Assembly (NCBI GenBank): GCA_027068915.1
Contig: JAMOLT010000048.1
Span: 1-64,000 of the forward strand
Direction: 5' to 3'
Origin: Sedimenticola sp.
Lineage (GTDB): Bacteria > Pseudomonadota > Gammaproteobacteria > Chromatiales > Chromatiaceae
DNA length: 64,000 bases
The notes beneath the pieces are model-generated. The model was given only the letters and a program-made list of their open reading frames with translations. It was not told the origin of the DNA and made no database searches. Of the stretch, positions 1 through 64,000 are shown one piece after another (the stretch's first letter is position 1; every line of letters begins with the position of its first letter). The translations under genes were made by a program, and so were the position numbers.

Positions 1-126
1 CAGGCGCTGGAGCACGCCATGATTCAGTCCATCAGCGGCCTGCCTTTCGACCCCCGGCACTGGAAGCAACGACCCTACAGGCACCCACACCACACAGCTT
101 CTGCTGTGGCATTGGTTGGCGGGGGC
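1..126 (+). pseudogene. comM: comM (yifB) 5' part, interrupted by a Tn7-like transposon
   Basis: Frame 1 reads without a stop from the window edge and ends in HHTASAVALVGGG, the conserved segment that in ComM/YifB (Mg-chelatase-like AAA+ protein) precedes SNPRPGEIS. ComM is known as a branch-migration helicase that promotes integration of DNA during natural transformation. The reading frame is broken after base 126 by the transposon; translation would run on into the terminal repeat and stop at TAA 160-162. The matching 3' part begins at 31466 and joins in frame when the element and one copy of the 5-bp duplication are removed. The N-terminal portion with the Walker A motif lies outside the window. 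Confidence 0.93.
122..126. repeat. Target-site duplication, left copy (GGGGC)
   Basis: GGGGC directly precedes the terminal TGTCATTT at 127. The same five bases follow the terminal ACA at 31465. Five-base duplications are the rule for Tn7-type (TnsB/TniA) transposition. Confidence 0.92.
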
Positions 127-151
127 TGTCATTTCGCATTAATTATGCGAC
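127..151 (+). repeat. Left terminal inverted repeat
   Basis: The sequence begins TGTCATTTCGCATTAATTAT and matches the reverse complement of 31441-31465 at all 25 positions; the match ends at base 152. It overlaps the outermost TnsB-type repeat. Confidence 0.94.
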
Positions 152-174
152 TGATGCATTAATTATGCGACTGA
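135..174 (+). repeat. Two tandem 20-bp TnsB-type binding sites, left end
   Basis: Two head-to-tail 20-bp units, 135-154 and 155-174, differ only in the first base (C/T): YGCATTAATTATGCGACTGA. Their core GCATTAATTATGCGAC is the reverse complement of the repeats at the other end. TnsB-family transposases bind arrays of sites of about 20 bp at both ends, so these are read as TnsB sites. No further copies were seen inward. Confidence 0.85.
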
Positions 175-278
175 GAAATTTCTAGCAATTTACCGACCGG
201 AATCACTCAAGAGCTGCAGATTAGCCCCTTGTGCTGGTAAGACCTTATCTTTGTAGTGCAGGGCTATTTCAGAAAATT

Positions 279-444
279 CTACAGCTGTGCCGTCTCGGTC
301 TGGTACCTGTCAATCCCTTGATTGCGTCGTAGTTCACGAATTATGGTGCTTGGAGAGCGCCCCATCTCCCGAGCCTAGCTGCTTCAGGGCCGAAACCTGG
401 TATCGTTCCTCTTGAGTCAGCTGCCTGTAGTACCTCACATGCAT
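279..444 (-). pseudogene. IS30-family transposase remnant (N-terminal piece)
   Basis: Reading leftward from ATG 444, the translation begins MHVRYYRQLTQEERYQVSAL, the typical start of IS30-family transposases. After a frame change near 370 it continues as AREMGRSPSTIIRELRRNQG, the IS30 helix-turn-helix segment, and ends at TAG 279-281. Several codons are missing between the two pieces and no catalytic domain remains. This is a short decayed relic lodged between the left end and the first cargo gene. Confidence 0.8.
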
Positions 445-811
445 GCCAGTCTAGTCTAGGGGTCAGAGTCGGCCATTCTAGGCCGCAACTAACTCCTCTT
501 CGACTCCAGGCGTTGCAGTTATTCTTTGAATTCAGGGGGAATTCAACTCAATACGTCGAGGAACCCTTATTCTATGAACTCAGGCAGCTAAGATGTTATA
601 GGTTCTATTTCACTTTTCTCTTTCCGATTATTCCCGCTAGAATAAGAGGATCCTTGTTTTAACTCTTTAGATCTATTTTTTGCAGATTCATATATTCCAT
701 TAATATTTCTCTTAGAGAAATGCTGTATAAAATTATTTCGTTCGCTTTCATTGCACATATTAAACTCCATCTGCACTAATACCATCACAAACATTAGCAT
801 TAGTTTAAACG
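445..811. other. Non-coding stretch, nothing recognised
   Basis: No convincing reading frame or RNA is seen. The segment lies between the IS30 relic and the 3' end of the AvcD-like gene and probably holds decayed insertion debris and that gene's 3' untranslated region. Confidence 0.4.
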
Positions 812-2314
812 TTATTTGTTAACATCAATCTCATCATAAATAGCGTCAAGACGCGCATTAAACTCGATTTTGCTTTGCGCCCCAACTGGAAATAGCTGAG
901 TCCTACTACGATCATTATCAACAAACATACCATCTGCCTTCCGTTCAACATCAGAAGATGAGAAAAACTGACCATACCTTCTAGGAGCAACTCCTTTATA
1001 AGAATCAAAAACCAGTTTATCTATAACCCTGTCTTTGGATGCATCGCTTATTGAGTCAGTATGCAATTGGCGCGCAAGACTTTTATCATAGGGCTCTAAA
1101 TAAACCAACCTCTTTATTCCCGCACCAACAATGTGTTTAGCACAATTATGGCATGGATATGTTGTGCAATATAAAGTAGCGCCAGCCAACCCTTTCACCC
1201 CTTTCCTTGCAACAGAAAGTATAGCTTCCATTTCAGCATGTATAGAGCGAGAAAATTCTAGCAATTTTTTTACCCTAGACTTACTCAACACTTCAAAAAG
1301 ATCTCTTTCTAACTCCGCAGAAATATCTGCGCATTTTTCCTTGAATATCTTATTGAAACTACCCAAAATATCTTGAATTATTTTATCCTTTTCGTTATCG
1401 TTGTAACATTTTGCGCCGTGCGCCCAACACCTTTTATCTGGAATAGAATTGCCCGCACTATAAAGACCACCTAAATATTTAGGGACATCATTATAACCAG
1501 TCGCAATAATCTCACCTTTCTCTGAATATATAGATGCACCAACTTGGCGAGATAGGCATGCAGATTTTAAAGATGCTAGAAAAGCCATATTCATACCATC
1601 TTCATCCATGCGAGGAGTATCAATGCCAGTTCTGAATATGAGTCTCAATAACCTTTCAGATTCTTTTGGGATCTCATCCTTTGTGTCAAAATTATTCTCG
1701 AAGAAATAATCAGACTCAACAATTGTATCTATAGAATGCTGACCATAGCTTCCTTGCTGCTCACCTTCATCAGCAGCAGATATTTCTTCATATTCATCCT
1801 TAGTATAATTTTTTCTTTCAATGAGCCTATTCTTCCTAATTCCTCCATCAGCCATAACACCTATAAGGTAAAATGCATCCCCAAAAACCTTCCTAAAGAA
1901 AGCAGCTTCAGCGGGATTCTTTAAACTATCAATGATATATGCCTTCCTACCATCCATTCCCTCATCTTTTTTTAAATCCTTGTATATAAAATCAGAAAAA
2001 ACAGCCTTAGCAATAAAATCCTCGCCACCTCGCTCTCGTAGATAATTACCTCTTCTTTGCAATTCCTTTGCTCTATTTGCCTTTTCCAATCCATCTACAG
2101 ATCCAGCACTCTTATCATCTGAATATTCAGTATAATGAGAAACAAGTACCATGTCGGTTACATCTATAAGCTCTGTTTTGTACCCGTACGTGTATAACTC
2201 TTGGTTTAGTTTGTCACGAACAAAGGACACACCAGATCCTATTTTTCCAGATAGCGCAAAAACAATAACTGGACTAAGCAGATCTTTTTCGCGAATAGCA
2301 CCAATGGATTCCAT
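812..2314 (-). CDS. avcD: AvcD-type anti-phage dCTP/dCMP deaminase
   Basis: This 500-residue protein has two domains. The N-terminal part is P-loop-kinase-like, with GKIGSGVS at residues 23-30; a Val sits where Walker A normally has the invariant Lys. The C-terminal part is a zinc-dependent cytidine/dCMP deaminase with H359-A-E361 and P-C388-x2-C391. This architecture matches AvcD/DCD defence proteins, which deaminate deoxycytidine nucleotides during phage infection and deplete the phage nucleotide pool. In Vibrio cholerae the enzyme is held inactive by the small RNA AvcI made just upstream. The gene looks distinctly A+T-richer than the chromosomal genes at the right of the window, as expected for transposon cargo. 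A plain housekeeping dCMP deaminase would lack the N-terminal kinase-like domain. Confidence 0.85.
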   Translation of the reverse strand: MESIGAIREKDLLSPVIVFALSGKIGSGVSFVRDKLNQELYTYGYKTELIDVTDMVLVSHYTEYSDDKSAGSVDGLEKANRAKELQRRGNYLRERGGEDFIAKAVFSDFIYKDLKKDEGMDGRKAYIIDSLKNPAEAAFFRKVFGDAFYLIGVMADGGIRKNRLIERKNYTKDEYEEISAADEGEQQGSYGQHSIDTIVESDYFFENNFDTKDEIPKESERLLRLIFRTGIDTPRMDEDGMNMAFLASLKSACLSRQVGASIYSEKGEIIATGYNDVPKYLGGLYSAGNSIPDKRCWAHGAKCYNDNEKDKIIQDILGSFNKIFKEKCADISAELERDLFEVLSKSRVKKLLEFSRSIHAEMEAILSVARKGVKGLAGATLYCTTYPCHNCAKHIVGAGIKRLVYLEPYDKSLARQLHTDSISDASKDRVIDKLVFDSYKGVAPRRYGQFFSSSDVERKADGMFVDNDRSRTQLFPVGAQSKIEFNARLDAIYDEIDVNK

Positions 2315-2777
2315 AGTAATACCAACATCTATCCAAAAGTAAATATGAATCCTTACTTGAATTACCCACCAATCTCAACAATTCACAAAAAAACAATATG
2401 AAATAATGTGTGCTCTGATATCTTTGCGCACCTCTACAAAGATGAGTTGATATTCCGCTGAGTAAGCAGATAAATCATCAGGAACCACTTTGCCCGAAGC
2501 ACCTTCGTGGCGACAAAAATCGTACTGACGATCAGCGAAATATACCAATGGTAACAACCACATAAATATACCTCGCGTTTCTTGATATCTTGCGACACGT
2601 CTTATGCCACACTCAGGGTAAACAAATCCTTTGGCCAATGTGGCTTATGCAACGTCGAATAACACTACAGCTCTCTGGCATACTTCCCCAAAAACTTTGG
2701 CAAAATGAAAGCATATTTGGTCTTAAACCATGTTCTTTGGCTTTTCCATACCCTTGCCAACCCAACGATTCTACTTG
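2315..2777 (-). ncRNA. Possible AvcI-like RNA region upstream of avcD
   Basis: About 720 bp separate avcD from the next gene. On the avcD strand a perfect -10 box, TATAAT, lies at 2789-2784, giving a start near 2777. Between there and avcD no reading frame looks like a protein. AvcI antitoxin RNAs lie immediately upstream of avcD in known systems, so this is where one would be expected. I cannot match a specific AvcI sequence from memory; the call rests on position and the promoter-like box only. Confidence 0.3.
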
Positions 2778-2789
2778 CGTTCTATTATA

Positions 2790-3039
2790 GGCCATTTTCT
2801 GGAATCGCGGCCGAAAATTTTGGGTAATCATGCAAGCCTTTAGGAAAATCTATACCCCCCGAACGCTGCCCTCATCTAAATCATTTTTTTACCATAAACC
2901 CATGATAAACAACCAAAATACCTAAAAACTCTGCCCAATCTAAGTCCTACCGAGAGACTTTCCCCCTGTTCAATGGTGCCTCTCATTGGGTCCCCCTTTC
3001 GACAATTTGAGATTCGAATATCTTCCGGCATCCGTTGGA
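2790..3039. other. Non-coding, nothing recognised
   Basis: A+T-rich intergenic DNA lies between the putative avcD leader promoter and the 3' end of the ImmA/IrrE operon, both transcribed leftward. No terminator hairpin or reading frame is convincing. Confidence 0.4.
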
Positions 3040-3816
3040 TCATTCATTGAGCATGGTTTCATCATTCCACCACAGCAGGGTTAACACGCCTTTCCCAAGA
3101 CTACCAATGGAGTCCTCCACCAGAACATGATCCTCGGCACCCCGGTGATCGAACCACTCATCGGCGTCCACGTCCATCGGACCAAGTGAAAACGGATCAC
3201 CCTTCAACAACCGATGAGCGGCAGCACCATCTCCCGGGAATTTCCGAGGGACGAAATACTTGGGAACATCAATTCCACTCCAATACCAAGCCCAACCTTG
3301 GCGAGTATTGAAGACCACCATAGCCGGATAGGATCCCAACTCCACCAACCGAATGGCTGTGGCCGTCAGGCTGGTGCGGAACATATCGGCCAAATAGCGG
3401 ACACTTTCGAACGTCATTGGCATGCCCCGTGCGGCCGAATGAAACAGGCTTTTGGGCATCAGCAGCTCTGCAGCAAAACGGTTGGCCCGCGCCTCGCGGG
3501 TGTCGCCATGTTGCCGGGAAGCTCGGAGCTCACTACCATCACACAACTGCGCAATGGTGCCCCGATCCCACAACCAGTGTCCAAGCTCATGACCAAGGGA
3601 AAAACGCTGCCGTTGTTCCGACGAATCCTCATCCACCGTGATGATCGCCCGCTCGGCCGTACCAACAATTCGTGCGGCGCAACCGTCAAGCGGCTGATAT
3701 CTTACAAGCGCGCCAAAATGATACGCTATGGCCTCCAAGTCGATTTGTTCCGGGCGGATGATGCCAAGCTGGAGCAGCAACACGTCCGGGCGAATCCGAT
3801 GATCACTCCCCTTCAT
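3040..3816 (-). CDS. ImmA/IrrE-family metallopeptidase
   Basis: The 258-residue protein contains the zinc-peptidase motif HELGH (H76, E77, H80) followed by EARANRFAAELLMP, which supplies the third ligand and is characteristic of the ImmA/IrrE family. These proteases cleave repressors or regulators, for example in ICEBs1 and in the Deinococcus stress response. The start chosen is the ATG at 3816 (MKGSDHRIRP), which overlaps the end of the preceding gene by 14 bases; a longer frame opens further upstream but would lie inside that gene. It is the third gene of an overlapping operon with a sigma-like protein and a protein of unknown function, so its substrate may be one of these partners. That relation is inferred from gene order. 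Confidence 0.82.
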   Translation of the reverse strand: MKGSDHRIRPDVLLLQLGIIRPEQIDLEAIAYHFGALVRYQPLDGCAARIVGTAERAIITVDEDSSEQRQRFSLGHELGHWLWDRGTIAQLCDGSELRASRQHGDTREARANRFAAELLMPKSLFHSAARGMPMTFESVRYLADMFRTSLTATAIRLVELGSYPAMVVFNTRQGWAWYWSGIDVPKYFVPRKFPGDGAAAHRLLKGDPFSLGPMDVDADEWFDHRGAEDHVLVEDSIGSLGKGVLTLLWWNDETMLNE

Positions 3817-4243
3817 CCGTTTCGTCCAGCAATCCCAACTCACCAAGATTTTCCAAGATACCCTCGATGTCTTGATCGGATAGGTCATCCGCATCACGAA
3901 AAGCCATCATCAAGGCCGGATCCAGCAATCCCGGGCACGTCCTCAACCGATCGAACACAGCCCGGCGTTCCTCCACAGTATCGGGAAGACGGAAAGCGAT
4001 TTTCGATGTACCACCTTCATCCAGTGCTTTTCTGGATAATTCGACCAGGGATTGCTTTGGCACGGTCACCTTTGAGGAGATGAGTTCAGCGACCCAGGCC
4101 GCTTCAGTTTCCAGGTCTGTGTCCGCCTCATGGAACGATTGGCGCAATTCCTCTTCGGACATCGCCATCACGGACTCGACCGCATCGTCGATCAGGGTTT
4201 CCAGTTTTTGGCTGGATGTTCGTTTGGCGTTCATTTGTGTCAT
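3803..4243 (-). CDS. Unknown acidic protein between sigma-like and ImmA/IrrE genes
   Basis: The 146-residue, strongly acidic protein (C-terminus LLDETDEGE) has no motif I recognise. Its ATG overlaps the stop of the sigma-like gene by four bases (ATGA), and its own end overlaps the ImmA/IrrE gene, so the three are translationally coupled. A second ATG three codons downstream (4234) is an alternative start. By position it could be an anti-sigma/antitoxin-type partner or the peptidase substrate, but this is a guess from context. Confidence 0.7.
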   Translation of the reverse strand: MTQMNAKRTSSQKLETLIDDAVESVMAMSEEELRQSFHEADTDLETEAAWVAELISSKVTVPKQSLVELSRKALDEGGTSKIAFRLPDTVEERRAVFDRLRTCPGLLDPALMMAFRDADDLSDQDIEGILENLGELGLLDETDEGE

Positions 4244-4794
4244 TCCTCTGGAATGATGTTGGTGATTTTCCGCGTGTAGCGCCGTCTGGCGGCTTCATAC
4301 TGCTTCGCACTTAAATTGAATTGGCGCTGAATCTCACAGCCTGTCATACCCTCGGCCCGTCCCATGGCCACGCCGAGCACTTCTGGATCGGAAGATAAGG
4401 CACCGAATATCCGATCCAGAAGCTGCTCTGCATGGAGACCATTTTCCATGGTAGGCGAGGTCGCGGCATTCACAACCGAGCCCGCCAGTGACTGCTGTTC
4501 CCTCTTGGCGTGATCAAGAACGACCTTCCGGTGCTTGAGTTCGGCATTAACGATACTTTTCATCGCCATATCGAGCACTCGAATCGCATCGATGCCGCGA
4601 GGCCATCCACGCACTCCCTCCAGCACCCTCACGACCGCTTCGTTCAACAACTCCTGCGATTCCAGTCCGGGCGACATAGAAACCCTATATTTGGCAATCT
4701 GCGCCAGTCTGGCGTGATCTTCCCGGTCAAGACTGGCGAGCAGCGCTTTCACTTCGGCCACTGTGTAGCAATCATCATCCTTGATCGTTTTCAT
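4240..4794 (-). CDS. Sigma-70-like (ECF-type) regulator
   Basis: The 184-residue protein resembles ECF sigma factors. Its N-terminal half (residues ~25-95) reads like region 2, and its C-terminal part (~140-180, GMTGCEIQRQFNLSAKQYEAARRR) like a region 4 helix-turn-helix. The segment ESQELLNEAVVRVLEG is typical of the start of region 2. It heads the three-gene operon with the acidic protein and the ImmA/IrrE peptidase. It is divergent from the DUF3892 gene across ~140 bp, so that gap should contain promoters for both directions. Whether it is an active sigma factor or a degenerate DNA-binding protein cannot be decided here. Confidence 0.6.
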   Translation of the reverse strand: MKTIKDDDCYTVAEVKALLASLDREDHARLAQIAKYRVSMSPGLESQELLNEAVVRVLEGVRGWPRGIDAIRVLDMAMKSIVNAELKHRKVVLDHAKREQQSLAGSVVNAATSPTMENGLHAEQLLDRIFGALSSDPEVLGVAMGRAEGMTGCEIQRQFNLSAKQYEAARRRYTRKITNIIPEE

Positions 4795-4935
4795 CTCTCC
4801 ATACCCTGATATATATGCTCTTGAGCGGCGGTGTTTCGGAAATATTTTTTTCGATGTCCAGAAAACCTGTTTTGGGGAGCATACAACAATAGGGATACCA
4901 AGTTAATTCCCATGACAACCATAGGAGATTGGAAA

Positions 4936-5202
4936 ATGATTACTCAAAGACGCGTCACGCGCACCCAAAAAGACAACGATGGCGACATTTTGGCCTTGTG
5001 TGATCCCAGGCAGTATTGGTCGCCAGTGGAAAAAAACGACGCCATTCGGCAAATAGAATCCGGGTTGTACGGCTATTACGTGGATTGGCCGGACGGTATC
5101 CGCACCGAAATACGGGTGGTCCAGGGCCAGAAAGGCAAATACCTCCGGACAGATAAGGATGGTACCACCCGCAACAACCTGGACGATCTACCCAATTGCT
5201 GA
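4936..5202 (+). CDS. DUF3892-type small protein
   Basis: The 88-residue product starts MITQRRVTRTQKDNDGDILA and shows the DUF3892 pattern: a call-and-response of 'gdI.alc' followed by 'W.pv.k.dai..Ie.g...Y.v'. The start at 4936 has a good Shine-Dalgarno sequence, AGGAG at 4923-4927. The frame is open further upstream but without such a signal. Function unknown. It is followed 25 bases later by a DUF2188 protein, and such small proteins often occur together on mobile DNA. Confidence 0.7.
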   Translation: MITQRRVTRTQKDNDGDILALCDPRQYWSPVEKNDAIRQIESGLYGYYVDWPDGIRTEIRVVQGQKGKYLRTDKDGTTRNNLDDLPNC

Positions 5203-5227
5203 ACACACCATAACGAGGTACAAAGCC

Positions 5228-5467
5228 ATGACAAAGAAAAGAGATATCCATGTGGTTCCCCATCCCGATGGTGGCTGGGCGACCAAGCGGGAAGGCGCAC
5301 AACGCGCGGGTTCGATTCACCCCACCCAAAAGGAAGCCCTTGATGCGGCCAGGAACACCGCTCGCCGGGAAAAAGTGGAGGTGGTCACTCACGGAAGGAA
5401 TGGCCGCATACGGGACAGTGACAGCTACGGCAACGATCCTTTTCCACCCAAGGACAAAAAGCACTAG
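5228..5467 (+). CDS. DUF2188-type small protein
   Basis: The 79-residue protein begins MTKKRDIHVVPHPDGGWATK and has the DUF2188 signature, a beta-hairpin-like 'hVvp.pdGgW.vk..ga.ra....TqkeAl..Ar..A', ending in a Gly/Asp-rich segment (RIRDSDSYGNDP). The start at 5228 follows the weak ribosome-binding sequence ACGAGG. Function unknown. It is co-directional with DUF3892 upstream and the nuclease gene 43 bases downstream, so the three may form one transcript. Confidence 0.75.
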   Translation: MTKKRDIHVVPHPDGGWATKREGAQRAGSIHPTQKEALDAARNTARREKVEVVTHGRNGRIRDSDSYGNDPFPPKDKKH

Positions 5468-5510
5468 CAGCCAGAATGAAACAGAAGCCTCTGACCAGGA
5501 AATATCCCAA

Positions 5511-6062
5511 ATGAACACGGATACTCCCGACCATGAGCCAGGGGTGGTATCCGTGGTAAATGCTTGCAACCCCGCGTCGGTGCTCATGATTGGCACGCTG
5601 ATGGCCATGTTGTTGTTTTCCCTGGCCGTTCAGGCCGGGGAATCGCTCACTGGCAAAGCCGTGCGAATCATTGATGGTGACACACTGGTGCTACTGAATG
5701 AAGACAACCAACAGATTCGGATTCGGCTTGCCGGCATCGACACGCCCGAAAGGAAACAACCCTTCGGCAAACGGGCCAAGCGAGCACTTGCCGAACTTGC
5801 GGCAGGGAAAATCGTCATCGGTGATTGCCCTAAAACCGATCGCTACGGGCGGCGCATTTGCAAAATAGAGGTGGAGAGTGTTGATGTCGGATTGGAATTG
5901 ATCCGGCGTGGATTAGCTTGGCATTACAAAAAATATGCCCATGAGCAATCTCCCGAGGATCGGAAGGCCTACGCTGATTCAGAAGATCAAGCGAAGAAAA
6001 ACCGAATAGGCCTGTGGACCGATCCATCCCCCGTACCGCCTTGGCAATGGCGACACCGTTGA
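5511..6062 (+). CDS. Staphylococcal-nuclease-like (thermonuclease) protein, exported
   Basis: The 183-residue protein has an SNase fold sequence. It contains VRIIDGDTLVLL, then IRIRLAGIDTPERKQPFGKRAK, then TDRYGRRICKI and IGLWTDPSPVPPWQWR. These match the calcium-binding Asp, catalytic Arg/Glu region and C-terminal WR of secreted thermonucleases. A hydrophobic stretch MIGTLMAMLLFSLAVQAGES (from 5586) looks like a signal peptide, so the ATG at 5586 is an alternative start. The ATG at 5511 has AGGA nine bases upstream and adds 25 polar residues. The product probably degrades DNA or RNA outside the cytoplasm. It lies between the small DUF genes and the TnsE-like gene, all transcribed rightward. 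Confidence 0.82.
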   Translation: MNTDTPDHEPGVVSVVNACNPASVLMIGTLMAMLLFSLAVQAGESLTGKAVRIIDGDTLVLLNEDNQQIRIRLAGIDTPERKQPFGKRAKRALAELAAGKIVIGDCPKTDRYGRRICKIEVESVDVGLELIRRGLAWHYKKYAHEQSPEDRKAYADSEDQAKKNRIGLWTDPSPVPPWQWRHR

Positions 6063-6118
6063 ACTCAGGATAAATCGCTCAAATCCAGGATCCTGACTCT
6101 ATTTTCCAACAATCCATC

Positions 6119-7876
6119 ATGCCATCCCTCGCATCACTCACCATCAATAGTTTTCCGAAAGACGATCACATCTGGCGGCTGACATGGCTTGCCGGTCTGG
6201 AATACAACCCACAAGTACCAAGTGAATTGTTGGTGAATGTCGTCCTGGAAAAACTCTCGGCAAATACAGAAAACCTTCCAACCACATTGAACCAAGCCCA
6301 CGGAACAGGGATCTACCGCATCTACCAGGTGGGCGTCGGTGCGCTACCGATTCTGACCATTGGCGCCTTATGGAAAAACGGGCTACAGCAAACTTCGCCC
6401 AAATACAAACTAAAACGATTCAATAACTTGCAGTATTCCAAATCAACCATGGATCTGATGAAGGCCGGCAGTAAGATTGGGGAGAATGAATACCTCATTC
6501 CCCCTTACGTCCATAAACTGGGCATTCCGAAGGCGGGAAACACCTGGGTACTAACGCTGCGCCATGGCGACGACCCTCATGGAATCATCATCCCCGCCAT
6601 GGAGGTGGTGCGATTTTTCTACTGCAACTCCACACTGACAGCCCAAACCATCCTAAGTAGGGGGTGTCCGGAATGCCTGGACAGGTTTATCGATCACCAG
6701 CTTTCCGGCATCGACGACGGCACCTGCCATATCGCGTTGCTGCCGGGAATGCTGAACGCCGATGTGAGGCTATGCGCGGCTCTCATGTCCTCCCGATATG
6801 CCTGCAAAGCAACCAATTTCATTTATCAAAGCTTCCTGGAGAATCAGCACAAGGATGGAGTGGGTTCTCCGAAAGCTTTCCCACCCTTCTCTGGTGCAGG
6901 TCGATTGACGCTGCGGGGTATCACCTTCCATTCAGGCGGTCATCTTCGGTTTCTCGCCTACAAAATTATTTCCTCCAATTTCCCTTTACCCGTCAACAAT
7001 ATTGTTCAGATCGAAAAACATTGGCCCGAAAAAGAGCAATCGGAGAACGGTGCTGATCGTAGAAGAATAAAACGTGATCGAAAAATACCCAACCGAGAAT
7101 CCGATCAGATGATCTTGGTGCAACATGAAGAACCAAACATCTCCGGTTCACGGCTCTACCGCCTACAAGATGAAACTCGTTTCCTAGACGATATACCCGT
7201 TGAAATAGTTTCAGAGGAAATGAGCCCCACGGATACGATGGTGACAATTCAAAACAATGACGAAATGACGACACAACTATCGACCGGACAAGGCACCTGG
7301 GGCAACACGCAATCCGCTGGCATCACCTTTGGTGGTCGTCCCGACGAACCTGAAGATCAACGTGAACGCATCCGTCATCCCGCTGTACCAGCCACTTTCG
7401 AAAACTTCATTGACAAACTGGAAACCCTTCACCGGAACCACGGCATGGAATGGAAGATTGTCATTGGTTCGAACGAATATGTGCCTCACGAAACCGGAGA
7501 TCGTTCGTTGTTCCCCACGTATAACCGGGGAGAACATCTGCCTTGGTCGTATCTAGATAAAACCACGGGGAGTCGCCGACAAGTACTGATCGCCAAGATA
7601 TCGTTCCAAGATAAAGCATTCTATCTCCTGGAGTTTCAGCGAAGACCTAGAAGCAAGGAAAGATTCGCGATGCCCATGGTTTGGCCCAAGGAATCTTATC
7701 CGAAGGATGAATTACACTTCTTGAGCAAGGTTCTTGTGGCCTACGCGGAGAGGAAGGGATGCCCTCTATCCGGTTCCATCTCATATTGCGGTGAGAAACG
7801 GTTCCGCCACAACTTCAAATCGGCCGAGTCGTTCGCATTCACTGTAGACCGATTTCTAACCAATTGGGTGCAGTAG
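6119..7876 (+). CDS. tnsE: TnsE-like transposition protein
   Basis: The 585-residue protein resembles Tn7 TnsE in length and layout as far as I recall that sequence. It has an N-terminal W-containing strand segment. Around residue 155-175 it has GIIIPAMEVVRFFYCNSTL, comparable to the 'hIPqlElaRslFl' region of TnsE. A polar linker of ~100 residues follows, then TGQGTWGNTQSAGITFGG (~385-405). The C-terminal domain holds VLIAKISFQDKAFYLLEFQR and a terminal region rich in basic and aromatic residues. TnsE directs Tn7 into conjugating plasmids and replicating DNA by contacting the sliding clamp. Here it is separated from tnsABC-tniQ by the defence cargo and faces the other way, unlike Tn7. The match was made by eye; the function is therefore tentative. 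Confidence 0.6.
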   Translation: MPSLASLTINSFPKDDHIWRLTWLAGLEYNPQVPSELLVNVVLEKLSANTENLPTTLNQAHGTGIYRIYQVGVGALPILTIGALWKNGLQQTSPKYKLKRFNNLQYSKSTMDLMKAGSKIGENEYLIPPYVHKLGIPKAGNTWVLTLRHGDDPHGIIIPAMEVVRFFYCNSTLTAQTILSRGCPECLDRFIDHQLSGIDDGTCHIALLPGMLNADVRLCAALMSSRYACKATNFIYQSFLENQHKDGVGSPKAFPPFSGAGRLTLRGITFHSGGHLRFLAYKIISSNFPLPVNNIVQIEKHWPEKEQSENGADRRRIKRDRKIPNRESDQMILVQHEEPNISGSRLYRLQDETRFLDDIPVEIVSEEMSPTDTMVTIQNNDEMTTQLSTGQGTWGNTQSAGITFGGRPDEPEDQRERIRHPAVPATFENFIDKLETLHRNHGMEWKIVIGSNEYVPHETGDRSLFPTYNRGEHLPWSYLDKTTGSRRQVLIAKISFQDKAFYLLEFQRRPRSKERFAMPMVWPKESYPKDELHFLSKVLVAYAERKGCPLSGSISYCGEKRFRHNFKSAESFAFTVDRFLTNWVQ

Positions 7877-8813
7877 AACCCCTCATGACATAGTTCCCAT
7901 GCAAATCATCGTTTCTAATGGGCGGTTGGCACCTGGTAGGTAAGACCGTCGACGAATCTATGGGCATCTGCTAACGAGTCGAGATAAAAAAAATGATCGA
8001 TGGTCATAACGAAATTCTTTTCGTTTGGAGTGAACGGAACAGCAAACCACTTACCACCCTTGATCCCCAAAAAAAAAAAAAATGAAAAGAAGGAGGAAAA
8101 CAGTCACAGACCACAAATCGAATCTTTGGGAGTGATACGCCCCACAAGCACCGAAGCCAAACCCAGACACGAGAACACGGCCCCGCGATTTGCGCCCCAT
8201 AGGACTTGGCATTGACCGATGGGCCGAAGGAGCCGGAGCCAAAACAGGTTCCAGTCGAAAACTGCTCAAATATTAAACTACGCAAGCTACATTGCATGGC
8301 ATAGCGGACTCAACAGTCATGTATGTAACCACGCCATATTTACCATTATTTCAATAGCTTATAACAGATAAACCCTATAGAACTCTGGACTTTTTGTGCT
8401 ATCACCACTATGGTACAGGTTTTGAATAGAAATGGTGTAAAACTGGTACAACACGACCAATGGGAGCAACCCTTTGAGGCGCTCTAAAGGACAAAAGAAC
8501 AGTATCAGGCTATCAGTCATGGCGAATACGCTGAATTCAGCGAGAGTGCTGAGTCTTTGGACCCATTTGCAGCTTAGATGATCAGGCGGACTGTTTCCGA
8601 GTTTATTACCAGCCACCAAAACGGGAAAAAAATGATCTTCTACTACGCCAGCCGGGGGATATACTTGATGACAAAGGGGAAAGGAGAATACTTAAGTGAT
8701 TATCATGCCTTACGGAAAAGACAAGCAGTTCATCTACTATATCTCCCCGCTGCTTAGCTTGCTATCAACACCCCTTTTTCTCAGCAATCCCAACTCTTAG
8801 AGAGGCCAACCAT
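7877..8813. other. 937-bp non-coding region before sspF
   Basis: No credible gene is seen. The region contains a run of 14 A residues (8069-8082). It presumably carries the promoter of sspFGH. An SD-like GAGAGG lies ten bases before the sspF ATG. The rest may be degraded sequence from earlier cargo exchange. Confidence 0.45.
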
Positions 8814-10646
8814 ATGAGCCAGCCAAACGGCTTGATCTCATTTCTGCGTCACTATGGACCTATCCCTACCGGGGACAATATGTATGACGAGTTGATCCAG
8901 ACCGAAATCGAGCGTCACGGGATTGATCCTGTCATTCACATTACGCCAGCGAGACTGAAAGAAGTTAAAGAGAACTTCGAATCGGCAGAACCTCGCAACG
9001 TCATACTGACAGGGACCGCTGGAGATGGTAAAACTTTCCACTGCCGACAAATCTGGGCCATTTTCGACGGCGATGCCGAACATTGGAATATGGGCGAAAA
9101 AATTGTCTCCTTAACGCTTCCTATTTCGGGGAAAAGATTAACCATTGTCAAAGATCTAAGTGAGCTGACTCAAGTCGAAAAGAACAGCATGCTGGCCAAT
9201 CTAGCCGCGTCCGTTGCTGACAAAGATTCCGACAATGTTTATCTGGTCGCCGCCAATGACGGTCAACTCCTTGCGAGTTGGCGTGACTGGTCAGAAAGCC
9301 AAGGAAAGGACGAGTACAAGATCTTCAAAATAGTAGAGGACATGCTTGTTGAGGAGCATACAAGAGACGATGCTCTTCATCTAATTCTCTACAATCTAAG
9401 TCGCCTTGACGCTTCTGAGCATTTTCAGGAGCTCATTGAACAAGTGGTTGAGCATCCACAGTGGTCTCAGTGTAGCGGCTGTGACATGTTGAAGGATGAC
9501 AGCTCAACAACTTGCCCTATTCGTATAAATCGAGAGCGTCTTCGTAATGGGAAAGAAGGGTCGGTATTTCGAAAACGATTAGGAGAACTAATAAAGCTTG
9601 CGCAAGCTAATCGTATGCACATCCCTATCCGGGACTTACTTCTTCTCGGTATCAACATACTGCTAGGAGACCGGCATAGCGGACAAATCTTATTAACCTG
9701 TCGTACGGCAAAAAATCGTGCTGAAAAAGAAGACTATCGCTTAACGAACCCTTATGCGAACGTATTCGGAATGAATCTTTCTGATCGTCAAAGACAACAA
9801 TATCAAGTATTCAACATTTTTGAAGCCTTCGGGATTGGACGGGAAACAGACAACAAATTTGACAATTTACTCATTTACGGATCATACAGCGAATCATCAC
9901 GCTACACTGATTTAGTGTCCAAGGATGCTTATTACGGCGCACCTGCGTATAAATCATATTTACGGGACTACCTTGAAGGAGCACGAGAGAACATCGAGGA
10001 GTTCATGCAGGCGCTTTCAAGACAACGGCAAAGGCTCTTTTTTACTTTGCCTACTGAAAGCACTTTTGATCCTTGGCGTTTAACTGTATATCAGGCGTCA
10101 GGGCAATTCCTGGAATTTGTAGAAGGTCTAAAAAACGGCGGGGACAAATTACGAACAACGGAACTGCTTGTCCGAGGACTAAACAGAACGTTCTGTGGCA
10201 TGATGATAGATGACGGAACGAAACTTTACCTCGCCTCTTCCGGTGGTGATGGTCGAGGTCGGATCTCCTCTCTCCTGAACTATGATTTACCGACAACCCG
10301 CCACAGAAGGGCCCCCTACCTCAACTTTTCACTGGAAGCCGATGATGCTACACCATGTATAAAGATCATTGATCCTACCGCAGACGGTGACGATGTTGTT
10401 GACAGCCTGACTATTCAGCTTACCCATTTTGAGTATCTTATTCGCGTTGCAAGTGGCAGCTTACCAGCAAGTTTTTCTCGTCAATGTAATGAGGACTTCC
10501 TGGACTTCAAATTGAGGCTGATCAATAGACTAGACAACCTGATCGGTGAAGAGCCATCCGGTAATGAAATCAGCTTACAAGCGCTTACGGTGGATGAACA
10601 GGGTCGAGTTCATCCCGATAATGTACGGATCAGGGTGGGGTCATGA
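8814..10646 (+). CDS. sspF: SspF/DptF-like phosphorothioation-dependent restriction ATPase
   Basis: The 610-residue protein has a P-loop, GTAGDGKT, at residues 67-74, and an N-terminal region typical of DptF/DndF-type ATPases. It is the first of three overlapping genes with the sizes and order (about 600, 500 and 1800 residues) of DptFGH/SspFGH. These form the restriction arm that attacks DNA lacking phosphorothioate marks. Because the modification genes in this locus are of the Ssp (single-strand) type, SspF is the better name. The start has GAGAGG upstream. The stop overlaps the sspG start by four bases (ATGA). A paired Cys segment, CSGCDMLKDDSSTTC, could bind metal. Confidence 0.82.
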   Translation: MSQPNGLISFLRHYGPIPTGDNMYDELIQTEIERHGIDPVIHITPARLKEVKENFESAEPRNVILTGTAGDGKTFHCRQIWAIFDGDAEHWNMGEKIVSLTLPISGKRLTIVKDLSELTQVEKNSMLANLAASVADKDSDNVYLVAANDGQLLASWRDWSESQGKDEYKIFKIVEDMLVEEHTRDDALHLILYNLSRLDASEHFQELIEQVVEHPQWSQCSGCDMLKDDSSTTCPIRINRERLRNGKEGSVFRKRLGELIKLAQANRMHIPIRDLLLLGINILLGDRHSGQILLTCRTAKNRAEKEDYRLTNPYANVFGMNLSDRQRQQYQVFNIFEAFGIGRETDNKFDNLLIYGSYSESSRYTDLVSKDAYYGAPAYKSYLRDYLEGARENIEEFMQALSRQRQRLFFTLPTESTFDPWRLTVYQASGQFLEFVEGLKNGGDKLRTTELLVRGLNRTFCGMMIDDGTKLYLASSGGDGRGRISSLLNYDLPTTRHRRAPYLNFSLEADDATPCIKIIDPTADGDDVVDSLTIQLTHFEYLIRVASGSLPASFSRQCNEDFLDFKLRLINRLDNLIGEEPSGNEISLQALTVDEQGRVHPDNVRIRVGS

Positions 10647-12175
10647 ATACACGTCTCGAAGCTCCTGCAAAATACAGAAGCGATGTTAATGTTTGGGTTG
10701 ATGAGGCTATCTGGGGACACCGCCTTTACAATGACCAAACGCCATGGCTTGTATTTTTGGAGTTCCTCGCAATTTTTCAATCAAGGCATTCGGAAGGTAA
10801 CGCGCTGATAGAGAGCCGAAATGCCGGCAGGCATGAGACATTTACGTATCATATTCCTCGCCTTATTCCTTTGCGGCAATTGATCTTTAACAACCCTCAC
10901 ATCCGCCATGTTGAGGACAATCAACAGTCTGATCCAGAAAGATGGCAGGCATGGTTAAGAACATTCTCTTCCGATGATGACTTCGGATATCTACAAGATA
11001 GGCTTGGTTCGTTTACCCGTCTTTCCCGCGTAGTTGAATTTCTTCAAAACACAGCGATTGAGCCGCACCGTCAACGTCGTTGGACATCTCGCTTTCTATT
11101 TCCCTACGGTCCGAACTGCCTTTATGCGGATTTACCGGCCAATATACATGGAAGCCCGGACAGACGTTTCTTCGCAAGAAGCGGCGAGCTTCTTTATCTA
11201 ATGTTAAACCGAAGCGGTCAGGGAAAAGAGTTGGCAGAGATGATCTCTAAGAAATTGCTGTGCCAAAACGATACCTGGAATCGCGTCGTTCATGCACTAT
11301 TGCCTGATGGTTATAGGGTCGATTCAAACATGGTATCAAGCACAATAGGATATCTACCTTTTGCTGATCGACCCGAATACGGAAACCTTGCCGAAACATG
11401 GAATCACCTGCTAAATCTGGATTTGTCTGGCGAAGCGTTGCTCGACCCCTTGATGCGCTTATCTTCATTGCACATGCTCCTGTATATGCTCAAACGAGCT
11501 AATGAAGAAGTGGGCGACACTAGCGAACCAAAGTTTGTGTTGGAAATTGCCTCGCCCCGCAGAACAACCCTTTTCGAACTCTCAAAAGAAAATCTTGGGG
11601 CAAATCGAATGTTATCGTCACGCGCAGTTCGCGCATATGTTGAATCTGCTAAAACAGATGAACGCTGGCACAAAGCATTGCAAGCAAGAGCACCCGTAGA
11701 AGCAGTACGAGAATATCTTACCAAACGGTATGAGTGGCAGCCGGATGATGGCTTACCATCCGGCGATCCAGATACAATCTTTGAAGCGCTAAGAACCTAC
11801 ACTGAAAAACGTCACCAACAGCACGTTGCCAAAGTGCATATGGAATGGGCAAGACAAATTGGATTAGCAGTATCACGGCGAGGCGCGGGAACATGGTACT
11901 CACCAGATGATTCTTTGCTAAAAGCCCTGGTTATGTGTGTTGTAGATGAAGGCCGGGAGGAATATCACCGTTTTCTAGCCAAGCTCTATGACCGATTCCA
12001 TTTGGTGATTGGGGCGAACGAAGCAGAGAAAGCATTTGGAACTCTACCGACTGATCAGAACGCATTCATGCAAAATACTCAGCGCTTAGAACAACGCTTA
12101 AGGACGTTGGGTTTACTACGCCGCCTTTCTGATGATTGCGCCTACGTTGAGAACCCATTTAGGAGCAATAGATGA
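10643..12175 (+). CDS. sspG: SspG/DptG-like restriction subunit
   Basis: The 510-residue protein has no catalytic motif I can recognise, consistent with DptG/SspG, the middle subunit of the FGH restriction complex. The assignment rests on its place between the P-loop protein and the very long HerA/FtsK-like protein and on ATGA overlaps with both, which indicate translational coupling and a stoichiometric complex. It is rich in Arg and aromatic residues and predicted soluble. Confidence 0.75.
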   Translation: MNTRLEAPAKYRSDVNVWVDEAIWGHRLYNDQTPWLVFLEFLAIFQSRHSEGNALIESRNAGRHETFTYHIPRLIPLRQLIFNNPHIRHVEDNQQSDPERWQAWLRTFSSDDDFGYLQDRLGSFTRLSRVVEFLQNTAIEPHRQRRWTSRFLFPYGPNCLYADLPANIHGSPDRRFFARSGELLYLMLNRSGQGKELAEMISKKLLCQNDTWNRVVHALLPDGYRVDSNMVSSTIGYLPFADRPEYGNLAETWNHLLNLDLSGEALLDPLMRLSSLHMLLYMLKRANEEVGDTSEPKFVLEIASPRRTTLFELSKENLGANRMLSSRAVRAYVESAKTDERWHKALQARAPVEAVREYLTKRYEWQPDDGLPSGDPDTIFEALRTYTEKRHQQHVAKVHMEWARQIGLAVSRRGAGTWYSPDDSLLKALVMCVVDEGREEYHRFLAKLYDRFHLVIGANEAEKAFGTLPTDQNAFMQNTQRLEQRLRTLGLLRRLSDDCAYVENPFRSNR

Positions 12176-15100
12176 CAAGAAATGAACTCATCGCAGCGGT
12201 CGCTCTAGATTTTATAAAAAATCACCTTGATCAGGAGCCAGATGGCTCAATGCGCTTTTGTATGGTCGGACTGGAAGCATCACTCGTGCGCTCCATTTCA
12301 GAAGCCGTATTGGCTGACTCAGATACGTCATCTGATGTTGACGTGAGAATTCCGAGTTTATTCGATCCTGAAAACGTTCTTCCTGCTCGCGCAATAAGCG
12401 ATCAGTCCATCACACATTGGCGTCATTGCCGACTACCGGGCAACATACGTGCTGTACTATTTGCAGCATCGCAGGAGGAGCTTCAGCGGAATGATAAGAG
12501 CGTTGAGAAAATAACAAAAATTGAAACAGACACACTGAGGGCTCACTATGACGCATGGATTGATCAAGTTGGGTTGACCTCGATCTATCTCGATGGATCT
12601 AAGCGCAAGCATCTACTTACCGCCCTTCAGTCGGCAAACAATACTCATGCAGCGCGAACAATTAAGACATTTGCTGATTTTGTTCTGTCTATCGCCGAAG
12701 GAATTATCAACAAGGGGCTCCCTCTTCAAAAAGCAATTGATAATGCTCTTCCAAGCTTAAAGCTTCCACGGTATTCAGGTTACTTTGATCGCATACCAGA
12801 AAAAAAACGCAATTCAACCAAAGAATGGGACAAAATATTTAAAGGGTTACATAGTAAAGTTCGTCCTCTTCTCGTACAAGAGACTCAAAAAGGAGAGCCG
12901 ATTCCACGAGAGCAACTGCGCACTAACTATGATGATATTTCCGACCGTCTAGACGACGCTGATCGCCAGGTAATTGAAACTTTTTTGAATGCTGATTTAC
13001 GGATTGATGATTGGTCCGACGCACAAAAAGGATTGGTTGGCTTAGATTGGCGGTCCATCTCCGATCTTTTTGAAGGAATTACTAAAACCTCATCAACACC
13101 TTTGGGAGAAGAAACAATCAAATTCTTTGATGATGAATTCGATGACTTGCTCGAAGAGGAAAATCGGGAACTTCTTTCAATTAGTTTTCCTAAAGACCCA
13201 TCGGACGATTTGCGGGATTTTTTTGAGACGCACCAAGAACATTTTGCACGTGATAAGAAGTTATCTGCAAAATGGGAGCGTTACATTTATCGCAACCCTC
13301 AAACCTATAATAATTTTCTGGTTGGGCTACTGGACACACTGGATAGCTTACGCCGCAGAGTCAGTGATGAAGATTTAATAGAAAAAAAATTAGTAATTCG
13401 CATTCCCAATGCCAGAGAGAAAAGTTTCTGGCGTGGTAAGAACCCAAAAGTCGCACGATATTTCGCATTTCGATACCGGGGACTGCAAGATGTCTTGGGA
13501 CGCCAAGTCGAAATAGATTTTGGCAAGATTATGGAATTTTACTTTCCACAAGTCGATGATGATCTTGCCAAAACCACATCCGGTTCTAAGGAGGCTCGAT
13601 CTATCAAGTTCGAGGCCATTCTCGATCCAGCGGGAGCTAAGGCCAAGCTTATTTTTCACTGGGAGATGCCTGTTAATGCGATTGCAACGGCAATGCCGGA
13701 GGACTTGGTGAATGTAGCTAATCAACAAGAACGGCAGGCACTATTGCCCACGGCGGACATCACCAGACAATCCGTTAGTGCAAAAGGAAGCATTCAGCGC
13801 ATCACATTAAATGATGTAAACACAATCCGTGATGTTACAAATACAAATGATGGAAAACTTGTTGCGCCAAACAAGGAAAGCGGTGATAGAAGCGAAGCTT
13901 TTCTTACCAAGCTGACGGAGCTTTCTGGCATATTGGGACCAGAAGCGACCCAGGTTATTACCGATCAATTTGAAGCCTTCCGTATTACCTATACAAAGGC
14001 TATTCGTGATTGGGTTTCACCGGAAGGATCAGGGATAGGTTCAGAAGGATTTTTACAGCAGGCAGAAGCATATGATGAGTTACTCATTGCGTTGTCAACG
14101 CAGGCAAGCAACGATCTTGCCAGAGAAAAGCTTTGGCAGGAAATCCTACGATTTGGTGTAGCGAATGTCGGTGCCGGGAGCCCGGCTGCCATCATCACAC
14201 CGTGGCATCCTCTGCGCCTTGCCGAAATTCACATTAAAGCTAGCCAGGCTGCAAATCTCGTGAATGATGTCCTCAATGCGAAAGAGGATGATATTTTTCG
14301 CGCGGACCTTCTATTTTCTCAGGTTCAATTTGAACTACTTGCAAACTTTTATCCGGAGGTTTGTATCGGGTTTGATCGCGATCAACCGATACTCCTTGCT
14401 GCGGCTGACACATCTTATGACTATACACTTGCTGAACTACCTATAAAGAGAAACCGGCAAGACGGGGATGACGCACTTGATATAGAGCCAGGTATTGCAG
14501 CCAAGGCCTTTGGCAATGTCGGCGAACAGTATTTGAAACTTTTGCCTCACGAGCGCAGCAACTTTTCGGTTGTCCTGTATAACGCAGAATCCAAAGCATT
14601 GCCGAGTGCTTTGGCATCAGAGCTTTCCAGCAAAGTTGAACAAGAGAACCAAATACAGTGTGACCTCTTACTAACACATTCAGATCCCAAGCGAGTTAGA
14701 CGGATTTATGAGCAACAGAATATCGCCATTAACGAGGAATCCGGTTCAGTCCTGGCCAGCGAAGCGGCCAGTAATTTTCTTTCCAGGCTTCGCGTAGGTT
14801 TTCTTGACGCAGCGAATATCCCGGATGGCGACAACGACCGTGCTTCCGACCTGGTGACTCTTCAAGATGTTGTAGCCCGAAACGCAAAGCTTGTTTGGAA
14901 AATAGCCCCCGGTAATAGACGCCCCGTTCTGTTGACTCATGTTCCGGCACGCTGGTCCCGTCGTCGCCCAATTGGCGTAGCCGATACGGCGACATCTGTT
15001 TATTTAACTTGCCCCGTGCAGCCACGACCGGGACAAAGCTACCTAAACCTCATTCATGTATTTCTTATGGGAGATAACGCGCTGCCGGGGGATGTAATCC

Positions 15101-17514
15101 CCGCCCGCGAGGTTAATTTTCGCGACGGCGATATAGGCGACATATTCACTCGAACCCACAAGATTGGCGAATGGGTTGTGAACTTCGATGAATTAGTTGA
15201 CCGCCGCCTCCTGAGTAACAATGGAGTTCGCGTAATTCGTCATATACGAGACCGCCAGGTAGATCGTAATATCGTTGTATCAACCACATCTAAACCCAAA
15301 CTCTTGCGTATACTCCTCAAAGAACGTTTGGACACACTCGATCCTGCAATTACTTCGGAAAATGAATCCATCATTGACCAACTCATTGACCGAGCCAATA
15401 CGCTGTCCGGTCAAGTAGTCATGCGCGCTGCCCGTTATGGCCATTATGCAAATGAATTGCTTGGCATCGTACTATCCATGGAGGAAATTCGTAACAAGCT
15501 AGGTGATTCAAGCTTGCCCATAGGATGGTATTTTCTGGATGATTTCGCATCGTGGTTTGGACAACGTGAAGAGCAAATTGCCGATATCATGGCTATCGCC
15601 CCCCGTATTGTCTATGGCAAGCCGGTTCTCAAAGTGGCGGTATCAGAAGCAAAATTTGTCAGTTCTCGCGGGCACAGATCGCAGGCTAAGAAGTCAGCCA
15701 AACAACTTGAAGAAACTGTAGCACGCTTAGGTCGCGCCATTGATCCCAGTCACAAACGGATAGACCGTGATATCTGGCTTAATCGTATCGGCGACTTCAT
15801 GATTGAAGGCATGGAGCCGTTTGACCCTGCATTATTGAATGGCTGGGATTTGCACAAGTGGTCAGACGAAGTTAGACAGGACAAGATACCAATACAGCTA
15901 GCGGGCTTTTCACATGTTTTTGTTCACGACAACGATGAGTATGTTGATGGTAGTGATGCTAAGTCTTTGAAAGGCATGCCTCACTGTGCTCAGCAGATAT
16001 TTGACAAAACCGATGTAGCTGGGGCATTCCGCGTACTTGCCGATAAAGGTAAAGCCGCTGGAGCACAACCGGAATCCGATGGCGGTACGTGGAGTGAGGC
16101 TCTTGTTTCCACAGGAACAGTTTCAGGCGCTCCCGAGACAACGGCTGACTCTGGGGTAACCACTCAATCTAATTCTCCTACGCCCAAGCCCGTAGGGCGT
16201 ACTCTTGTAAGTGAGCCAAAAATCATAGTCGAACCCGCTACTGTTACCCCTGATCCAACCGAAGATGGCACATCACCCCAACCGGACGCCACGACAGAAG
16301 AAACCCGGCCCACGATTTCAGATAAACTGTTGGACATGTGGCCGTCGCGACAACTCGCTGAATGGGTCGATAAGGGTGCTGCCTCTGAGGAAGAAGATGA
16401 GGACACCAAAGCCTGGCTTGATAATACGGTTAAAGCCTTACAAAGAGCATTGCGCGGATATGAAATGACTGCCGAACTGGTTGGTTCAAGGCTCACGCCA
16501 AACGCTGCCCTTGTCCGCTTCAGAGGTTCAGATGACCTCACAGTTCCCAAAGTTGAGAAGAAGCGTCAAGAACTGCTAACCTCTCATGCTGTTGATGTGA
16601 TCAACGTACTAGCTGCTCCGATGGAAATTATTATAATGGTCAAACGACCACATCGAGCAGTCCTGCGGTTGCAGGATCTTTGGCGAAGACGGAAACTTCC
16701 CTCAACAGCGCCGGAATCCAATACTAGCCTGCTGCTAGGTGCGAAAGAAGCTGATGGTGAAATCCTATATCTGAACGTCGGCAACGAATTTGGAGGGCAC
16801 CAATCTCACGGACCCCACACCTTGATTGCTGGTGAAACAGGCAGCGGTAAAGGCGTTCTAGTCCAATCATTGCTTCTAGATATTTGCGCAACAAACTCTC
16901 CCGAAAACGCACGTATCCGCATGATTGATCCCAAAGCCGGGATTGATTTTCCCTGGCTACGCAACATGCCTCATCTTGATGGCGACCTCATCACTGAGCA
17001 AGCCGAAGCCATACAAGCTCTTGAAGAGTTGGTAGCCGAAATGGAAAGAAGGAACCGGCTGCTTGCCGAAGCGGGTGTCACCAAACTTGATAACTATAAC
17101 CGCAAAGTTCCACCATCAGAACAACTTCCACGAATCTGGTTGTTCCATGATGAATTGGCAGACTGGATGATGATTAATGAGTACAGAGACGCAATTGATT
17201 TGAATGCAAGCCGCTTGGGAGTCAAGGCACGCGCAGCAGGAATCAACCTCGTACTGATTACACAGAGGCCAGATAAAGACGCCTTGCCGATGCAGCTCCG
17301 TGCTAACTTAACGAATAGGCTAGTTTTAAAGGTTGCAGATAAGAAAAACTCTATGCTAGTTCTTGATGAGCCCGGTGCCGAAAGATTGCTCGGTCGCGGC
17401 CATCTAGCTGCAAAGCTGTCAGGAGAAGGAAGAGTTATTCTGGCGCAAGTTCCGTTTGCTTCTGAAGATGAAATAGCTGAATTGGCTCAATTGATTTCAA
17501 CTGCACATAGATAG
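12172..17514 (+). CDS. sspH: SspH/DptH-like restriction translocase/nuclease
   Basis: The 1780-residue protein ends in an FtsK/HerA-like ATPase. Walker A GETGSGKG starts at G1554 (K1560), and Walker B WLFHDELADW contains D1660-E1661. Between them is a conserved IDPKAGIDF. A possible PD-(D/E)xK nuclease core precedes this: D1123-D1124, then VAVSEAKF with E1159 and K1161. A low-complexity Thr/Pro/Ser linker (~1340-1390) separates the two halves. This arrangement fits DptH/SspH, the largest subunit of the phosphorothioation-dependent restriction complex. The nuclease reading is my inference from motif spacing. It is translated by overlap (ATGA) with sspG. Confidence 0.82.
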   Translation: MTRNELIAAVALDFIKNHLDQEPDGSMRFCMVGLEASLVRSISEAVLADSDTSSDVDVRIPSLFDPENVLPARAISDQSITHWRHCRLPGNIRAVLFAASQEELQRNDKSVEKITKIETDTLRAHYDAWIDQVGLTSIYLDGSKRKHLLTALQSANNTHAARTIKTFADFVLSIAEGIINKGLPLQKAIDNALPSLKLPRYSGYFDRIPEKKRNSTKEWDKIFKGLHSKVRPLLVQETQKGEPIPREQLRTNYDDISDRLDDADRQVIETFLNADLRIDDWSDAQKGLVGLDWRSISDLFEGITKTSSTPLGEETIKFFDDEFDDLLEEENRELLSISFPKDPSDDLRDFFETHQEHFARDKKLSAKWERYIYRNPQTYNNFLVGLLDTLDSLRRRVSDEDLIEKKLVIRIPNAREKSFWRGKNPKVARYFAFRYRGLQDVLGRQVEIDFGKIMEFYFPQVDDDLAKTTSGSKEARSIKFEAILDPAGAKAKLIFHWEMPVNAIATAMPEDLVNVANQQERQALLPTADITRQSVSAKGSIQRITLNDVNTIRDVTNTNDGKLVAPNKESGDRSEAFLTKLTELSGILGPEATQVITDQFEAFRITYTKAIRDWVSPEGSGIGSEGFLQQAEAYDELLIALSTQASNDLAREKLWQEILRFGVANVGAGSPAAIITPWHPLRLAEIHIKASQAANLVNDVLNAKEDDIFRADLLFSQVQFELLANFYPEVCIGFDRDQPILLAAADTSYDYTLAELPIKRNRQDGDDALDIEPGIAAKAFGNVGEQYLKLLPHERSNFSVVLYNAESKALPSALASELSSKVEQENQIQCDLLLTHSDPKRVRRIYEQQNIAINEESGSVLASEAASNFLSRLRVGFLDAANIPDGDNDRASDLVTLQDVVARNAKLVWKIAPGNRRPVLLTHVPARWSRRRPIGVADTATSVYLTCPVQPRPGQSYLNLIHVFLMGDNALPGDVIPAREVNFRDGDIGDIFTRTHKIGEWVVNFDELVDRRLLSNNGVRVIRHIRDRQVDRNIVVSTTSKPKLLRILLKERLDTLDPAITSENESIIDQLIDRANTLSGQVVMRAARYGHYANELLGIVLSMEEIRNKLGDSSLPIGWYFLDDFASWFGQREEQIADIMAIAPRIVYGKPVLKVAVSEAKFVSSRGHRSQAKKSAKQLEETVARLGRAIDPSHKRIDRDIWLNRIGDFMIEGMEPFDPALLNGWDLHKWSDEVRQDKIPIQLAGFSHVFVHDNDEYVDGSDAKSLKGMPHCAQQIFDKTDVAGAFRVLADKGKAAGAQPESDGGTWSEALVSTGTVSGAPETTADSGVTTQSNSPTPKPVGRTLVSEPKIIVEPATVTPDPTEDGTSPQPDATTEETRPTISDKLLDMWPSRQLAEWVDKGAASEEEDEDTKAWLDNTVKALQRALRGYEMTAELVGSRLTPNAALVRFRGSDDLTVPKVEKKRQELLTSHAVDVINVLAAPMEIIIMVKRPHRAVLRLQDLWRRRKLPSTAPESNTSLLLGAKEADGEILYLNVGNEFGGHQSHGPHTLIAGETGSGKGVLVQSLLLDICATNSPENARIRMIDPKAGIDFPWLRNMPHLDGDLITEQAEAIQALEELVAEMERRNRLLAEAGVTKLDNYNRKVPPSEQLPRIWLFHDELADWMMINEYRDAIDLNASRLGVKARAAGINLVLITQRPDKDALPMQLRANLTNRLVLKVADKKNSMLVLDEPGAERLLGRGHLAAKLSGEGRVILAQVPFASEDEIAELAQLISTAHR

Positions 17515-17520
17515 AATTCA

Positions 17521-18402
17521 ATGAATTCAAATTTCTCAACCACTTCAGAAGTAGTTCAACTTACTGAACATTTCGCCAGACTATGTAGATTCCTATATCG
17601 AGATGCTACTATTGTTGAAAAACCAGGCATTGAATCAACTGAACCACATAAAACACAAGAATTTTGGAAAGTAATAGCGGAACCACTAAGAATAGGCGGT
17701 AGCATTAATAATGTACAAGTAACTACCAATTTTATTGACCCCGGTGACAGCTTAATGTGCGGTCAAGCGTGGGACTATGAATGCACATTGAGTAAAGTCA
17801 CTTCTCTTTATGCTCTAGAAATGACGCGCTTCACATGGGCCTGGATAGCATTTGAGAATACCGCAAGCCGTTGCTGCTCACATATCAAAGGCGAGGAGCC
17901 AACTGCTAGCATTATTAACTACCTAAAAACAAATTCAAGTATTAATAATTTTAAGGGACTATTGAGTATCTATGGTGTCGCTGAAAACCTAGCGAGTGAT
18001 GAAGCATTACAAGCTACAAAACATTCCGCAAATCGCACAGATAGCTCCCCTTATCTTTACATTCATTTATGCCGAGAGGTACGAAATGAGCTCCACTCAC
18101 ATTTTGAAAGTATAGAGCCATTCTTCAACGAAGATGATATTACCCTTGAAATCGACTCAAAAATCACTCTTCTTAAATCCCTTTCCCACCTACTGCTGTT
18201 TTCCATTCAAGCCGTGTTATATGCTTACTTTAGAAGTTCAAGTACAATTACTGGACGCCTGACGGAATCACAAGGAATCCCTAATAACGTGGAACTTTCA
18301 AGAGCACTCGAAATATTACATTTAGATAATCAAACAAATACATTTCAAGCAGATGATCAAACAAATGCATATCAAGGAAAATTGGAATTGGATGAATACT
18401 GA
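17521..18402 (+). CDS. HEPN-like protein of unknown function in the Ssp locus
   Basis: The 293-residue protein begins six bases after sspH on the same strand and ends directly against the convergent sspD stop, so it is embedded in the phosphorothioation locus. It contains LCREVRNELHSHFESI, with R188-N189-x4-H194. This fits the R-(N/D/H)-x(4-6)-H motif of HEPN ribonucleases found in many toxin and abortive-infection proteins. The flanking helices are mostly alpha-helical in character. No close family is recognised and it is not part of the published SspABCD-FGH set as I know it. The gene is visibly A+T-rich and lacks an obvious Shine-Dalgarno site, suggesting coupling to sspH. It could instead be a structural HEPN-type protein with no nuclease activity. 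Confidence 0.72.
   Translation: MNSNFSTTSEVVQLTEHFARLCRFLYRDATIVEKPGIESTEPHKTQEFWKVIAEPLRIGGSINNVQVTTNFIDPGDSLMCGQAWDYECTLSKVTSLYALEMTRFTWAWIAFENTASRCCSHIKGEEPTASIINYLKTNSSINNFKGLLSIYGVAENLASDEALQATKHSANRTDSSPYLYIHLCREVRNELHSHFESIEPFFNEDDITLEIDSKITLLKSLSHLLLFSIQAVLYAYFRSSSTITGRLTESQGIPNNVELSRALEILHLDNQTNTFQADDQTNAYQGKLELDEY
18325..18378 (+). repeat. Imperfect 27-bp tandem repeat inside the HEPN-like gene
   Basis: Two adjacent 27-bp units (18325-18351, 18352-18378) differ at a few bases and encode DNQTNTFQA and DDQTNAYQG near the C-terminus. This in-frame duplication may be a recent slippage product. Confidence 0.75.
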
Positions 18403-19239
18403 TCATTTATGACAGGCCAAGCATACCTTTGCTTTACCGTATAAATCATCAATATCTAAGGGTTCGCTATCCGAGCGCAACGGATTTTCTTGGAACCTAT
18501 TTTTCTGCCTAGCTAGACGATGTTCATGGTCTTCTTTAATTTTCCGAACTCGCTCTGGACTAGACAGCTCATCCAAAGACTCGCCTTGACTCCAGGTAAA
18601 AGGAGAGCCATGATCGACAGCATTTTTTTCATAGGCTCTTGCCTCGTCAAATGCTTCCGGGTGACGCTCCATGAGTCGTACCCACTCAATTTTTTGCTGG
18701 AAGAAACAGAACGTACAGCCACTACGAGTCCGCCATGAATAATATTGAGGAAGCCCTAGTCCCGCTCCATCTAAAATATCTAAAACACCTGCTTTGTCTA
18801 TACCGGCCTCTTTAAAAGGTAGTTTGATAATCAGGTTTTCATCTTTTGAGGAATAACCTTCCCGGTACTCTTCATCACCACGAATAGCAACATAGCTGAA
18901 TATCCTCTTCCCTTCTTCAAGCAATGGACGCAGCCATTGCTCAAAAGGTCTCAACTTTAATTGCCTTGTACACCATCTTGCTTGTGGAGAAGGCAAGAAG
19001 TCATTGTACTGCTTTAACCAAAAATCAAAGTCACGGTCAGGATTAAGCTTACGAATACGTTGACCCAAAAAACCTTCAAGCCTTCCAAGGTATTCGTAAA
19101 CTTCAGGAAGTTCTTTGCCTGTATCGGTAAAGAAATACTCGATATCTATGTCTGGATAATGCTGACGCATGTATACAGCAAGCGCGGCACTATCCCGGCC
19201 ACCGGACAATCCCAGAACATGGACCTCATTTCCAGACAT
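18403..19239 (-). CDS. sspD: SspD, PAPS-reductase-like phosphorothioation enzyme
   Basis: The 278-residue protein has the PP-loop SGGRDS (residues 12-17) of the PAPS reductase/ATP-pyrophosphatase family. It also has cysteine pairs suited to an iron-sulfur cluster: SGCTFCF in the middle and VCLACHK at the extreme C-terminus, plus the WCTR segment. In SspABCD systems SspD activates the DNA backbone for sulfur insertion on one strand (5'-CCA-3' in known hosts). It is the last gene of sspB-sspC-sspD. The gap to sspC is three bases. Its stop codon abuts that of the convergent HEPN-like gene. Its closest alternative, DndC, is larger and accompanies DndB/D/E, which are absent here. Confidence 0.87.
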   Translation of the reverse strand: MSGNEVHVLGLSGGRDSAALAVYMRQHYPDIDIEYFFTDTGKELPEVYEYLGRLEGFLGQRIRKLNPDRDFDFWLKQYNDFLPSPQARWCTRQLKLRPFEQWLRPLLEEGKRIFSYVAIRGDEEYREGYSSKDENLIIKLPFKEAGIDKAGVLDILDGAGLGLPQYYSWRTRSGCTFCFFQQKIEWVRLMERHPEAFDEARAYEKNAVDHGSPFTWSQGESLDELSSPERVRKIKEDHEHRLARQKNRFQENPLRSDSEPLDIDDLYGKAKVCLACHK

Positions 19240-19242
19240 ATC

Positions 19243-22200
19243 CTACACGCCCCTTCCTTTTCCCAATTTACGCTTTTCTACCTCGAGAGCTTGCATATAT
19301 CGAGCGCTCAACTCAGCTAATGCTGCGAGAATAATACTTCGTCTCTTGGTGTCGGCTGTATCCAACGCTTTTGAAACCCGATCAATAAGATCATCGATTT
19401 CTACTCTATCAGAGTCGATCACATCAAACTCTTCCAAAAGAGGTGCTGGTCTGCCTTCTATCCCAACTATTACTGCCATTGCTTGCCGCTTCTCCGGGCG
19501 ACCTTTAATTCGTGTAAAAGTTTCGGCTCTGAGAAATTTCTGGGCCATGTCAGCAAGTTCGATAGATGCTCTATCCATATCTGGATCAACCCACTCTCTC
19601 GGTGGTTTATTAGCCGCTAAACTGGCAATACCTTCAAAGCTTTCATCATCACTTTCAAATTGCGCCAAGCGTCCAACAAAAGCATCTAAACGGAAATCTC
19701 CAGCAAGCTCTTTTACATTTTCAGCCCGTTCTCGGAGTTCCAGGAGAGACTGTCGTGAAAGGTTCGGAACCTGTAGCTCTGAAAGAAGCATATCCCTTAG
19801 CCGATGGACCATAAGAGGATATGCCTGGACCAGCTCTTGCAAGCCTTCTTTGACTATCGAAACAATATTGCGGATATCCTCTTTATCCGATATGCCACCT
19901 TTCATTGAATTTACCAATGCCGGGATATCGTCAAACAAAAACTTATTTGGGTCGCGTGCACGCTTGAAGATATCACGCACTTGAATGGCTCTTGCTGACA
20001 GGCGCATTGTCCGTTTCGTCCAGCTCGGAAGCTTCTCATAGATCGCTACGAGACCACGGGCAACATCAATGGGCTCAAGATGAATAAGTTCGTTCTTCTC
20101 ATCAATGTTGCGCACAACATCTGCCATATCAGAGAGCATGAGACGCGAAGTTTTATTCAGGTCCATCCAACGAAGTTGTATGGTCTTGGCATCTTTCGCC
20201 ATATACTCAACATCGACATCATCAAACCGTGCACGGAATATACCTTCCCGGTAGATAGCCAAATGTTCCCGTTGAGTAAGAATAAAAGCGACCGAGAGAA
20301 CCGGCATCAAACCATCCTTGATACCGTAGGGCTGTTCTGCCCAGAGATCATATAGGTCTGATACGGCAACTGAACGCCTTTTATTTTTCTTTATATAACG
20401 GATCGCAGCATTCCATGCAGGAAAAAGCCTACATGTATCAGTCTCATCATCGGAAGGGGCTACGAAGCGCCAACCGTCTTTCGTTTCCGAATAAAGCCCG
20501 GTAGCTTCCAGAAAAGAGGCGTAAAGACCACCTTCAGCCGGATAACCGACTATATCCAAACGTGGTTCACCTTCTTTCGTAATCATGTGCCTCAGAAGGG
20601 TATTGCGACCTGATATAGCACTTGGGGACGGCTTCTGGCGGTTCAGAAGTTCATTATGCAGTTTTGGACATTGATCGAAGCGTTTTTCAGCAAATTCAGA
20701 TGCAAGGGTATTCAAATCAGACTGAAAATATCGTTTTGTTGAATAGTGTTTACGGCACCATTCCGCTCTATCAAATGATTTTCTGAGTTCAGTTTCTAAC
20801 TGAGCCTGTAGATCAGCAAATCTAGCTGTAACTTCTCGCCTTGCGATTGGATCACCGTTAAGTTCAGGGTTATAGTTACTAACTTTATCAAGCGCCAGCA
20901 GTTCACGTGCTAGCAATACCACCGACCAGGATTGCGGCGAGTAACCTACAACAATATCCCACTCATCGCTTAACTTTGCCGCGTCCCGGCATAAAGCTTT
21001 AACTTTCTCTTCCTCTTCGCCCTCAGTGGGAACCACAAGTAAGAACTCTCCAATCACACCATTTTGTGGCTGAAACTGTGATGCTACATCCATCACATCC
21101 TTAGCTGGAGTAATATTCACGTCAAACCATCGCATTGCTCCAGTTTCATGATAATGGCGTTTGGCGAGGATGGGTTGTAGACCCGCAATCGACTTTAGTG
21201 CCTCAAAATCAAGCTCATCAATTTCCTCCAATGCAATCCCAACGGCCTGATCAATATTGAAGTCACTTCCAGCAAAAATGGCGTGCGCGTCCTGAAACTT
21301 CTTAAAGATTGTTAACGACCATTTATCGAGCTTGGCTAATGCCGCCTTAAGATCTTTCTCACTCACATCTGGGAAACATGTTTGGATGAGATCAAAGCTC
21401 GGAACGAGACCAGAACGCTCTTTAAAGAGATCGACAACGGCTATGGTTTTTAGCAGGTCAACTAAAAACCCGTCCCCCCCCTGGGCTTCACATCGCTCTA
21501 ATGCTTCTGCTGCAAGTGCCCAACGGTGACCATCGGGTGATGCGAGAATCGACGGCTCCAGATTAACTCTTAAGTAATCCCAAAGTTTTGAAGGCGTATA
21601 GAAGTCGGTTTCATCCGCCGAACGCAAGTAATCCTGAAACCCATGAGGCTCTGCCGAGTTAAGAAAGCCAAAAATACTGCGCTGGTTTTGTCCAAACCGG
21701 CGACGTGAAATCGGCCCGAGAAGACAGGCAACAACCGGATGCAGTGGCCAACAATTCTTTAGCATCTCCGCAAGGTGACCAGCATCTTGAGCGCGGTCTT
21801 TCCGTACAATTTTTGCAACGGCTTTGGATTGGTCTTTAGATTTCGGACTTGCCCGGTTACACTCAATCGCACGAGAAATCAGATCTATCTGTTCTTCACC
21901 TACTGTATTAACAGGCAGGTCAATAAAACGGCCCTGGATTTTCGCCCATTCATCACGCAGTTCATGCGAAAGACGATGCGCATATTCGTCAAAGGCTTGG
22001 TGCAAAACACCTATAAACAGAAACCGGCCATTACTTCGGAATGCAGCTTCTGCAAGCTGTTGAAATATAAAGACATCCGAACCATCCTGTGCAGCCGCCT
22101 CAAGGAATTTCCCCATTTCGTCTACAAACAGGATCAAGCCGCCGTGTGTCTCGGGTTTACTCGTAGCAATGTCCATTAAACCATTGACGACATGCTTTTC

Positions 22201-22638
22201 GGTCCATCCCCCTCTAGGACGGCGGGCAACATATCCGGCCTCTTTTAAGGCTTCTCCAAGAACCTCAACGGGGTTATCTCGCCTCCCTACAACGGGAAGA
22301 ACACGCCAACCTTTTGAGCCCGTCGGCAACGCCTTCCACATTGCATTCGTAAGCTTTCGACCGAAAAGCTTTGCTGCCTCTTTCTGCAATTCTGCATTGC
22401 CATTCAGCAATGCACTAAGTGCGATTGCCAGACTAGACTTACCACTACCGTAGGGACCAGTCCACGTAAACGCCCCTTGTCCAGTTTCAGAGACATGGCG
22501 AGCCATTGACATAAGAATGCCAGCGGAGGATTGTGGGCAAATGAATCCATCAAGGGCATTCTTATCCCCCAAATCCGTATCAATGCAAATGGATTTTTGA
22601 AACCGTCTGGCTACCGTAACTTGATCAACTAACGCCAC
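19243..22638 (-). CDS. sspC: SspC, ATPase of the phosphorothioation system
   Basis: The 1131-residue protein has Walker A GPYGSGKS at residues 61-68 and a Walker B-like GGLILFVDEMGKF near 170. Its size and order (after the DUF4007 protein, before the PAPS-reductase-like protein) match SspC, the ATPase of SspABCD. A BREX BrxC-type ATPase is the main alternative, but no other BREX genes are present. It starts with GTG at 22638, whose G is shared with the sspB stop (TAGTG), and a strong GGGAGG lies upstream. Confidence 0.85.
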   Translation of the reverse strand: MALVDQVTVARRFQKSICIDTDLGDKNALDGFICPQSSAGILMSMARHVSETGQGAFTWTGPYGSGKSSLAIALSALLNGNAELQKEAAKLFGRKLTNAMWKALPTGSKGWRVLPVVGRRDNPVEVLGEALKEAGYVARRPRGGWTEKHVVNGLMDIATSKPETHGGLILFVDEMGKFLEAAAQDGSDVFIFQQLAEAAFRSNGRFLFIGVLHQAFDEYAHRLSHELRDEWAKIQGRFIDLPVNTVGEEQIDLISRAIECNRASPKSKDQSKAVAKIVRKDRAQDAGHLAEMLKNCWPLHPVVACLLGPISRRRFGQNQRSIFGFLNSAEPHGFQDYLRSADETDFYTPSKLWDYLRVNLEPSILASPDGHRWALAAEALERCEAQGGDGFLVDLLKTIAVVDLFKERSGLVPSFDLIQTCFPDVSEKDLKAALAKLDKWSLTIFKKFQDAHAIFAGSDFNIDQAVGIALEEIDELDFEALKSIAGLQPILAKRHYHETGAMRWFDVNITPAKDVMDVASQFQPQNGVIGEFLLVVPTEGEEEEKVKALCRDAAKLSDEWDIVVGYSPQSWSVVLLARELLALDKVSNYNPELNGDPIARREVTARFADLQAQLETELRKSFDRAEWCRKHYSTKRYFQSDLNTLASEFAEKRFDQCPKLHNELLNRQKPSPSAISGRNTLLRHMITKEGEPRLDIVGYPAEGGLYASFLEATGLYSETKDGWRFVAPSDDETDTCRLFPAWNAAIRYIKKNKRRSVAVSDLYDLWAEQPYGIKDGLMPVLSVAFILTQREHLAIYREGIFRARFDDVDVEYMAKDAKTIQLRWMDLNKTSRLMLSDMADVVRNIDEKNELIHLEPIDVARGLVAIYEKLPSWTKRTMRLSARAIQVRDIFKRARDPNKFLFDDIPALVNSMKGGISDKEDIRNIVSIVKEGLQELVQAYPLMVHRLRDMLLSELQVPNLSRQSLLELRERAENVKELAGDFRLDAFVGRLAQFESDDESFEGIASLAANKPPREWVDPDMDRASIELADMAQKFLRAETFTRIKGRPEKRQAMAVIVGIEGRPAPLLEEFDVIDSDRVEIDDLIDRVSKALDTADTKRRSIILAALAELSARYMQALEVEKRKLGKGRGV

Positions 22639-23588
22639 TATGCAGCCTCCCTTTCATTAGAACGCTTAAAATCCTTTTTAACAAAATCTAGCGCCTTGCC
22701 GAAGTCATATTCAGGACTACGAACAACCTGTTTTAGTCCGGCGGTTTCTGACCATCGGAGTGCGTTATTAGTAACCCTATCTAAATGAGATAGCCTTTCG
22801 ACAACATCATTTTCATCGAGTAGAAAAACGCGCCCTGGTGACCCAGGCTCATAAGCAATCGCTTCAAAGGAGAGTGTTGAGGAGGCTGGAGAAAACTCTT
22901 TCCAAAATTCGAGCAATGCATAGGCAAACGTGCCATCACCTAATGTGGTTTTTTGGCCACGAACAAACCGGAATTCATCGCGTTTAGACACAGGCTTAAT
23001 CAAGCCGAGTTCAGTAAGCGGACATTCGAGAGAATCATCTTTTCCAGCTTTAGCAGATGATGGCTGAGTTGCGTAGGTTCGGATAAAACAGGCGACATCC
23101 TTTTGAACGGTAGATTTGGCCACAGTAGGCCAATCACGCTGCAATCTCTCAATGAATTTATCACGCTCAAAAGTAACCGCAGAGAAATAACTGAACGCCC
23201 AATACCATGTGGTTTTTTTCTTCCATTCTGTTGCCAACTTCCAGTGAATCAGCCATAAAGAAATTGGATGTTCTAAATAAAGATCAACGCCCCCCTTTCC
23301 GAACAACAGCTTGCCAAGCGGTGTAGTTTTCACCTGATTGGTGCCTGATGGCTCCTCAATAATGCCTGCAACCGTAGCCCAATGACGCATAGACGACACC
23401 ATATTCTTACCTACACCGAAACGCGCTATGGCATCATCCCCCCAACATAAAGATTTGTTGTTGGTTTCTTGCTGAGTTTCAGCAACGCGGTCATAGCATT
23501 TCTTTAGCCACCCATACCGCAACGGAAAGGTCTCATGACCTGAAAACTGAGGTTTATAGCCTTGTTGGTAGAGTGGCCCGCGTGCCAT
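22638..23588 (-). CDS. sspB: SspB, DUF4007 nicking subunit
   Basis: The 316-residue DUF4007 protein begins MARGPLYQQGYKPQFSGHET and contains FPLRYGWLKK, the family signature. SspB proteins nick DNA and recruit the sulfur-transfer machinery in SspABCD. The start is set at 23588 because AGGAG lies nine bases upstream; a frame open to 23669 has no such signal and would begin inside the promoter region. The Shine-Dalgarno site itself is part of a perfect inverted repeat (23597-23619). The gene overlaps sspC by one base and is divergent from sspA. Confidence 0.87.
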   Translation of the reverse strand: MARGPLYQQGYKPQFSGHETFPLRYGWLKKCYDRVAETQQETNNKSLCWGDDAIARFGVGKNMVSSMRHWATVAGIIEEPSGTNQVKTTPLGKLLFGKGGVDLYLEHPISLWLIHWKLATEWKKKTTWYWAFSYFSAVTFERDKFIERLQRDWPTVAKSTVQKDVACFIRTYATQPSSAKAGKDDSLECPLTELGLIKPVSKRDEFRFVRGQKTTLGDGTFAYALLEFWKEFSPASSTLSFEAIAYEPGSPGRVFLLDENDVVERLSHLDRVTNNALRWSETAGLKQVVRSPEYDFGKALDFVKKDFKRSNEREAA

Positions 23589-23596
23589 AGTATTTA

Positions 23597-23619
23597 CTCC
23601 TGGAGGATCCATCCAGGAG
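23597..23619 (-). promoter_or_regulatory. Hairpin covering the sspB ribosome-binding site
   Basis: CTCCTGGA (23597-23604) and TCCAGGAG (23612-23619) are perfect 8-bp inverted arms with a 7-base loop. In the sspB mRNA the 3' arm contains the AGGAG Shine-Dalgarno sequence nine bases before the ATG, so a folded leader would hide it. It could equally be a DNA operator. No protein binding it is known to me. Confidence 0.55.
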
Positions 23620-23745
23620 ACTCTAATATAGATATTTGGTATAGTCAATTTCGATCTGGAAGCTTCCACCAGAAGCCGGCGGAAAATCGTAATAGGACTA
23701 CAATTAGCAATAAGCCAAGTATCATATTGATTTAAAAGGAATAAT

Positions 23746-24933
23746 ATGAAGACACTGTATTTTGACTATCAAGCAACCACACCCGTTGCAGACGAAGTTT
23801 TGCACAAAATGCAGCCATATTTCATCGAATCCTTCGCCAATCCACACGCTTCAGATCATGCCCTTGGCTGGAAAACTGCTGCAGCTGTTGAGAATGCCGC
23901 ACAACAGGTTGCCCGTCTCATTGGTGCCGACAGCGATGAAATCATCTTTACTTCCGGGGCAACCGAGTCCAACAACCTAGCCATCCTCGGTCTGGCTAGA
24001 CGGGCCGCAATGACCGATGCCCCGAAAAAACGAATCCTCCTGAGCGCTATTGAGCACAAATGCGTCCTATCGGTAGGACGCATTCTGCAGGAGCAATACG
24101 ACTACACAGTAGACTCTATTCCTATAGATCGGAATGGCCACATTGATTCTGCGGAGCTGGAGCGATTACTCAGCGAGGATGTACTTCTTGTCTCCATCAT
24201 GGCTGTAAACAATGAAATCGGTTCCATACAGGATATAGACTCAATTTCCGAGACTATCAGGAAAAATGGCGCGATCTTCCACTGCGATGCAGCCCAAGCT
24301 CCCATGGCCATGACCATGGAGAGTTTAGCCGCTAAGGCAGACATGATCAGCCTGTCAGGCCATAAAATGTATGGCCCCAAGGGGATTGGCGCACTCCATA
24401 TTCGCCGCGACCTTCAGGATAAAATCGAGCCGCTGATCTACGGAGGTGGTCAGCAAAACGGACTTCGGTCTGGCACATTACCCACACCGTTATGTATCGG
24501 CATGGGCGCTGCCGCCGAATATATCGGATCGTTTGAGGTATCGGAAAAGCGCAAAGAGCTTCAAGTGCGCACGAACAGATTTATCGACATGCTCTCGGCT
24601 CTCTCATGGCCAACTCAATTGCATGGAGATGAAGGCCAAAAACGACATCCTGGCAACATATCCATCGGTTTCAGAGGATTTGACGCAGAAGATATCCTGG
24701 GAGCGTTACAACCTCACTTGGCCGCCTCAACCGGATCGGCCTGCACATCGGGCATTCCTGAACCGTCTCACGTCTTAAAAGCCATCGGCCTGACAATGGA
24801 AGAGGCAAAGTCTGTCATTCGATTCAGCCTTGGCTTCGAAACGTCTGATCAAGAGGTCGATGAAGCCGTCAAATTGATCAACGTAGCATTGCAGAAACTT
24901 TCCGACCCTAAAGTCCAGCCAAAAAACAGTTAG
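23746..24933 (+). CDS. sspA: SspA (DndA/IscS-type) cysteine desulfurase
   Basis: The 395-residue protein is a class V aminotransferase-type cysteine desulfurase. The PLP lysine is K207 in SGHKMYGPKG. The catalytic cysteine is C333 in STGSACTSG. The N-terminus has FDYQATTPV and a typical SGATESNN segment. It supplies sulfur from cysteine for phosphorothioate formation. It is divergent from sspBCD across 157 bp and ends 60 bases before the convergent tniQ gene. The absence of iscU, iscA and iscR nearby argues against a housekeeping Isc role. Confidence 0.88.
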   Translation: MKTLYFDYQATTPVADEVLHKMQPYFIESFANPHASDHALGWKTAAAVENAAQQVARLIGADSDEIIFTSGATESNNLAILGLARRAAMTDAPKKRILLSAIEHKCVLSVGRILQEQYDYTVDSIPIDRNGHIDSAELERLLSEDVLLVSIMAVNNEIGSIQDIDSISETIRKNGAIFHCDAAQAPMAMTMESLAAKADMISLSGHKMYGPKGIGALHIRRDLQDKIEPLIYGGGQQNGLRSGTLPTPLCIGMGAAAEYIGSFEVSEKRKELQVRTNRFIDMLSALSWPTQLHGDEGQKRHPGNISIGFRGFDAEDILGALQPHLAASTGSACTSGIPEPSHVLKAIGLTMEEAKSVIRFSLGFETSDQEVDEAVKLINVALQKLSDPKVQPKNS

Positions 24934-24993
24934 TCAACAATGAGCTCTTTATGGGCACGGATAACCAATGTAAGGGGGTGGGTACAAAACAGC

Positions 24994-27891
24994 CTACGAA
25001 GCATCGAGCCCGCCATCTATAAACTTCAAAAAGGGCTGCATGCTGTTCCGATGTCCAGGATATAATCGGCAAATTTCGTCATAATAAAGACGAAAGCTCT
25101 TATAAGACACTTCACCACCGGATACGTCACCAACTGCCTCTAGAAATAGGGCAGCTGCCCGAATGTAGCTTGCCATCGTTCGAGGAGAATAACAGGCATA
25201 CTCATTCCAACCTTTCTTCCCCCACCGTCGGTTTTCCGCCACAAGATATTCCCAATATTCTTTCAAGACGTGTCCGTACCATTCGGTGGCCGCTTCATCG
25301 AGCATTCGCCGGCACCAAGCCATCCTACGCGCAGTCCCCATTTCAGGAGAATCCAGCGCTGGCACCCATCCCTGCGCCGCAAGCACCCGCCAGGGCTTGT
25401 GATATTTTCCGACAGACTGCCCCTTTAAGAGATCAAACAACTCGTCAAGATCAAGCTTTTCCTGGGCTCCCACACTGGCTTCCTCCAACATCAGGAAAAA
25501 AGATAAATGCTTTTTCAACTTGATCGCAGCCTGGTTGGCGGAAAGCGCGGAGCGCCGTTCCTTAGCATAGGCCATCCATCCTTCCCGAACCCATTCCAAC
25601 CGCAATACCTTCAACCCTTCATCCAACCGCCTGACGAAAAGACTGTCCCAGTAACAGGCCTGGCACATCACGCTGCTATGTCGTTTTCCCTCCTTACCGC
25701 AACACGGACACAGAAACGGCTTGTCTCCGGTTTCCACGCAGGTACCACACAAAGGAGAACCATCCCTACGATGACCACGTATAGGGCGATACTTTCCGCA
25801 TCGGGCGCAAACAGCGTTCCCCTTGGTACGGCAAGTGGGACATACGGGCTCATTGAACCCCCTTTTGAAATCTCGCGCCAGGTTCTTGCTCAATCGCCCA
25901 CAGTTTGAACACTTTTCTGGCTTCCTGAAATGTTTGGCGCAAGAGCCGCAGACCACACCGATTTTCAATGTCAGCCCAGCCCGCCGTACCGGCTTTCCAC
26001 AGCGCACGCACTCCCTGTCGAGAGCCCCACAGCTCTTACACAGCGCAGGGCGCTTGCCGTGGAAAGTACGCACCGTTTTCCCGCAGCGCCGACACGACAC
26101 GGGCTCGAACTCCCGCGCGTAACAGGTGGCGCAGTACGCCCTGTCCTCATACACTCGTGCCGCCTTGTGCATGGATCGTCCGCAATGATCACACCGCGTG
26201 TGAGGCCGGACATGCCTCCGCTCCAATGCCTCATTCCGAGGAGCTTCATCGGAAACGCCAATATCACTCGGACGTTTCGGCATGCCGAGGGCTTCGGGTG
26301 TTTTCGACACATGCCCCGTGATGGAACGCTGTCGGCTCTCATCCACAACAGGAGCTTTCACTGCGGGGTTATAGGGCACGCGATGGCGATTTTGTAGCAC
26401 GGGCAATTTGACACCGGGAAGCACCTGTCTGAACCAACGCTGTCGCTCCAGGCATACCAAAAAAGACCGCAAAGCGTAGAGATAAGTGAGCTGTGTCGCC
26501 GGCGCCAGCTTGCGCACAAGCCCAATCTCCTCATGCCAGACATCGATGGCACCTTCATCGCATCGCCACGGCACTTTTCCCACATGGCGAACGAACCCGT
26601 ACACACAGCGTAAATCCCGATTGATCGTTCTCGGTGACACGCCCTCAATACGACGGGCGTGGTACCAAGACAAGAACGCCCGTCGTAAAACATCCAAATC
26701 GACTTGGGGAACCCCCTGGAAAACGGGCATGGGCACCATTGGTTTAGGTATTTTGGCTGGCGATCCTTCACGTTTCCTGCCTCTGGCTCTATTCACCAAC
26801 ATCCAGTACTTACTGGATTTCAGTGGCCACAAGGCTTGCACCAACCAATATGGCGGAATCCGCCGATCCGGAAACAAATCACTGTAGCGAACCCCCGCCT
26901 CACGGCAAGCCGCCAACAACTGATTTGGCCAATCGGACATCAGCCAACCCAATGCGGCCATGACACGGAGTCGATCAGTCACCCGCATCAGCTCAAAGAG
27001 CGTCATTGATTGAGAGTCATCACCCAAATTGAGCGAACCTTTCGATAATGAAGAAACGGCCTTGAACAATCGACCCTTGGTTCGTCGTGACCGTAAGCCC
27101 AACGCCAATACCCGAAGGCCGGAAAAATAAACCAGTGCATGCACGGGTCGGTCGGCTTCTGGAAACGCCCATCCGATATTCATGGCGGTCATCATATGCT
27201 CTTGGATGGATTCGGCTGATCTCCACAACGCCGATTCCCGCTCCGACGGCGCTGGATCGTCGATGTGGCTTAAGGGGCGATGGCAGGCGTGGCACAAAGA
27301 TAAATCCCGGGGTTTCATGGGGCTCTGGTGGAACATGACCACCGAACCGCAATGGGGACATGCGTCCCGCAGAGGCAGGTGATGAATGGGACAAATCGTG
27401 GCAAACGCCAATCGCCAGATTTTACGAAAATACGGTGTTTCATCATCCGCCAGGCAAGCTGGACAATATTGCTGGCCATGCAATTTTCTCAACCGATGAT
27501 ACATGCCCACGCTCAGCAACCAGGGTACATGTCCATGGGAGGGTAAAGCTTCAAACACCGTTCCCACATATGCGTGGAGTGACATATCCCGGAACTGGGA
27601 GGTTGAACGTCCCGTATGCTCCGCCAGTAATTCCACGATCTCCTGATCGACACAACGGTCAATATCACGATTCCAGATCGGTTTACCCGGCCAAAGCGCC
27701 GAACAGAAGGTGTGGCGCTTCAACTGATACCCCATGATCAGGCGCATCAACCAGGACGAGAGCAACTCATCCGCCAATGGTCTGGGCCGGTACGGCCACA
27801 ATGGCGGGGGTCCCCTGTGAGGGGGATCAGTCCAGGGCGCTTCTCCGCTTGGAGGGTGCAACCCAATCGATGTCATCGAGTGTTTTGGCAT
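24994..27891 (-). CDS. tniQ: TniQ/TnsD fusion with recombinase-like and zinc-ribbon domains
   Basis: The 965-residue protein has three parts. Residues ~20-300 are a TniQ/TnsD domain (RPLADELLSSWLMRL, YCPACLADD, ICPIHHLPLRDACPHCG). Residues ~400-490 look like the SAM-like core-binding domain of tyrosine recombinases (FLSWYHARRIEGVSPRTINR). From ~563 to ~750 there are 12 CxxC knuckles, enough for six zinc ribbons. A second helical core-binding-like segment closes the protein. No recombinase catalytic R-H-R-Y set is seen. TniQ/TnsD proteins choose the attachment site, so this one is the likely comM selector. The start at 27891 has GGGAG upstream; it overlaps tnsC by 65 bases. Confidence 0.85.
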   Translation of the reverse strand: MPKHSMTSIGLHPPSGEAPWTDPPHRGPPPLWPYRPRPLADELLSSWLMRLIMGYQLKRHTFCSALWPGKPIWNRDIDRCVDQEIVELLAEHTGRSTSQFRDMSLHAYVGTVFEALPSHGHVPWLLSVGMYHRLRKLHGQQYCPACLADDETPYFRKIWRLAFATICPIHHLPLRDACPHCGSVVMFHQSPMKPRDLSLCHACHRPLSHIDDPAPSERESALWRSAESIQEHMMTAMNIGWAFPEADRPVHALVYFSGLRVLALGLRSRRTKGRLFKAVSSLSKGSLNLGDDSQSMTLFELMRVTDRLRVMAALGWLMSDWPNQLLAACREAGVRYSDLFPDRRIPPYWLVQALWPLKSSKYWMLVNRARGRKREGSPAKIPKPMVPMPVFQGVPQVDLDVLRRAFLSWYHARRIEGVSPRTINRDLRCVYGFVRHVGKVPWRCDEGAIDVWHEEIGLVRKLAPATQLTYLYALRSFLVCLERQRWFRQVLPGVKLPVLQNRHRVPYNPAVKAPVVDESRQRSITGHVSKTPEALGMPKRPSDIGVSDEAPRNEALERRHVRPHTRCDHCGRSMHKAARVYEDRAYCATCYAREFEPVSCRRCGKTVRTFHGKRPALCKSCGALDRECVRCGKPVRRAGLTLKIGVVCGSCAKHFRKPEKCSNCGRLSKNLARDFKRGFNEPVCPTCRTKGNAVCARCGKYRPIRGHRRDGSPLCGTCVETGDKPFLCPCCGKEGKRHSSVMCQACYWDSLFVRRLDEGLKVLRLEWVREGWMAYAKERRSALSANQAAIKLKKHLSFFLMLEEASVGAQEKLDLDELFDLLKGQSVGKYHKPWRVLAAQGWVPALDSPEMGTARRMAWCRRMLDEAATEWYGHVLKEYWEYLVAENRRWGKKGWNEYACYSPRTMASYIRAAALFLEAVGDVSGGEVSYKSFRLYYDEICRLYPGHRNSMQPFLKFIDGGLDAS

Positions 27892-28717
27892 CGATCTTCT
27901 CCCGACGGCTTTCAACAGCGTGGACAGCCGCCCTTTTCAATAATTGGGTGATCTCCCCGAGCCTACCCTCGCTCATCGCCAAAATCTTGCGGGCCAGCGT
28001 GGAGGAGACCAGTTGCGATGGGTGCTTCAAGGGCACCAAACGTTCGAAACTCACCAAAAAACGCAGGAAATCCTTATCATTTCGCCAGATCGGCAGCGAA
28101 TACGGTTCGAATCGATTGGCCATTTGCGGATCGGTATGGATAGCTCGGGCGGCATCCTTGATGCCAACCCCGACGATTGGTACCTGCATGACATTTCCCA
28201 TTCGCTTGATGGCATTCAGCAGCGCCTGTTGTTTATCCCGCCGCGTCGCCAGCATGTTGTGAATCTCGTCCACGATGATCAAGCGGACCCCCACATATCG
28301 GAACATCCTATACACCTCCTCGCGTTTTTGCGCCACCGACATGCTGTACTTGAACGGTGCCAACAAACTCACCAGGATATCCGAATAGAAGGAGTCCTCA
28401 TCCGGCGCCGGCCCTATCTCCACATAGAGTACGGGAACGAGATTCGTCTCTTCATCGAACTTGGCTTCCCCAAGGTGTTTCCGCGCAAACCGTTTCACCA
28501 TCGAGGACTTGCCATTGTTGGTGTCTCCCACCAATAGAAGGTTGGGCATTCGCTGCACCTTGGGATGCGCGAGGAGCGATTCAAGCCGGCGCTCCACTTC
28601 TTGGGCCACGGGATAGCCAATCCACCGATCCCGATTGATATAGGCGATCCGCTCTTCATCCGGCAGTTCCAGCGCCGCCAAGGCCTTGGGGGTGAGATGC
28701 TCTTGTTCAGAGGTCAT
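27827..28717 (-). CDS. tnsC: TnsC/TniB-type AAA+ transposition regulator
   Basis: The 296-residue ATPase has Walker A GDTNNGKS (residues 64-71) and Walker B VRLIIVDEIHNML, close to TniB/TnsC of Tn7-like and Tn5053-like elements. It links the target selector to the transposase and can impose target immunity. The start MTSEQEHLTP at 28717 has GAGGA upstream and overlaps the end of tnsB by 11 bases. At under 300 residues it is much shorter than Tn7 TnsC (555 residues). Confidence 0.92.
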   Translation of the reverse strand: MTSEQEHLTPKALAALELPDEERIAYINRDRWIGYPVAQEVERRLESLLAHPKVQRMPNLLLVGDTNNGKSSMVKRFARKHLGEAKFDEETNLVPVLYVEIGPAPDEDSFYSDILVSLLAPFKYSMSVAQKREEVYRMFRYVGVRLIIVDEIHNMLATRRDKQQALLNAIKRMGNVMQVPIVGVGIKDAARAIHTDPQMANRFEPYSLPIWRNDKDFLRFLVSFERLVPLKHPSQLVSSTLARKILAMSEGRLGEITQLLKRAAVHAVESRREKIDAKTLDDIDWVAPSKRRSALD

Positions 28718-30644
28718 TGTCCCAGTCCTCATCGATCTCATCAAAAGGCCGAATATCGTGGATCGACGGTTCTTCTACTTGTTCGTCTTCCGGAACGGTC
28801 GCCTCCAACTTAGGTTTTTCAGCCTGCTCCCAGCCACGTTTACGTTGCGCCTTGCGTCGAGCCGCTTTGGTCTTGGTACGTGCTTTCTCCTCGATTTCCC
28901 GCATGCGCTCACGCGCCTGGAAAATCATTTCCTCATCCACCTGCTCCTTACCTTGTTCCTTCAGGAAACGACGAATCGCCCTCAATTCCCATAGACTGAT
29001 GGAGGGACGTGCGATGTTCCGATAGGGGATTTCAAAATATTGTTTGAGTTCCGGATCGAAGAAATAGATGACACTTATGTCCCTAGGGTCACGCCGAACG
29101 ATGAACTTCCGCTTCCTGGCGGTGTTTTCAGGATCCTTGGCGCCAATCCATTTCCGCAACACGTCGGAATAGTATTCAATGCCATCCCAGACGATGCCAT
29201 GGCGCTGAACGGTGCGTGTTTCAAACGGCATCAGATCCAGACGCAACCTCGACTCATCCATTATGCGGTCGGGCAAACCGATACCCGGTCTGTCGGCGGT
29301 ACCGAAGATACCTTCTTCGTATTTGGCCAACGGCGTGGTTTTGAGCTCACCATGGATCCGCTGGTGGTAGTCATTGACGATCAACTCAGCCAGCCACTGT
29401 TCGAACTCCGAAAGCGTCATGCACGAGTCTTTTTCGGGATCGTAATCCGCTCGATCCTCGATATTCGAATAGGTGGAGCCATCCAGTTCATGGATATCCT
29501 CATGGAGGGTACCCAACAAACGCTCTATGTGCGCTCCGTAGCGTGGCTTCTTCACTGGACGCCAAGTGAGATCAATGTGATGTTCGATACAGGCCTTCTT
29601 CAACATCTCGCCCCGAAACTCACCGGCGTTATCCGCATGGATGGTGCGCATTTTCCCCCACACGGGCCACGTTCCCGGTACATCCAACTCAAGCAACCAA
29701 GCCTCCTTGGGAAGAATGCATTTCACCAGACACAATCCCGTCGCCATGTTCCCCGGGGGATCGATGGAAACATAAAATCCGCACACCATCCGGCTAAATA
29801 CATCGATGGCCAAGGTGATCCAGGGCCGGCCGATGGGAAGCCGTTCCTTATCGTCCACGAGAATGATATCCACTCGAGTATGGTCGATCTGCACAACTTC
29901 TAAAGGCCAGTGCGCATCCGGAAACTTTCCCCGTATCTCCCCATACGTTTCCTCCACGACCACACCCCGTCGTTGTCCCCTCATGACATCCTTGGCCGTA
30001 ATACGGGTGATCCATCGCCGAATAGTCGAGGGATGCGGAGGCTCCAGCCCTGCGTTCCTGCACAAACGATACACCTCTTTAATCACCGTTCTAGGACTGC
30101 GTTTTCTTGGCTGGGCCCGCTTCTCGACCTTCTTTTCCAATGTGCGCTTATTCAAATAGATGTCGTTGATCACACCTTCGACGATCGTGGTTAATTCAGG
30201 ACGCAAACGTACCGCATTAGGCTTGGGCCCCCTTGGGTAGGGCACCAGCGCCGAAACCTTGCCGAAGGTGCGATATCGTTTCATCCACCGGTAAATGGTG
30301 GCTGTGTTCACTCTGGCAGTATCAGCAACAATTTGCACTTGTTCACGACTGGTGGACTCAACGGTCAACAGAGGGCGGATGATCTCCATACGACGCTGAG
30401 CTTCCCGCCAATCCCTGTCTGGAATATTCTCCAGATCTTCTCCAACAAAAGCTTCTCCATCCTGGTACTCATAGGGACGTAAATCGGCGATGGGGAGCTT
30501 CTTTGCCTCACCATTGGAAGCATTCTTGGCCAACACGAACGTCAGATCCAGGACATGAGTGATCCGGAAATGCTGCCCGTGAAACAAGACATCAGTTCCC
30601 GGCTCAAAAGAAAGAATATCGTTATGTGGAGACGCTTCAGGCAT
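28707..30644 (-). CDS. tnsB: TnsB/TniA-type DDE transposase
   Basis: The 645-residue transposase has an rve-type catalytic core. D254 lies in QIDHTRVD, D338 in IHADNAGEF and E374 in HIERLL, with exactly 35 residues between the last two as in DD35E enzymes. An N-terminal region with helix-turn-helix character (~95-220) would bind the end repeats, and the charged C-terminus (ETARKRKF... then Glu/Lys-rich) fits the TnsC-interacting tail. The ATG at 30644 shares one base with the tnsA stop (TAATG). Together with TnsA it makes the cut-and-paste transposase. Confidence 0.95.
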   Translation of the reverse strand: MPEASPHNDILSFEPGTDVLFHGQHFRITHVLDLTFVLAKNASNGEAKKLPIADLRPYEYQDGEAFVGEDLENIPDRDWREAQRRMEIIRPLLTVESTSREQVQIVADTARVNTATIYRWMKRYRTFGKVSALVPYPRGPKPNAVRLRPELTTIVEGVINDIYLNKRTLEKKVEKRAQPRKRSPRTVIKEVYRLCRNAGLEPPHPSTIRRWITRITAKDVMRGQRRGVVVEETYGEIRGKFPDAHWPLEVVQIDHTRVDIILVDDKERLPIGRPWITLAIDVFSRMVCGFYVSIDPPGNMATGLCLVKCILPKEAWLLELDVPGTWPVWGKMRTIHADNAGEFRGEMLKKACIEHHIDLTWRPVKKPRYGAHIERLLGTLHEDIHELDGSTYSNIEDRADYDPEKDSCMTLSEFEQWLAELIVNDYHQRIHGELKTTPLAKYEEGIFGTADRPGIGLPDRIMDESRLRLDLMPFETRTVQRHGIVWDGIEYYSDVLRKWIGAKDPENTARKRKFIVRRDPRDISVIYFFDPELKQYFEIPYRNIARPSISLWELRAIRRFLKEQGKEQVDEEMIFQARERMREIEEKARTKTKAARRKAQRKRGWEQAEKPKLEATVPEDEQVEEPSIHDIRPFDEIDEDWDNDL

Positions 30645-31306
30645 TAGGGCAACACCCATATCCGGCTACGCATGTTCAGCGGTTCCGTCAAAGCCACACC
30701 GATCTCGCCCAGCGCGACCAACTGCCACAATACGGAAATAAGCCGGGCTTTTTCCCATTTGTCATCGGTAATGGCGGTCACCAGACTCTCGGGATCCGCC
30801 TCGCGCATTTGTTTCATCTGGATCCAGATTTGATCCGCACGCGCCTGGTCGTATTCCTTGTGCCGAAAGCGGCGAAGAAACTTTGCATTCTTCAGAAACG
30901 GTGTGCGGATTTCACGCTCGGTGAGCGTCTTGAAACGCCACCCTCTTTTTTTTGCTTCCCGATATGCCGCCCGGAACCTCGACTTGAACTCATCCCAATC
31001 CTCCTTGAGTTCCTTGCGGAACTTTACCTCAGCAAGAAGTGGAGCCTTATCTTCTGCTTTGTTGCCGGTTTTTTCGTAATAAATCAGAACATCCGGAGTG
31101 TAGGAACGCGTTTTTCCTTTCTCATCACAGTATTGAATCGTGATGGGCTGCTCAACAAACCGGCTCACATCGGGATCGAAATCCAGGAGCGCATACAGAT
31201 CACGCTCCAGCGATCCTTCAAAAGCAGCCATGCCTTCCTCTGTCTTCACGCTGGTCACACCACCGGTGATCACCCGGTAATTTTTCGGTATTCGCCTTAC
31301 ACCCAT
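30644..31306 (-). CDS. tnsA: TnsA endonuclease
   Basis: The 220-residue protein has a TnsA nuclease core. E34 is in GSLERDL, D72 in SYTPDVL, and E93-x-K95 in LLAEVKF. This corresponds to the E/D/Q-x-K set of Tn7 TnsA with Glu in place of Gln. TnsA cleaves the 5' ends so that the element moves by cut-and-paste without cointegrates. Its presence separates this element from Tn5053-type TniABQ transposons. It is the first gene of tnsABC-tniQ. Its leader contains the right-end binding sites, which would allow the transposase to repress its own operon. Confidence 0.93.
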   Translation of the reverse strand: MGVRRIPKNYRVITGGVTSVKTEEGMAAFEGSLERDLYALLDFDPDVSRFVEQPITIQYCDEKGKTRSYTPDVLIYYEKTGNKAEDKAPLLAEVKFRKELKEDWDEFKSRFRAAYREAKKRGWRFKTLTEREIRTPFLKNAKFLRRFRHKEYDQARADQIWIQMKQMREADPESLVTAITDDKWEKARLISVLWQLVALGEIGVALTEPLNMRSRIWVLP

Positions 31307-31440
31307 AAGCTATTGTTTATATTAGAGTAATTTTGTCGCAAAAATAATGTGCATATTGCAATCTTGTCGCATAATTAATGCGCATCAGTCGCATAAATAA
31401 TGCACAAAAATATGATAAGTCTTTGATACTTGATTTGATT
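31307..31440 (-). promoter_or_regulatory. tns operon promoter region within the right end
   Basis: 134 A+T-rich bases lie between the tnsA start and the terminal repeat. The tns promoter must lie here, and the four TnsB-type sites at 31333-31458 overlap it. Autorepression by TnsB is the usual arrangement in Tn7-like elements and is inferred here. Confidence 0.6.
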
Positions 31441-31458
31441 GTCGCATAATTAATGCGA
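31333..31458 (-). repeat. Four TnsB-type binding sites, right end
   Basis: Four related sites of about 20 bp share the core GTCGCATAATTAATGCR: 31333-31352 (the most divergent), 31364-31383, 31386-31405 and 31439-31458. All have the same orientation. They are inverted relative to the two left-end sites. Unequal site numbers at the two ends are typical of Tn7-like elements. Confidence 0.85.
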
Positions 31459-31465
31459 AATGACA
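31441..31465 (-). repeat. Right terminal inverted repeat
   Basis: It is the perfect reverse complement of 127-151 over 25 bases, ending ...AATGACA. Confidence 0.94.
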
Positions 31466-31470
31466 GGGGC
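31466..31470. repeat. Target-site duplication, right copy (GGGGC)
   Basis: GGGGC follows the terminal ACA and is identical to 122-126. Confidence 0.92.
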
Positions 31471-32136
31471 TCCAATCCCAGGCCGGGAGAGATTTCCCTG
31501 GCCCATTGCGGAATTTTGTTCCTGGACGAGATTGCCGAGTTCCCCAGGGGCGTGCTGGACGTATTGCGCGAACCGTTGGAAACCGGTGTTATCAACATCT
31601 CCCGTGCCAGCCGCAGCGCCGAATACCCCGCCCGCTTTCAACTGGTCGCCGCCATGAACCCCTGCCCCTGCGGCCATCTCGGTGACCCCATCAAAGCCTG
31701 TCGCTGCACCGCGGAACAGACTTCTCGCTACCAGGGCAGGATCTCCGGCCCCCTGCTGGATCGCATCGACCTGCAGGTGCAGGTTCCTGCACAAGCCGCC
31801 GAAACCATTCTTTCAAAATCGGGCAACGAACAAACCAGCACCCAGGTTCGTACAAAAGTCATCGCCGCCCATGAACAACAACTGCAACGACAGGGCTGCA
31901 ACAACGCTCATTTGCAGAACAGCGCACTGGAGCGGCATTGCAAGCTGGACGAAGCAAGCCGCGCCCTGCTGATACAGGCCATGAACAAGCTCGGGCTGTC
32001 CGCCCGCGCCTACCACCGCATCTTGCGGGTGGCACGCACCATTGCCGACCTGGAGCAGCAGCAGGATATACAGCTCAAACATGTCACCGAGGCCATTGGC
32101 TATCGGCGCATGGATACCACAAGGCAATCAAAATAG
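31466..32136 (+). pseudogene. comM: comM (yifB) 3' part, interrupted
   Basis: From the duplication the frame reads GSNPRPGEISLAHCG, then ILFLDEIAEF (Walker B), LVAAMNPCPCGHLGD and the C-terminal KLGLSARAYHRILRVARTIADLE of ComM/YifB. This follows directly on the fragment at 1-126. An ATG inside the transposon terminus (31453) could let this half be translated alone, but without Walker A it cannot be an active helicase. Confidence 0.93.
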
Positions 32137-32218
32137 CCTCCGGTGATCCCGCCTGTTTCAACCTGCTGTTTTTTGCGATAATCAGCGCCCATCCCATCCA
32201 TCCTTCAAGGTACAGTCA

Positions 32219-32653
32219 ATGAAATCTCTTCCTCTTGGTATTTTTCTCATCATTTTTGCCTGGTTGCCCGCCAGCAACGTGGTGGCCGAAGAAGCGCCGC
32301 AAATCGTGGTCATGCTCAGCAGTGACAATCCCCAGGTCGCGGGCATGGCACTACACATGGCCTGGGGCATGAAGCGCATGGCCAACGCAGAGGTCACGGT
32401 GATTCTCGGCGCGGGCAGCTTGCAATTCGCGCTGAAAGAAGGCGACAGTCCCATGTTCCTGCCAAAGAAGAAAAACATGCGTGCTGTGATGCAGGATGTC
32501 CTCGACCAGGGCAGCAAGGTCTATGTCTGCTCCATGTGCGCATTCGCCCAGAATGTCAAACAGGAACAACTGCTCAAGGGCGTCACCATCGAGACCGGCG
32601 GCGTCATCATGCCCCTGCTGGCCGATCCAAAAATCAAGGTGCTCAGCTTCTGA
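32219..32653 (+). CDS. Exported DsrE-family protein
   Basis: The 144-residue protein starts with a signal peptide (MKSLPLGIFLIIFAWLPASN, cut likely after VVAEE). It continues with a DsrE/DsrF-like fold: IVVMLSSDNPQVAGMALHMA, EVTVILGAGSLQFAL, and a conserved Cys pair in VYVCSMCAFA. DsrE-like proteins carry or sense sulfur. The export signal is unlike cytoplasmic DsrE, so this is likely a periplasmic relative. It begins 82 bases after comM. Confidence 0.8.
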   Translation: MKSLPLGIFLIIFAWLPASNVVAEEAPQIVVMLSSDNPQVAGMALHMAWGMKRMANAEVTVILGAGSLQFALKEGDSPMFLPKKKNMRAVMQDVLDQGSKVYVCSMCAFAQNVKQEQLLKGVTIETGGVIMPLLADPKIKVLSF

Positions 32654-32777
32654 TTCTGGCTCTGGTTTTATTGCGCAGGAGTTCAGTCTCCTGCGCTCCA
32701 TTGCAGCGTTGTGATAGCGGATCACCTTCTGGTGTACAATAAAAACCGCTATCCTGATGCAGACCAGGAGATCAGAT

Positions 32778-34433
32778 ATGGACATGAGAAAACATATTCT
32801 TCCGGCACTGGCAATGGCGACAATCACCCTTGCCCCCATCGCCTCTGCCGAATCTTTCCGCTTGAACCCCCCTTGCGTCGTTGGCAGCGGCACCGACTAT
32901 GCGGTTGGCCCCGGACAAACCTATGCAAACCTGTCGGATATTCCCTGGAGCAACCTCGGGCCGGGAGACACGGTGCGTATTCATCACCGGCCGGCTCCCT
33001 ACAGGGAGAAGATCCTCATTCGCAGCAGCGGCACTGCGCAGCATCCCATAAGGATCTGCGGCGTCAAGAGCGCGAATGGAGAGCGCCCGATACTGGACGG
33101 CGACGGAGCAGTCAACGATCCTGATGACAGCGCCGCCTATACCACCTACGCACCCATGGAAGGATTGGCCATGGTCATGATCTACAACCGGGATTACGAT
33201 CTCAAGGACAGCAATATCATTGTCGATGGTTTGCACATCAGAAATGCCAAGAACACCTTCAGCTATACCCGGGCGAACGGCAATACCGATACCTATGAAA
33301 ACGGGGCGGCATGTATCCGGGTGCAGGCCGGCGACAACATCGTCATCCGCGACAACGAGATCGAAAACTGCGGCAACGGCATCTTCACCATGTCACAGGG
33401 ATACAACGAAGCGCATTTGACCCGGAATATTCTCATCGAGGGCAATCACATCCACGGAAACGGCCAGGCGGGAAGCTACCGGGAGCATGGCATGTATATT
33501 CAGGCCATCGGAGCGATTTATCAGTACAACCACTTTGGTTCAAACGCCACCGACGCCCAGGGAGCGACACTGAAGGAGCGCGTGGCCGGTTCGGTCATCC
33601 GCTACAACTGGTTTGAAGGCAGCAGCATGCGCTTTCTGGATCTGGTGGAGGTGGAAGACGCAGCCCCCTGGTACATCGTTGCCGAATATCTCGACGAACT
33701 GGGATGCACGGATGTCAATAACTGTCCCAACCTTGATCCCGACCGGTTGCAAAAAGTCCAGGAAGCCGAAGACCTGTACCGCAAAACCCATGTATACGGC
33801 AACTTTTTCCACCATATCGGCAGCCAGACTGCCGCCGGAAGCCTGGTGCACTACGGCTGGGACAACGATATTGCCCTTGCCAGGGAAGGAAACCTGTATT
33901 TCTACAATAATACGGTTTCCATACAGGAAGACCTGAACGATTCCTGGCGCTTCCGGCTTTTCGATATGCGGAACAACTTTGGCGGAACGCCCAGATCACG
34001 GGAAACCATCGAAGCCTTCAACAACATTCTCTATTATCGCAATGAAACCCCGGGAGAAGCCCCGGCCTATCTTTGCATGACCAATTCTGGCGGAACCGTG
34101 AACTTTGGGGTCAACTGGATCAGCAACTACAACCAGAGCGAAAACCTGGCGAATTGCTATTACGGCGAGCCATCGAATGCGCCTGTCCTGAACGACTTGA
34201 GCAACCTGATTGACGGAACCGGTGCCCCGGCGCCAATCGATGCCTCCCTGCAAACCCTGGATACCCCCCTCGTGATTGGGAAAGCCCAGGCCATACCGCC
34301 TGCGGCAAAGCCGGTAACCTACGAGTACAGCATCCATCAGAACCGGAGCATTCGCCCTTCAGTGAGTGACCTGGGCGCAACGGAAACCAGCGGAAGTGGT
34401 GGAAATTTTATATTTGCGGACGGATTTGAGTAA
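32778..34433 (+). CDS. Secreted right-handed beta-helix protein
   Basis: The 551-residue protein has a signal peptide (KHILPALAMATITLAPIASA) and repeated Asn-rich beta-helix rungs: NIIVDGLHIRNAKNTF, NIVIRDNEIENCGNGIF, NILIEGNHIHGNGQAG. These are typical of pectate-lyase-like or polysaccharide-active proteins. The C-terminus NFIFADGFE is a short motif recurring at the ends of secreted gammaproteobacterial proteins and may be a sorting or anchoring tail. The start at 32778 follows AGGAG. No catalytic residues can be assigned, so the substrate is unknown. Confidence 0.75.
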   Translation: MDMRKHILPALAMATITLAPIASAESFRLNPPCVVGSGTDYAVGPGQTYANLSDIPWSNLGPGDTVRIHHRPAPYREKILIRSSGTAQHPIRICGVKSANGERPILDGDGAVNDPDDSAAYTTYAPMEGLAMVMIYNRDYDLKDSNIIVDGLHIRNAKNTFSYTRANGNTDTYENGAACIRVQAGDNIVIRDNEIENCGNGIFTMSQGYNEAHLTRNILIEGNHIHGNGQAGSYREHGMYIQAIGAIYQYNHFGSNATDAQGATLKERVAGSVIRYNWFEGSSMRFLDLVEVEDAAPWYIVAEYLDELGCTDVNNCPNLDPDRLQKVQEAEDLYRKTHVYGNFFHHIGSQTAAGSLVHYGWDNDIALAREGNLYFYNNTVSIQEDLNDSWRFRLFDMRNNFGGTPRSRETIEAFNNILYYRNETPGEAPAYLCMTNSGGTVNFGVNWISNYNQSENLANCYYGEPSNAPVLNDLSNLIDGTGAPAPIDASLQTLDTPLVIGKAQAIPPAAKPVTYEYSIHQNRSIRPSVSDLGATETSGSGGNFIFADGFE

Positions 34434-34492
34434 GGGACAAGCCGAATATTTCAGGTATCATTGGATGCCTGAACCCACCTCCGTCCAGCCCC

Positions 34493-36394
34493 ATGCTTCA
34501 CTTCCAGAATCTCAGCCTGCGCCGCGGCAACAAGCTGCTGTTTGAAGACGCCAGTTTTCAAATCCACCCCGGACAGAAAGCCGGTATCACCGGAGCCAAT
34601 GGCACGGGTAAATCCAGCCTGTTTGCACTGCTTCTGGGCACCTTGCAGGCGGATTCCGGGGATCTGAAGCTCCCCAAAGATTGGGTCATCGCCTGGGTCG
34701 CCCAGGAAACGCCCCAGGATGCACGCCCGGCCATCGAATATGTCCTCGACGGCGACCGGGAACTGCGGCAGATCGAGAAGCGGATTTCCACCGCGGAAAC
34801 ACAAGGCGATGGCCATCAACTTGCGCTGCTGCACGGTCAGTTCGAGAGCATTGGCGGCTACCAGGCTCGCAGCCGCGCCGGGCAGTTGCTGCACGGCCTC
34901 GGCTTCCAGCCCGGCGACGAAGCGCGCGCCGTCAGCAGTTTTTCCGGGGGCTGGCGCATGCGCCTCAATCTGGCGCGGGCATTGATCTGCCGTTCCGACT
35001 TACTGCTGCTGGACGAACCCACCAACCACCTGGATCTGGATGCGGTCATCTGGCTGGAAACCTGGCTGCGGCGCTACACCGGCACCTTGTTGCTCATCTC
35101 CCACGACCGGGAATTCCTGGACGCCGTCACCGACCATATTGCCCACATCGAGCAGGGCGAGTTCACCCTGTACAGCGGCAACTACAGTGCCTTCGAGCGC
35201 ATCCGCACCGAGCAGCTGGCCACCCAGCAGGCCGAACACCTCAAGCAGCAGCGGGAGATCGCCCACATCCAGTCCTATGTGGACAGGTTTCGTGCCAAAG
35301 CCACCAAGGCCCGTCAGGCGCAAAGCCGCCTCAAGGCGCTGGAGCGCATGCAACTGATCGCGCCCGCCCATGTCGATTCCCCCTTTCATTTCCACTTCCG
35401 CCCCCCGGAGAAAAACCCCAACCCCTTGCTGCGCCTCAGCAAAGCCGCCGCGGGCTATGATGGCAACGCCATTATCTCCGGTATCAGCATGAGCATTTCT
35501 CCTGGCGACCGCATCGGCTTGCTTGGCCCCAACGGAGCGGGAAAGTCCACCTTCATCAAGCTCTTGTCCGGCAACCTGCCGCTGCAACAAGGCAACCTGG
35601 AAACCGCCCAGGATCTGAAAATCGGCTACTTCGCCCAACATCAGGTGGAGCAACTGCACCCGGAACATTCCGCCCTGGAGCATCTTGCCCAGCTCGATCC
35701 CCTCGCCCGCGAACAGGAGTTGCGCAACTACCTGGGCAGCTTCGGCTTCATGGGCGACAAGGCGACGGAGAAAACCGCACCCTTTTCCGGCGGCGAGAAA
35801 TCCCGTCTGGCCCTGGCCTTGCTTATCTATCAACGGCCCAATCTGCTACTGCTGGACGAACCCACCAACCATCTGGATCTGGAAATGCGCCAGGCGCTCG
35901 CTTCTGCATTACAGGACTTTACCGGCGCCATGGTCATCGTTTCCCACGACCGTCACCTGCTGCGCGTCAGCACCGACGAGCTACTGATGGTGCATGGCGG
36001 ACAGGTGCGGGAATTTGCAGGCAGCCTGGACGACTACCCGGCTTGGCTGGCGGCCCAAAACAGCATGACGGGGGGCAACGAAACAAAAGCCGGCATCAAC
36101 CGGAAACAGCAGAAACGCGAATCCGCCACCCGCAGGCAAACCCTTCAGCCCCTGAAAAACAAAGTGGCTACCGCCGAGAAGAAGCTGGAACAGCTGCATT
36201 TTCAGCAACAACAGCTTGAAACACAGCTCGCCGATACCAGCCTGTACGAACCATCTAACAAGAACCAATTGAAACAACTACTGGCAGAGAAAGCCCGGAC
36301 AGACCAACAGTGCGAGGAACAGGAAACACAATGGCTGGAGGCATCGGAAGCCCTGGAAACCGCACTAAAACAAGCAAACCCCACCTCACCCTGA
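34493..36394 (+). CDS. yheS: ABC-F ATPase YheS
   Basis: The 633-residue protein has two ABC ATPase domains and no membrane segments. The first has Walker A GANGTGKSS and signature SFSGGWRMR. The second has GPNGAGKST and PFSGGEKSR. Both are followed by LLLDEPTNHLDL. The inter-domain linker is the ABC-F type, and a charged coiled-coil tail follows (~530-630). This matches YheS, an ABC-F protein thought to act on the ribosome. Uup is the closest alternative but has a different tail. Confidence 0.9.
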   Translation: MLHFQNLSLRRGNKLLFEDASFQIHPGQKAGITGANGTGKSSLFALLLGTLQADSGDLKLPKDWVIAWVAQETPQDARPAIEYVLDGDRELRQIEKRISTAETQGDGHQLALLHGQFESIGGYQARSRAGQLLHGLGFQPGDEARAVSSFSGGWRMRLNLARALICRSDLLLLDEPTNHLDLDAVIWLETWLRRYTGTLLLISHDREFLDAVTDHIAHIEQGEFTLYSGNYSAFERIRTEQLATQQAEHLKQQREIAHIQSYVDRFRAKATKARQAQSRLKALERMQLIAPAHVDSPFHFHFRPPEKNPNPLLRLSKAAAGYDGNAIISGISMSISPGDRIGLLGPNGAGKSTFIKLLSGNLPLQQGNLETAQDLKIGYFAQHQVEQLHPEHSALEHLAQLDPLAREQELRNYLGSFGFMGDKATEKTAPFSGGEKSRLALALLIYQRPNLLLLDEPTNHLDLEMRQALASALQDFTGAMVIVSHDRHLLRVSTDELLMVHGGQVREFAGSLDDYPAWLAAQNSMTGGNETKAGINRKQQKRESATRRQTLQPLKNKVATAEKKLEQLHFQQQQLETQLADTSLYEPSNKNQLKQLLAEKARTDQQCEEQETQWLEASEALETALKQANPTSP

Positions 36395-36535
36395 GATTTT
36401 CCTCCGCTGGACATGACTTGAAGCAAGGAAAAACCCAGGCAAGAGAATAAAATGTCTTAAGTTATTGTTTTTTGGAAAAGAAAAACGAGACACAGCAAGG
36501 CATAACAAGGCGCCAGGTATATAGTCCCCACTCCA

Positions 36536-38011
36536 ATGCAGAAACCCAGCATAAATACCATAACCGTCAAAAACCTCGTCAACTTCCTGTTGATCCTGGC
36601 GGTGATCCTGCTTGCAGTTACCGCCTTGAACTTTCGCAGCCTTTCCCAGCATGCCATAAAAAACCAGGCACTGGCCCATGCCGAGCTGGTTCGGGCCGGT
36701 CTCACGGCTCATATGAAAGCCGACATCATGGACAAGCGGGACTACTATTTGGATGAAATAAAAAGCCTTCACCAAATCAATAAACTGCGCGTCATTCGTA
36801 GCCAAGAAGTGGTCAAGCAGTTTGGCCAGGGCAGGAGCGATGAAAGTCTCACCGACGACTTCACAAAAAAAGTGCTGGAAACCGGGCAGCAGCTTTTTGA
36901 AAGCAAGGAATGGAGCTTCCTCCCCACCATGCGAGCCATCATCCCCTATATTGCCAGCAGCAAGGGGGTGCTGAACTGCCTCGGCTGCCACAAGGTCGCC
37001 GAGGGCACGGTGCTTGGCGTGGTGGATATCGAGTTGGATATATCCGGATACCGTAACCATTCCGTCTATGTATTGGCGGTCATGGCGCTGTTGTCCATGC
37101 TGTTTCTGGTACTGATCATTCTCAATACCCGCCGCACCATCAACAACCATGTGCAGACACCCCTGGAAACCCTCATCAACCACGCCATGGAAGCCTATCA
37201 GAAACATACACCAGTGAGTCCGGAACAGTTCAAGACCAGGGAATTCGCCAACGTCGCCCAGGAAATCAACTTGTTCACTTCCGACATCATCGCCCACCAG
37301 GAAATGCTCAAGGAAAAAAACCGGGAGCTGATCGCTCTAAATGATGAAATCGAGAGCACCCTGCGCGAAACCATCTATACCATGGGCGTCATCGAGGAAC
37401 AGCGTTCAAAGGAAACCAACAACCATACCCGGCGGGTCATGCTTTTCAGCCAGCTCATGGCGCAAAAGGCAGGGCTTGCCGAAAGCGATATCGACCTGCT
37501 GACCGCGGCCTCGCCCCTGCACGATATCGGAAAACTCGGGATTCCGGACAAGATCCTGCTCAAACCGGGCCGGTTTACCGAAGAAGAGCATCTGCAAATG
37601 CAAAACCACACCAACATCGGCTTTTCCATGCTGAAGCATTCCAGGCGGGAAGTACTGAAAGCAGCCGGAATAATTGCATTGCAACATCACGAAGCCTGGG
37701 ATGGATTCGGGTACCCCCAGGGACTCAAAGGAGAGGAAATCCATATCTACAGCCGCATCGTTGCACTGGCCGACGTTTTTGATGCACTCCATACGAAGCG
37801 GATCTACAAGGAGGCGTGGGAACTCGACAAGGTAGTGGCCTGGATCAGGGAACAGCGGGGCAAACGCTTTGACCCGGCACTGGTCGATCTTTTTATGGAC
37901 AATCTGGACGAATTTTCCGCGATCGGTGATCACGACGAGAACGGCATCCCTGAGCCGGATGCATTTCACACCGATTCACAAGAAAACAGCAGAACGAAGC
38001 CTGAGCAGTGA
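36536..38011 (+). CDS. Membrane sensor HD-GYP phosphodiesterase with heme-like CxxCH
   Basis: The 491-residue protein has an N-terminal membrane helix (~15-35), a periplasmic Tll0287-like (DUF3365) sensor with C148-x2-C151-H152 (NCLGCHK), a second membrane helix (~180-205), and a cytoplasmic HD-GYP domain. The latter has SPLHDIGKLGIPD (H329-D330) and HHEAWDGFGYP. HD-GYP domains hydrolyse cyclic-di-GMP. The CxxCH motif suggests covalent heme, so redox or gas sensing is a reasonable inference. It follows yheS by 141 bases. Confidence 0.85.
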   Translation: MQKPSINTITVKNLVNFLLILAVILLAVTALNFRSLSQHAIKNQALAHAELVRAGLTAHMKADIMDKRDYYLDEIKSLHQINKLRVIRSQEVVKQFGQGRSDESLTDDFTKKVLETGQQLFESKEWSFLPTMRAIIPYIASSKGVLNCLGCHKVAEGTVLGVVDIELDISGYRNHSVYVLAVMALLSMLFLVLIILNTRRTINNHVQTPLETLINHAMEAYQKHTPVSPEQFKTREFANVAQEINLFTSDIIAHQEMLKEKNRELIALNDEIESTLRETIYTMGVIEEQRSKETNNHTRRVMLFSQLMAQKAGLAESDIDLLTAASPLHDIGKLGIPDKILLKPGRFTEEEHLQMQNHTNIGFSMLKHSRREVLKAAGIIALQHHEAWDGFGYPQGLKGEEIHIYSRIVALADVFDALHTKRIYKEAWELDKVVAWIREQRGKRFDPALVDLFMDNLDEFSAIGDHDENGIPEPDAFHTDSQENSRTKPEQ

Positions 38012-38033
38012 CTATCCCGATGAGAAATGCGGG

Positions 38034-38579
38034 CTATGGCTGTTTACAGCTTTCCAGCAATGTACGAATGCCGTCCAACCCCAGCTCCCGCAACAAGGCG
38101 ACATTTCGTTGGGGAATCGACTCAGGATCAGGCCAGCTTTCCAGGGCTGCAGCCAACCCATCCTGGCGAATCAAATGAAACATGGGATACGGTGAACGAT
38201 TGGTATAGTTGGCGGGATCATCCGTTTCCATTCCTTCAAAACAATAATCCGGGTGAAAACTGGCCAGTTGCAGCATGTCCTCCAGGCCTGCCTCTTCCAG
38301 TGCTGCCTGGGCGTCTTCAAGCACATCCAGGTAGCTGTCAAAATCTCTCAACCCCTGGGGCACGATGAACAACCCCGTTTCCGCCTCTTCCGGCGGCAGT
38401 TGGGCAAAATCTGCCAGCTCCCGGATCAGGGCGGCATACACGGCATCGTCTTCCATGGCGTCACACAGCTGATAACGAATGCTTCCCGCCTCGAAGGGCA
38501 CCCGGGCAAAGGGGCAGAGATTCAGGCCAATCACCACCTTTTTTACCCAACAACGGGTTTGCGCAATGGCATCCGTCAT
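38034..38579 (-). CDS. DUF1415 family protein
   Basis: The 181-residue protein starts MTDAIAQTRCWVKKVVIGLN and contains LNLCPFA and the NYTNRSPYPMFHLIRQ segment of DUF1415, a gammaproteobacterial family with no known function. It is last in an overlapping operon after the MOSC and Slp genes; its ATG overlaps the MOSC stop (ATGA). Confidence 0.85.
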   Translation of the reverse strand: MTDAIAQTRCWVKKVVIGLNLCPFARVPFEAGSIRYQLCDAMEDDAVYAALIRELADFAQLPPEEAETGLFIVPQGLRDFDSYLDVLEDAQAALEEAGLEDMLQLASFHPDYCFEGMETDDPANYTNRSPYPMFHLIRQDGLAAALESWPDPESIPQRNVALLRELGLDGIRTLLESCKQP

Positions 38580-39370
38580 TCCAGAATCTCCACTGGCAAT
38601 CCTGTTTGCAGCCGGCCCGGGGCGTCATGGATGAGGTTTTGGCCGAAATAGACATTGTTTCCCTGCTTCCGGTAGCTTGCAAGGGTTTTCAGGGGTTCCT
38701 TGCCCGTGCGCCGCCCGGTTTCGGGATCTACCGTGGGAATGGCGCAACGCGAACAGGGCTTGACCACGCGGAATTCCAGATCACCAATGCGAATGCGTTT
38801 CCAGCCATCTTCCGCATAGGCTGCACAACCCTCGATCACCAGGTTGGGGCGGAAACGCTCCATGGGCAAAGATCGCCCCATGCGCCGGTTCAAATCCTCC
38901 AGGGAGGCCCGGGAAATCAACAGAAAGGGGAAACCATCGGCGAAGCCCACCTGATCTTCACTTTGCGCATACTCCTGATCCACCCGGCGAACCTGCTCCT
39001 GGGGCAAATACACCAGGCGGCAGGGAGTATCCAGAAATTTGCTCAACCACCGATCCGCCGTCCGGCTCATCACCCTGGCGGCGCACAGATCGCGCCAGAT
39101 CTGCACCTGCAATTCTTCTTCAGAATCCGCCTGCAGCTGCAAATCCTGCATACCGGGCGCACCAAGAACCAAACCGGATTCCTCTATGCGGGGGCGCACC
39201 AGCGCCATGCGTGGCAGCTCCCGCTGGGTCAGAAAGCGGCCTTCTTCATCCACCAGCATCCAGTGGCGGTCATAAAGCAGACCCCGAACATCCACTTCCA
39301 TGCTGGCCAGGCGCTCCCCGCGAAAAGATTTCACCGGATAACGATACAAGCCACTGAGAACAATACTCAA
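38576..39370 (-). CDS. MOSC-domain protein (YcbX-like)
   Basis: The 264-residue protein has a MOSC N-terminal beta-barrel (YRYPVKSFRGERL... WMLVDEEGRFLTQRELPRMA) and a MOSC domain with RFRPNLVIEG and PCSRCAIPTVDPETG containing the conserved cysteine. These are typical of YcbX-like molybdenum-cofactor sulfur-carrier proteins that reduce N-hydroxylated compounds. It lacks the C-terminal ferredoxin domain of E. coli YcbX. The start is a TTG overlapping the upstream Slp stop (TTGA). Confidence 0.83.
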   Translation of the reverse strand: MSIVLSGLYRYPVKSFRGERLASMEVDVRGLLYDRHWMLVDEEGRFLTQRELPRMALVRPRIEESGLVLGAPGMQDLQLQADSEEELQVQIWRDLCAARVMSRTADRWLSKFLDTPCRLVYLPQEQVRRVDQEYAQSEDQVGFADGFPFLLISRASLEDLNRRMGRSLPMERFRPNLVIEGCAAYAEDGWKRIRIGDLEFRVVKPCSRCAIPTVDPETGRRTGKEPLKTLASYRKQGNNVYFGQNLIHDAPGRLQTGLPVEILE

Positions 39371-39882
39371 AAGCCGATCCCTATACCGATGCCGCGATAA
39401 CCGCCACTGCCAAAGCCTATACCCAGGTTGACCTTGGGTTCGTCACGGCTCTCATAGGAGCGGGAACCCGGCCAGCGCCGGATTTCTCCCACCTGCAGGG
39501 CGGGAAAACGGTAATCCGCCGCCCCCACCTTGCCATCTATGTAGCCGAGCAAAGTTCCAGTCACCGTAACCAGTTGTCCATGGGGATACTCGGCGGGCTC
39601 GAGAAAACCGGAATACTCTGCAATGAACCGCCCTTGTGTATCGCCATGGACATCCGGCTTCCCCTTCGCGCTCAGGGCGTAGGCCATCACTTCCACCAGG
39701 GTGCGATCCTTCAAATTCTTTACCGACAAGACCTTGCCGCCCCAGGTAAAGGTTTTTCCCTTGACGCTGCTGTCGGCACTAAGGGAAAGAGCCGCTGGCG
39801 TTATGCCGGAAGATTGCACCCCACCCTTGCCGGCGCAGCCAGCCAGCAAAAGCAAGGACAGGGAAAAAACCAGGAGGCGCAT
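39367..39882 (-). CDS. Slp-family outer-membrane lipoprotein (second copy)
   Basis: The 171-residue protein has a lipoprotein signal with lipobox LLAGC and the Slp pattern FTWGGKVLSVKNL..T.VEV...LS..GKP, then GRFIAEYSGFLEPAEYPHG. Its glycine-rich tail (IGFGSGGYRGIGIGIGF) differs from its neighbour. It begins two bases after the first Slp gene, so the two are tandem paralogues. The start at 39882 places the signal at the N-terminus; a longer frame would overlap the first copy. Confidence 0.83.
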   Translation of the reverse strand: MRLLVFSLSLLLLAGCAGKGGVQSSGITPAALSLSADSSVKGKTFTWGGKVLSVKNLKDRTLVEVMAYALSAKGKPDVHGDTQGRFIAEYSGFLEPAEYPHGQLVTVTGTLLGYIDGKVGAADYRFPALQVGEIRRWPGSRSYESRDEPKVNLGIGFGSGGYRGIGIGIGF

Positions 39883-39884
39883 AC

Positions 39885-40430
39885 TCACCACCAGTACGGA
39901 TAGTCGGGATAACCCCACCAGGGATACCCGCCCGGATAACGTCTCCATCCATAATAGGGCGGATAGGCATAGTAGGGATAGTGATCACGAAGCTTCTTTT
40001 TCGGCCAGCGGTGGACATCATTTACATTCACCACAGGATAAGAATAGGGATATTCCCCGACATTCTGCACTTCCACACCCGAGAGAATCCCACTCACCGT
40101 GATGCGCTGGCCCTGAGGAAACTCTGACGGCTCCCGAAAACCGGGGAAACGGGCGATAAAGCGCGCATCCACCGGACTGTTTTTCACCGGCTCGCCATCC
40201 TTCTTCAGCTCCCGCCCCAATACCAGCACATCGGTATGTTGCTCGGCATTGGCGACTTCAAGCACCTCGCCCCCCCAGCGAACCTGCTTTCCGCTATAGG
40301 CATCGGGTGTTTGCTGCACCTGCCGGGCAAAGATGGTTTCCGCTGGCGCTTCGGCAATCGTCCGGGGAAGATTGGAAGCACAACCCGCCAGCCACAGGGA
40401 AATCACGCTAATATACAGAACCTTCTTCAT
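39885..40430 (-). CDS. Slp-family outer-membrane lipoprotein (first copy)
   Basis: The 181-residue protein has a lipoprotein signal (MKKVLYISVISLWLAGC) and a Slp domain (VRWGGEVLEVANAEQHTDV, DARFIARFPGFREPSEFPQG). It ends in an unusual Tyr/Trp/Pro-rich tail (YPYYAYPPYYGW...YPYWW). Slp is an acid- and starvation-induced outer-membrane lipoprotein in E. coli. It leads the Slp-Slp-MOSC-DUF1415 operon and is divergent from ycgL across only 19 bases. Confidence 0.83.
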   Translation of the reverse strand: MKKVLYISVISLWLAGCASNLPRTIAEAPAETIFARQVQQTPDAYSGKQVRWGGEVLEVANAEQHTDVLVLGRELKKDGEPVKNSPVDARFIARFPGFREPSEFPQGQRITVSGILSGVEVQNVGEYPYSYPVVNVNDVHRWPKKKLRDHYPYYAYPPYYGWRRYPGGYPWWGYPDYPYWW

Positions 40431-40449
40431 ACTATGAATATTAGCGCAA

Positions 40450-40719
40450 ATGAATAAAGCCTGCTGGGTCTATAAAAGTAGCAAGAAAGACGAGATGTAT
40501 CTGTATCTGGCCAAAGAGGACGATTTTTCCGAGGTGCCGGAATTGCTCATGGCGAGGTTCGGCCAGCCGAGCCTGGTGATGCAGCTGGAGTTGCACAAAA
40601 CGCGGCCACTGGCCCGGGTGGAGGCGGCCAAAGTGCTGCAGCAGCTAAAAGAAGAAGGCTATTATCTGCAAATGCCACCAAACCTTCGGCCTGACATTTA
40701 TCATGGCAACGAAGACTGA
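40450..40719 (+). CDS. ycgL: YcgL-domain protein
   Basis: The 89-residue protein matches YcgL (ACWVYKSSKKDEMYLYL, ARFGQPSLVMQLELH, RPLARVEAAKVLQQLKEEGY, MPPNLRPDIYHGNE), a gammaproteobacterial family whose members are associated with cell division and RNase D (rnd) loci. Here rnd is not adjacent. Confidence 0.88.
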   Translation: MNKACWVYKSSKKDEMYLYLAKEDDFSEVPELLMARFGQPSLVMQLELHKTRPLARVEAAKVLQQLKEEGYYLQMPPNLRPDIYHGNED

Positions 40720-40764
40720 AATGGACATACACTGGCCGCAGTTTCGGATTCACACAGACAGGCC

Positions 40765-40935
40765 ATGTGCATCGCCTTTCCCAAAACCACAGACGACGAC
40801 ATCCCTCAGGAACCCGGCTGGAAATCCATACTCCTGTTGATCCCCCGGCTGCTGGGACTGACATGGGTAGCGGTCAGAATAATGGTGATCGCCGTGAAGA
40901 ACCGGCTTGACGACAGGCGCGAGCCAACCGCCTGA
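40765..40935 (+). CDS. Possible 56-residue membrane peptide
   Basis: An ATG frame of 56 codons ends exactly beside the convergent typA stop. It encodes an amphipathic to hydrophobic segment (KSILLLIPRLLGLTWVAVRI) flanked by an acidic N-terminus and a basic C-terminus, like small inner-membrane proteins. There is no clear ribosome-binding site. It fills the only gap between ycgL and typA. It may also be chance. Confidence 0.35.
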   Translation: MCIAFPKTTDDDIPQEPGWKSILLLIPRLLGLTWVAVRIMVIAVKNRLDDRREPTA

Positions 40936-42753
40936 TCAGTTCTGCTCGCGGCGCGCCTTTTTCCTTTCATGCTCCTTGAGAAACTTTTTGCGCAGGCGAA
41001 TGGCGCTGGGAGTGATTTCCACCAGTTCGTCATCTTCGATAAATTCCAGCGCCTGCTCCAGAGAGAAAACCACGGGTGGGGTCAGAATCAGTGATTCATC
41101 TTTTCCCGAAGCACGCACGTTGGTCAGCTGCTTGCCTTTGGTGGGATTGACCGTCAGATCATTGTCCCGGGAATGCAGGCCGATGACCTGCCCCTCATAC
41201 ACATCCTGGGCGTGTTCCACGAACAGCTTTCCCCGCTCCTGCAAATTAAACAGGGCATAGGCCAGGGCTTTGCCCATGCTGTTGGAAATCAGCACGCCAT
41301 TGCTGCGCGGCGCGATGCCGCCCTGCTGGGCCGGGCCATAGTGATCGAAAACATGGTACATAAGACCCGTGCCGGAAGTACTGGTCATGAACTCTGTCTG
41401 AAACCCGATCAATCCGCGGGAAGGAATAATATAGTCCAGGCGTACGCGGCCTTTGCCATCCGGGGTCATGTCCTTGAGTTGCCCCTTGCGGGTGCCCAAT
41501 GCCTCCATCATGGCGCCCTGGTGCTGTTCCTCCACATCCACGGTCAGCTGCTCATAGGGCTCACAGACTTCACCGTCGATTTCGCGGAAAATAACCTCCG
41601 GGCGGGAAACCGCCAGCTCGAAACCTTCGCGGCGCATATTCTCCAGCAAAATGGAAAGATGCAGCTCACCACGACCGGAAACCTTGAATTTCTCCGGATC
41701 CGTACCCTCTTCCACCCGCAAGGCTACGTTAGCGATCAGCTCGCGCTCCAGGCGCTCCTTGAGCTGCCGGGAAGTCAGGTACTTTCCTTCCTTGCCCGCA
41801 AAAGGTGAGGTATTGACCTGAAAGGTCATAGATACCGTGGGCTCATCCACGGTCAGCAAAGGCAAGGCTTCGACATGTTCGGGATCGCACAGGGTATCCG
41901 ACACATTGGGCGCCTCGATACCAGTGATGGCGATGATATCACCGGCGCCTGCCTCCTGTACTTCATGGCGTTGCAAACCCATATAACCATAAACCAGCCC
42001 GATCCTGGCCTTGTGTTGCTCGCCATCGTATTTGCGCACCACGACCTGCTGATTGGGCCGCACCCTCCCCCGGGTAATTCTGCCAACAGCAATCGCTCCT
42101 ACATAGCTGCTGTAGTCCAGATTGGAAACCTGCATCTGGAAGGGGCCGTCAGGATCAACATCCGGCGCGGGGCAATTGTCGACAATGGCCTGGAACAGGG
42201 GTGTCATATCGCCCTCACGCGCATCGCTGTCACCGGAAGCATAGCCATTGATGGCCGAGGCGTAGATGACGGGAAAGTCTAACTGTTCATCGGTCGCACC
42301 CAGGCGGTCGAACAGATCGAACACCTGGTCGATGGCCCAGTCCGGACGAGCGCCATCGCGGTCGATCTTGTTCACCACCACAATCGGGCGCAGACCGTGC
42401 TCGAAGGCCTTCTGGGTAACAAAGCGCGTCTGTGGCATGGGGCCTTCCACGGCATCCACCAGCAGCAGCACCGAATCCACCATGGACAGCACCCGCTCTA
42501 CCTCGCCGCCAAAGTCTGCATGGCCGGGGGTATCTACGATATTGATGCGGTAGTCATTCCAGTTGATCGCCGTGTTCTTGGACAGGATGGTAATGCCCCG
42601 TTCCTTTTCCAGGTCGTTGGAATCCATGACCCGCTCCACTTCACCGAAGCGCTCGCCAAGCGTACCGGACTGTTTCAGCAGCTCATCAACAAGGGTGGTT
42701 TTGCCATGGTCAACATGGGCGATGATAGCGATATTGCGAAGATTGGTAGTCAC
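40936..42753 (-). CDS. typA: TypA/BipA ribosome-associated GTPase
   Basis: The 605-residue translational GTPase has G1 HVDHGKTT, G3 DTPGHADF, G4 [10 protein letters not shown], and the BipA C-terminal domain ([25 protein letters not shown]). It acts in ribosome assembly at low temperature and under stress. It starts with GTG at 42753 ([12 protein letters not shown]), the usual N-terminus of the family. Confidence 0.96.
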
Positions 42754-42814
42754 AGTTTGCAGGCCGGATACGGGAAAGGGGGCGGATTATACCCCGAATC
42801 CCGGATCGCTTCCC

Positions 42815-42842
42815 AAAAAAACAGGGGGCGAACAGCCCCCTG
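42815..42842 (-). terminator. Rho-independent terminator of the subtilase gene
   Basis: CAGGGGGC (42822-42829) and GCCCCCTG (42835-42842) pair perfectly around a 5-base loop. On the minus strand the hairpin is followed by seven T residues (42821-42815). It lies 23 bases after the subtilase stop and before typA. Confidence 0.85.
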
Positions 42843-42864
42843 CGTAAGGAAGGACACGGCTGCG

Positions 42865-45800
42865 CTAAATCGGACAAACCGCAGGCGAGTTTACACTGAC
42901 GTTCAAGGAGCCACCGCTCGCTACACTGAACCCGGGAAAGAGCTGCACAACGCCACCAGTGGAAGTCTCCAGACCCAGCACTCCACCGTCAGCCACGGCA
43001 AAGCTGCCACCGGCAAAAACAGCCTTTCGCGCCTGGTAAGTTGCGGCAGAGGCCACCGAACCCTCATCCAGCATCCAGTAATCCTTGCATGAACCCAAGG
43101 GTGGCGGCTGATAGTCGAAGCAGACCATCAGGCCGTTTTGCAGTCCTGCGGGGCTGGCGGTATTCAAATATGCCATTGCACTCTCTCCGCCGGGAGCCTC
43201 TATCCCCAAGGTGGCCAGGGCAGGAAGCGCTGCCGGATCCAGATTGTCAAAAGCCAGGATGATTTCAGGGTTCCCTGGATCATTGTTCACTGTGCTGTTG
43301 ACGACAATCTGGAAATCCCCCAGGGGAACACCACTGTCCCACACTTCCGGGCCATCGTACTCGATAACAGAAACATCCGGGCCGGCCGTGGCCAGGCTTA
43401 CACCTCTTTTCTGCCCGCTCACTGTTCCGTCGTCATAAATGATTTCCAGATCACTCCAAAGCATGGCCACCAGATTGTTTGGCAGGGCGGTGTCCGGAAT
43501 GGCCTGGGGAGTCCAGGGCGCACCACCATAATTGCTGTCCCCGTCAAACATCACAAAACCGTCATCAGAGAACGATATTCCGGAATACTCCACTCCATAA
43601 AAACTCACGGGATTCTGGCCAGTAAAAGCCGTCCAGAGCTTGGTGTCCCCGGCAATCGAAGATATCGGGGAAATGCCAAACCCTTCCAGATCGGCATAGC
43701 CTCCAAATCCGGTGTCACAGGTGGGGTCATTTGCGCTGGTAGTGACCAAATAGCTGCCGCTTGGCTCAGACGGCGGGCGAAAAGACAAGGCCACGGGGAA
43801 CGTCTGTATAGCGCCTGCAGAAGGCGTAAGCGTAATCTGGCCAAACTCCCAGTCCGGCGTCGGTAGCAGTACTGCCTGCGCCGTCACCACGACATCCTGG
43901 GTGGCGCCAGGCATGATACTGAAGCTCGATGGAGATACGCTCAGCTTCCAGCCTGGCGGGTTGGTCACGGAAACATTCCAGTCAACCGTCACTGCTGCCA
44001 CGCTGGTCAAGGTACGGGTCCAGCTGCAGCCACCTGCACAAACACCGTTGCCAAAGCTGGCCAGGTTCAGCTGTTCCGGATTACCATCACCAGCCGGATT
44101 CGCTCCGATATAGTCTGCTTCTGTCTCGTCCAGCACCAGGCCAATGGTATTGGCGGCAACAGCACCCAGATCCACCACACCACCTCCCAGATCAAAGGGG
44201 TCTGCCGGTGTTACGCCATCTTCTTTCCGCACCCCGGCGATTACACCGGTACTCATCAGTGCTGATTGCATTTCCGCAGGGGACCAGTCGGGATACAAGC
44301 CCTTGAGCAAAGCACCGGCGCCGGCCACATGGGGACTGGCCATGGAAGTGCCGCTGATAAAGCCCCATTCGGCCGGGGAAGGATCATCCACACCTGTTGC
44401 TGCAAGAATGTTTACACCAGGCGCAGCCACATCCGGCTTGATGATCCCTTTCAACGCACGGTTGGCGCCCCGGGAGCTGAAACCGGCCATAATGTCCGCT
44501 GCCGCAATCTTGCTGATTTTCGTTGTTCCTGCAATGCTCGCCGTTTGACCGGCTCCCGAATCCAGCCAGGTACGCAGCAGATCTGCATTGGAAACCCCAA
44601 GATGAACCGCGGGAATGCTGTGTTCATCGGCATTCACCGATTCCCCCTGGTCTGCCGTGTTCGCCAATACAAATCCACCCGCGCCGCCTGCCGCAACATT
44701 GGCGCTTTTTTCCACCCGGGCATTGGTTCCCCGGTCGCAAACGACGATTTCGTTATTGGTCCAGGTATTGGCGGGATAGGGATCCAGACAAAGAGGATCA
44801 TTGGGAGGGAAATCTTTTGCATGCACGACTGGCGCAGGACCATATCCGGCGGTTATGCTTTGCCCCGCCAGTTTGGCGGGAGGCTCGAACCCGCCCCCTG
44901 ACATGGAAACCAGCGCATTCTCAAAAACCCTGTCATGGGTAGAGGCTCCAACAGCAGTCAGCCAGGGAGCGTCAGCCGGCGAACCCACGGTACTTGCACC
45001 GGGGCCGGCGTTTCCGGCAGAGGTGGCGACAAAAATTCCCGCAGCACGGGCATTACGAAAGCCTACACTATCAAAATCATTCCAAACATCAGAAGGCATG
45101 GGGGAGCCGATGGAATAATTGATCACGTCAACCCCATCCGCAATTGCATCGTCGATTGCGGCAGTCAGCCCGGCAAGACTACAACATGCCGCGTAAGCAA
45201 TGATGTTGGCATGAGGGGCGACCCCCGAAATAGTGGCGGAAACGCTGACAGTCGGGGCATCCACACTGATGTCGATATGATTGCCTGCAGCGGTACTGGC
45301 GGTATGGGATCCATGACTATCATAGTCCCTGGGATCAGCGCCATTGGCATCGCCATCGTAGCCACGCGCGCCAATGAGTTTGTCATTGCAAGAAAAGGTC
45401 GCGTCATAACTGGCGTCAGCAGGATCACACACGCCGACATAGTTGCCGGCTCCCCGGGGGTTGTCGTGATCATAGCCGTCTCCTCCAACATCGGCAAAGG
45501 AGGGATTGGAGGGGTTGATGCCGGTATCGATGACGCCAACGACAATGCCCTCGCCCTGGTTGGCGGGAAAAGCCGAACCATTCCAGACATCAGGCGCGCC
45601 GATCCATGCAGGACCGGCATCGGTATGCAGCTCACGCTGCACATCGCGCTGTACATAGGCCACTTCGGGCAGGCTTTTGATCTTTTCCGCCTCCGCAGGA
45701 GTCAACCGCATGGCTATGCCGTTGTTCCCATAGAAATACTCATGGACAACATCCACATCACGACCGGCAACCTGGTTGATAGCGTTTCTGGCAGCCTGAT

Positions 45801-46137
45801 GGCGCCTCGCCAGATAGGATTTGTAAGCAACGGCTTCGGCAGACTGCGCGTCCAATTTTGACGTGCCAGCCACTTCCGGGCTGGTGGCTCTGAGCCCCTG
45901 GACACCCCCGCGATAACTTGCAATAGCAGCATCGGTGAGGCGCACCAGATACACGGCCTTTTCATACGCCTGCAAAGAACCGGGCTTCACCGCCAGCGAG
46001 GGACTTTTGACCTCCCTGATGTCCTGCACGCCTACACCTTGAAAGCCAGCGGCAAACACCGATCCGGAACACAAAGCAAGCCCCAGAATCACACTGCCCG
46101 ACCGAAAAAACCTGTTACTCCAAACCGTAGCATCCAT
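42865..46137 (-). CDS. Secreted S8 subtilisin-like protease with PA domain
   Basis: The 1090-residue protein has a signal peptide (SGSVILGLALCSGSVFA) and an I9-type propeptide (YVQRDV at the end). The catalytic triad is D204 (VIDTGINP), H275 (DSHGSHTAS) and S598 (ISGTSMASPHVAG). A PA-type insertion lies between His and Ser (VCDRGTNARVEKSANVAAGGAGG). Domains of ~400 residues rich in Gly and beta structure follow. The last ~60 residues (VFAGGSFAVADGGVL...) are a repeat-like tail. It is likely a large extracellular protease. The ATG at 46137 with AAGGGG ten bases upstream is preferred over a TTG two codons earlier. Confidence 0.9.
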   Translation of the reverse strand: MDATVWSNRFFRSGSVILGLALCSGSVFAAGFQGVGVQDIREVKSPSLAVKPGSLQAYEKAVYLVRLTDAAIASYRGGVQGLRATSPEVAGTSKLDAQSAEAVAYKSYLARRHQAARNAINQVAGRDVDVVHEYFYGNNGIAMRLTPAEAEKIKSLPEVAYVQRDVQRELHTDAGPAWIGAPDVWNGSAFPANQGEGIVVGVIDTGINPSNPSFADVGGDGYDHDNPRGAGNYVGVCDPADASYDATFSCNDKLIGARGYDGDANGADPRDYDSHGSHTASTAAGNHIDISVDAPTVSVSATISGVAPHANIIAYAACCSLAGLTAAIDDAIADGVDVINYSIGSPMPSDVWNDFDSVGFRNARAAGIFVATSAGNAGPGASTVGSPADAPWLTAVGASTHDRVFENALVSMSGGGFEPPAKLAGQSITAGYGPAPVVHAKDFPPNDPLCLDPYPANTWTNNEIVVCDRGTNARVEKSANVAAGGAGGFVLANTADQGESVNADEHSIPAVHLGVSNADLLRTWLDSGAGQTASIAGTTKISKIAAADIMAGFSSRGANRALKGIIKPDVAAPGVNILAATGVDDPSPAEWGFISGTSMASPHVAGAGALLKGLYPDWSPAEMQSALMSTGVIAGVRKEDGVTPADPFDLGGGVVDLGAVAANTIGLVLDETEADYIGANPAGDGNPEQLNLASFGNGVCAGGCSWTRTLTSVAAVTVDWNVSVTNPPGWKLSVSPSSFSIMPGATQDVVVTAQAVLLPTPDWEFGQITLTPSAGAIQTFPVALSFRPPSEPSGSYLVTTSANDPTCDTGFGGYADLEGFGISPISSIAGDTKLWTAFTGQNPVSFYGVEYSGISFSDDGFVMFDGDSNYGGAPWTPQAIPDTALPNNLVAMLWSDLEIIYDDGTVSGQKRGVSLATAGPDVSVIEYDGPEVWDSGVPLGDFQIVVNSTVNNDPGNPEIILAFDNLDPAALPALATLGIEAPGGESAMAYLNTASPAGLQNGLMVCFDYQPPPLGSCKDYWMLDEGSVASAATYQARKAVFAGGSFAVADGGVLGLETSTGGVVQLFPGFSVASGGSLNVSVNSPAVCPI

Positions 46138-46295
46138 AACCAAATACCCCTTGTGGTTTTTATTCAGATCGTAGACTAACGCAATGGATACCCGGCATGC
46201 AAATCAGAAAAATGCGCGGCAGGCAATCGGGCTGCCCAGACGGCTGCACAGCCTCAGGCAATACAAGAATGAGAAAATGAAAACTTGGGAAGAAG

Positions 46296-46566
46296 CTAGT
46301 GTGCTGCGTCGGAATTAAAGGCTCTTTCAGTGAGCCATAATGCGGCCAGATGCAAGGCGTACTCGCACAGGAAGGGCCACCCCCTTTCAAGCGAGCACAA
46401 CACCGCAGATGGCCGCATTATGGCTCACCCGAAGGGAGTCCCCCAAAAGTGCCAGGACGGTGTTGGGGTACTTGCCAAGGGAGCAACCATTGCCTGCGCA
46501 CCCCGCCTTGTCCTGGCACTTTTGGGGGGCTCTGATAGATCCTTTAATTCCGACGCAGTACACTAG
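46296..46566. mobile_element. MITE-like element with 26-bp terminal and nested inverted repeats
   Basis: The 271-bp element is bounded by CTAGTGTGCTGCGTCGGAAT... (46296-46321) and its inverse (46541-46566), identical at 25 of 26 positions. Two further hairpin arm pairs lie inside: TGAGCCATAATGCGGCCA (46331-46348) with its inverse (46410-46427), and CCCCCAAAAGTGCCAGGAC (about 46440-46458) with its inverse (about 46509-46527). There is no gene inside. CTAG at both ends may be the target duplication. The layout is that of a non-autonomous miniature transposable element. Confidence 0.75.
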
Positions 46567-46693
46567 TTCGAGGAACCGTTTGAAGAAGCGCACTTTCGGG
46601 TACGCTACAGCTATTCAACGACTTAAACCACATAACCTCCAAAACAGGTTCTGAAAAGAAGCAATGCCATTGTACTGTAACAATTCTGTAACA

Positions 46694-46728
46694 ATATCCA
46701 CAGTTTCTGTGGATAACTTTGTGCATAA
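46694..46728 (+). other. Cluster of three DnaA-box-like 9-mers
   Basis: TGTGGATAA (46708-46716) is a perfect reverse DnaA box. TGTGCATAA (46720-46728) and ATATCCACA (46694-46702) are one-mismatch boxes. The first two form a perfect palindrome, TATCCACAG-TTT-CTGTGGATA (46695-46715). It is preceded by a direct repeat CTGTAACAAT (from 46675 and 46686). Downstream lies A+T-rich DNA with a palindrome GTACAAATTTTGTAC near 46780. It lies between the MITE and an antitoxin gene. Confidence 0.6.
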
Positions 46729-46919
46729 ACTTTGGGAAGAACAGGTAAATGCCGTAAACAATGGCACGAAGATTACATTGTACAAATTTTGTACGATTTA
46801 TTTATTGTTTAGTATCATGCGGTTAGCGAAAATACGGGATTGTGGGAAAATACATGAAAAAAAAGGGAATCCGCTCCGCCCTCTTTTCTCCAGTGTGAAT
46901 AAGATATTGCGAGAATACC

Positions 46920-47342
46920 CTATTTCGCTGCTGAAACTGCTTTGGAACCACTGCAATCCCAAGCAAAGGTACAATCCAGTTCTGACAATACGGTTACCAG
47001 ACCGGTTTCGCCATCGGCCAAAATCATGGAGATGGGGGTTCTGCCCCCAAAACGCCTTTGTCCCTGATGAACCCAGCGACCAGACATCTTCGGGTTCATG
47101 GGATAAGCGGTACGCAGGGCATCTGCGATATGCAGCAGGTACTGGGAGCGACGCAGCACATCCGGATGATTGGGAAACATGGCCTTGCCATCACGAAAAG
47201 CGGCAAAATTGCGCGTTTTCACCGTATCCGGCATGGCGAGAATCTGATGCATGGTTTTGTTGTCCAGTTTCCATTGGTCCAGCAGATGCATAACCGCACG
47301 GGTGATGTCTACCATTGCCTGCCGCTGTTTGTCATCACTCAT
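46920..47342 (-). CDS. Xre/MbcA/ParS-type (DUF2384) antitoxin-like protein, orphan
   Basis: The 140-residue protein has an N-terminal helical segment followed by the DUF2384 toxin-binding pattern (RSQYLLHIADALRTAYPMNPKM...WVHQGQRRFGGRTPISMILADGETGLVTVLSELD). These proteins usually neutralise RES-domain toxins encoded next to them. No RES gene is seen nearby: the downstream DNA is non-coding and the upstream gene is unlike RES. It may be an orphan regulator or act on a partner elsewhere. Confidence 0.8.
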   Translation of the reverse strand: MSDDKQRQAMVDITRAVMHLLDQWKLDNKTMHQILAMPDTVKTRNFAAFRDGKAMFPNHPDVLRRSQYLLHIADALRTAYPMNPKMSGRWVHQGQRRFGGRTPISMILADGETGLVTVLSELDCTFAWDCSGSKAVSAAK

Positions 47343-47428
47343 CTGTCCTGCTCCACAAAGGATTGTCTCTAATAACTCAGCATTTTACTTGGTTATTGGC
47401 CGAATTACCAGTAACAGGGGAAAACCTA

Positions 47429-47866
47429 CTATTGGAAAAGGCGTCGCCACCAGCGCCGCCGGTTGTTGGGCAAGGGGCGATCCGCCTGCAAATCCACTGG
47501 CGCCGTCCGGCTCAACACCCAGCCAGGTAGTGGAGGATTTTCACTGAAACCACAGCTTACACCCAGGTTATTGGGATCATAAATCTTCACCATGGATGGG
47601 TTTTGCAAGTCATCGGCATAAACGATACCGCAATAGTCTTCATCATGCTCCCGGCGCAGAAGCTGATCCAGCTCTTCGAGAAAAACCCTGAATTCCTCTG
47701 CAGATACCACCGCGGTCGGCACCGGCTCCCCCACGGCGTATACGAACCAGCCTTCTGGAGATTCCCGCAAACGCTGCCACAACGCATCCAGGTGGTGCCA
47801 GCGCAAGGCAGAGGTAAAGCTTCCGCGAAAAGCCTGCAGATAATCGCTGTGTGCTTGCTCTTGCAT
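47429..47866 (-). CDS. Conserved hypothetical protein
   Basis: The 145-residue soluble protein has an acidic middle (LLRREHDEDYCGIVYADD) and a basic C-terminus (PNNRRRWWRRLFQ). I recognise no domain. It is divergent from purC across 38 bases and co-directional with the orphan antitoxin 86 bases downstream. The segment CGIVYADDLQNPSMVKIYDPNNLG reads like a beta-hairpin region. Confidence 0.7.
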   Translation of the reverse strand: MQEQAHSDYLQAFRGSFTSALRWHHLDALWQRLRESPEGWFVYAVGEPVPTAVVSAEEFRVFLEELDQLLRREHDEDYCGIVYADDLQNPSMVKIYDPNNLGVSCGFSENPPLPGWVLSRTAPVDLQADRPLPNNRRRWWRRLFQ

Positions 47867-47904
47867 GGGTATAATTCCTGTTTCTGCCTGTAATCGTTAT
47901 CGCT

Positions 47905-48789
47905 ATGACCGCCTTGTACCAGTCTGACCTTTCCGGCCTCGAACTCCTGAATCGCGGCAAGGTTCGTGACATCTACGCTATTGACGACCAGACCATGCTC
48001 ATCGTCACCACCGACCGGCTTTCTGCATTCGATGTCATCCTTCCCCAGCCCATTCCCGGCAAGGGAGAGGTATTGACCCGGGTATCTAGCTTCTGGTTCC
48101 GGCGCATGACCGGCATTGTTCCCAATCATCTCACAGACATCCCCCTGGAAAACGTGGTGAAAAATGCGGATGAAAGAGCCATTCTCGGGGATCGCGCCGT
48201 TGTGGTACGGCGCCTCAAACCTCTTCCGGTGGAAGCTATCGTGCGTGGCTACATCATTGGCTCGGGGTGGAAAGATTATCAGAGAACCGGCAAAATCTGT
48301 GGCATTGAACTGCCGGAAAAACTACGGTTGGCCGACAAGCTGCCAGAACCGATCTACACGCCCTCCACCAAGGCGGAGCTGGGCGCCCACGATGAAAACG
48401 TGGATTTTCAGCATACCATTGATCTCCTGGGCAGGACTTTGGCGGAGCAGATTCGTGACATCAGCCTGCAAATCTACACTGAAGCGGCCGCCTACGCCCT
48501 GGACAAGGGCATCATCATCGCCGACACCAAGTTCGAGTTTGGCCTGGATGAAGAGGGCCATCTGCACATCATCGACGAGGCACTGACCCCGGATTCCTCG
48601 CGGTTCTGGCCTGCCGACCAATACCACCCCGGCATCAGCCCACCCAGTTTCGACAAGCAATTCGTGCGTGATTACCTGGAAACCCTGGATTGGGACAAAA
48701 CCCCGCCCGGCCCGAAACTCCCCCGGGAAATCATTGAAAAAACAGCGGAAAAATATCGCGAGGCCGAGCAGTGCCTCACCGGAAGATGA
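47905..48789 (+). CDS. purC: Phosphoribosylaminoimidazole-succinocarboxamide synthase
   Basis: The 294-residue SAICAR synthase contains [12 protein letters not shown], the conserved [26 protein letters not shown] and [12 protein letters not shown], and [14 protein letters not shown], all family signatures. It joins CAIR with aspartate in purine synthesis. The length matches the longer gammaproteobacterial form. Its TGA overlaps the next ATG by four bases. Confidence 0.96.
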
Positions 48790-49046
48790 ACGCAAAGCAG
48801 CCGCGCATCACCCTCTACAGCACCCCCGGCTGCCACCATTGCAGGCAGTTGAAACAGTGGTTGCAACAACACCAGGTTCGCTTCATGGAAATGGACATAC
48901 AACGTAGCGGCCGCGCCTTTAAGGACTTCCAGCGCCACGGCGGCCGGAGCGTACCCCTGCTGCTGGTTGGCGAAGAAAAAATCCAAGGCTTCGACCCCAA
49001 AACCCTGCCCGCCCGGCTGCACAGGGTCGGCGTGGACTATTCATGA
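48786..49046 (+). CDS. Glutaredoxin-like thiol protein
   Basis: The 86-residue protein has the thioredoxin-fold active site CHHC ([18 protein letters not shown]) and the conserved [18 protein letters not shown] with the cis-Pro region. It resembles NrdH/glutaredoxin proteins but with an unusual CHHC rather than CPYC. It is coupled to purC upstream and srkA downstream by ATGA overlaps. Confidence 0.85.
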
Positions 49047-50020
49047 ATCATCCCTATGAGCGCCTGTCCCCTGATTTGATCCTGGACGCCATCGAAGACG
49101 TGGGCTTCGAGGTGAACGGCAGCTTGCTGCCCCTGAACAGCTATGAGAACCGGGTGCTGCAGATCGGTCTGGAAGAGCAGACGCCGATCATCGCCAAATT
49201 CTACCGCCCCAATCGCTGGTCCGATGCCGCCATCCTGGAGGATCACCACTTCAGCCTGGAACTGGCAGAACAGGAAATTCCCGTGGTGGCACCCCTGCTG
49301 GATGAACAGCAGCAAAGCCTGTTCGAATACCAGGGCTTCCGCTTCGCCCTCTATCCCCGCCAGGGTGGACGCAGCCCCAATTTGGAAAACCCGGATCATC
49401 TGGAATGGATCGGGCGTTTTCTGGGGCGCATCCACGCAGTAGGGGCAAGCCAGCCTTTCCAGCACCGGGAAACCCTGAGCGTGGACGCCCTGGGCTGGCA
49501 ATCTCTCACCTGGCTGCGCGAATCCGGGATGCTGCCCCCGGAAATCACCAGCACTTATCTGGCGCTATGCGAGAACCTGCTGTCACAGATCGATGACATC
49601 TTCACCACCCACGGCTTTCAGCAGCTGCGGCTGCACGGTGACTGCCACCCCGGCAATATACTCTGGACAGATCAAGGGCCGCATTTTGTGGACATGGACG
49701 ATTGCCGCACCGGCCCGGCAATTCAGGATTTCTGGATGCTGCTTTCCGGCGACCGCCAGGAAATGACCCTGCAGCTCAGCGAGCTCATCGAAGGCTACCG
49801 CCTGTTCCACGATTTCGATACCCGGGAGCTGGTGTTGATCGAACCCCTGCGCAGCCTGCGCCTGATCCACTACAGCGCCTGGCTGGCCCGTCGCTGGGAC
49901 GACCCCGCATTCCCCAGGGCCTTCCCCTGGTTCAACACCGGAGCCTACTGGCAGGAACAGCTGGGCATACTGCAACAACAACAGGAACTCCTCAGCCAGC
50001 CTGCCCTCACACTGTTCTGA
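49043..50020 (+). CDS. srkA: Stress response kinase A (YihE-type)
   Basis: The 325-residue protein has the SrkA/YihE aminoglycoside-phosphotransferase-like kinase fold. It starts YERLSPDLILDAIEDVGFEVNG, with SYENRVLQIGLE and a C-lobe LRLHGDCHPGNILWTDQGPHFVDMDDC containing catalytic D and the metal-binding DMDD. It is a Ser/Thr kinase linked to envelope stress. E. coli has it beside dsbA; here it is linked to a glutaredoxin, another redox gene. Confidence 0.93.
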   Translation: MNHPYERLSPDLILDAIEDVGFEVNGSLLPLNSYENRVLQIGLEEQTPIIAKFYRPNRWSDAAILEDHHFSLELAEQEIPVVAPLLDEQQQSLFEYQGFRFALYPRQGGRSPNLENPDHLEWIGRFLGRIHAVGASQPFQHRETLSVDALGWQSLTWLRESGMLPPEITSTYLALCENLLSQIDDIFTTHGFQQLRLHGDCHPGNILWTDQGPHFVDMDDCRTGPAIQDFWMLLSGDRQEMTLQLSELIEGYRLFHDFDTRELVLIEPLRSLRLIHYSAWLARRWDDPAFPRAFPWFNTGAYWQEQLGILQQQQELLSQPALTLF

Positions 50021-50047
50021 TACCAAACTGTCTGCTTTATTAAGGCT

Positions 50048-50078
50048 CACAAAAAAGGCGCCGAAGCGCCTTTTTGTG
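50048..50078. terminator. Bidirectional rho-independent terminator
   Basis: CACAAAAAAGGCGC and GCGCCTTTTTGTG pair around a short loop, with A and T runs on both sides, so it works on either strand. It lies between srkA (+) and the convergent fba (-). Confidence 0.88.
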
Positions 50079-50095
50079 TCATTGCCCGGTATACA

Positions 50096-51160
50096 TCAGC
50101 TGACGTTTGGATCCAACGAACCAGACTCGTAACGCTTGTACATCTCCTCCAGGGAAACAGGCTTGATCTTGGAAGCATGCCCGGCGCAACCGAAGGCTTC
50201 ATAACGGGCCTTGCAGATGTCCTTCATGGCTTCGGTGGAAGCCTTGAGAAACTTGCGCGGGTCGAAGTTGGAAGGATTCTCATGCAGATGACGGCGCACC
50301 GCACCGGTAGAGGCCATGCGCAAATCGGTATCGATATTGACCTTGCGCACGCCGTTCTTGATGCCTTCGACGATTTCTTCCACGGGCACGCCATAGGTCT
50401 CGCCCATATCGCCGCCAAATTCGTTGATGATCTTCAGCCACTCCTGGGGCACGGAAGAGGAACCGTGCATGACCAGATGGGTGTTGGGCAACCGCTCATG
50501 AATTTCACGGATGCGGTCGATGCGCAGCACTTCGCCGGTGGGTGGCTTGGTGAACTTGTAGGCGCCATGAGAGGTGCCAATGGCGATGGCCAGGGCGTCC
50601 ACGCCGGTCTTTTTCACGAAATCTGCGGCTTCGTTGGGATCGGTGAGCAGCTGCTCCACGTCCAGCTTGTCATCAGAACCATGGCCATCTTCCTCGCCCA
50701 TCATGCCGGTTTCCAGGGAACCCAGGCAGCCCAGCTCACCTTCCACGGATACGCCGCCGGCGTGCGCCATGTCCACCACGGTTTTGGTGGTGTTGACGTT
50801 GTATTCGAAACTGGAAGGGGTTTTCATGTCCGCCATCAGGGAGCCGTCCATCATTACTGAGCTGAACCCAGACTGGATGGAACGCAGGCACACAGCAGGC
50901 TCGGAACCATGATCCTGATGCATGACGATGGGAATGTGCGGGTACATTTCGATAGCCGCCGTAATCAGGTGGCGCAGGAAAGGTTCACCCGCATAGGAAC
51001 GGGCGCCGGCAGAACCCTGCATGATAACGGGGCTGTCCAGTTCATCGGCAGCCTGCATGATGGCATGCACCTGCTCCATGTTGTTGACGTTGAATGCAGG
51101 CATGCCGAAGTCGTTTTCAGCAGCATAGTCCAGTAGTTGACGCATGGAAATAAGAGCCAT
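50096..51160 (-). CDS. fba: Class II fructose-bisphosphate aldolase
   Basis: The 354-residue zinc aldolase of the CbbA type contains [17 protein letters not shown] with the metal-binding histidines, [17 protein letters not shown], and [13 protein letters not shown]. It cleaves or forms fructose-1,6-bisphosphate in glycolysis and the Calvin cycle. It is last in the tkt-gapA-pgk-pyk-fba cluster. Strong SD GGAGAG. Confidence 0.96.
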
Positions 51161-51196
51161 GATTCTCTCCTTTTCGGGTTATTTTAAACTTGGGAT

Positions 51197-52645
51197 TCAG
51201 TCGCTTTCGGGAATATACAGATCCCCGACGCGTACAATTTTCATTACATTGGTGCCGCCTTCCTTACCGGAAAGGTCGCCTTTGGTGATGATCACCAGGT
51301 CACCATCACGCACCGCGCCACGGCGGCGCAATTCCTCGATCACTTCCACATTGGCCATTTGGGAGTTGTAGCCGGTGACATCGAAGCTTACCGGATATAC
51401 GCCCCGATAAAGCGTCACTTTACGGCGCGTGGCCACATGGGGGGTCAAGGCGTAGATAGGAATGCCGGAAGAAATCCGTGACATCCATTTGGCCGTGGAA
51501 CCGGATTCCGTAAGGGAGGCAATCGCCTTCACGCCCAGGTGGTTGGCTGTGTACATGGATGCCATGGCAATGGATTCATCGATACGCCCGAATACACTAT
51601 GCAGACGGTGATCGGACATGCGGGTGGCTGCCTGTTTCTCGGCCTCGGTACAAACCCGCACCATGGCTTCCACCGCCTTTGCAGGATACTTGCCGGCTGC
51701 CGTCTCGGCGGACAGCATGACCGCATCAGTGCCATCGATGACCGCGTTAGCCACATCGAAAACTTCTGCCCGCGTGGGAATGGGGCTTTCGATCATGGAC
51801 TGCATCATCTGCGTCGCGGTAATCACCACGCAGTTCAGGGAACGCGCCTTGCTGATGAGCATCTTCTGCACGGCGGGCAGCTCGGCATCACCGATTTCCA
51901 CGCCCAAATCACCCCGCGCCACCATGATGGAATCGGAAGCGTCGATGATATCCTCGATGGCGTCCAGGGCTTCCGCCCGCTCTATCTTGGAAATGATGCC
52001 ACCCTTGCCACCGGCTTCCGTCAGGAGCCTGCGCGCCACATGGACATCATCCGCCGTGCGCACGAAAGACACGGCGATATAATCCGCCTCGATACTGGCG
52101 GCGAACTTGATGTCCTCCTTGTCCTTCTTCGTCAGCGCAGGTGCGGACAGGCCGCCCCCCTGTTTGTTGATGCCTTTCTTGTCGGAAAGCGGGCCACCCA
52201 CGGTAACCTTGCAGCGCACTTCGGCATCAATAACCTCGTCCACCCAGAGCACGATCTGGCCATCGTCCAGCAACAGGGTATCTCCCCGGGAAACCTCTTC
52301 CGGCAATGCCTTGTAGGTAACGCTGACCCGCTCCAGGTTACCGCCTTTCTTGCCCAGCGCCGTGTCCAGAATAAAGCGGTCGCCCTCTTCAAGGCGTATC
52401 GGACCGTCCTTGAAAGAACCGATACGAATCTTCGGCCCCTGCAAGTCCACCAGCACACCCACCTGCCTGCCAGAGGCCCGGCAGCGGTTACGGATGCGTT
52501 CTGCTCTTTCCGCATGTTCCGCGTGGGTGCCATGCGACAGATTCAGACGCACCACGTCCACACCAGCGGCAATTACCTCGTCCAGCACCTTGGGATCATC
52601 CGTGGCGGGTCCCAGCGTGGCTACAATTTTTGTACGTCTTGGCAT
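51197..52645 (-). CDS. pyk: Pyruvate kinase
   Basis: The 482-residue protein begins MPRRTKIVATLGPATDDPKV and contains the pyruvate kinase signature ISKIERAEALDAI and MVARGDLGVEIG. It converts phosphoenolpyruvate to pyruvate. It lies between pgk and fba on the same strand. Confidence 0.96.
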   Translation of the reverse strand: MPRRTKIVATLGPATDDPKVLDEVIAAGVDVVRLNLSHGTHAEHAERAERIRNRCRASGRQVGVLVDLQGPKIRIGSFKDGPIRLEEGDRFILDTALGKKGGNLERVSVTYKALPEEVSRGDTLLLDDGQIVLWVDEVIDAEVRCKVTVGGPLSDKKGINKQGGGLSAPALTKKDKEDIKFAASIEADYIAVSFVRTADDVHVARRLLTEAGGKGGIISKIERAEALDAIEDIIDASDSIMVARGDLGVEIGDAELPAVQKMLISKARSLNCVVITATQMMQSMIESPIPTRAEVFDVANAVIDGTDAVMLSAETAAGKYPAKAVEAMVRVCTEAEKQAATRMSDHRLHSVFGRIDESIAMASMYTANHLGVKAIASLTESGSTAKWMSRISSGIPIYALTPHVATRRKVTLYRGVYPVSFDVTGYNSQMANVEVIEELRRRGAVRDGDLVIITKGDLSGKEGGTNVMKIVRVGDLYIPESD

Positions 52646-52702
52646 AAATACTCTCAGTCAATACAGCATCGGCCACAGCACTGTGCAGCCGATAAGGATA
52701 AA

Positions 52703-53884
52703 TCAGGATTTGGCACGCTCTTCCAGCATGGCAACCGCAGGCAGCTTCTTTCCTTCCAGAAACTCGAGAAACGCACCACCACCTGTAGAGATATAGGATA
52801 CACGATCTGCAATACCATATTTATCTACCGCAGCCAGTGTGTCTCCACCACCGGCAATAGAAAATGCGCTGGATTCGGCAATCGCCAGACCCAGAACTCT
52901 GGTTCCTTCACCGAACTGGTCAAATTCAAACACGCCAACCGGGCCATTCCAGACAATAGTGCCGGCAACTTTCATGATTTCGCCGAACCTGGCGGCAGTT
53001 TCCGGGCCAATATCGAAAATCATGTCGTCATCTTCGACTTCATCCACTTTCTTCACTGTCGCCTCCGCATCTTCAGAGAACTCCTTGCCGACCACCACAT
53101 CTGTGGGAACAGGAATTTCACCACCCTTTGCTCTGGCAGCCTCCATCAAGCGTTTGGCCTCTTCGACCAGATCAGCTTCATACAATGATTTTCCTACGTT
53201 GTAGCCAGCTGCCGCGATAAAGGTGTTGGCGATGCCGCCACCGGGAATCAGCTGATCCACCACCTTGGAGAGGCTTTCCAGCACAGTAAGCTTGGTGGAC
53301 ACCTTGGAGCCGCCGACGATGGCCGCCATGGGGCGCTTGGGATTGTCCAGCGCTTTGCCCAGTGCTTCCAGCTCCCCCGCCAGCAACGGTCCGGCGCATG
53401 CCATCGGCGCATAGACGCCAGCGCCATGAGTGGACGCCTGGGCACGGTGGGCGGTGCCAAAGGCATCCATCACATACACATCGCACAAGGATGCATATTT
53501 TTTCGCCAGCGCTTCATCATTGGCTTTTTCGCCCTTGTTAAAACGCACGTTCTCCAGCAAGACCACCTGGCCGTTGTCCAGCATCGGCGCGTTTTCCAGA
53601 TAATCCGTTACCAGCCGCACTTCCTGTCCCAGGGCGTCACTCAGGTAGTCCGCCACCGGCTTGAGGGAAAACTCCGCCGTGGGCTCGCCTTCCGTAGGCC
53701 GGCCAAGGTGCGACATGAGCATGACTTTGGCGCCCTGCTCGATACAACGCTGGATGGTGGGAATGGAGGCGCGGATACGCTTGTCGGAAGCGACCTTGCC
53801 GTCTTTAATCGGAACATTGAGATCCTGGCGGATAAGCACACGCTTACCGGCCAGATCGAGATCGGTCATCTTGATCACAGACAT
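52703..53884 (-). CDS. pgk: Phosphoglycerate kinase
   Basis: The 393-residue protein begins [20 protein letters not shown]; its RQDLNVP and GGGIANTF segments and the C-terminal [15 protein letters not shown] match Pgk. The start at 53884 has AGGAG upstream; the frame is open further upstream through a 12-bp hairpin, which is not part of the gene. It is downstream of gapA in the carbon-metabolism cluster. Confidence 0.95.
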
Positions 53885-53921
53885 GCTGACATCTCCTGCT
53901 GGAATGTTGAATTTCAGAATA

Positions 53922-53949
53922 TTTTGCAAAACCCCAAGGTTTTGCAAAA
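53922..53949 (-). promoter_or_regulatory. Perfect 12-bp hairpin between gapA and pgk
   Basis: TTTTGCAAAACC (53922-53933) and GGTTTTGCAAAA (53938-53949) pair over 12 bases around a 4-base loop. Each arm is itself palindromic. It lies in the 170-base gapA-pgk gap of the presumed common transcript and is not followed by a T run. An mRNA-stability or processing element, or an operator, is more likely than a terminator. Confidence 0.55.
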
Positions 53950-54054
53950 CAGACTGGCATGCGCCACAACGGCCATCCCCGGCCTCTCGCGGCATACCCC
54001 CCTACATGGGCATAAAAACACAGGGTGGAAACCATTCCACCCTGCGAATACTGC

Positions 54055-55059
<1,005 letters not shown>

Positions 55060-55122
55060 TTATCTCCAATTCTCCAGAAAAATACCAACGGGCGCCCTCC
55101 TTGGAGGCAAGGCGCCGGAACA

Positions 55123-57114
55123 TTACATTACGCCTTTTACCGCGCTCACAACGTGATCAACGGTGAAGCCGAAGTGTGGGAACAGCTCATTTGCAGGCGC
55201 GGACTCCCCAAAGCGATCAATGCCGATCACCCGGCCGGTGCCTACATATTTGTACCAGAAGTCGGTAACACCGGCTTCGACCGCCACCCGGGCAGTAACG
55301 GCGGAAGGCAGTACGGATTCCTTGTATTCCTCATCCTGCTCATCGAAAACCTCGGTGCAGGGCATGGAAACCACGCGGATCTTCTTGCCTTCTTCCGTAA
55401 GCTGCTTGGCAGCGTCCATGGCCAGGGCGACCTCGGATCCGGTAGCGATGATGATGGCATCAGGCGTGCCGTCACAGTCCTGCAGGATATAGCCGCCATG
55501 GGCGATGAGGGACAGCTGGTCATCGGAACGCACCTGGTGGGGCAGGCCCTGACGGGAGAAGATCAGGCAGGAAGGCCCGCTCTTCTTCTCGATGGCGCAC
55601 TTCCAGGCCACTGCTGTCTCCACCGCATCACAAGGACGCCAGGTGCTCATGTTGGGAATCAGGCGCAGGGTGGAAATCTGCTCGATGGGCTGGTGAGTCG
55701 GGCCGTCTTCCCCCAGACCAATGGAGTCATGGGTATAGACAAACAGGCTGCGGATACCCATCAATGCCGCCATGCGCAGGGCGTTACGCGCATATTCGGA
55801 AAACATCAGGAAGGTGCCACCGAAAGGAATGAAGCCGCCATGCAGGGTCACGCCGTTCATGATGGCGGACATGCCGAATTCCCGTACGCCATAGGAAATA
55901 TAGTTTCCGTCAGCCACGGTGTCGGTAATGGTTTTTGCATCCGGCCAGGAGGTCAGATTGGATGGCGTCAGGTCGGCGGAACCACCCAGGAATTCGGGCA
56001 GGGCTGCTGCATAGGCGGTAATCGACTTCTGGGAAGCCTGGCGGGTGGCCGGGCTGGCGGCCGCCTCGTCCGTTGCCTTGATAAAATCATCCGCCACCTG
56101 CTGCCAGTTATCCGGCAAGTCGCCATTCATGCGGCGCTCGAACTCGGCAGCCAACTCAGGGTGGGCAGCCTTGTAGGCAGCAAATTTCTCGTTCCAGCTA
56201 TCTTCGGCAGCCTTACCCTTTTCTTTCGCATCCCAGCCGGCATAGATTTCATCGGGAACCTCAAATGGCGCATAGGGCCAGCCCAGGTTTTCGCGGGTTG
56301 CCTGGATCTCTTCGTCACCCAAGGGGGCGCCGTGGCAATCATGGGAGCCACAAAGGTTGGGAGAGCCATAACCGATGACGGTCTTGCAGCAAACCAGGGT
56401 GGGCTTGTTGTTCACGGACTTGGCTTCACGAATGGCCTTGTCGATGGCTTCGGCATCATGGCCATCCACATCGCGGATAACATGCCAACCATAGGCCTCA
56501 AAGCGCTTGGGTGTGTCATCACGGAACCAGCCTTCGGTATGGCCATCAATGGAAATACCATTGTCATCCCAGAACGCGATCAACTTGCCCAGGCCCCAGA
56601 CACCGGCCAGAGAGCAGCTTTCGTGGGAGATGCCTTCCATCATGCAGCCGTCACCCAGGAAGGTGTAGGTGTAGTGGTCAACGATATGGTGGCCTTCACG
56701 ATTGAATTGGGCCGCCAGGGTGCGCTCGGCGAGCGCCATGCCGATGGCATTGGTAATGCCCTGCCCCAAGGGGCCGGTAGTGGTCTCCACCCCGGGGGTG
56801 TAGCCATACTCCGGATGACCGGGTGTTTTGGAATGCAGTTTGCGGAAGTCTTTCAGGTCATCAATGCTCAAATCATAACCGGTCAGGTGCAACAGGGAAT
56901 AGATCAACATGGAACCATGGCCGTTGGACAGTACGAAACGATCACGATCCGCCCATGCGGGGTCGGAAGGGTTGTGTTTCATGTGGCCGTTCCACAATAC
57001 TTCGGCGATATCCGCCATACCCATGGGTGCACCGGGGTGGCCGGAGTTTGCTTTTTGAACAGCATCCATACTCAGAGCACGGATAGCATTGGCAAGATCT
57101 TTACGCGAGGACAT
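55123..57114 (-). CDS. tkt: Transketolase
   Basis: The 663-residue thiamine-diphosphate enzyme contains [38 protein letters not shown] and the phosphate-binding [13 protein letters not shown]. It moves two-carbon units in the pentose-phosphate and Calvin pathways. It is first in the cluster of tkt, gapA, pgk, pyk and fba, all on the minus strand, and has GGAGG before its ATG. Confidence 0.96.
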
Positions 57115-57291
57115 AAGCCCCTCCCTAATGATTTCAAGCTGATAGAAAACCCTTCCCCTCCAAACAACAAATCTGGAAGGATGGATTCAGAACACACGGG
57201 GACTTGCCTAACCGCCCCCTAATAAAATAAATACCGGATACCCAGAAAAAACGCTGTGCCCGCCACTGGCCGACAGGCACTGGCGCTTCTA

Positions 57292-57320
57292 AATATACCC
57301 GTAATCCATAATTTGACCAA
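57292..57320 (-). promoter_or_regulatory. Putative promoter of the tkt-gapA-pgk cluster
   Basis: On the minus strand TTGGTC (57320-57315) and TATATT (57297-57292) are 17 bases apart. The -10 matches consensus at five of six positions, the -35 at three. A GGCC-rich inverted repeat (CCCTGGCC...GGCCGGGG, about 57327-57346) lies just upstream and could bind a regulator. The rest of the 328-base gap before tkt holds nothing recognisable. Confidence 0.45.
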
Positions 57321-57442
57321 TAACTCCCCTGGCCACGAGGCCGGGGCCAAAAATAGCACAATTCAGAACGCCAGGAGGCATTCTTCAGCGACCGGAGCAA
57401 GCAAACTCCATTACGCATAAAAAAGACTTTGATCGCAGGCAG

Positions 57443-58000
57443 TTATTCATCAATCCATTTTATGGAACAACCCATACCGGGAATCTGTTCTTCCGGCCCT
57501 TTTCCGGTCTCGGCCACCTGGCGCATGGCTTCAAACAAATCCCGGCGGGCATCCTCAGGCGCGGCTTCCTTGCGGCTGGCGTCCAGGCGCCCGCGGTATT
57601 GCAGCTGAAGATCGGCGTTATAGCCAAAGAAATCCGGTGTGCATACAGCCCCGTAAGCTTTCGCCACCTGCTGGCTCTCATCCAGCAAATAGGGAAAAGG
57701 GAAATCGTTCTCCCGGGCTATCTTCTGCATGTTCTCGAAGGAATCCTCCTCGTACTGGCGAGGGTCATTGGACATGATGGCGACTGCATTGACACCCAGC
57801 GCCCGCAACTCCCGGGTATCCCGCACCAGGCGCTGCAAAATCGCCTTCACATAAGGGCAATGATTGCAGATGAACATCACCAGCAGGCCCTTTTCCCCCT
57901 TGCAATCTTCCAGGGTCCAGACTTTACCATCAACGCCAGGGAGGGCAAAATCAATCGCGGGGCGCCCAAATTCACATACTGGTGTTTGCAGAGAAACCAT
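57443..58000 (-). CDS. Thioredoxin-family (AhpC/TSA-like) protein
   Basis: The 185-residue protein has a peroxiredoxin/thioredoxin fold with active-site FICNHCPYVKA (CNHC) and the preceding FALPGVDGKVWTLEDCKGEKG. This is the 'thioredoxin family protein' group with an N-terminal AhpC-like domain, likely a cytoplasmic thiol oxidoreductase since no signal peptide is seen. It is divergent from metK. Confidence 0.85.
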   Translation of the reverse strand: MVSLQTPVCEFGRPAIDFALPGVDGKVWTLEDCKGEKGLLVMFICNHCPYVKAILQRLVRDTRELRALGVNAVAIMSNDPRQYEEDSFENMQKIARENDFPFPYLLDESQQVAKAYGAVCTPDFFGYNADLQLQYRGRLDASRKEAAPEDARRDLFEAMRQVAETGKGPEEQIPGMGCSIKWIDE

Positions 58001-58071
58001 AACTGATCCTGATACTCCGGTTGATCATGTTGTAGCCGGTTAGTTTACCAACAGCGCGACAAAATAAAAAG

Positions 58072-58099
58072 TTGACAATTCAGCGCAGATAACGATAAT
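58072..58099 (+). promoter_or_regulatory. metK promoter
   Basis: TTGACA (58072-58077), a 16-base spacer, and GATAAT (58094-58099) form a near-consensus sigma-70 promoter. Transcription would begin near 58106, just before the riboswitch. Confidence 0.8.
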
Positions 58100-58107
58100 C
58101 AAGAGCC

Positions 58108-58161
58108 TTGCGCCAATTTGAACTCAGATTGCGGGCGCACTATAAATGCAGCTAAAGCGAG
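58108..58161 (+). ncRNA. SAM-II-type riboswitch upstream of metK
   Basis: A stem TGCGCC (58109-58114) / GGCGCA (58134-58139) encloses AATTTGAACTCAGATTGC. It is followed by TATAAATGCAGCTAAAGCGA (58141-58160). The pattern, including AUUU in the loop and AUAAAUGNAGCUAAA after the stem, is the SAM-II consensus as I know it. SAM-II aptamers bind S-adenosylmethionine through an H-type pseudoknot. Here the aptamer is followed within 20 bases by an intrinsic terminator, fitting off-control of metK by its own product. Confidence 0.85.
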
Positions 58162-58181
58162 CTTCCGGCGAAAATGCCGAG

Positions 58182-58215
58182 AAACCCGTCTTTGCTGCGC
58201 AGGACGGGTTTTTTT
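58182..58215 (+). terminator. Leader terminator of the metK riboswitch
   Basis: AAACCCGTC (58182-58190) pairs with GACGGGTTT (58203-58211) and is followed by a run of T residues to 58215. No rightward gene ends nearby, since the neighbour to the left is transcribed away. The terminator therefore acts on the metK leader. Confidence 0.85.
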
Positions 58216-58283
58216 ATGTACAGTGATGTACGGTATGCCGCGAGCGCAGGGATGCGCAGGAGCGGCGCATGGGACGATAATTT

Positions 58284-59462
58284 ATGAGCAACTTTACCTT
58301 TACTTCCGAATCTGTATCCGAGGGCCACCCCGACAAGGTGGCCGACCAGATCTCCGATGCCGTTCTCGACGCCATCCTCGAACAGGATGACAACCCGCAG
58401 CATGCCCGCGTGGCCTGTGAGACCATGGTCAAGACCGGCGCGGTCATCGTCGCCGGAGAAATCACCACAGACGCCTGGGTGGATCTGGACGAGCTGGTGC
58501 GCAAGGTCATCTGCGAAATCGGCTACACCAGTTCGGATGTGGGCTTTGACGGCAGCACCTGCGCGGTAATGTCCCTCATTGGCAAGCAATCGAGCAACAT
58601 CGCCCAGGGCGTGGACAGGGAGAAACCGGAAGATCAGGGCGCAGGCGACCAGGGCATGATGTTCGGCTACGCCACCAACGAAACCGATGTATTGATGCCC
58701 GCACCCCTCACCTATTCCCACCGCCTGGTGCAGCGCCAGGCCGAAATGCGCAAGAGCAAGGTGCTACCCTGGCTGCGCCCCGATGCCAAGAGCCAGGTGA
58801 GCATGCATTACCAGGACGGCAAAATCGTTGGCGTGGATGCGGTTGTACTCTCCACCCAGCACGATCCTGAAATCGAACTGCACGACCTTCAGGAAGCGGT
58901 AATGGAAAACATCATCAAGCCCGTGTTGCCGGAAGAATGGATCACCGAAAACACCCGCATTCACATCAACCCCACCGGCACCTTCGTCATCGGCGGCCCG
59001 GTGGGAGATTGCGGGCTCACCGGCAGAAAAATCATCGTGGACACCTATGGCGGCGCGGCCCGCCATGGCGGAGGCGCCTTCTCCGGCAAGGATCCCTCCA
59101 AGGTGGATCGCTCCGCAGCCTACGCCGGGCGTTATGTGGCCAAGAATATCGTCGCTGCGGGCCTGGCGGATCGCTGTGAAATTCAGGTATCCTATGCTAT
59201 CGGCGTGGCCAAGCCCACATCGGTTTCCATCGACACCTTCGGCACCGCCAAGGTGGCGGACAAACTGATCGAGGAGCTGATAAACAAGCATTTCGACCTG
59301 ACGCCCTGGGGCATCAGCCAGATGCTGGATCTGATCCGTCCCATCTACCGCCAGACGGCCGCCTACGGGCATTTTGGCCGGGACTACGATGAAGCAACCG
59401 GCGCTTTCAGCTGGGAACGCACCGACAAGGCTGCCGCATTGAAGGCAGACGCCGGAATTTAA
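58284..59462 (+). CDS. metK: S-adenosylmethionine synthetase
   Basis: The 392-residue protein contains [39 protein letters not shown], the signature [12 protein letters not shown] and [19 protein letters not shown]. It makes SAM from methionine and ATP. It is preceded by the SAM-II riboswitch and followed by the SAH riboswitch and ahcY. Confidence 0.97.
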
Positions 59463-59472
59463 ACGATACTCG

Positions 59473-59548
59473 CCTGTGCCGAGGAGCGCTGCGACAGGAT
59501 CTCCTGCCAGGCTCGACACAGGTTTCAACAGAACAAACGGCGCTCATC
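59473..59548 (+). ncRNA. SAH riboswitch upstream of ahcY
   Basis: The conserved core CCGAGGAGCGCTGCGAC (59479-59495) is followed by CAGGCTCG (59508-59515) and AACGGCGCTCATC (59536-59548). The outer stem pairs CCTGTG(C)CGAG (59473-59483) with CTCG(A)CACAGG (59512-59522). GAGCGC (59484-59489) pairs with GCGCTC (59541-59546) as the pseudoknot. This is the S-adenosylhomocysteine riboswitch, which turns on ahcY when SAH accumulates. Confidence 0.93.
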
Positions 59549-59573
59549 ATTTGACATAGAACGAGGTTGAATC

Positions 59574-60971
59574 ATGAGCAACGAAGACTATAAAGTAGCA
59601 GACATGTCCCTGGCAGGCTGGGGACGCAAGGAAATCGCTATCGCCGAAACCGAAATGCCCGGACTGATGGCTCTGCGCGCCAAGCATGGAAGCGGCAAAC
59701 CCTTGAGCGGTGCCCGCATTGCCGGATCCCTGCACATGACCATTCAAACAGCAGTCCTGATTGAAACCCTGACTGCCCTGGGGGCCGAGGTGCGCTGGGC
59801 ATCGTGCAACATCTACTCCACCCAGGATCACGCCGCCGCAGCCATTGCCGCTGACGGCATCCCCGTGTTTGCCTTCAAGGGCGAAACCCTCACCGAATAC
59901 TGGGACTACACCCACCGCATCATGGAATGGGGCGACGGCGGCACTCCCAACATGATTCTGGACGATGGCGGCGATGCAACCCTGCTCATCAATCTGGGCG
60001 CCAAGGCGGAAAAGGATCTTTCGGTGCTGGACAACCCCACCAGTGAAGAGGAAGAGGTGCTGTATGCGGCAATCAAGAAGCGTGTTGCAGAGCAGCCCGG
60101 CTGGTATTCCAATATTCTCAAGAACATCAGGGGAGTGACCGAGGAAACCACCACCGGCGTACACCGCCTTTACCAGATGGCGGAAAACAACGACCTGCCC
60201 TTCCCTGCATTCAACGTCAACGATTCGGTCACCAAGTCCAAATTCGACAATCTCTACGGCTGCCGCGAATCCCTGGTGGACGGCATCAAGCGCGCTACCG
60301 ACGTGATGATCGCCGGCAAGATTGCCGTGGTACTGGGCTATGGCGACGTAGGCAAGGGCTGCGCCCAGTCCCTGCGCGGCCTCGGCGCTACCGTTTGGAT
60401 CACGGAGATCGATCCCATATGCGCACTGCAGGCGGCAATGGAAGGGTATCGGGTAGTCACCATGGACGATGCTGCTTCCCAGGGCGATATCTTCGTTACC
60501 GCCACCGGCAACTTCCACGTCATCGACCATGACCACATGGCAGCCATGAAAGACCAGTCCATCGTCTGCAACATCGGGCATTTCGACAATGAAATCAATG
60601 TCGCCAGCCTGGAGCAGTACCAATGGGAGGAAATCAAGCCCCAGGTGGATCACATCATCTTCCCCGACGGCAAGCGCATCATCCTCCTGGCCCAGGGACG
60701 GCTGGTGAATCTGGGCTGCGCCACCGGCCACCCCAGTTTCGTCATGTCCAATTCCTTTACCAACCAGGTACTGGCACAGATGGAACTGTTCAACCAGACG
60801 GGAGAGTACAAAAACGAAGTCTATATCCTGCCGAAAAAACTGGATGAAGAAGTCGCCCGCCTGCATATCGACAAGATCGGCGTCAATCTCACACAGCTTT
60901 CCAAGGTGCAGGCCGACTACATCGGCGTCCCCATGGAAGGCCCGTACAAACCCGATCATTACCGCTACTGA
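59574..60971 (+). CDS. ahcY: S-adenosylhomocysteine hydrolase
   Basis: The 465-residue protein begins [20 protein letters not shown] and contains [20 protein letters not shown], the NAD-binding [18 protein letters not shown] and the C-terminal [10 protein letters not shown]. It splits SAH to adenosine and homocysteine. SD CGAGG. It directly follows the SAH riboswitch. Confidence 0.97.
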
Positions 60972-61021
60972 GGACAGGCCGCCGGAGTTCGCACTCATGA
61001 AGTCCGGCGGCTGTTTCAACC

Positions 61022-61894
61022 ATGGATACAGCAAACCAAGAAACACCCGCCATCAGCTTCGAACTGTTTCCGCCCAAGACCGAAAAGGGCATGGAGAAGC
61101 TCAAGGCAGTGGTAAGCCGGCTCAACACGCTCAAGCCGGAATATTTCAGCGTCACCTATGGCGCCGGCGGCTCTACCCAGGAGCGCACCTTCGCCACCGT
61201 GGACTGGCTGCGCGGGCAAGGCATAGATACGGCGCCCCATCTGTCCTGCATCGGCACGGACAAGGATGAAATCCTGGAAATTCTCAAGCGCTACCAGACG
61301 CAAGGCATACGACGCATCGTCGCCCTGCGCGGGGATCTGCCCTCGGGATCCGGCCTTGGCGGGCTGGGCGAACTCAACTTCGCCAACGAACTGGTGGCTC
61401 TGGTCCGGCAATCTTTTGGCAATGACTTTCATATCGAGGTCGCCGCCTATCCCGAGTTCCACCCCCAGGCGGAAAACGCCCATCAGGATCTGGACAACTT
61501 CAAGCGCAAGGTGGAAAGCGGCGCTCATGGCGCAATCACCCAGTATTTCTACAATGCCGACGCCTACTGGCGTTTTCTCGACGACTGCAAACAGCGGGGC
61601 ATAGAAATCCCCATCATCCCCGGCATCATGCCCATCACCAACTACAGCTCCCTGGCGCGATTCTCCGACGCCTGTGGCGCGGAGATCCCGCGCTGGATCC
61701 GCAAGCGGCTGGAGTCCTACGGCGACGACCTGGACAGCATCCAGCAATTTGGCGCAGAAGTCGTCACCACGCTATGCCGGCAATTGCTCGACGGCGGCGC
61801 GCCAGGGCTGCATTTCTACACCATGAACCAATCCGCCAGCGTAATGCAAATCTGCGCGGCACTGGGATTGCCAGACGGTGCGACTGCCTCGTAA
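61022..61894 (+). CDS. metF: Methylenetetrahydrofolate reductase
   Basis: The 290-residue protein has the MetF fold: SFELFPPKTEKGMEKLKA, FSVTYGAGGSTQERTF, ALRGDLP and AYPEFHPQAENAHQDLD. It provides methyl-THF for methionine synthesis and so completes the metK-ahcY-metF methyl cycle. Its end overlaps rsmE by 17 bases. Confidence 0.95.
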   Translation: MDTANQETPAISFELFPPKTEKGMEKLKAVVSRLNTLKPEYFSVTYGAGGSTQERTFATVDWLRGQGIDTAPHLSCIGTDKDEILEILKRYQTQGIRRIVALRGDLPSGSGLGGLGELNFANELVALVRQSFGNDFHIEVAAYPEFHPQAENAHQDLDNFKRKVESGAHGAITQYFYNADAYWRFLDDCKQRGIEIPIIPGIMPITNYSSLARFSDACGAEIPRWIRKRLESYGDDLDSIQQFGAEVVTTLCRQLLDGGAPGLHFYTMNQSASVMQICAALGLPDGATAS

Positions 61895-62609
61895 CTGGGT
61901 TCCCCAACCCCTGGCGGCGGGAGATGAGCTGCAGCTCCCTGCCGGGGTCGCTCGCCATGTTCAGCAAGTGCTGCGCATGAAGCCTGGTCAGGAAATCATC
62001 TTGTTCAACGGCGCAGACGGGCGAGACTATCGGGCAACGCTGGTTCAGGTGGAAAAAAAAGCCGTAACCGCCAGGATTACCTCCACCAGCGAAGTGGAAC
62101 CTCCGCCACGACTATCCATCGGGCTTGCCTTGGGCATCTCCCGCAGTGAACGCATGGATCTGGCCCTGCAAAAAAGTGTGGAGCTGGGAGTAGCGCAAAT
62201 CTTCCCTTTGTTTACAGAACGCACCCAGGTGAAGCTTTCCCTTCAGCGTCAGCAAAAGCGCCTGCAGCACTGGCGGAGAATCGTCGCCAGTGCCTGCGAG
62301 CAATGTGGACGGCGCTGGCTCCCGGTATTGCATCCTACGCAAAGCTACTGCCAGTGGCTGGAACACAGCGGAAAGAATGCATTGTTCCTGGATCCCGGGG
62401 CAAAACTCAGCCTGCCCGATATCGACAACCCGGAAGACAGTCTTTGTTTTCTCAGCGGTCCAGAGGGGGGATTCAGCGAGGAAGAAAGAAAAGCCGCGAT
62501 TGCGGCCGGCTGCACCCTGGTGCGTCTGGGTCCGAGAGTGCTGCGCACGGAGACTGCGCCTCTGGCGGCAATTGCAGCCGCCCAGACGCTATGGGGTGAT
62601 TTTCTGTAG
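61878..62609 (+). CDS. rsmE: 16S rRNA m3U1498 methyltransferase
   Basis: The 243-residue SPOUT methyltransferase starts with GTG (MRLPRNWVPQPLAAGDELQL). It contains LGISRSERMDLALQKSVELG, PLFTERTQVK, FLSGPEGGFSEEERKAA and LGPRVLRTETAPLAA, matching RsmE. Its substrate methyl donor is SAM, which links it to the upstream metK-ahcY-metF genes. Its 3' end overlaps the convergent cheW-like gene by 21 bases. Confidence 0.95.
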   Translation: MRLPRNWVPQPLAAGDELQLPAGVARHVQQVLRMKPGQEIILFNGADGRDYRATLVQVEKKAVTARITSTSEVEPPPRLSIGLALGISRSERMDLALQKSVELGVAQIFPLFTERTQVKLSLQRQQKRLQHWRRIVASACEQCGRRWLPVLHPTQSYCQWLEHSGKNALFLDPGAKLSLPDIDNPEDSLCFLSGPEGGFSEEERKAAIAAGCTLVRLGPRVLRTETAPLAAIAAAQTLWGDFL

Positions 62610-63065
62610 CAGCGCCCCCAGGCGCTCCAGATCAGGAATAAGTGCTTCTACATCCAGCACCCGTACCCGGTCGCTGATGGGCCAGTCATCCGGCCAGGGA
62701 TCGCCTTCCACCACTGCAAGGTTGTCCTCATTCAGGGTCACCAGGCGGGGCATTCCCGTGGCTTCGATGCCGATGAAAGGGGTTTTCAGCTTGTCGGAAA
62801 AGACATGCACGATGATGATGCGCTTTCGGCCCCGCTTGCCTTCCCGCTCTACCCCGAGCACACGCTCCATGGAAACCAGGGGCAGCACCAGATTTCTCCA
62901 GGAAAAGCTGCCCAGCAACCAGCTTGCCTCGGTGGTATTTTCATTAATTTCCCGGTAACCCAGTATCTCGATTACGGCAGCCACCGGAAGCAGCAAAGGC
63001 ATCTGCCGTTGCGGAATCAGTAACCCCTGCAGCTCATGTACCGCACCAGATTCAACGCTATGCAT
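62589..63065 (-). CDS. CheW-like chemosensory adaptor
   Basis: The 158-residue CheW-domain protein (LLIPQRQMPLLLPVAAVIEILGYRE, SWLLGSFSWRNLVLPLVSMERVL) is located right after a ChpA-type kinase and overlaps it by eight bases. It resembles the single CheW adaptors (ChpC/PilI-like) of type IV pilus chemosensory systems. Confidence 0.85.
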   Translation of the reverse strand: MHSVESGAVHELQGLLIPQRQMPLLLPVAAVIEILGYREINENTTEASWLLGSFSWRNLVLPLVSMERVLGVEREGKRGRKRIIIVHVFSDKLKTPFIGIEATGMPRLVTLNEDNLAVVEGDPWPDDWPISDRVRVLDVEALIPDLERLGALLQKITP

Positions 63066-63999
63066 CGCTATTCTCCGCCAGCAGCGTGTAGATATTCTCC
63101 AGCAAATCGGTTTCCTGGTAGGGCTTGCCCAAATAACGGTTTACGCCCAGCTCCATGGCACGCTCACGGTGCTTTTCGCCGGTGCGGGAAGTAATCATGA
63201 TGATAGGAATATCCGCCAGGTCCGGGGTATTGCGAATATGGCGCGCCAGCTCGTAACCATCCATACGTGGCATCTCGATATCCAGGAGCATGACATCCGG
63301 CTTGGCTTCCTGCAGCACCGTGATGGCATCCACGCCATCACGTGCGGTAAGAACCTGCATGTTGTGACGTTCCAGCAAACGACTGGTAACCTTGCGCACG
63401 GTGATGGAGTCATCCACGACCATCACGGTTATACCCGCCGCCTCTTCTTCCTGCTTTACAATCGGCGCCTGGGTGACCACGTCGGAACGAACCAGCGCGT
63501 TTACATCCAATAGCAGCGCAATCTTGCCATCCGCAAGAATGGTGCCGCCGGTAAACCAGCGCACACCACTGAGCTGCGCCCCGATGGATTTGACCACCAC
63601 CTGGTAGTTGCCCAGCAGATGATCGAGCTGGATCGCCATGCGTTGTTCGCCAGAGCGCACCAGCAGTAGCGGATACCACTTGATGTTTTCCTGGATCACC
63701 GGCTCGGAAATGCCCAGCATGGCGCCAAGGTAGCGAACCGGATACTGGTGCCCTCCATACTCGATCCCTTCTGTATACCCGTTGTAGCAAGCTGTCAGAT
63801 CTTTACGGGAAACCCGGATGATAACTTCTGCAGAACCATGGGGGATCGCCAGCACCTCATCTGCAACCTGCACCAGCAGGGCTTCGGAGATCGCCAGGGT
63901 AAAGGGCAGGCGAATAACAAAGCTGCTGCCCTGGCCCCACTGGGAAAGAATCTCCAGGGAGCCGCCCAGCTGCTTGATCTCGCTGACTACCGCATCCAT
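63058..63999 (-). CDS. chpA: ChpA-like hybrid chemosensory kinase, C-terminal part
   Basis: The partial product of ~313 residues begins at the window edge (5' end outside). It shows the end of a CheA ATPase domain (GGSLEILSQWGQGSSFVIRLP), a CheW-like regulatory domain (SEALLVQVADEVLAIP...), and a C-terminal receiver domain. The receiver domain is VMVVDDSITVRKV...VMLLDIEMPRMDGYELA...GKPYQE. This order is that of ChpA/PilL hybrids that control type IV pilus twitching and cAMP. Only the last part is present. Confidence 0.9.
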   Translation of the reverse strand: MDAVVSEIKQLGGSLEILSQWGQGSSFVIRLPFTLAISEALLVQVADEVLAIPHGSAEVIIRVSRKDLTACYNGYTEGIEYGGHQYPVRYLGAMLGISEPVIQENIKWYPLLLVRSGEQRMAIQLDHLLGNYQVVVKSIGAQLSGVRWFTGGTILADGKIALLLDVNALVRSDVVTQAPIVKQEEEAAGITVMVVDDSITVRKVTSRLLERHNMQVLTARDGVDAITVLQEAKPDVMLLDIEMPRMDGYELARHIRNTPDLADIPIIMITSRTGEKHRERAMELGVNRYLGKPYQETDLLENIYTLLAENSDA

Positions 64000-64000
64000 G

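What the first reader, a model, noticed from the sequence alone, without database searches (positions are those of the whole stretch)
24994..27891. TniQ fused to recombinase-like segments and an array of six zinc ribbons
Typical TniQ/TnsD proteins are about 400-550 residues. This 965-residue fusion adds core-binding-like segments without recombinase catalytic residues and 12 CxxC knuckles. Extended DNA reading by zinc ribbons and helical SAM-like domains could give recognition of the comM target. I know of no described system with this exact layout.
Basis: partly seen in the sequence, partly recalled or inferred. Interest (0 to 1): 0.85.

Follow-up and report, generated by a model that had tools for sequence, protein, structure and literature searches.

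The report
TniQ fused to Tsy-derived comM selector
A transposon that has jumped into the bacterial gene comM carries a single long targeting protein that appears to be stitched together from a transposon adaptor and the DNA-binding parts of two recombinases of another comM-hunting element; the layout was mentioned once before in print, but its likely origin and its relatives are new here.

Summary
One ORF (965 aa from the ATG at 27891) joins TniQ, a core-binding (CB) segment, twelve CxxC pairs and a helical C-terminus without a catalytic domain. It lies beside tnsABC in a 31.3-kb Tn7-like transposon (127-31465, duplication GGGGC) inside comM. The layout is not undescribed: Faure et al. 2023 report one TniQ-TnsF fusion (SCZ64694) like it, and TnsF is their experimentally shown comM selector. 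Whether our protein is SCZ64694 could not be checked. The "six zinc ribbons" are the TnsF array: all 24 cysteines match four of four stand-alone TnsFs.

Added here: (1) relatives in a Desulfuromonadales MAG and in genome G206 (truncated), so a lineage; (2) the linker CB matches the N-terminal domain of the partner recombinase (YRec) of Tsy, a separate transposon; in 398 genomes the best two non-self hits were Tsy-type YRecs; (3) the TnsF part groups with proteobacterial Tsy TnsF (98/95), not Tn7-type TnsF (AU p 0.048, borderline). So TniQ probably carries the DNA-binding parts of both Tsy recombinases: a second capture. (4) Fused and split elements use the same comM position (7 of 7 readable). 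Function is inferred; structure models were too weak to help.

The parts
24994..27915 (-). TniQ-CB0-TnsF fusion ORF (973 aa from TTG; 965 aa from ATG at 27891)
   Evidence: ORF without internal stop; relative L001 87% identical in its best segment
27370..27795 (-). TniQ domain, residues 41-182 (PF06527)
   Evidence: Pfam E 8.4e-25, above cut-off; aligns with TniQ of four plasmid-borne Tn7-like elements over about residues 40-390
26362..26703 (-). CB0: linker core-binding domain, residues about 405-518, related to the N-terminal domain of Tsy-type YRec
   Evidence: weak Pfam Phage_int_SAM_4, below cut-off
25654..26193 (-). TnsF zinc array, 12 CxxC pairs, residues 575-754
   Evidence: 24 of 24 cysteines invariant in 6 sequences and in 8 including two Tsy-type TnsF
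25300..25644 (-). CB1-like segment of TnsF, residues about 758-872
   Evidence: sequence alignment with TnsF and Tsy-type TnsF; boundaries approximate, fold not confirmed
24997..25299 (-). CB2-like segment, residues about 873-973; no pCAT follows
   Evidence: boundaries approximate, fold not confirmed
27827..28744 (-). TnsC / TniB-type ATPase
   Evidence: Pfam TniB E 1.6e-68
28707..30659 (-). TnsB transposase
   Evidence: Pfam Mu-transpos_C E 4e-13
30644..31306 (-). TnsA endonuclease
   Evidence: Pfam TnsA N (8.2e-19) and C (3e-6) domains
127..31465 (.). Tn7-like transposon; inverted ends TGTCATTTCGCATTAATTATGCGAC with palindromic repeats (possible TnsB sites) inside both ends
122..126 (.). 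target duplication GGGGC, left
31466..31470 (.). target duplication GGGGC, right
31471..32136 (+). 3' part of comM; Walker B codons GILFLDE begin at 31510, 39 bp after the duplication

Best explanation
The protein is the one-piece comM target selector of this transposon. Its TnsF part (zinc array, CB1, CB2) binds comM around the Walker B codons; its TniQ part, covalently attached, recruits TnsC, which brings TnsA and TnsB with the transposon ends; insertion follows 39 bp upstream of the Walker B codons with a 5-bp duplication. The covalent link replaces the TniQ-pCAT contact of split Tn6022, and pCAT is gone. The linker domain CB0 comes from the partner recombinase (YRec) of a Tsy-like element, so TniQ carries the DNA-binding parts of both Tsy recombinases, in Tsy gene order, with both catalytic domains removed. 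Shown here by sequence: anatomy, homologies, insertion site, selection. Inferred: DNA binding, TnsC recruitment, the direction of capture (Tsy to Tn7), and that CB0 contacts DNA.
For: tnsABC directly upstream, ends, duplication, comM. TnsF homology with all 24 cysteines. TnsF of AjTn6022 binds comM, binds TniQ and is needed for transposition (Faure et al., sections read). CB0 profile (3 fusions) against 398 genomes: hits in 12; after the window itself the YRecs of the two Tsy-type loci G488 (7.5e-14) and G466 (3.0e-13), then a G786 recombinase (3.3e-7), the other 8 genomes at 2.5e-4 or worse, although tyrosine recombinases are common (1083 PF00589 matches in 138 of 140 genomes of a phylum sample, summed). 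Reciprocal: a profile of 7 Tsy-type YRecs finds CB0 in 3 of 3 fusions (domain E 1e-8 to 4e-8); the CB0 profile gives XerC 28 and XerD 140, and no TnsF CB1/CB2 better than 3900. TnsF tree, 23 rows: fusions with 4 proteobacterial Tsy-type TnsF 98/95; all Tn7-type TnsF plus fusions as one clade, AU p 0.048. Without the two longest rows: 95/92 and p 0.042. A 10-16 residue stretch of CB2 is deleted in 13 of 13 Tn7-type TnsFs but filled in both fusions and all 8 Tsy-type rows. Seven of 7 Tn7-type elements whose comM junction I could read insert at the same comM position.
Against: The AU tests are borderline and p was 0.0897 with 19 rows; the branch uniting Tn7-type TnsF is only 86/80 or 82/83. The exact RW/RY..GW wording of the CB2 stretch and the HS motif of the last ribbon are shared with 3 of 4 proteobacterial Tsy-type rows; G992 has neither. 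The insertion point equals that of Tn6022-type elements, which a single Tn7 origin would explain more simply. Three of 8 Tsy-type YRecs match CB0 only weakly (domain E 4 to 21). I call loci 'Tsy-type' from gene content (YRec next to a TnsF with a catalytic domain); comM was seen only in L082, not in the stretches held of L030 (G488) or L042. In one search only the best candidates of a genome were scored (up to 11). Models were too weak to confirm CB folds (pLDDT 42.6 and 70.0) and fold searches showed no recombinase. The G206 fusion stops after the third ribbon. No binding or transposition was measured on any fusion.
Confidence: 0.8

Rival explanations
1. In-place fusion: the ancestor was an ordinary Tn6022-type element; its own tniQ and tnsF genes fused, pCAT was lost, and CB0 is an unrelated or duplicated CB domain.
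For: Adjacent tniQ-tnsF order in split elements; the same insertion point; TnsB of the window is nearest among plasmids to a TnsF-bearing Xanthomonas element (43.5%); AU p 0.09 with 19 rows.
Against: Fusion TnsF groups with Tsy-type TnsF 98/95 or 95/92; it keeps the CB2 stretch that is deleted in 13 of 13 Tn7-type TnsFs; CB0 matches Tsy-type YRec specifically, which an in-place fusion does not predict.
Confidence: 0.15
2. Conventional TnsD: a TniQ with an ordinary helix-turn-helix C-terminal extension; the zinc and recombinase resemblance is superficial.
For: TnsD proteins have long, diverse C-terminal regions (Faure et al., passages); my models could not exclude other folds.
Against: All 24 cysteines and the CB1/CB2 register align with TnsF over about 400 residues; 28% identity over 395 residues to the Variovorax Tsy-type TnsF, E 4e-51 in a small set.
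Confidence: 0.02
3. A dead or degraded selector: the missing catalytic part is decay and the element no longer moves.
For: The G206 fusion ends after three ribbons; the last 70 or so residues of window and L001 differ sharply.
Against: Low dN/dS over TniQ, CB0 and zinc array; 87-88% identity between hosts whose RpoB is 62% identical, suggesting recent movement, unless the L001 contig is misbinned; matching ends and duplication.
Confidence: 0.07

Closest known systems
TniQ-TnsF fusion SCZ64694 (Faure et al. 2023, PMC10293859)
   Same: TniQ, CB-like domain in the linker, N-terminal region of TnsF, no CAT (two sentences in the section read)
   Different: In the sections read (11-15) and the passages I saw no statement on where the linker CB comes from and no other member; supplements were not read.
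Tn6022-type Tn7-like transposons with stand-alone TnsF
   Same: tnsABC, TniQ, TnsF zinc array, CB1, CB2, comM, same insertion position
   Different: Here TniQ and TnsF are one protein, pCAT is absent, CB0 is added, TnsF is nearer to Tsy-type; no TnsE recognised in the ORFs scanned
Tsy transposon (YRec-HTH-TnsF)
   Same: TnsF zinc array, CB1, CB2; CB0 resembles the YRec N-terminal domain; same order, YRec part before TnsF; comM
   Different: No catalytic domain in the fusion, tnsABC present; the Tsy-type locus L082 keeps comM through the Walker B codons, whereas the fusion inserts upstream of them
Tn7 TnsD (recalled, and described in Faure et al.)
   Same: TniQ domain plus C-terminal extension in one protein
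   Different: Different extension (zinc array and recombinase CB domains) and a different target

Membership tests
TniQ-TnsF fusion as described by Faure et al. 2023 | N-terminal TniQ | tested here: met
   PF06527 E 8.4e-25
TniQ-TnsF fusion as described by Faure et al. 2023 | TnsF N-terminal region in the same chain | tested here: met
   24 of 24 cysteines and CB1/CB2 register
TniQ-TnsF fusion as described by Faure et al. 2023 | CAT absent | tested here: met
   protein ends where pCAT begins in stand-alone TnsF
TniQ-TnsF fusion as described by Faure et al. 2023 | additional CB-like domain in the linker | tested here: met
   by sequence only; model too weak
TniQ-TnsF fusion as described by Faure et al. 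2023 | sequence identity to SCZ64694 | not testable with these tools
   no tool here fetches a record by that protein accession
Tn6022-type with stand-alone TnsF | TnsA, TnsB, TnsC | tested here: met
Tn6022-type with stand-alone TnsF | separate tnsF gene with pCAT that contacts TniQ | tested here: not met
   one ORF, pCAT absent
Tn6022-type with stand-alone TnsF | insertion in comM with target duplication | tested here: met
Tn6022-type with stand-alone TnsF | tnsE on the opposite strand | tested here: inconclusive
   none recognised by Pfam or PADLOC among the ORFs scanned; not every ORF was scanned
Tsy | catalytically active YRec and TnsF plus HTH gene | tested here: not met
   no Phage_integrase hit in the fusion and nothing after CB2; an HTH gene was not sought
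Tn7 TnsD | C-terminal helix-turn-helix domains | tested here: inconclusive
   sequence fits TnsF instead; the whole protein was not modelled

The most novel reading that the evidence does not exclude
Tn7-like transposons domesticated the Tsy targeting machinery at least twice: once as stand-alone TnsF (Tn6022), and once by fusing TniQ to the DNA-binding domains of both Tsy recombinases (YRec CB plus TnsF zinc array, CB1 and CB2) while deleting both catalytic domains. The result is a two-recombinase chimera that keeps the same comM insertion position without the TniQ-pCAT interface.
Probability: 0.7. Interest if true: 0.62.

Novelty: new member of a known kind. Interest (0 to 1): 0.5.

Why it matters
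It turns a brief note in print into a lineage with a traceable origin, and gives a natural experiment on how Tn7 adaptors acquire new targets: both DNA-binding halves of a foreign recombinase pair are chained to TniQ. The same insertion position in split and fused elements makes it testable whether a covalent link alone replaces the TniQ-TnsF interface.

Tried and rejected
Structure route: CB0 and CB1-CB2 were each modelled with a two-row alignment (window, L001), the only rows the tool allowed; pLDDT 42.6 and 70.0. Foldseek against the PDB gave nothing with E below 1.6 (CB0) or 5.5 (CB1-CB2), and VIA-align on the second model gave Z 3.8 at best, no recombinase. That absence says nothing either way.

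Viral contigs: three scans found no relative. Plasmids: of 292 records with a match none covers 80% of the fusion in one place, and CB0 alone had no match at E 0.01. PHROGs gave a TniQ-region match and nothing significant for the TnsF part; the NCBIfam glucosidase hit (21.4 bits against a cut-off of 741.9) was ignored. phmmer against solved structures gave only a weak TnsD match (0.0043) and chance-level zinc and integrase rows.

CB0 as an internal copy of CB1/CB2: rejected, since the CB0 profile found only itself in the own genome and no TnsF CB region. Loss of the Tn6022 TniQ tail helix: I considered claiming it, but a tryptophan- and arginine-rich stretch near residues 375-392 could be its equivalent, so I make no claim.

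Rows left out of the TnsF trees: L031 (three ribbons only), L049, L018, L021, L080/L085, L075/L086 and near-duplicate hits; kept although incomplete: L029 (424 aa) and L081 (8 of 12 CxxC in its frame). Not in the TnsB/TnsC trees: L028, L048, L081, L083, L084 and others not tried. Those trees put the window and G206 fusions together for TnsB (87/93) and left TnsC unresolved; long branches were flagged. Weak or partial genome hits that I did not open up: G021, G094, G267, G360, G629, G745; a further fusion among them is not excluded. L065 and L066 recombinases were scored but are not established Tsy.

Full report
1. What is there. The ORF at 24994-27915 (minus strand) is open over 973 codons, or 965 from the ATG at 27891. 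It lies downstream of tnsA, tnsB and tnsC (Pfam TnsA N and C; Mu-transpos_C; TniB). The transposon runs from 127 to 31465: its inverted ends read TGTCATTTCGCATTAATTATGCGAC inwards, flanked by a GGGGC duplication (122-126 and 31466-31470), with palindromic TCGCATwAwTwATGC repeats inside both ends. The flanks, joined, give an open comM frame.

2. What the zinc array and C-terminus are. Aligned with stand-alone TnsF of Tn7-like elements on plasmids of Xanthomonas, Pseudomonas putida, Halomonas and Acinetobacter, all 24 cysteines are invariant and the two helical segments after the array run in register, but the protein ends where pCAT begins. Over the 21 other TnsF-type rows of the trees the number of CxxC varies from 8 (an incomplete frame) to 22, most often 12. 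Faure et al. 2023 (PMC10293859; sections 11-15 read; passages) describe TnsF by zinc fingers, CB1, CB2 and pCAT, show that it binds comM at the Walker B region, binds TniQ, and is needed for AjTn6022 transposition. They also report one fusion (SCZ64694): TniQ, an additional CB-like domain in the linker, the TnsF N-terminal region, no CAT. That is the layout here. A search for the whole words TnsF and transposon gave 2 of the held papers: this one and a 2024 review seen in the listing only (two searches were broader and seen as listings).

3. It is a lineage. A pattern scan of the species-genome collection found one close relative, L001, in a Desulfuromonadales MAG, 87% identical (88% over residues 44-965); this scan finds close relatives only. 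RpoB of that MAG and of the window's genome are 62% identical over 590 residues, against 72% to G242, a genome of the window's class, so the gene has probably crossed between distant hosts, unless that contig is misbinned; the gene starts at a contig end. A profile search of 369 genomes of the class gave 7 with a match, the own genome included, one of them G206, whose 690-residue ORF has TniQ, the same linker domain and the first ribbons, next to tnsABC and in comM, and stops after the third ribbon. The phylum (8 of 398 with a match, own included), the own order (3 of 210, own included) and a second order (5 of 250) gave stand-alone TnsF, Tsy-type loci or fragments; I recognised no further fusion, but six weak or partial hits were not opened up (see Tried and rejected). 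A split element sits in comM in a genome of the window's own family (G858); its TnsF frame shows only 8 of 12 CxxC and may be broken.

4. Where the linker domain comes from. The window protein matches the N-terminal domain of the YRec in the Tsy-type locus of G488 (31% over 89 residues, tblastn against that locus). A profile of the three fusion CB0 domains against 398 genomes of the phylum had hits in 12: the window, then the two Tsy-type YRecs (G488 7.5e-14, G466 3.0e-13), a recombinase in G786 (3.3e-7), and eight genomes at 2.5e-4 or worse (up to 11 candidates scored per genome). Tyrosine recombinases are abundant in such genomes: 1083 matches in 138 of 140. In reverse, a profile of seven Tsy-type YRecs finds CB0 in all three fusions (domain E 1e-8 to 4e-8 for 100,000 sequences). 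With the CB0 profile, five of eight Tsy-type YRecs give domain E-values from 2e-12 to 7e-5 (L030, L040, L044, L082, L042), three actinobacterial ones (L047, L045, L043) only 4 to 21, XerC 28 and XerD 140. YRec, HTH and TnsF stand in this order on Variovorax, Streptomyces and Arthrobacter plasmids. 'Tsy-type' here means this gene content; comM was seen only at L082.

5. Where the TnsF part comes from. In the 23-row tree, the two fusions group with four proteobacterial Tsy-type TnsFs (98/95), the 13 Tn7-type TnsFs form their own group (86/80), and holding fusions and Tn7-type TnsF together is rejected only at the edge (AU p 0.048; 0.0897 with 19 rows). Without the two longest rows the fusion-Tsy group stands at 95/92 and p is 0.042. 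A stretch of CB2 is deleted in 13 of 13 Tn7-type TnsFs and filled in both fusions and all eight Tsy-type rows; its exact wording, and an HS motif in the last ribbon, are shared by the fusions with three of four proteobacterial Tsy-type rows but not G992. The stretch is probably ancestral and lost in Tn7-type TnsF; either way the fusion did not come from a TnsF that had lost it.

6. Mechanism. Fifteen loci were checked for the comM stretch before the Walker B codons; 8 had it in the DNA held. In 7 of these 8, all Tn7-type (fusions: window, L031; split: L027, L081, L083, L084, L032), the transposon end ACA meets comM at the same base, followed by GGGGC, GCGGC or GCAGC; the eighth, the Tsy-type locus L082, keeps comM through the Walker B codons and diverges after them. 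Only in the window were both duplications read. Fusion and split elements therefore use the same position, 39 bp upstream of the Walker B codons in the window. I infer that the TnsF part marks comM and the tethered TniQ hands the site to TnsC and TnsAB, and that the tether replaces the TniQ-pCAT contact. What CB0 does (extra contact, bending, or spacer) is open.

7. Selection. Against L001 the ORF is under purifying selection in TniQ, CB0 and the zinc array (dN/dS 0.11, 0.27, 0.11) and free in the 45-residue spacer (1.3); CB1 is nearly identical, CB2 much diverged. Nucleotide identity falls from 91% in residues 871-900 to about 62% after residue 900, which looks like a recombination or replacement of the C-terminal end.

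8. Verdict. Function is inferred from TnsF; no model reached useful confidence for the CB folds.

Noticed in passing
window 8814-24933 and 812-2314: The transposon carries a phosphorothioation defence set: SspA, SspB, SspC, SspD, SspF, SspG and SspH by PADLOC, plus a dCTPase/deaminase-type protein at the far end and a SNase-domain protein at 5250-6062.
   Followed up: partly
window 24997-25218 against L001: Nucleotide identity between the two fusion genes drops abruptly near residue 900, from about 91% to about 62%: a mosaic C-terminus just where the catalytic domain would have begun.
   Followed up: partly
L031 4723-6792: The G206 fusion ends after the third ribbon and no further TnsF match follows in the locus: either a truncated gene or a shorter working form.
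   Followed up: partly
L046 3899-5545: A Tn7-like element on an Acidovorax plasmid has a TnsF whose match to Tsy-type TnsF extends into the catalytic-domain region (query residues 11-606, ORF), perhaps an intermediate in the loss of that domain.
   Followed up: no
L068 6455-7720: About 14 kb downstream of the G206 fusion lies a second TniQ-like ORF of 422 codons; its relation to the element is unknown.
   Followed up: no
L065 5157-7619: G786 has a recombinase with a CB0-like N-terminus followed by a 355-residue ORF with three CxxC pairs, possibly a shorter Tsy-like pair.
   Followed up: no
L026 (contig of L001): The other fusion element's neighbourhood has different genes: two DNA methyltransferase-like ORFs, an McrB-like ATPase and a regulator, judged by eye from translations only; no transposon end motif was found on that contig.
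   Followed up: no
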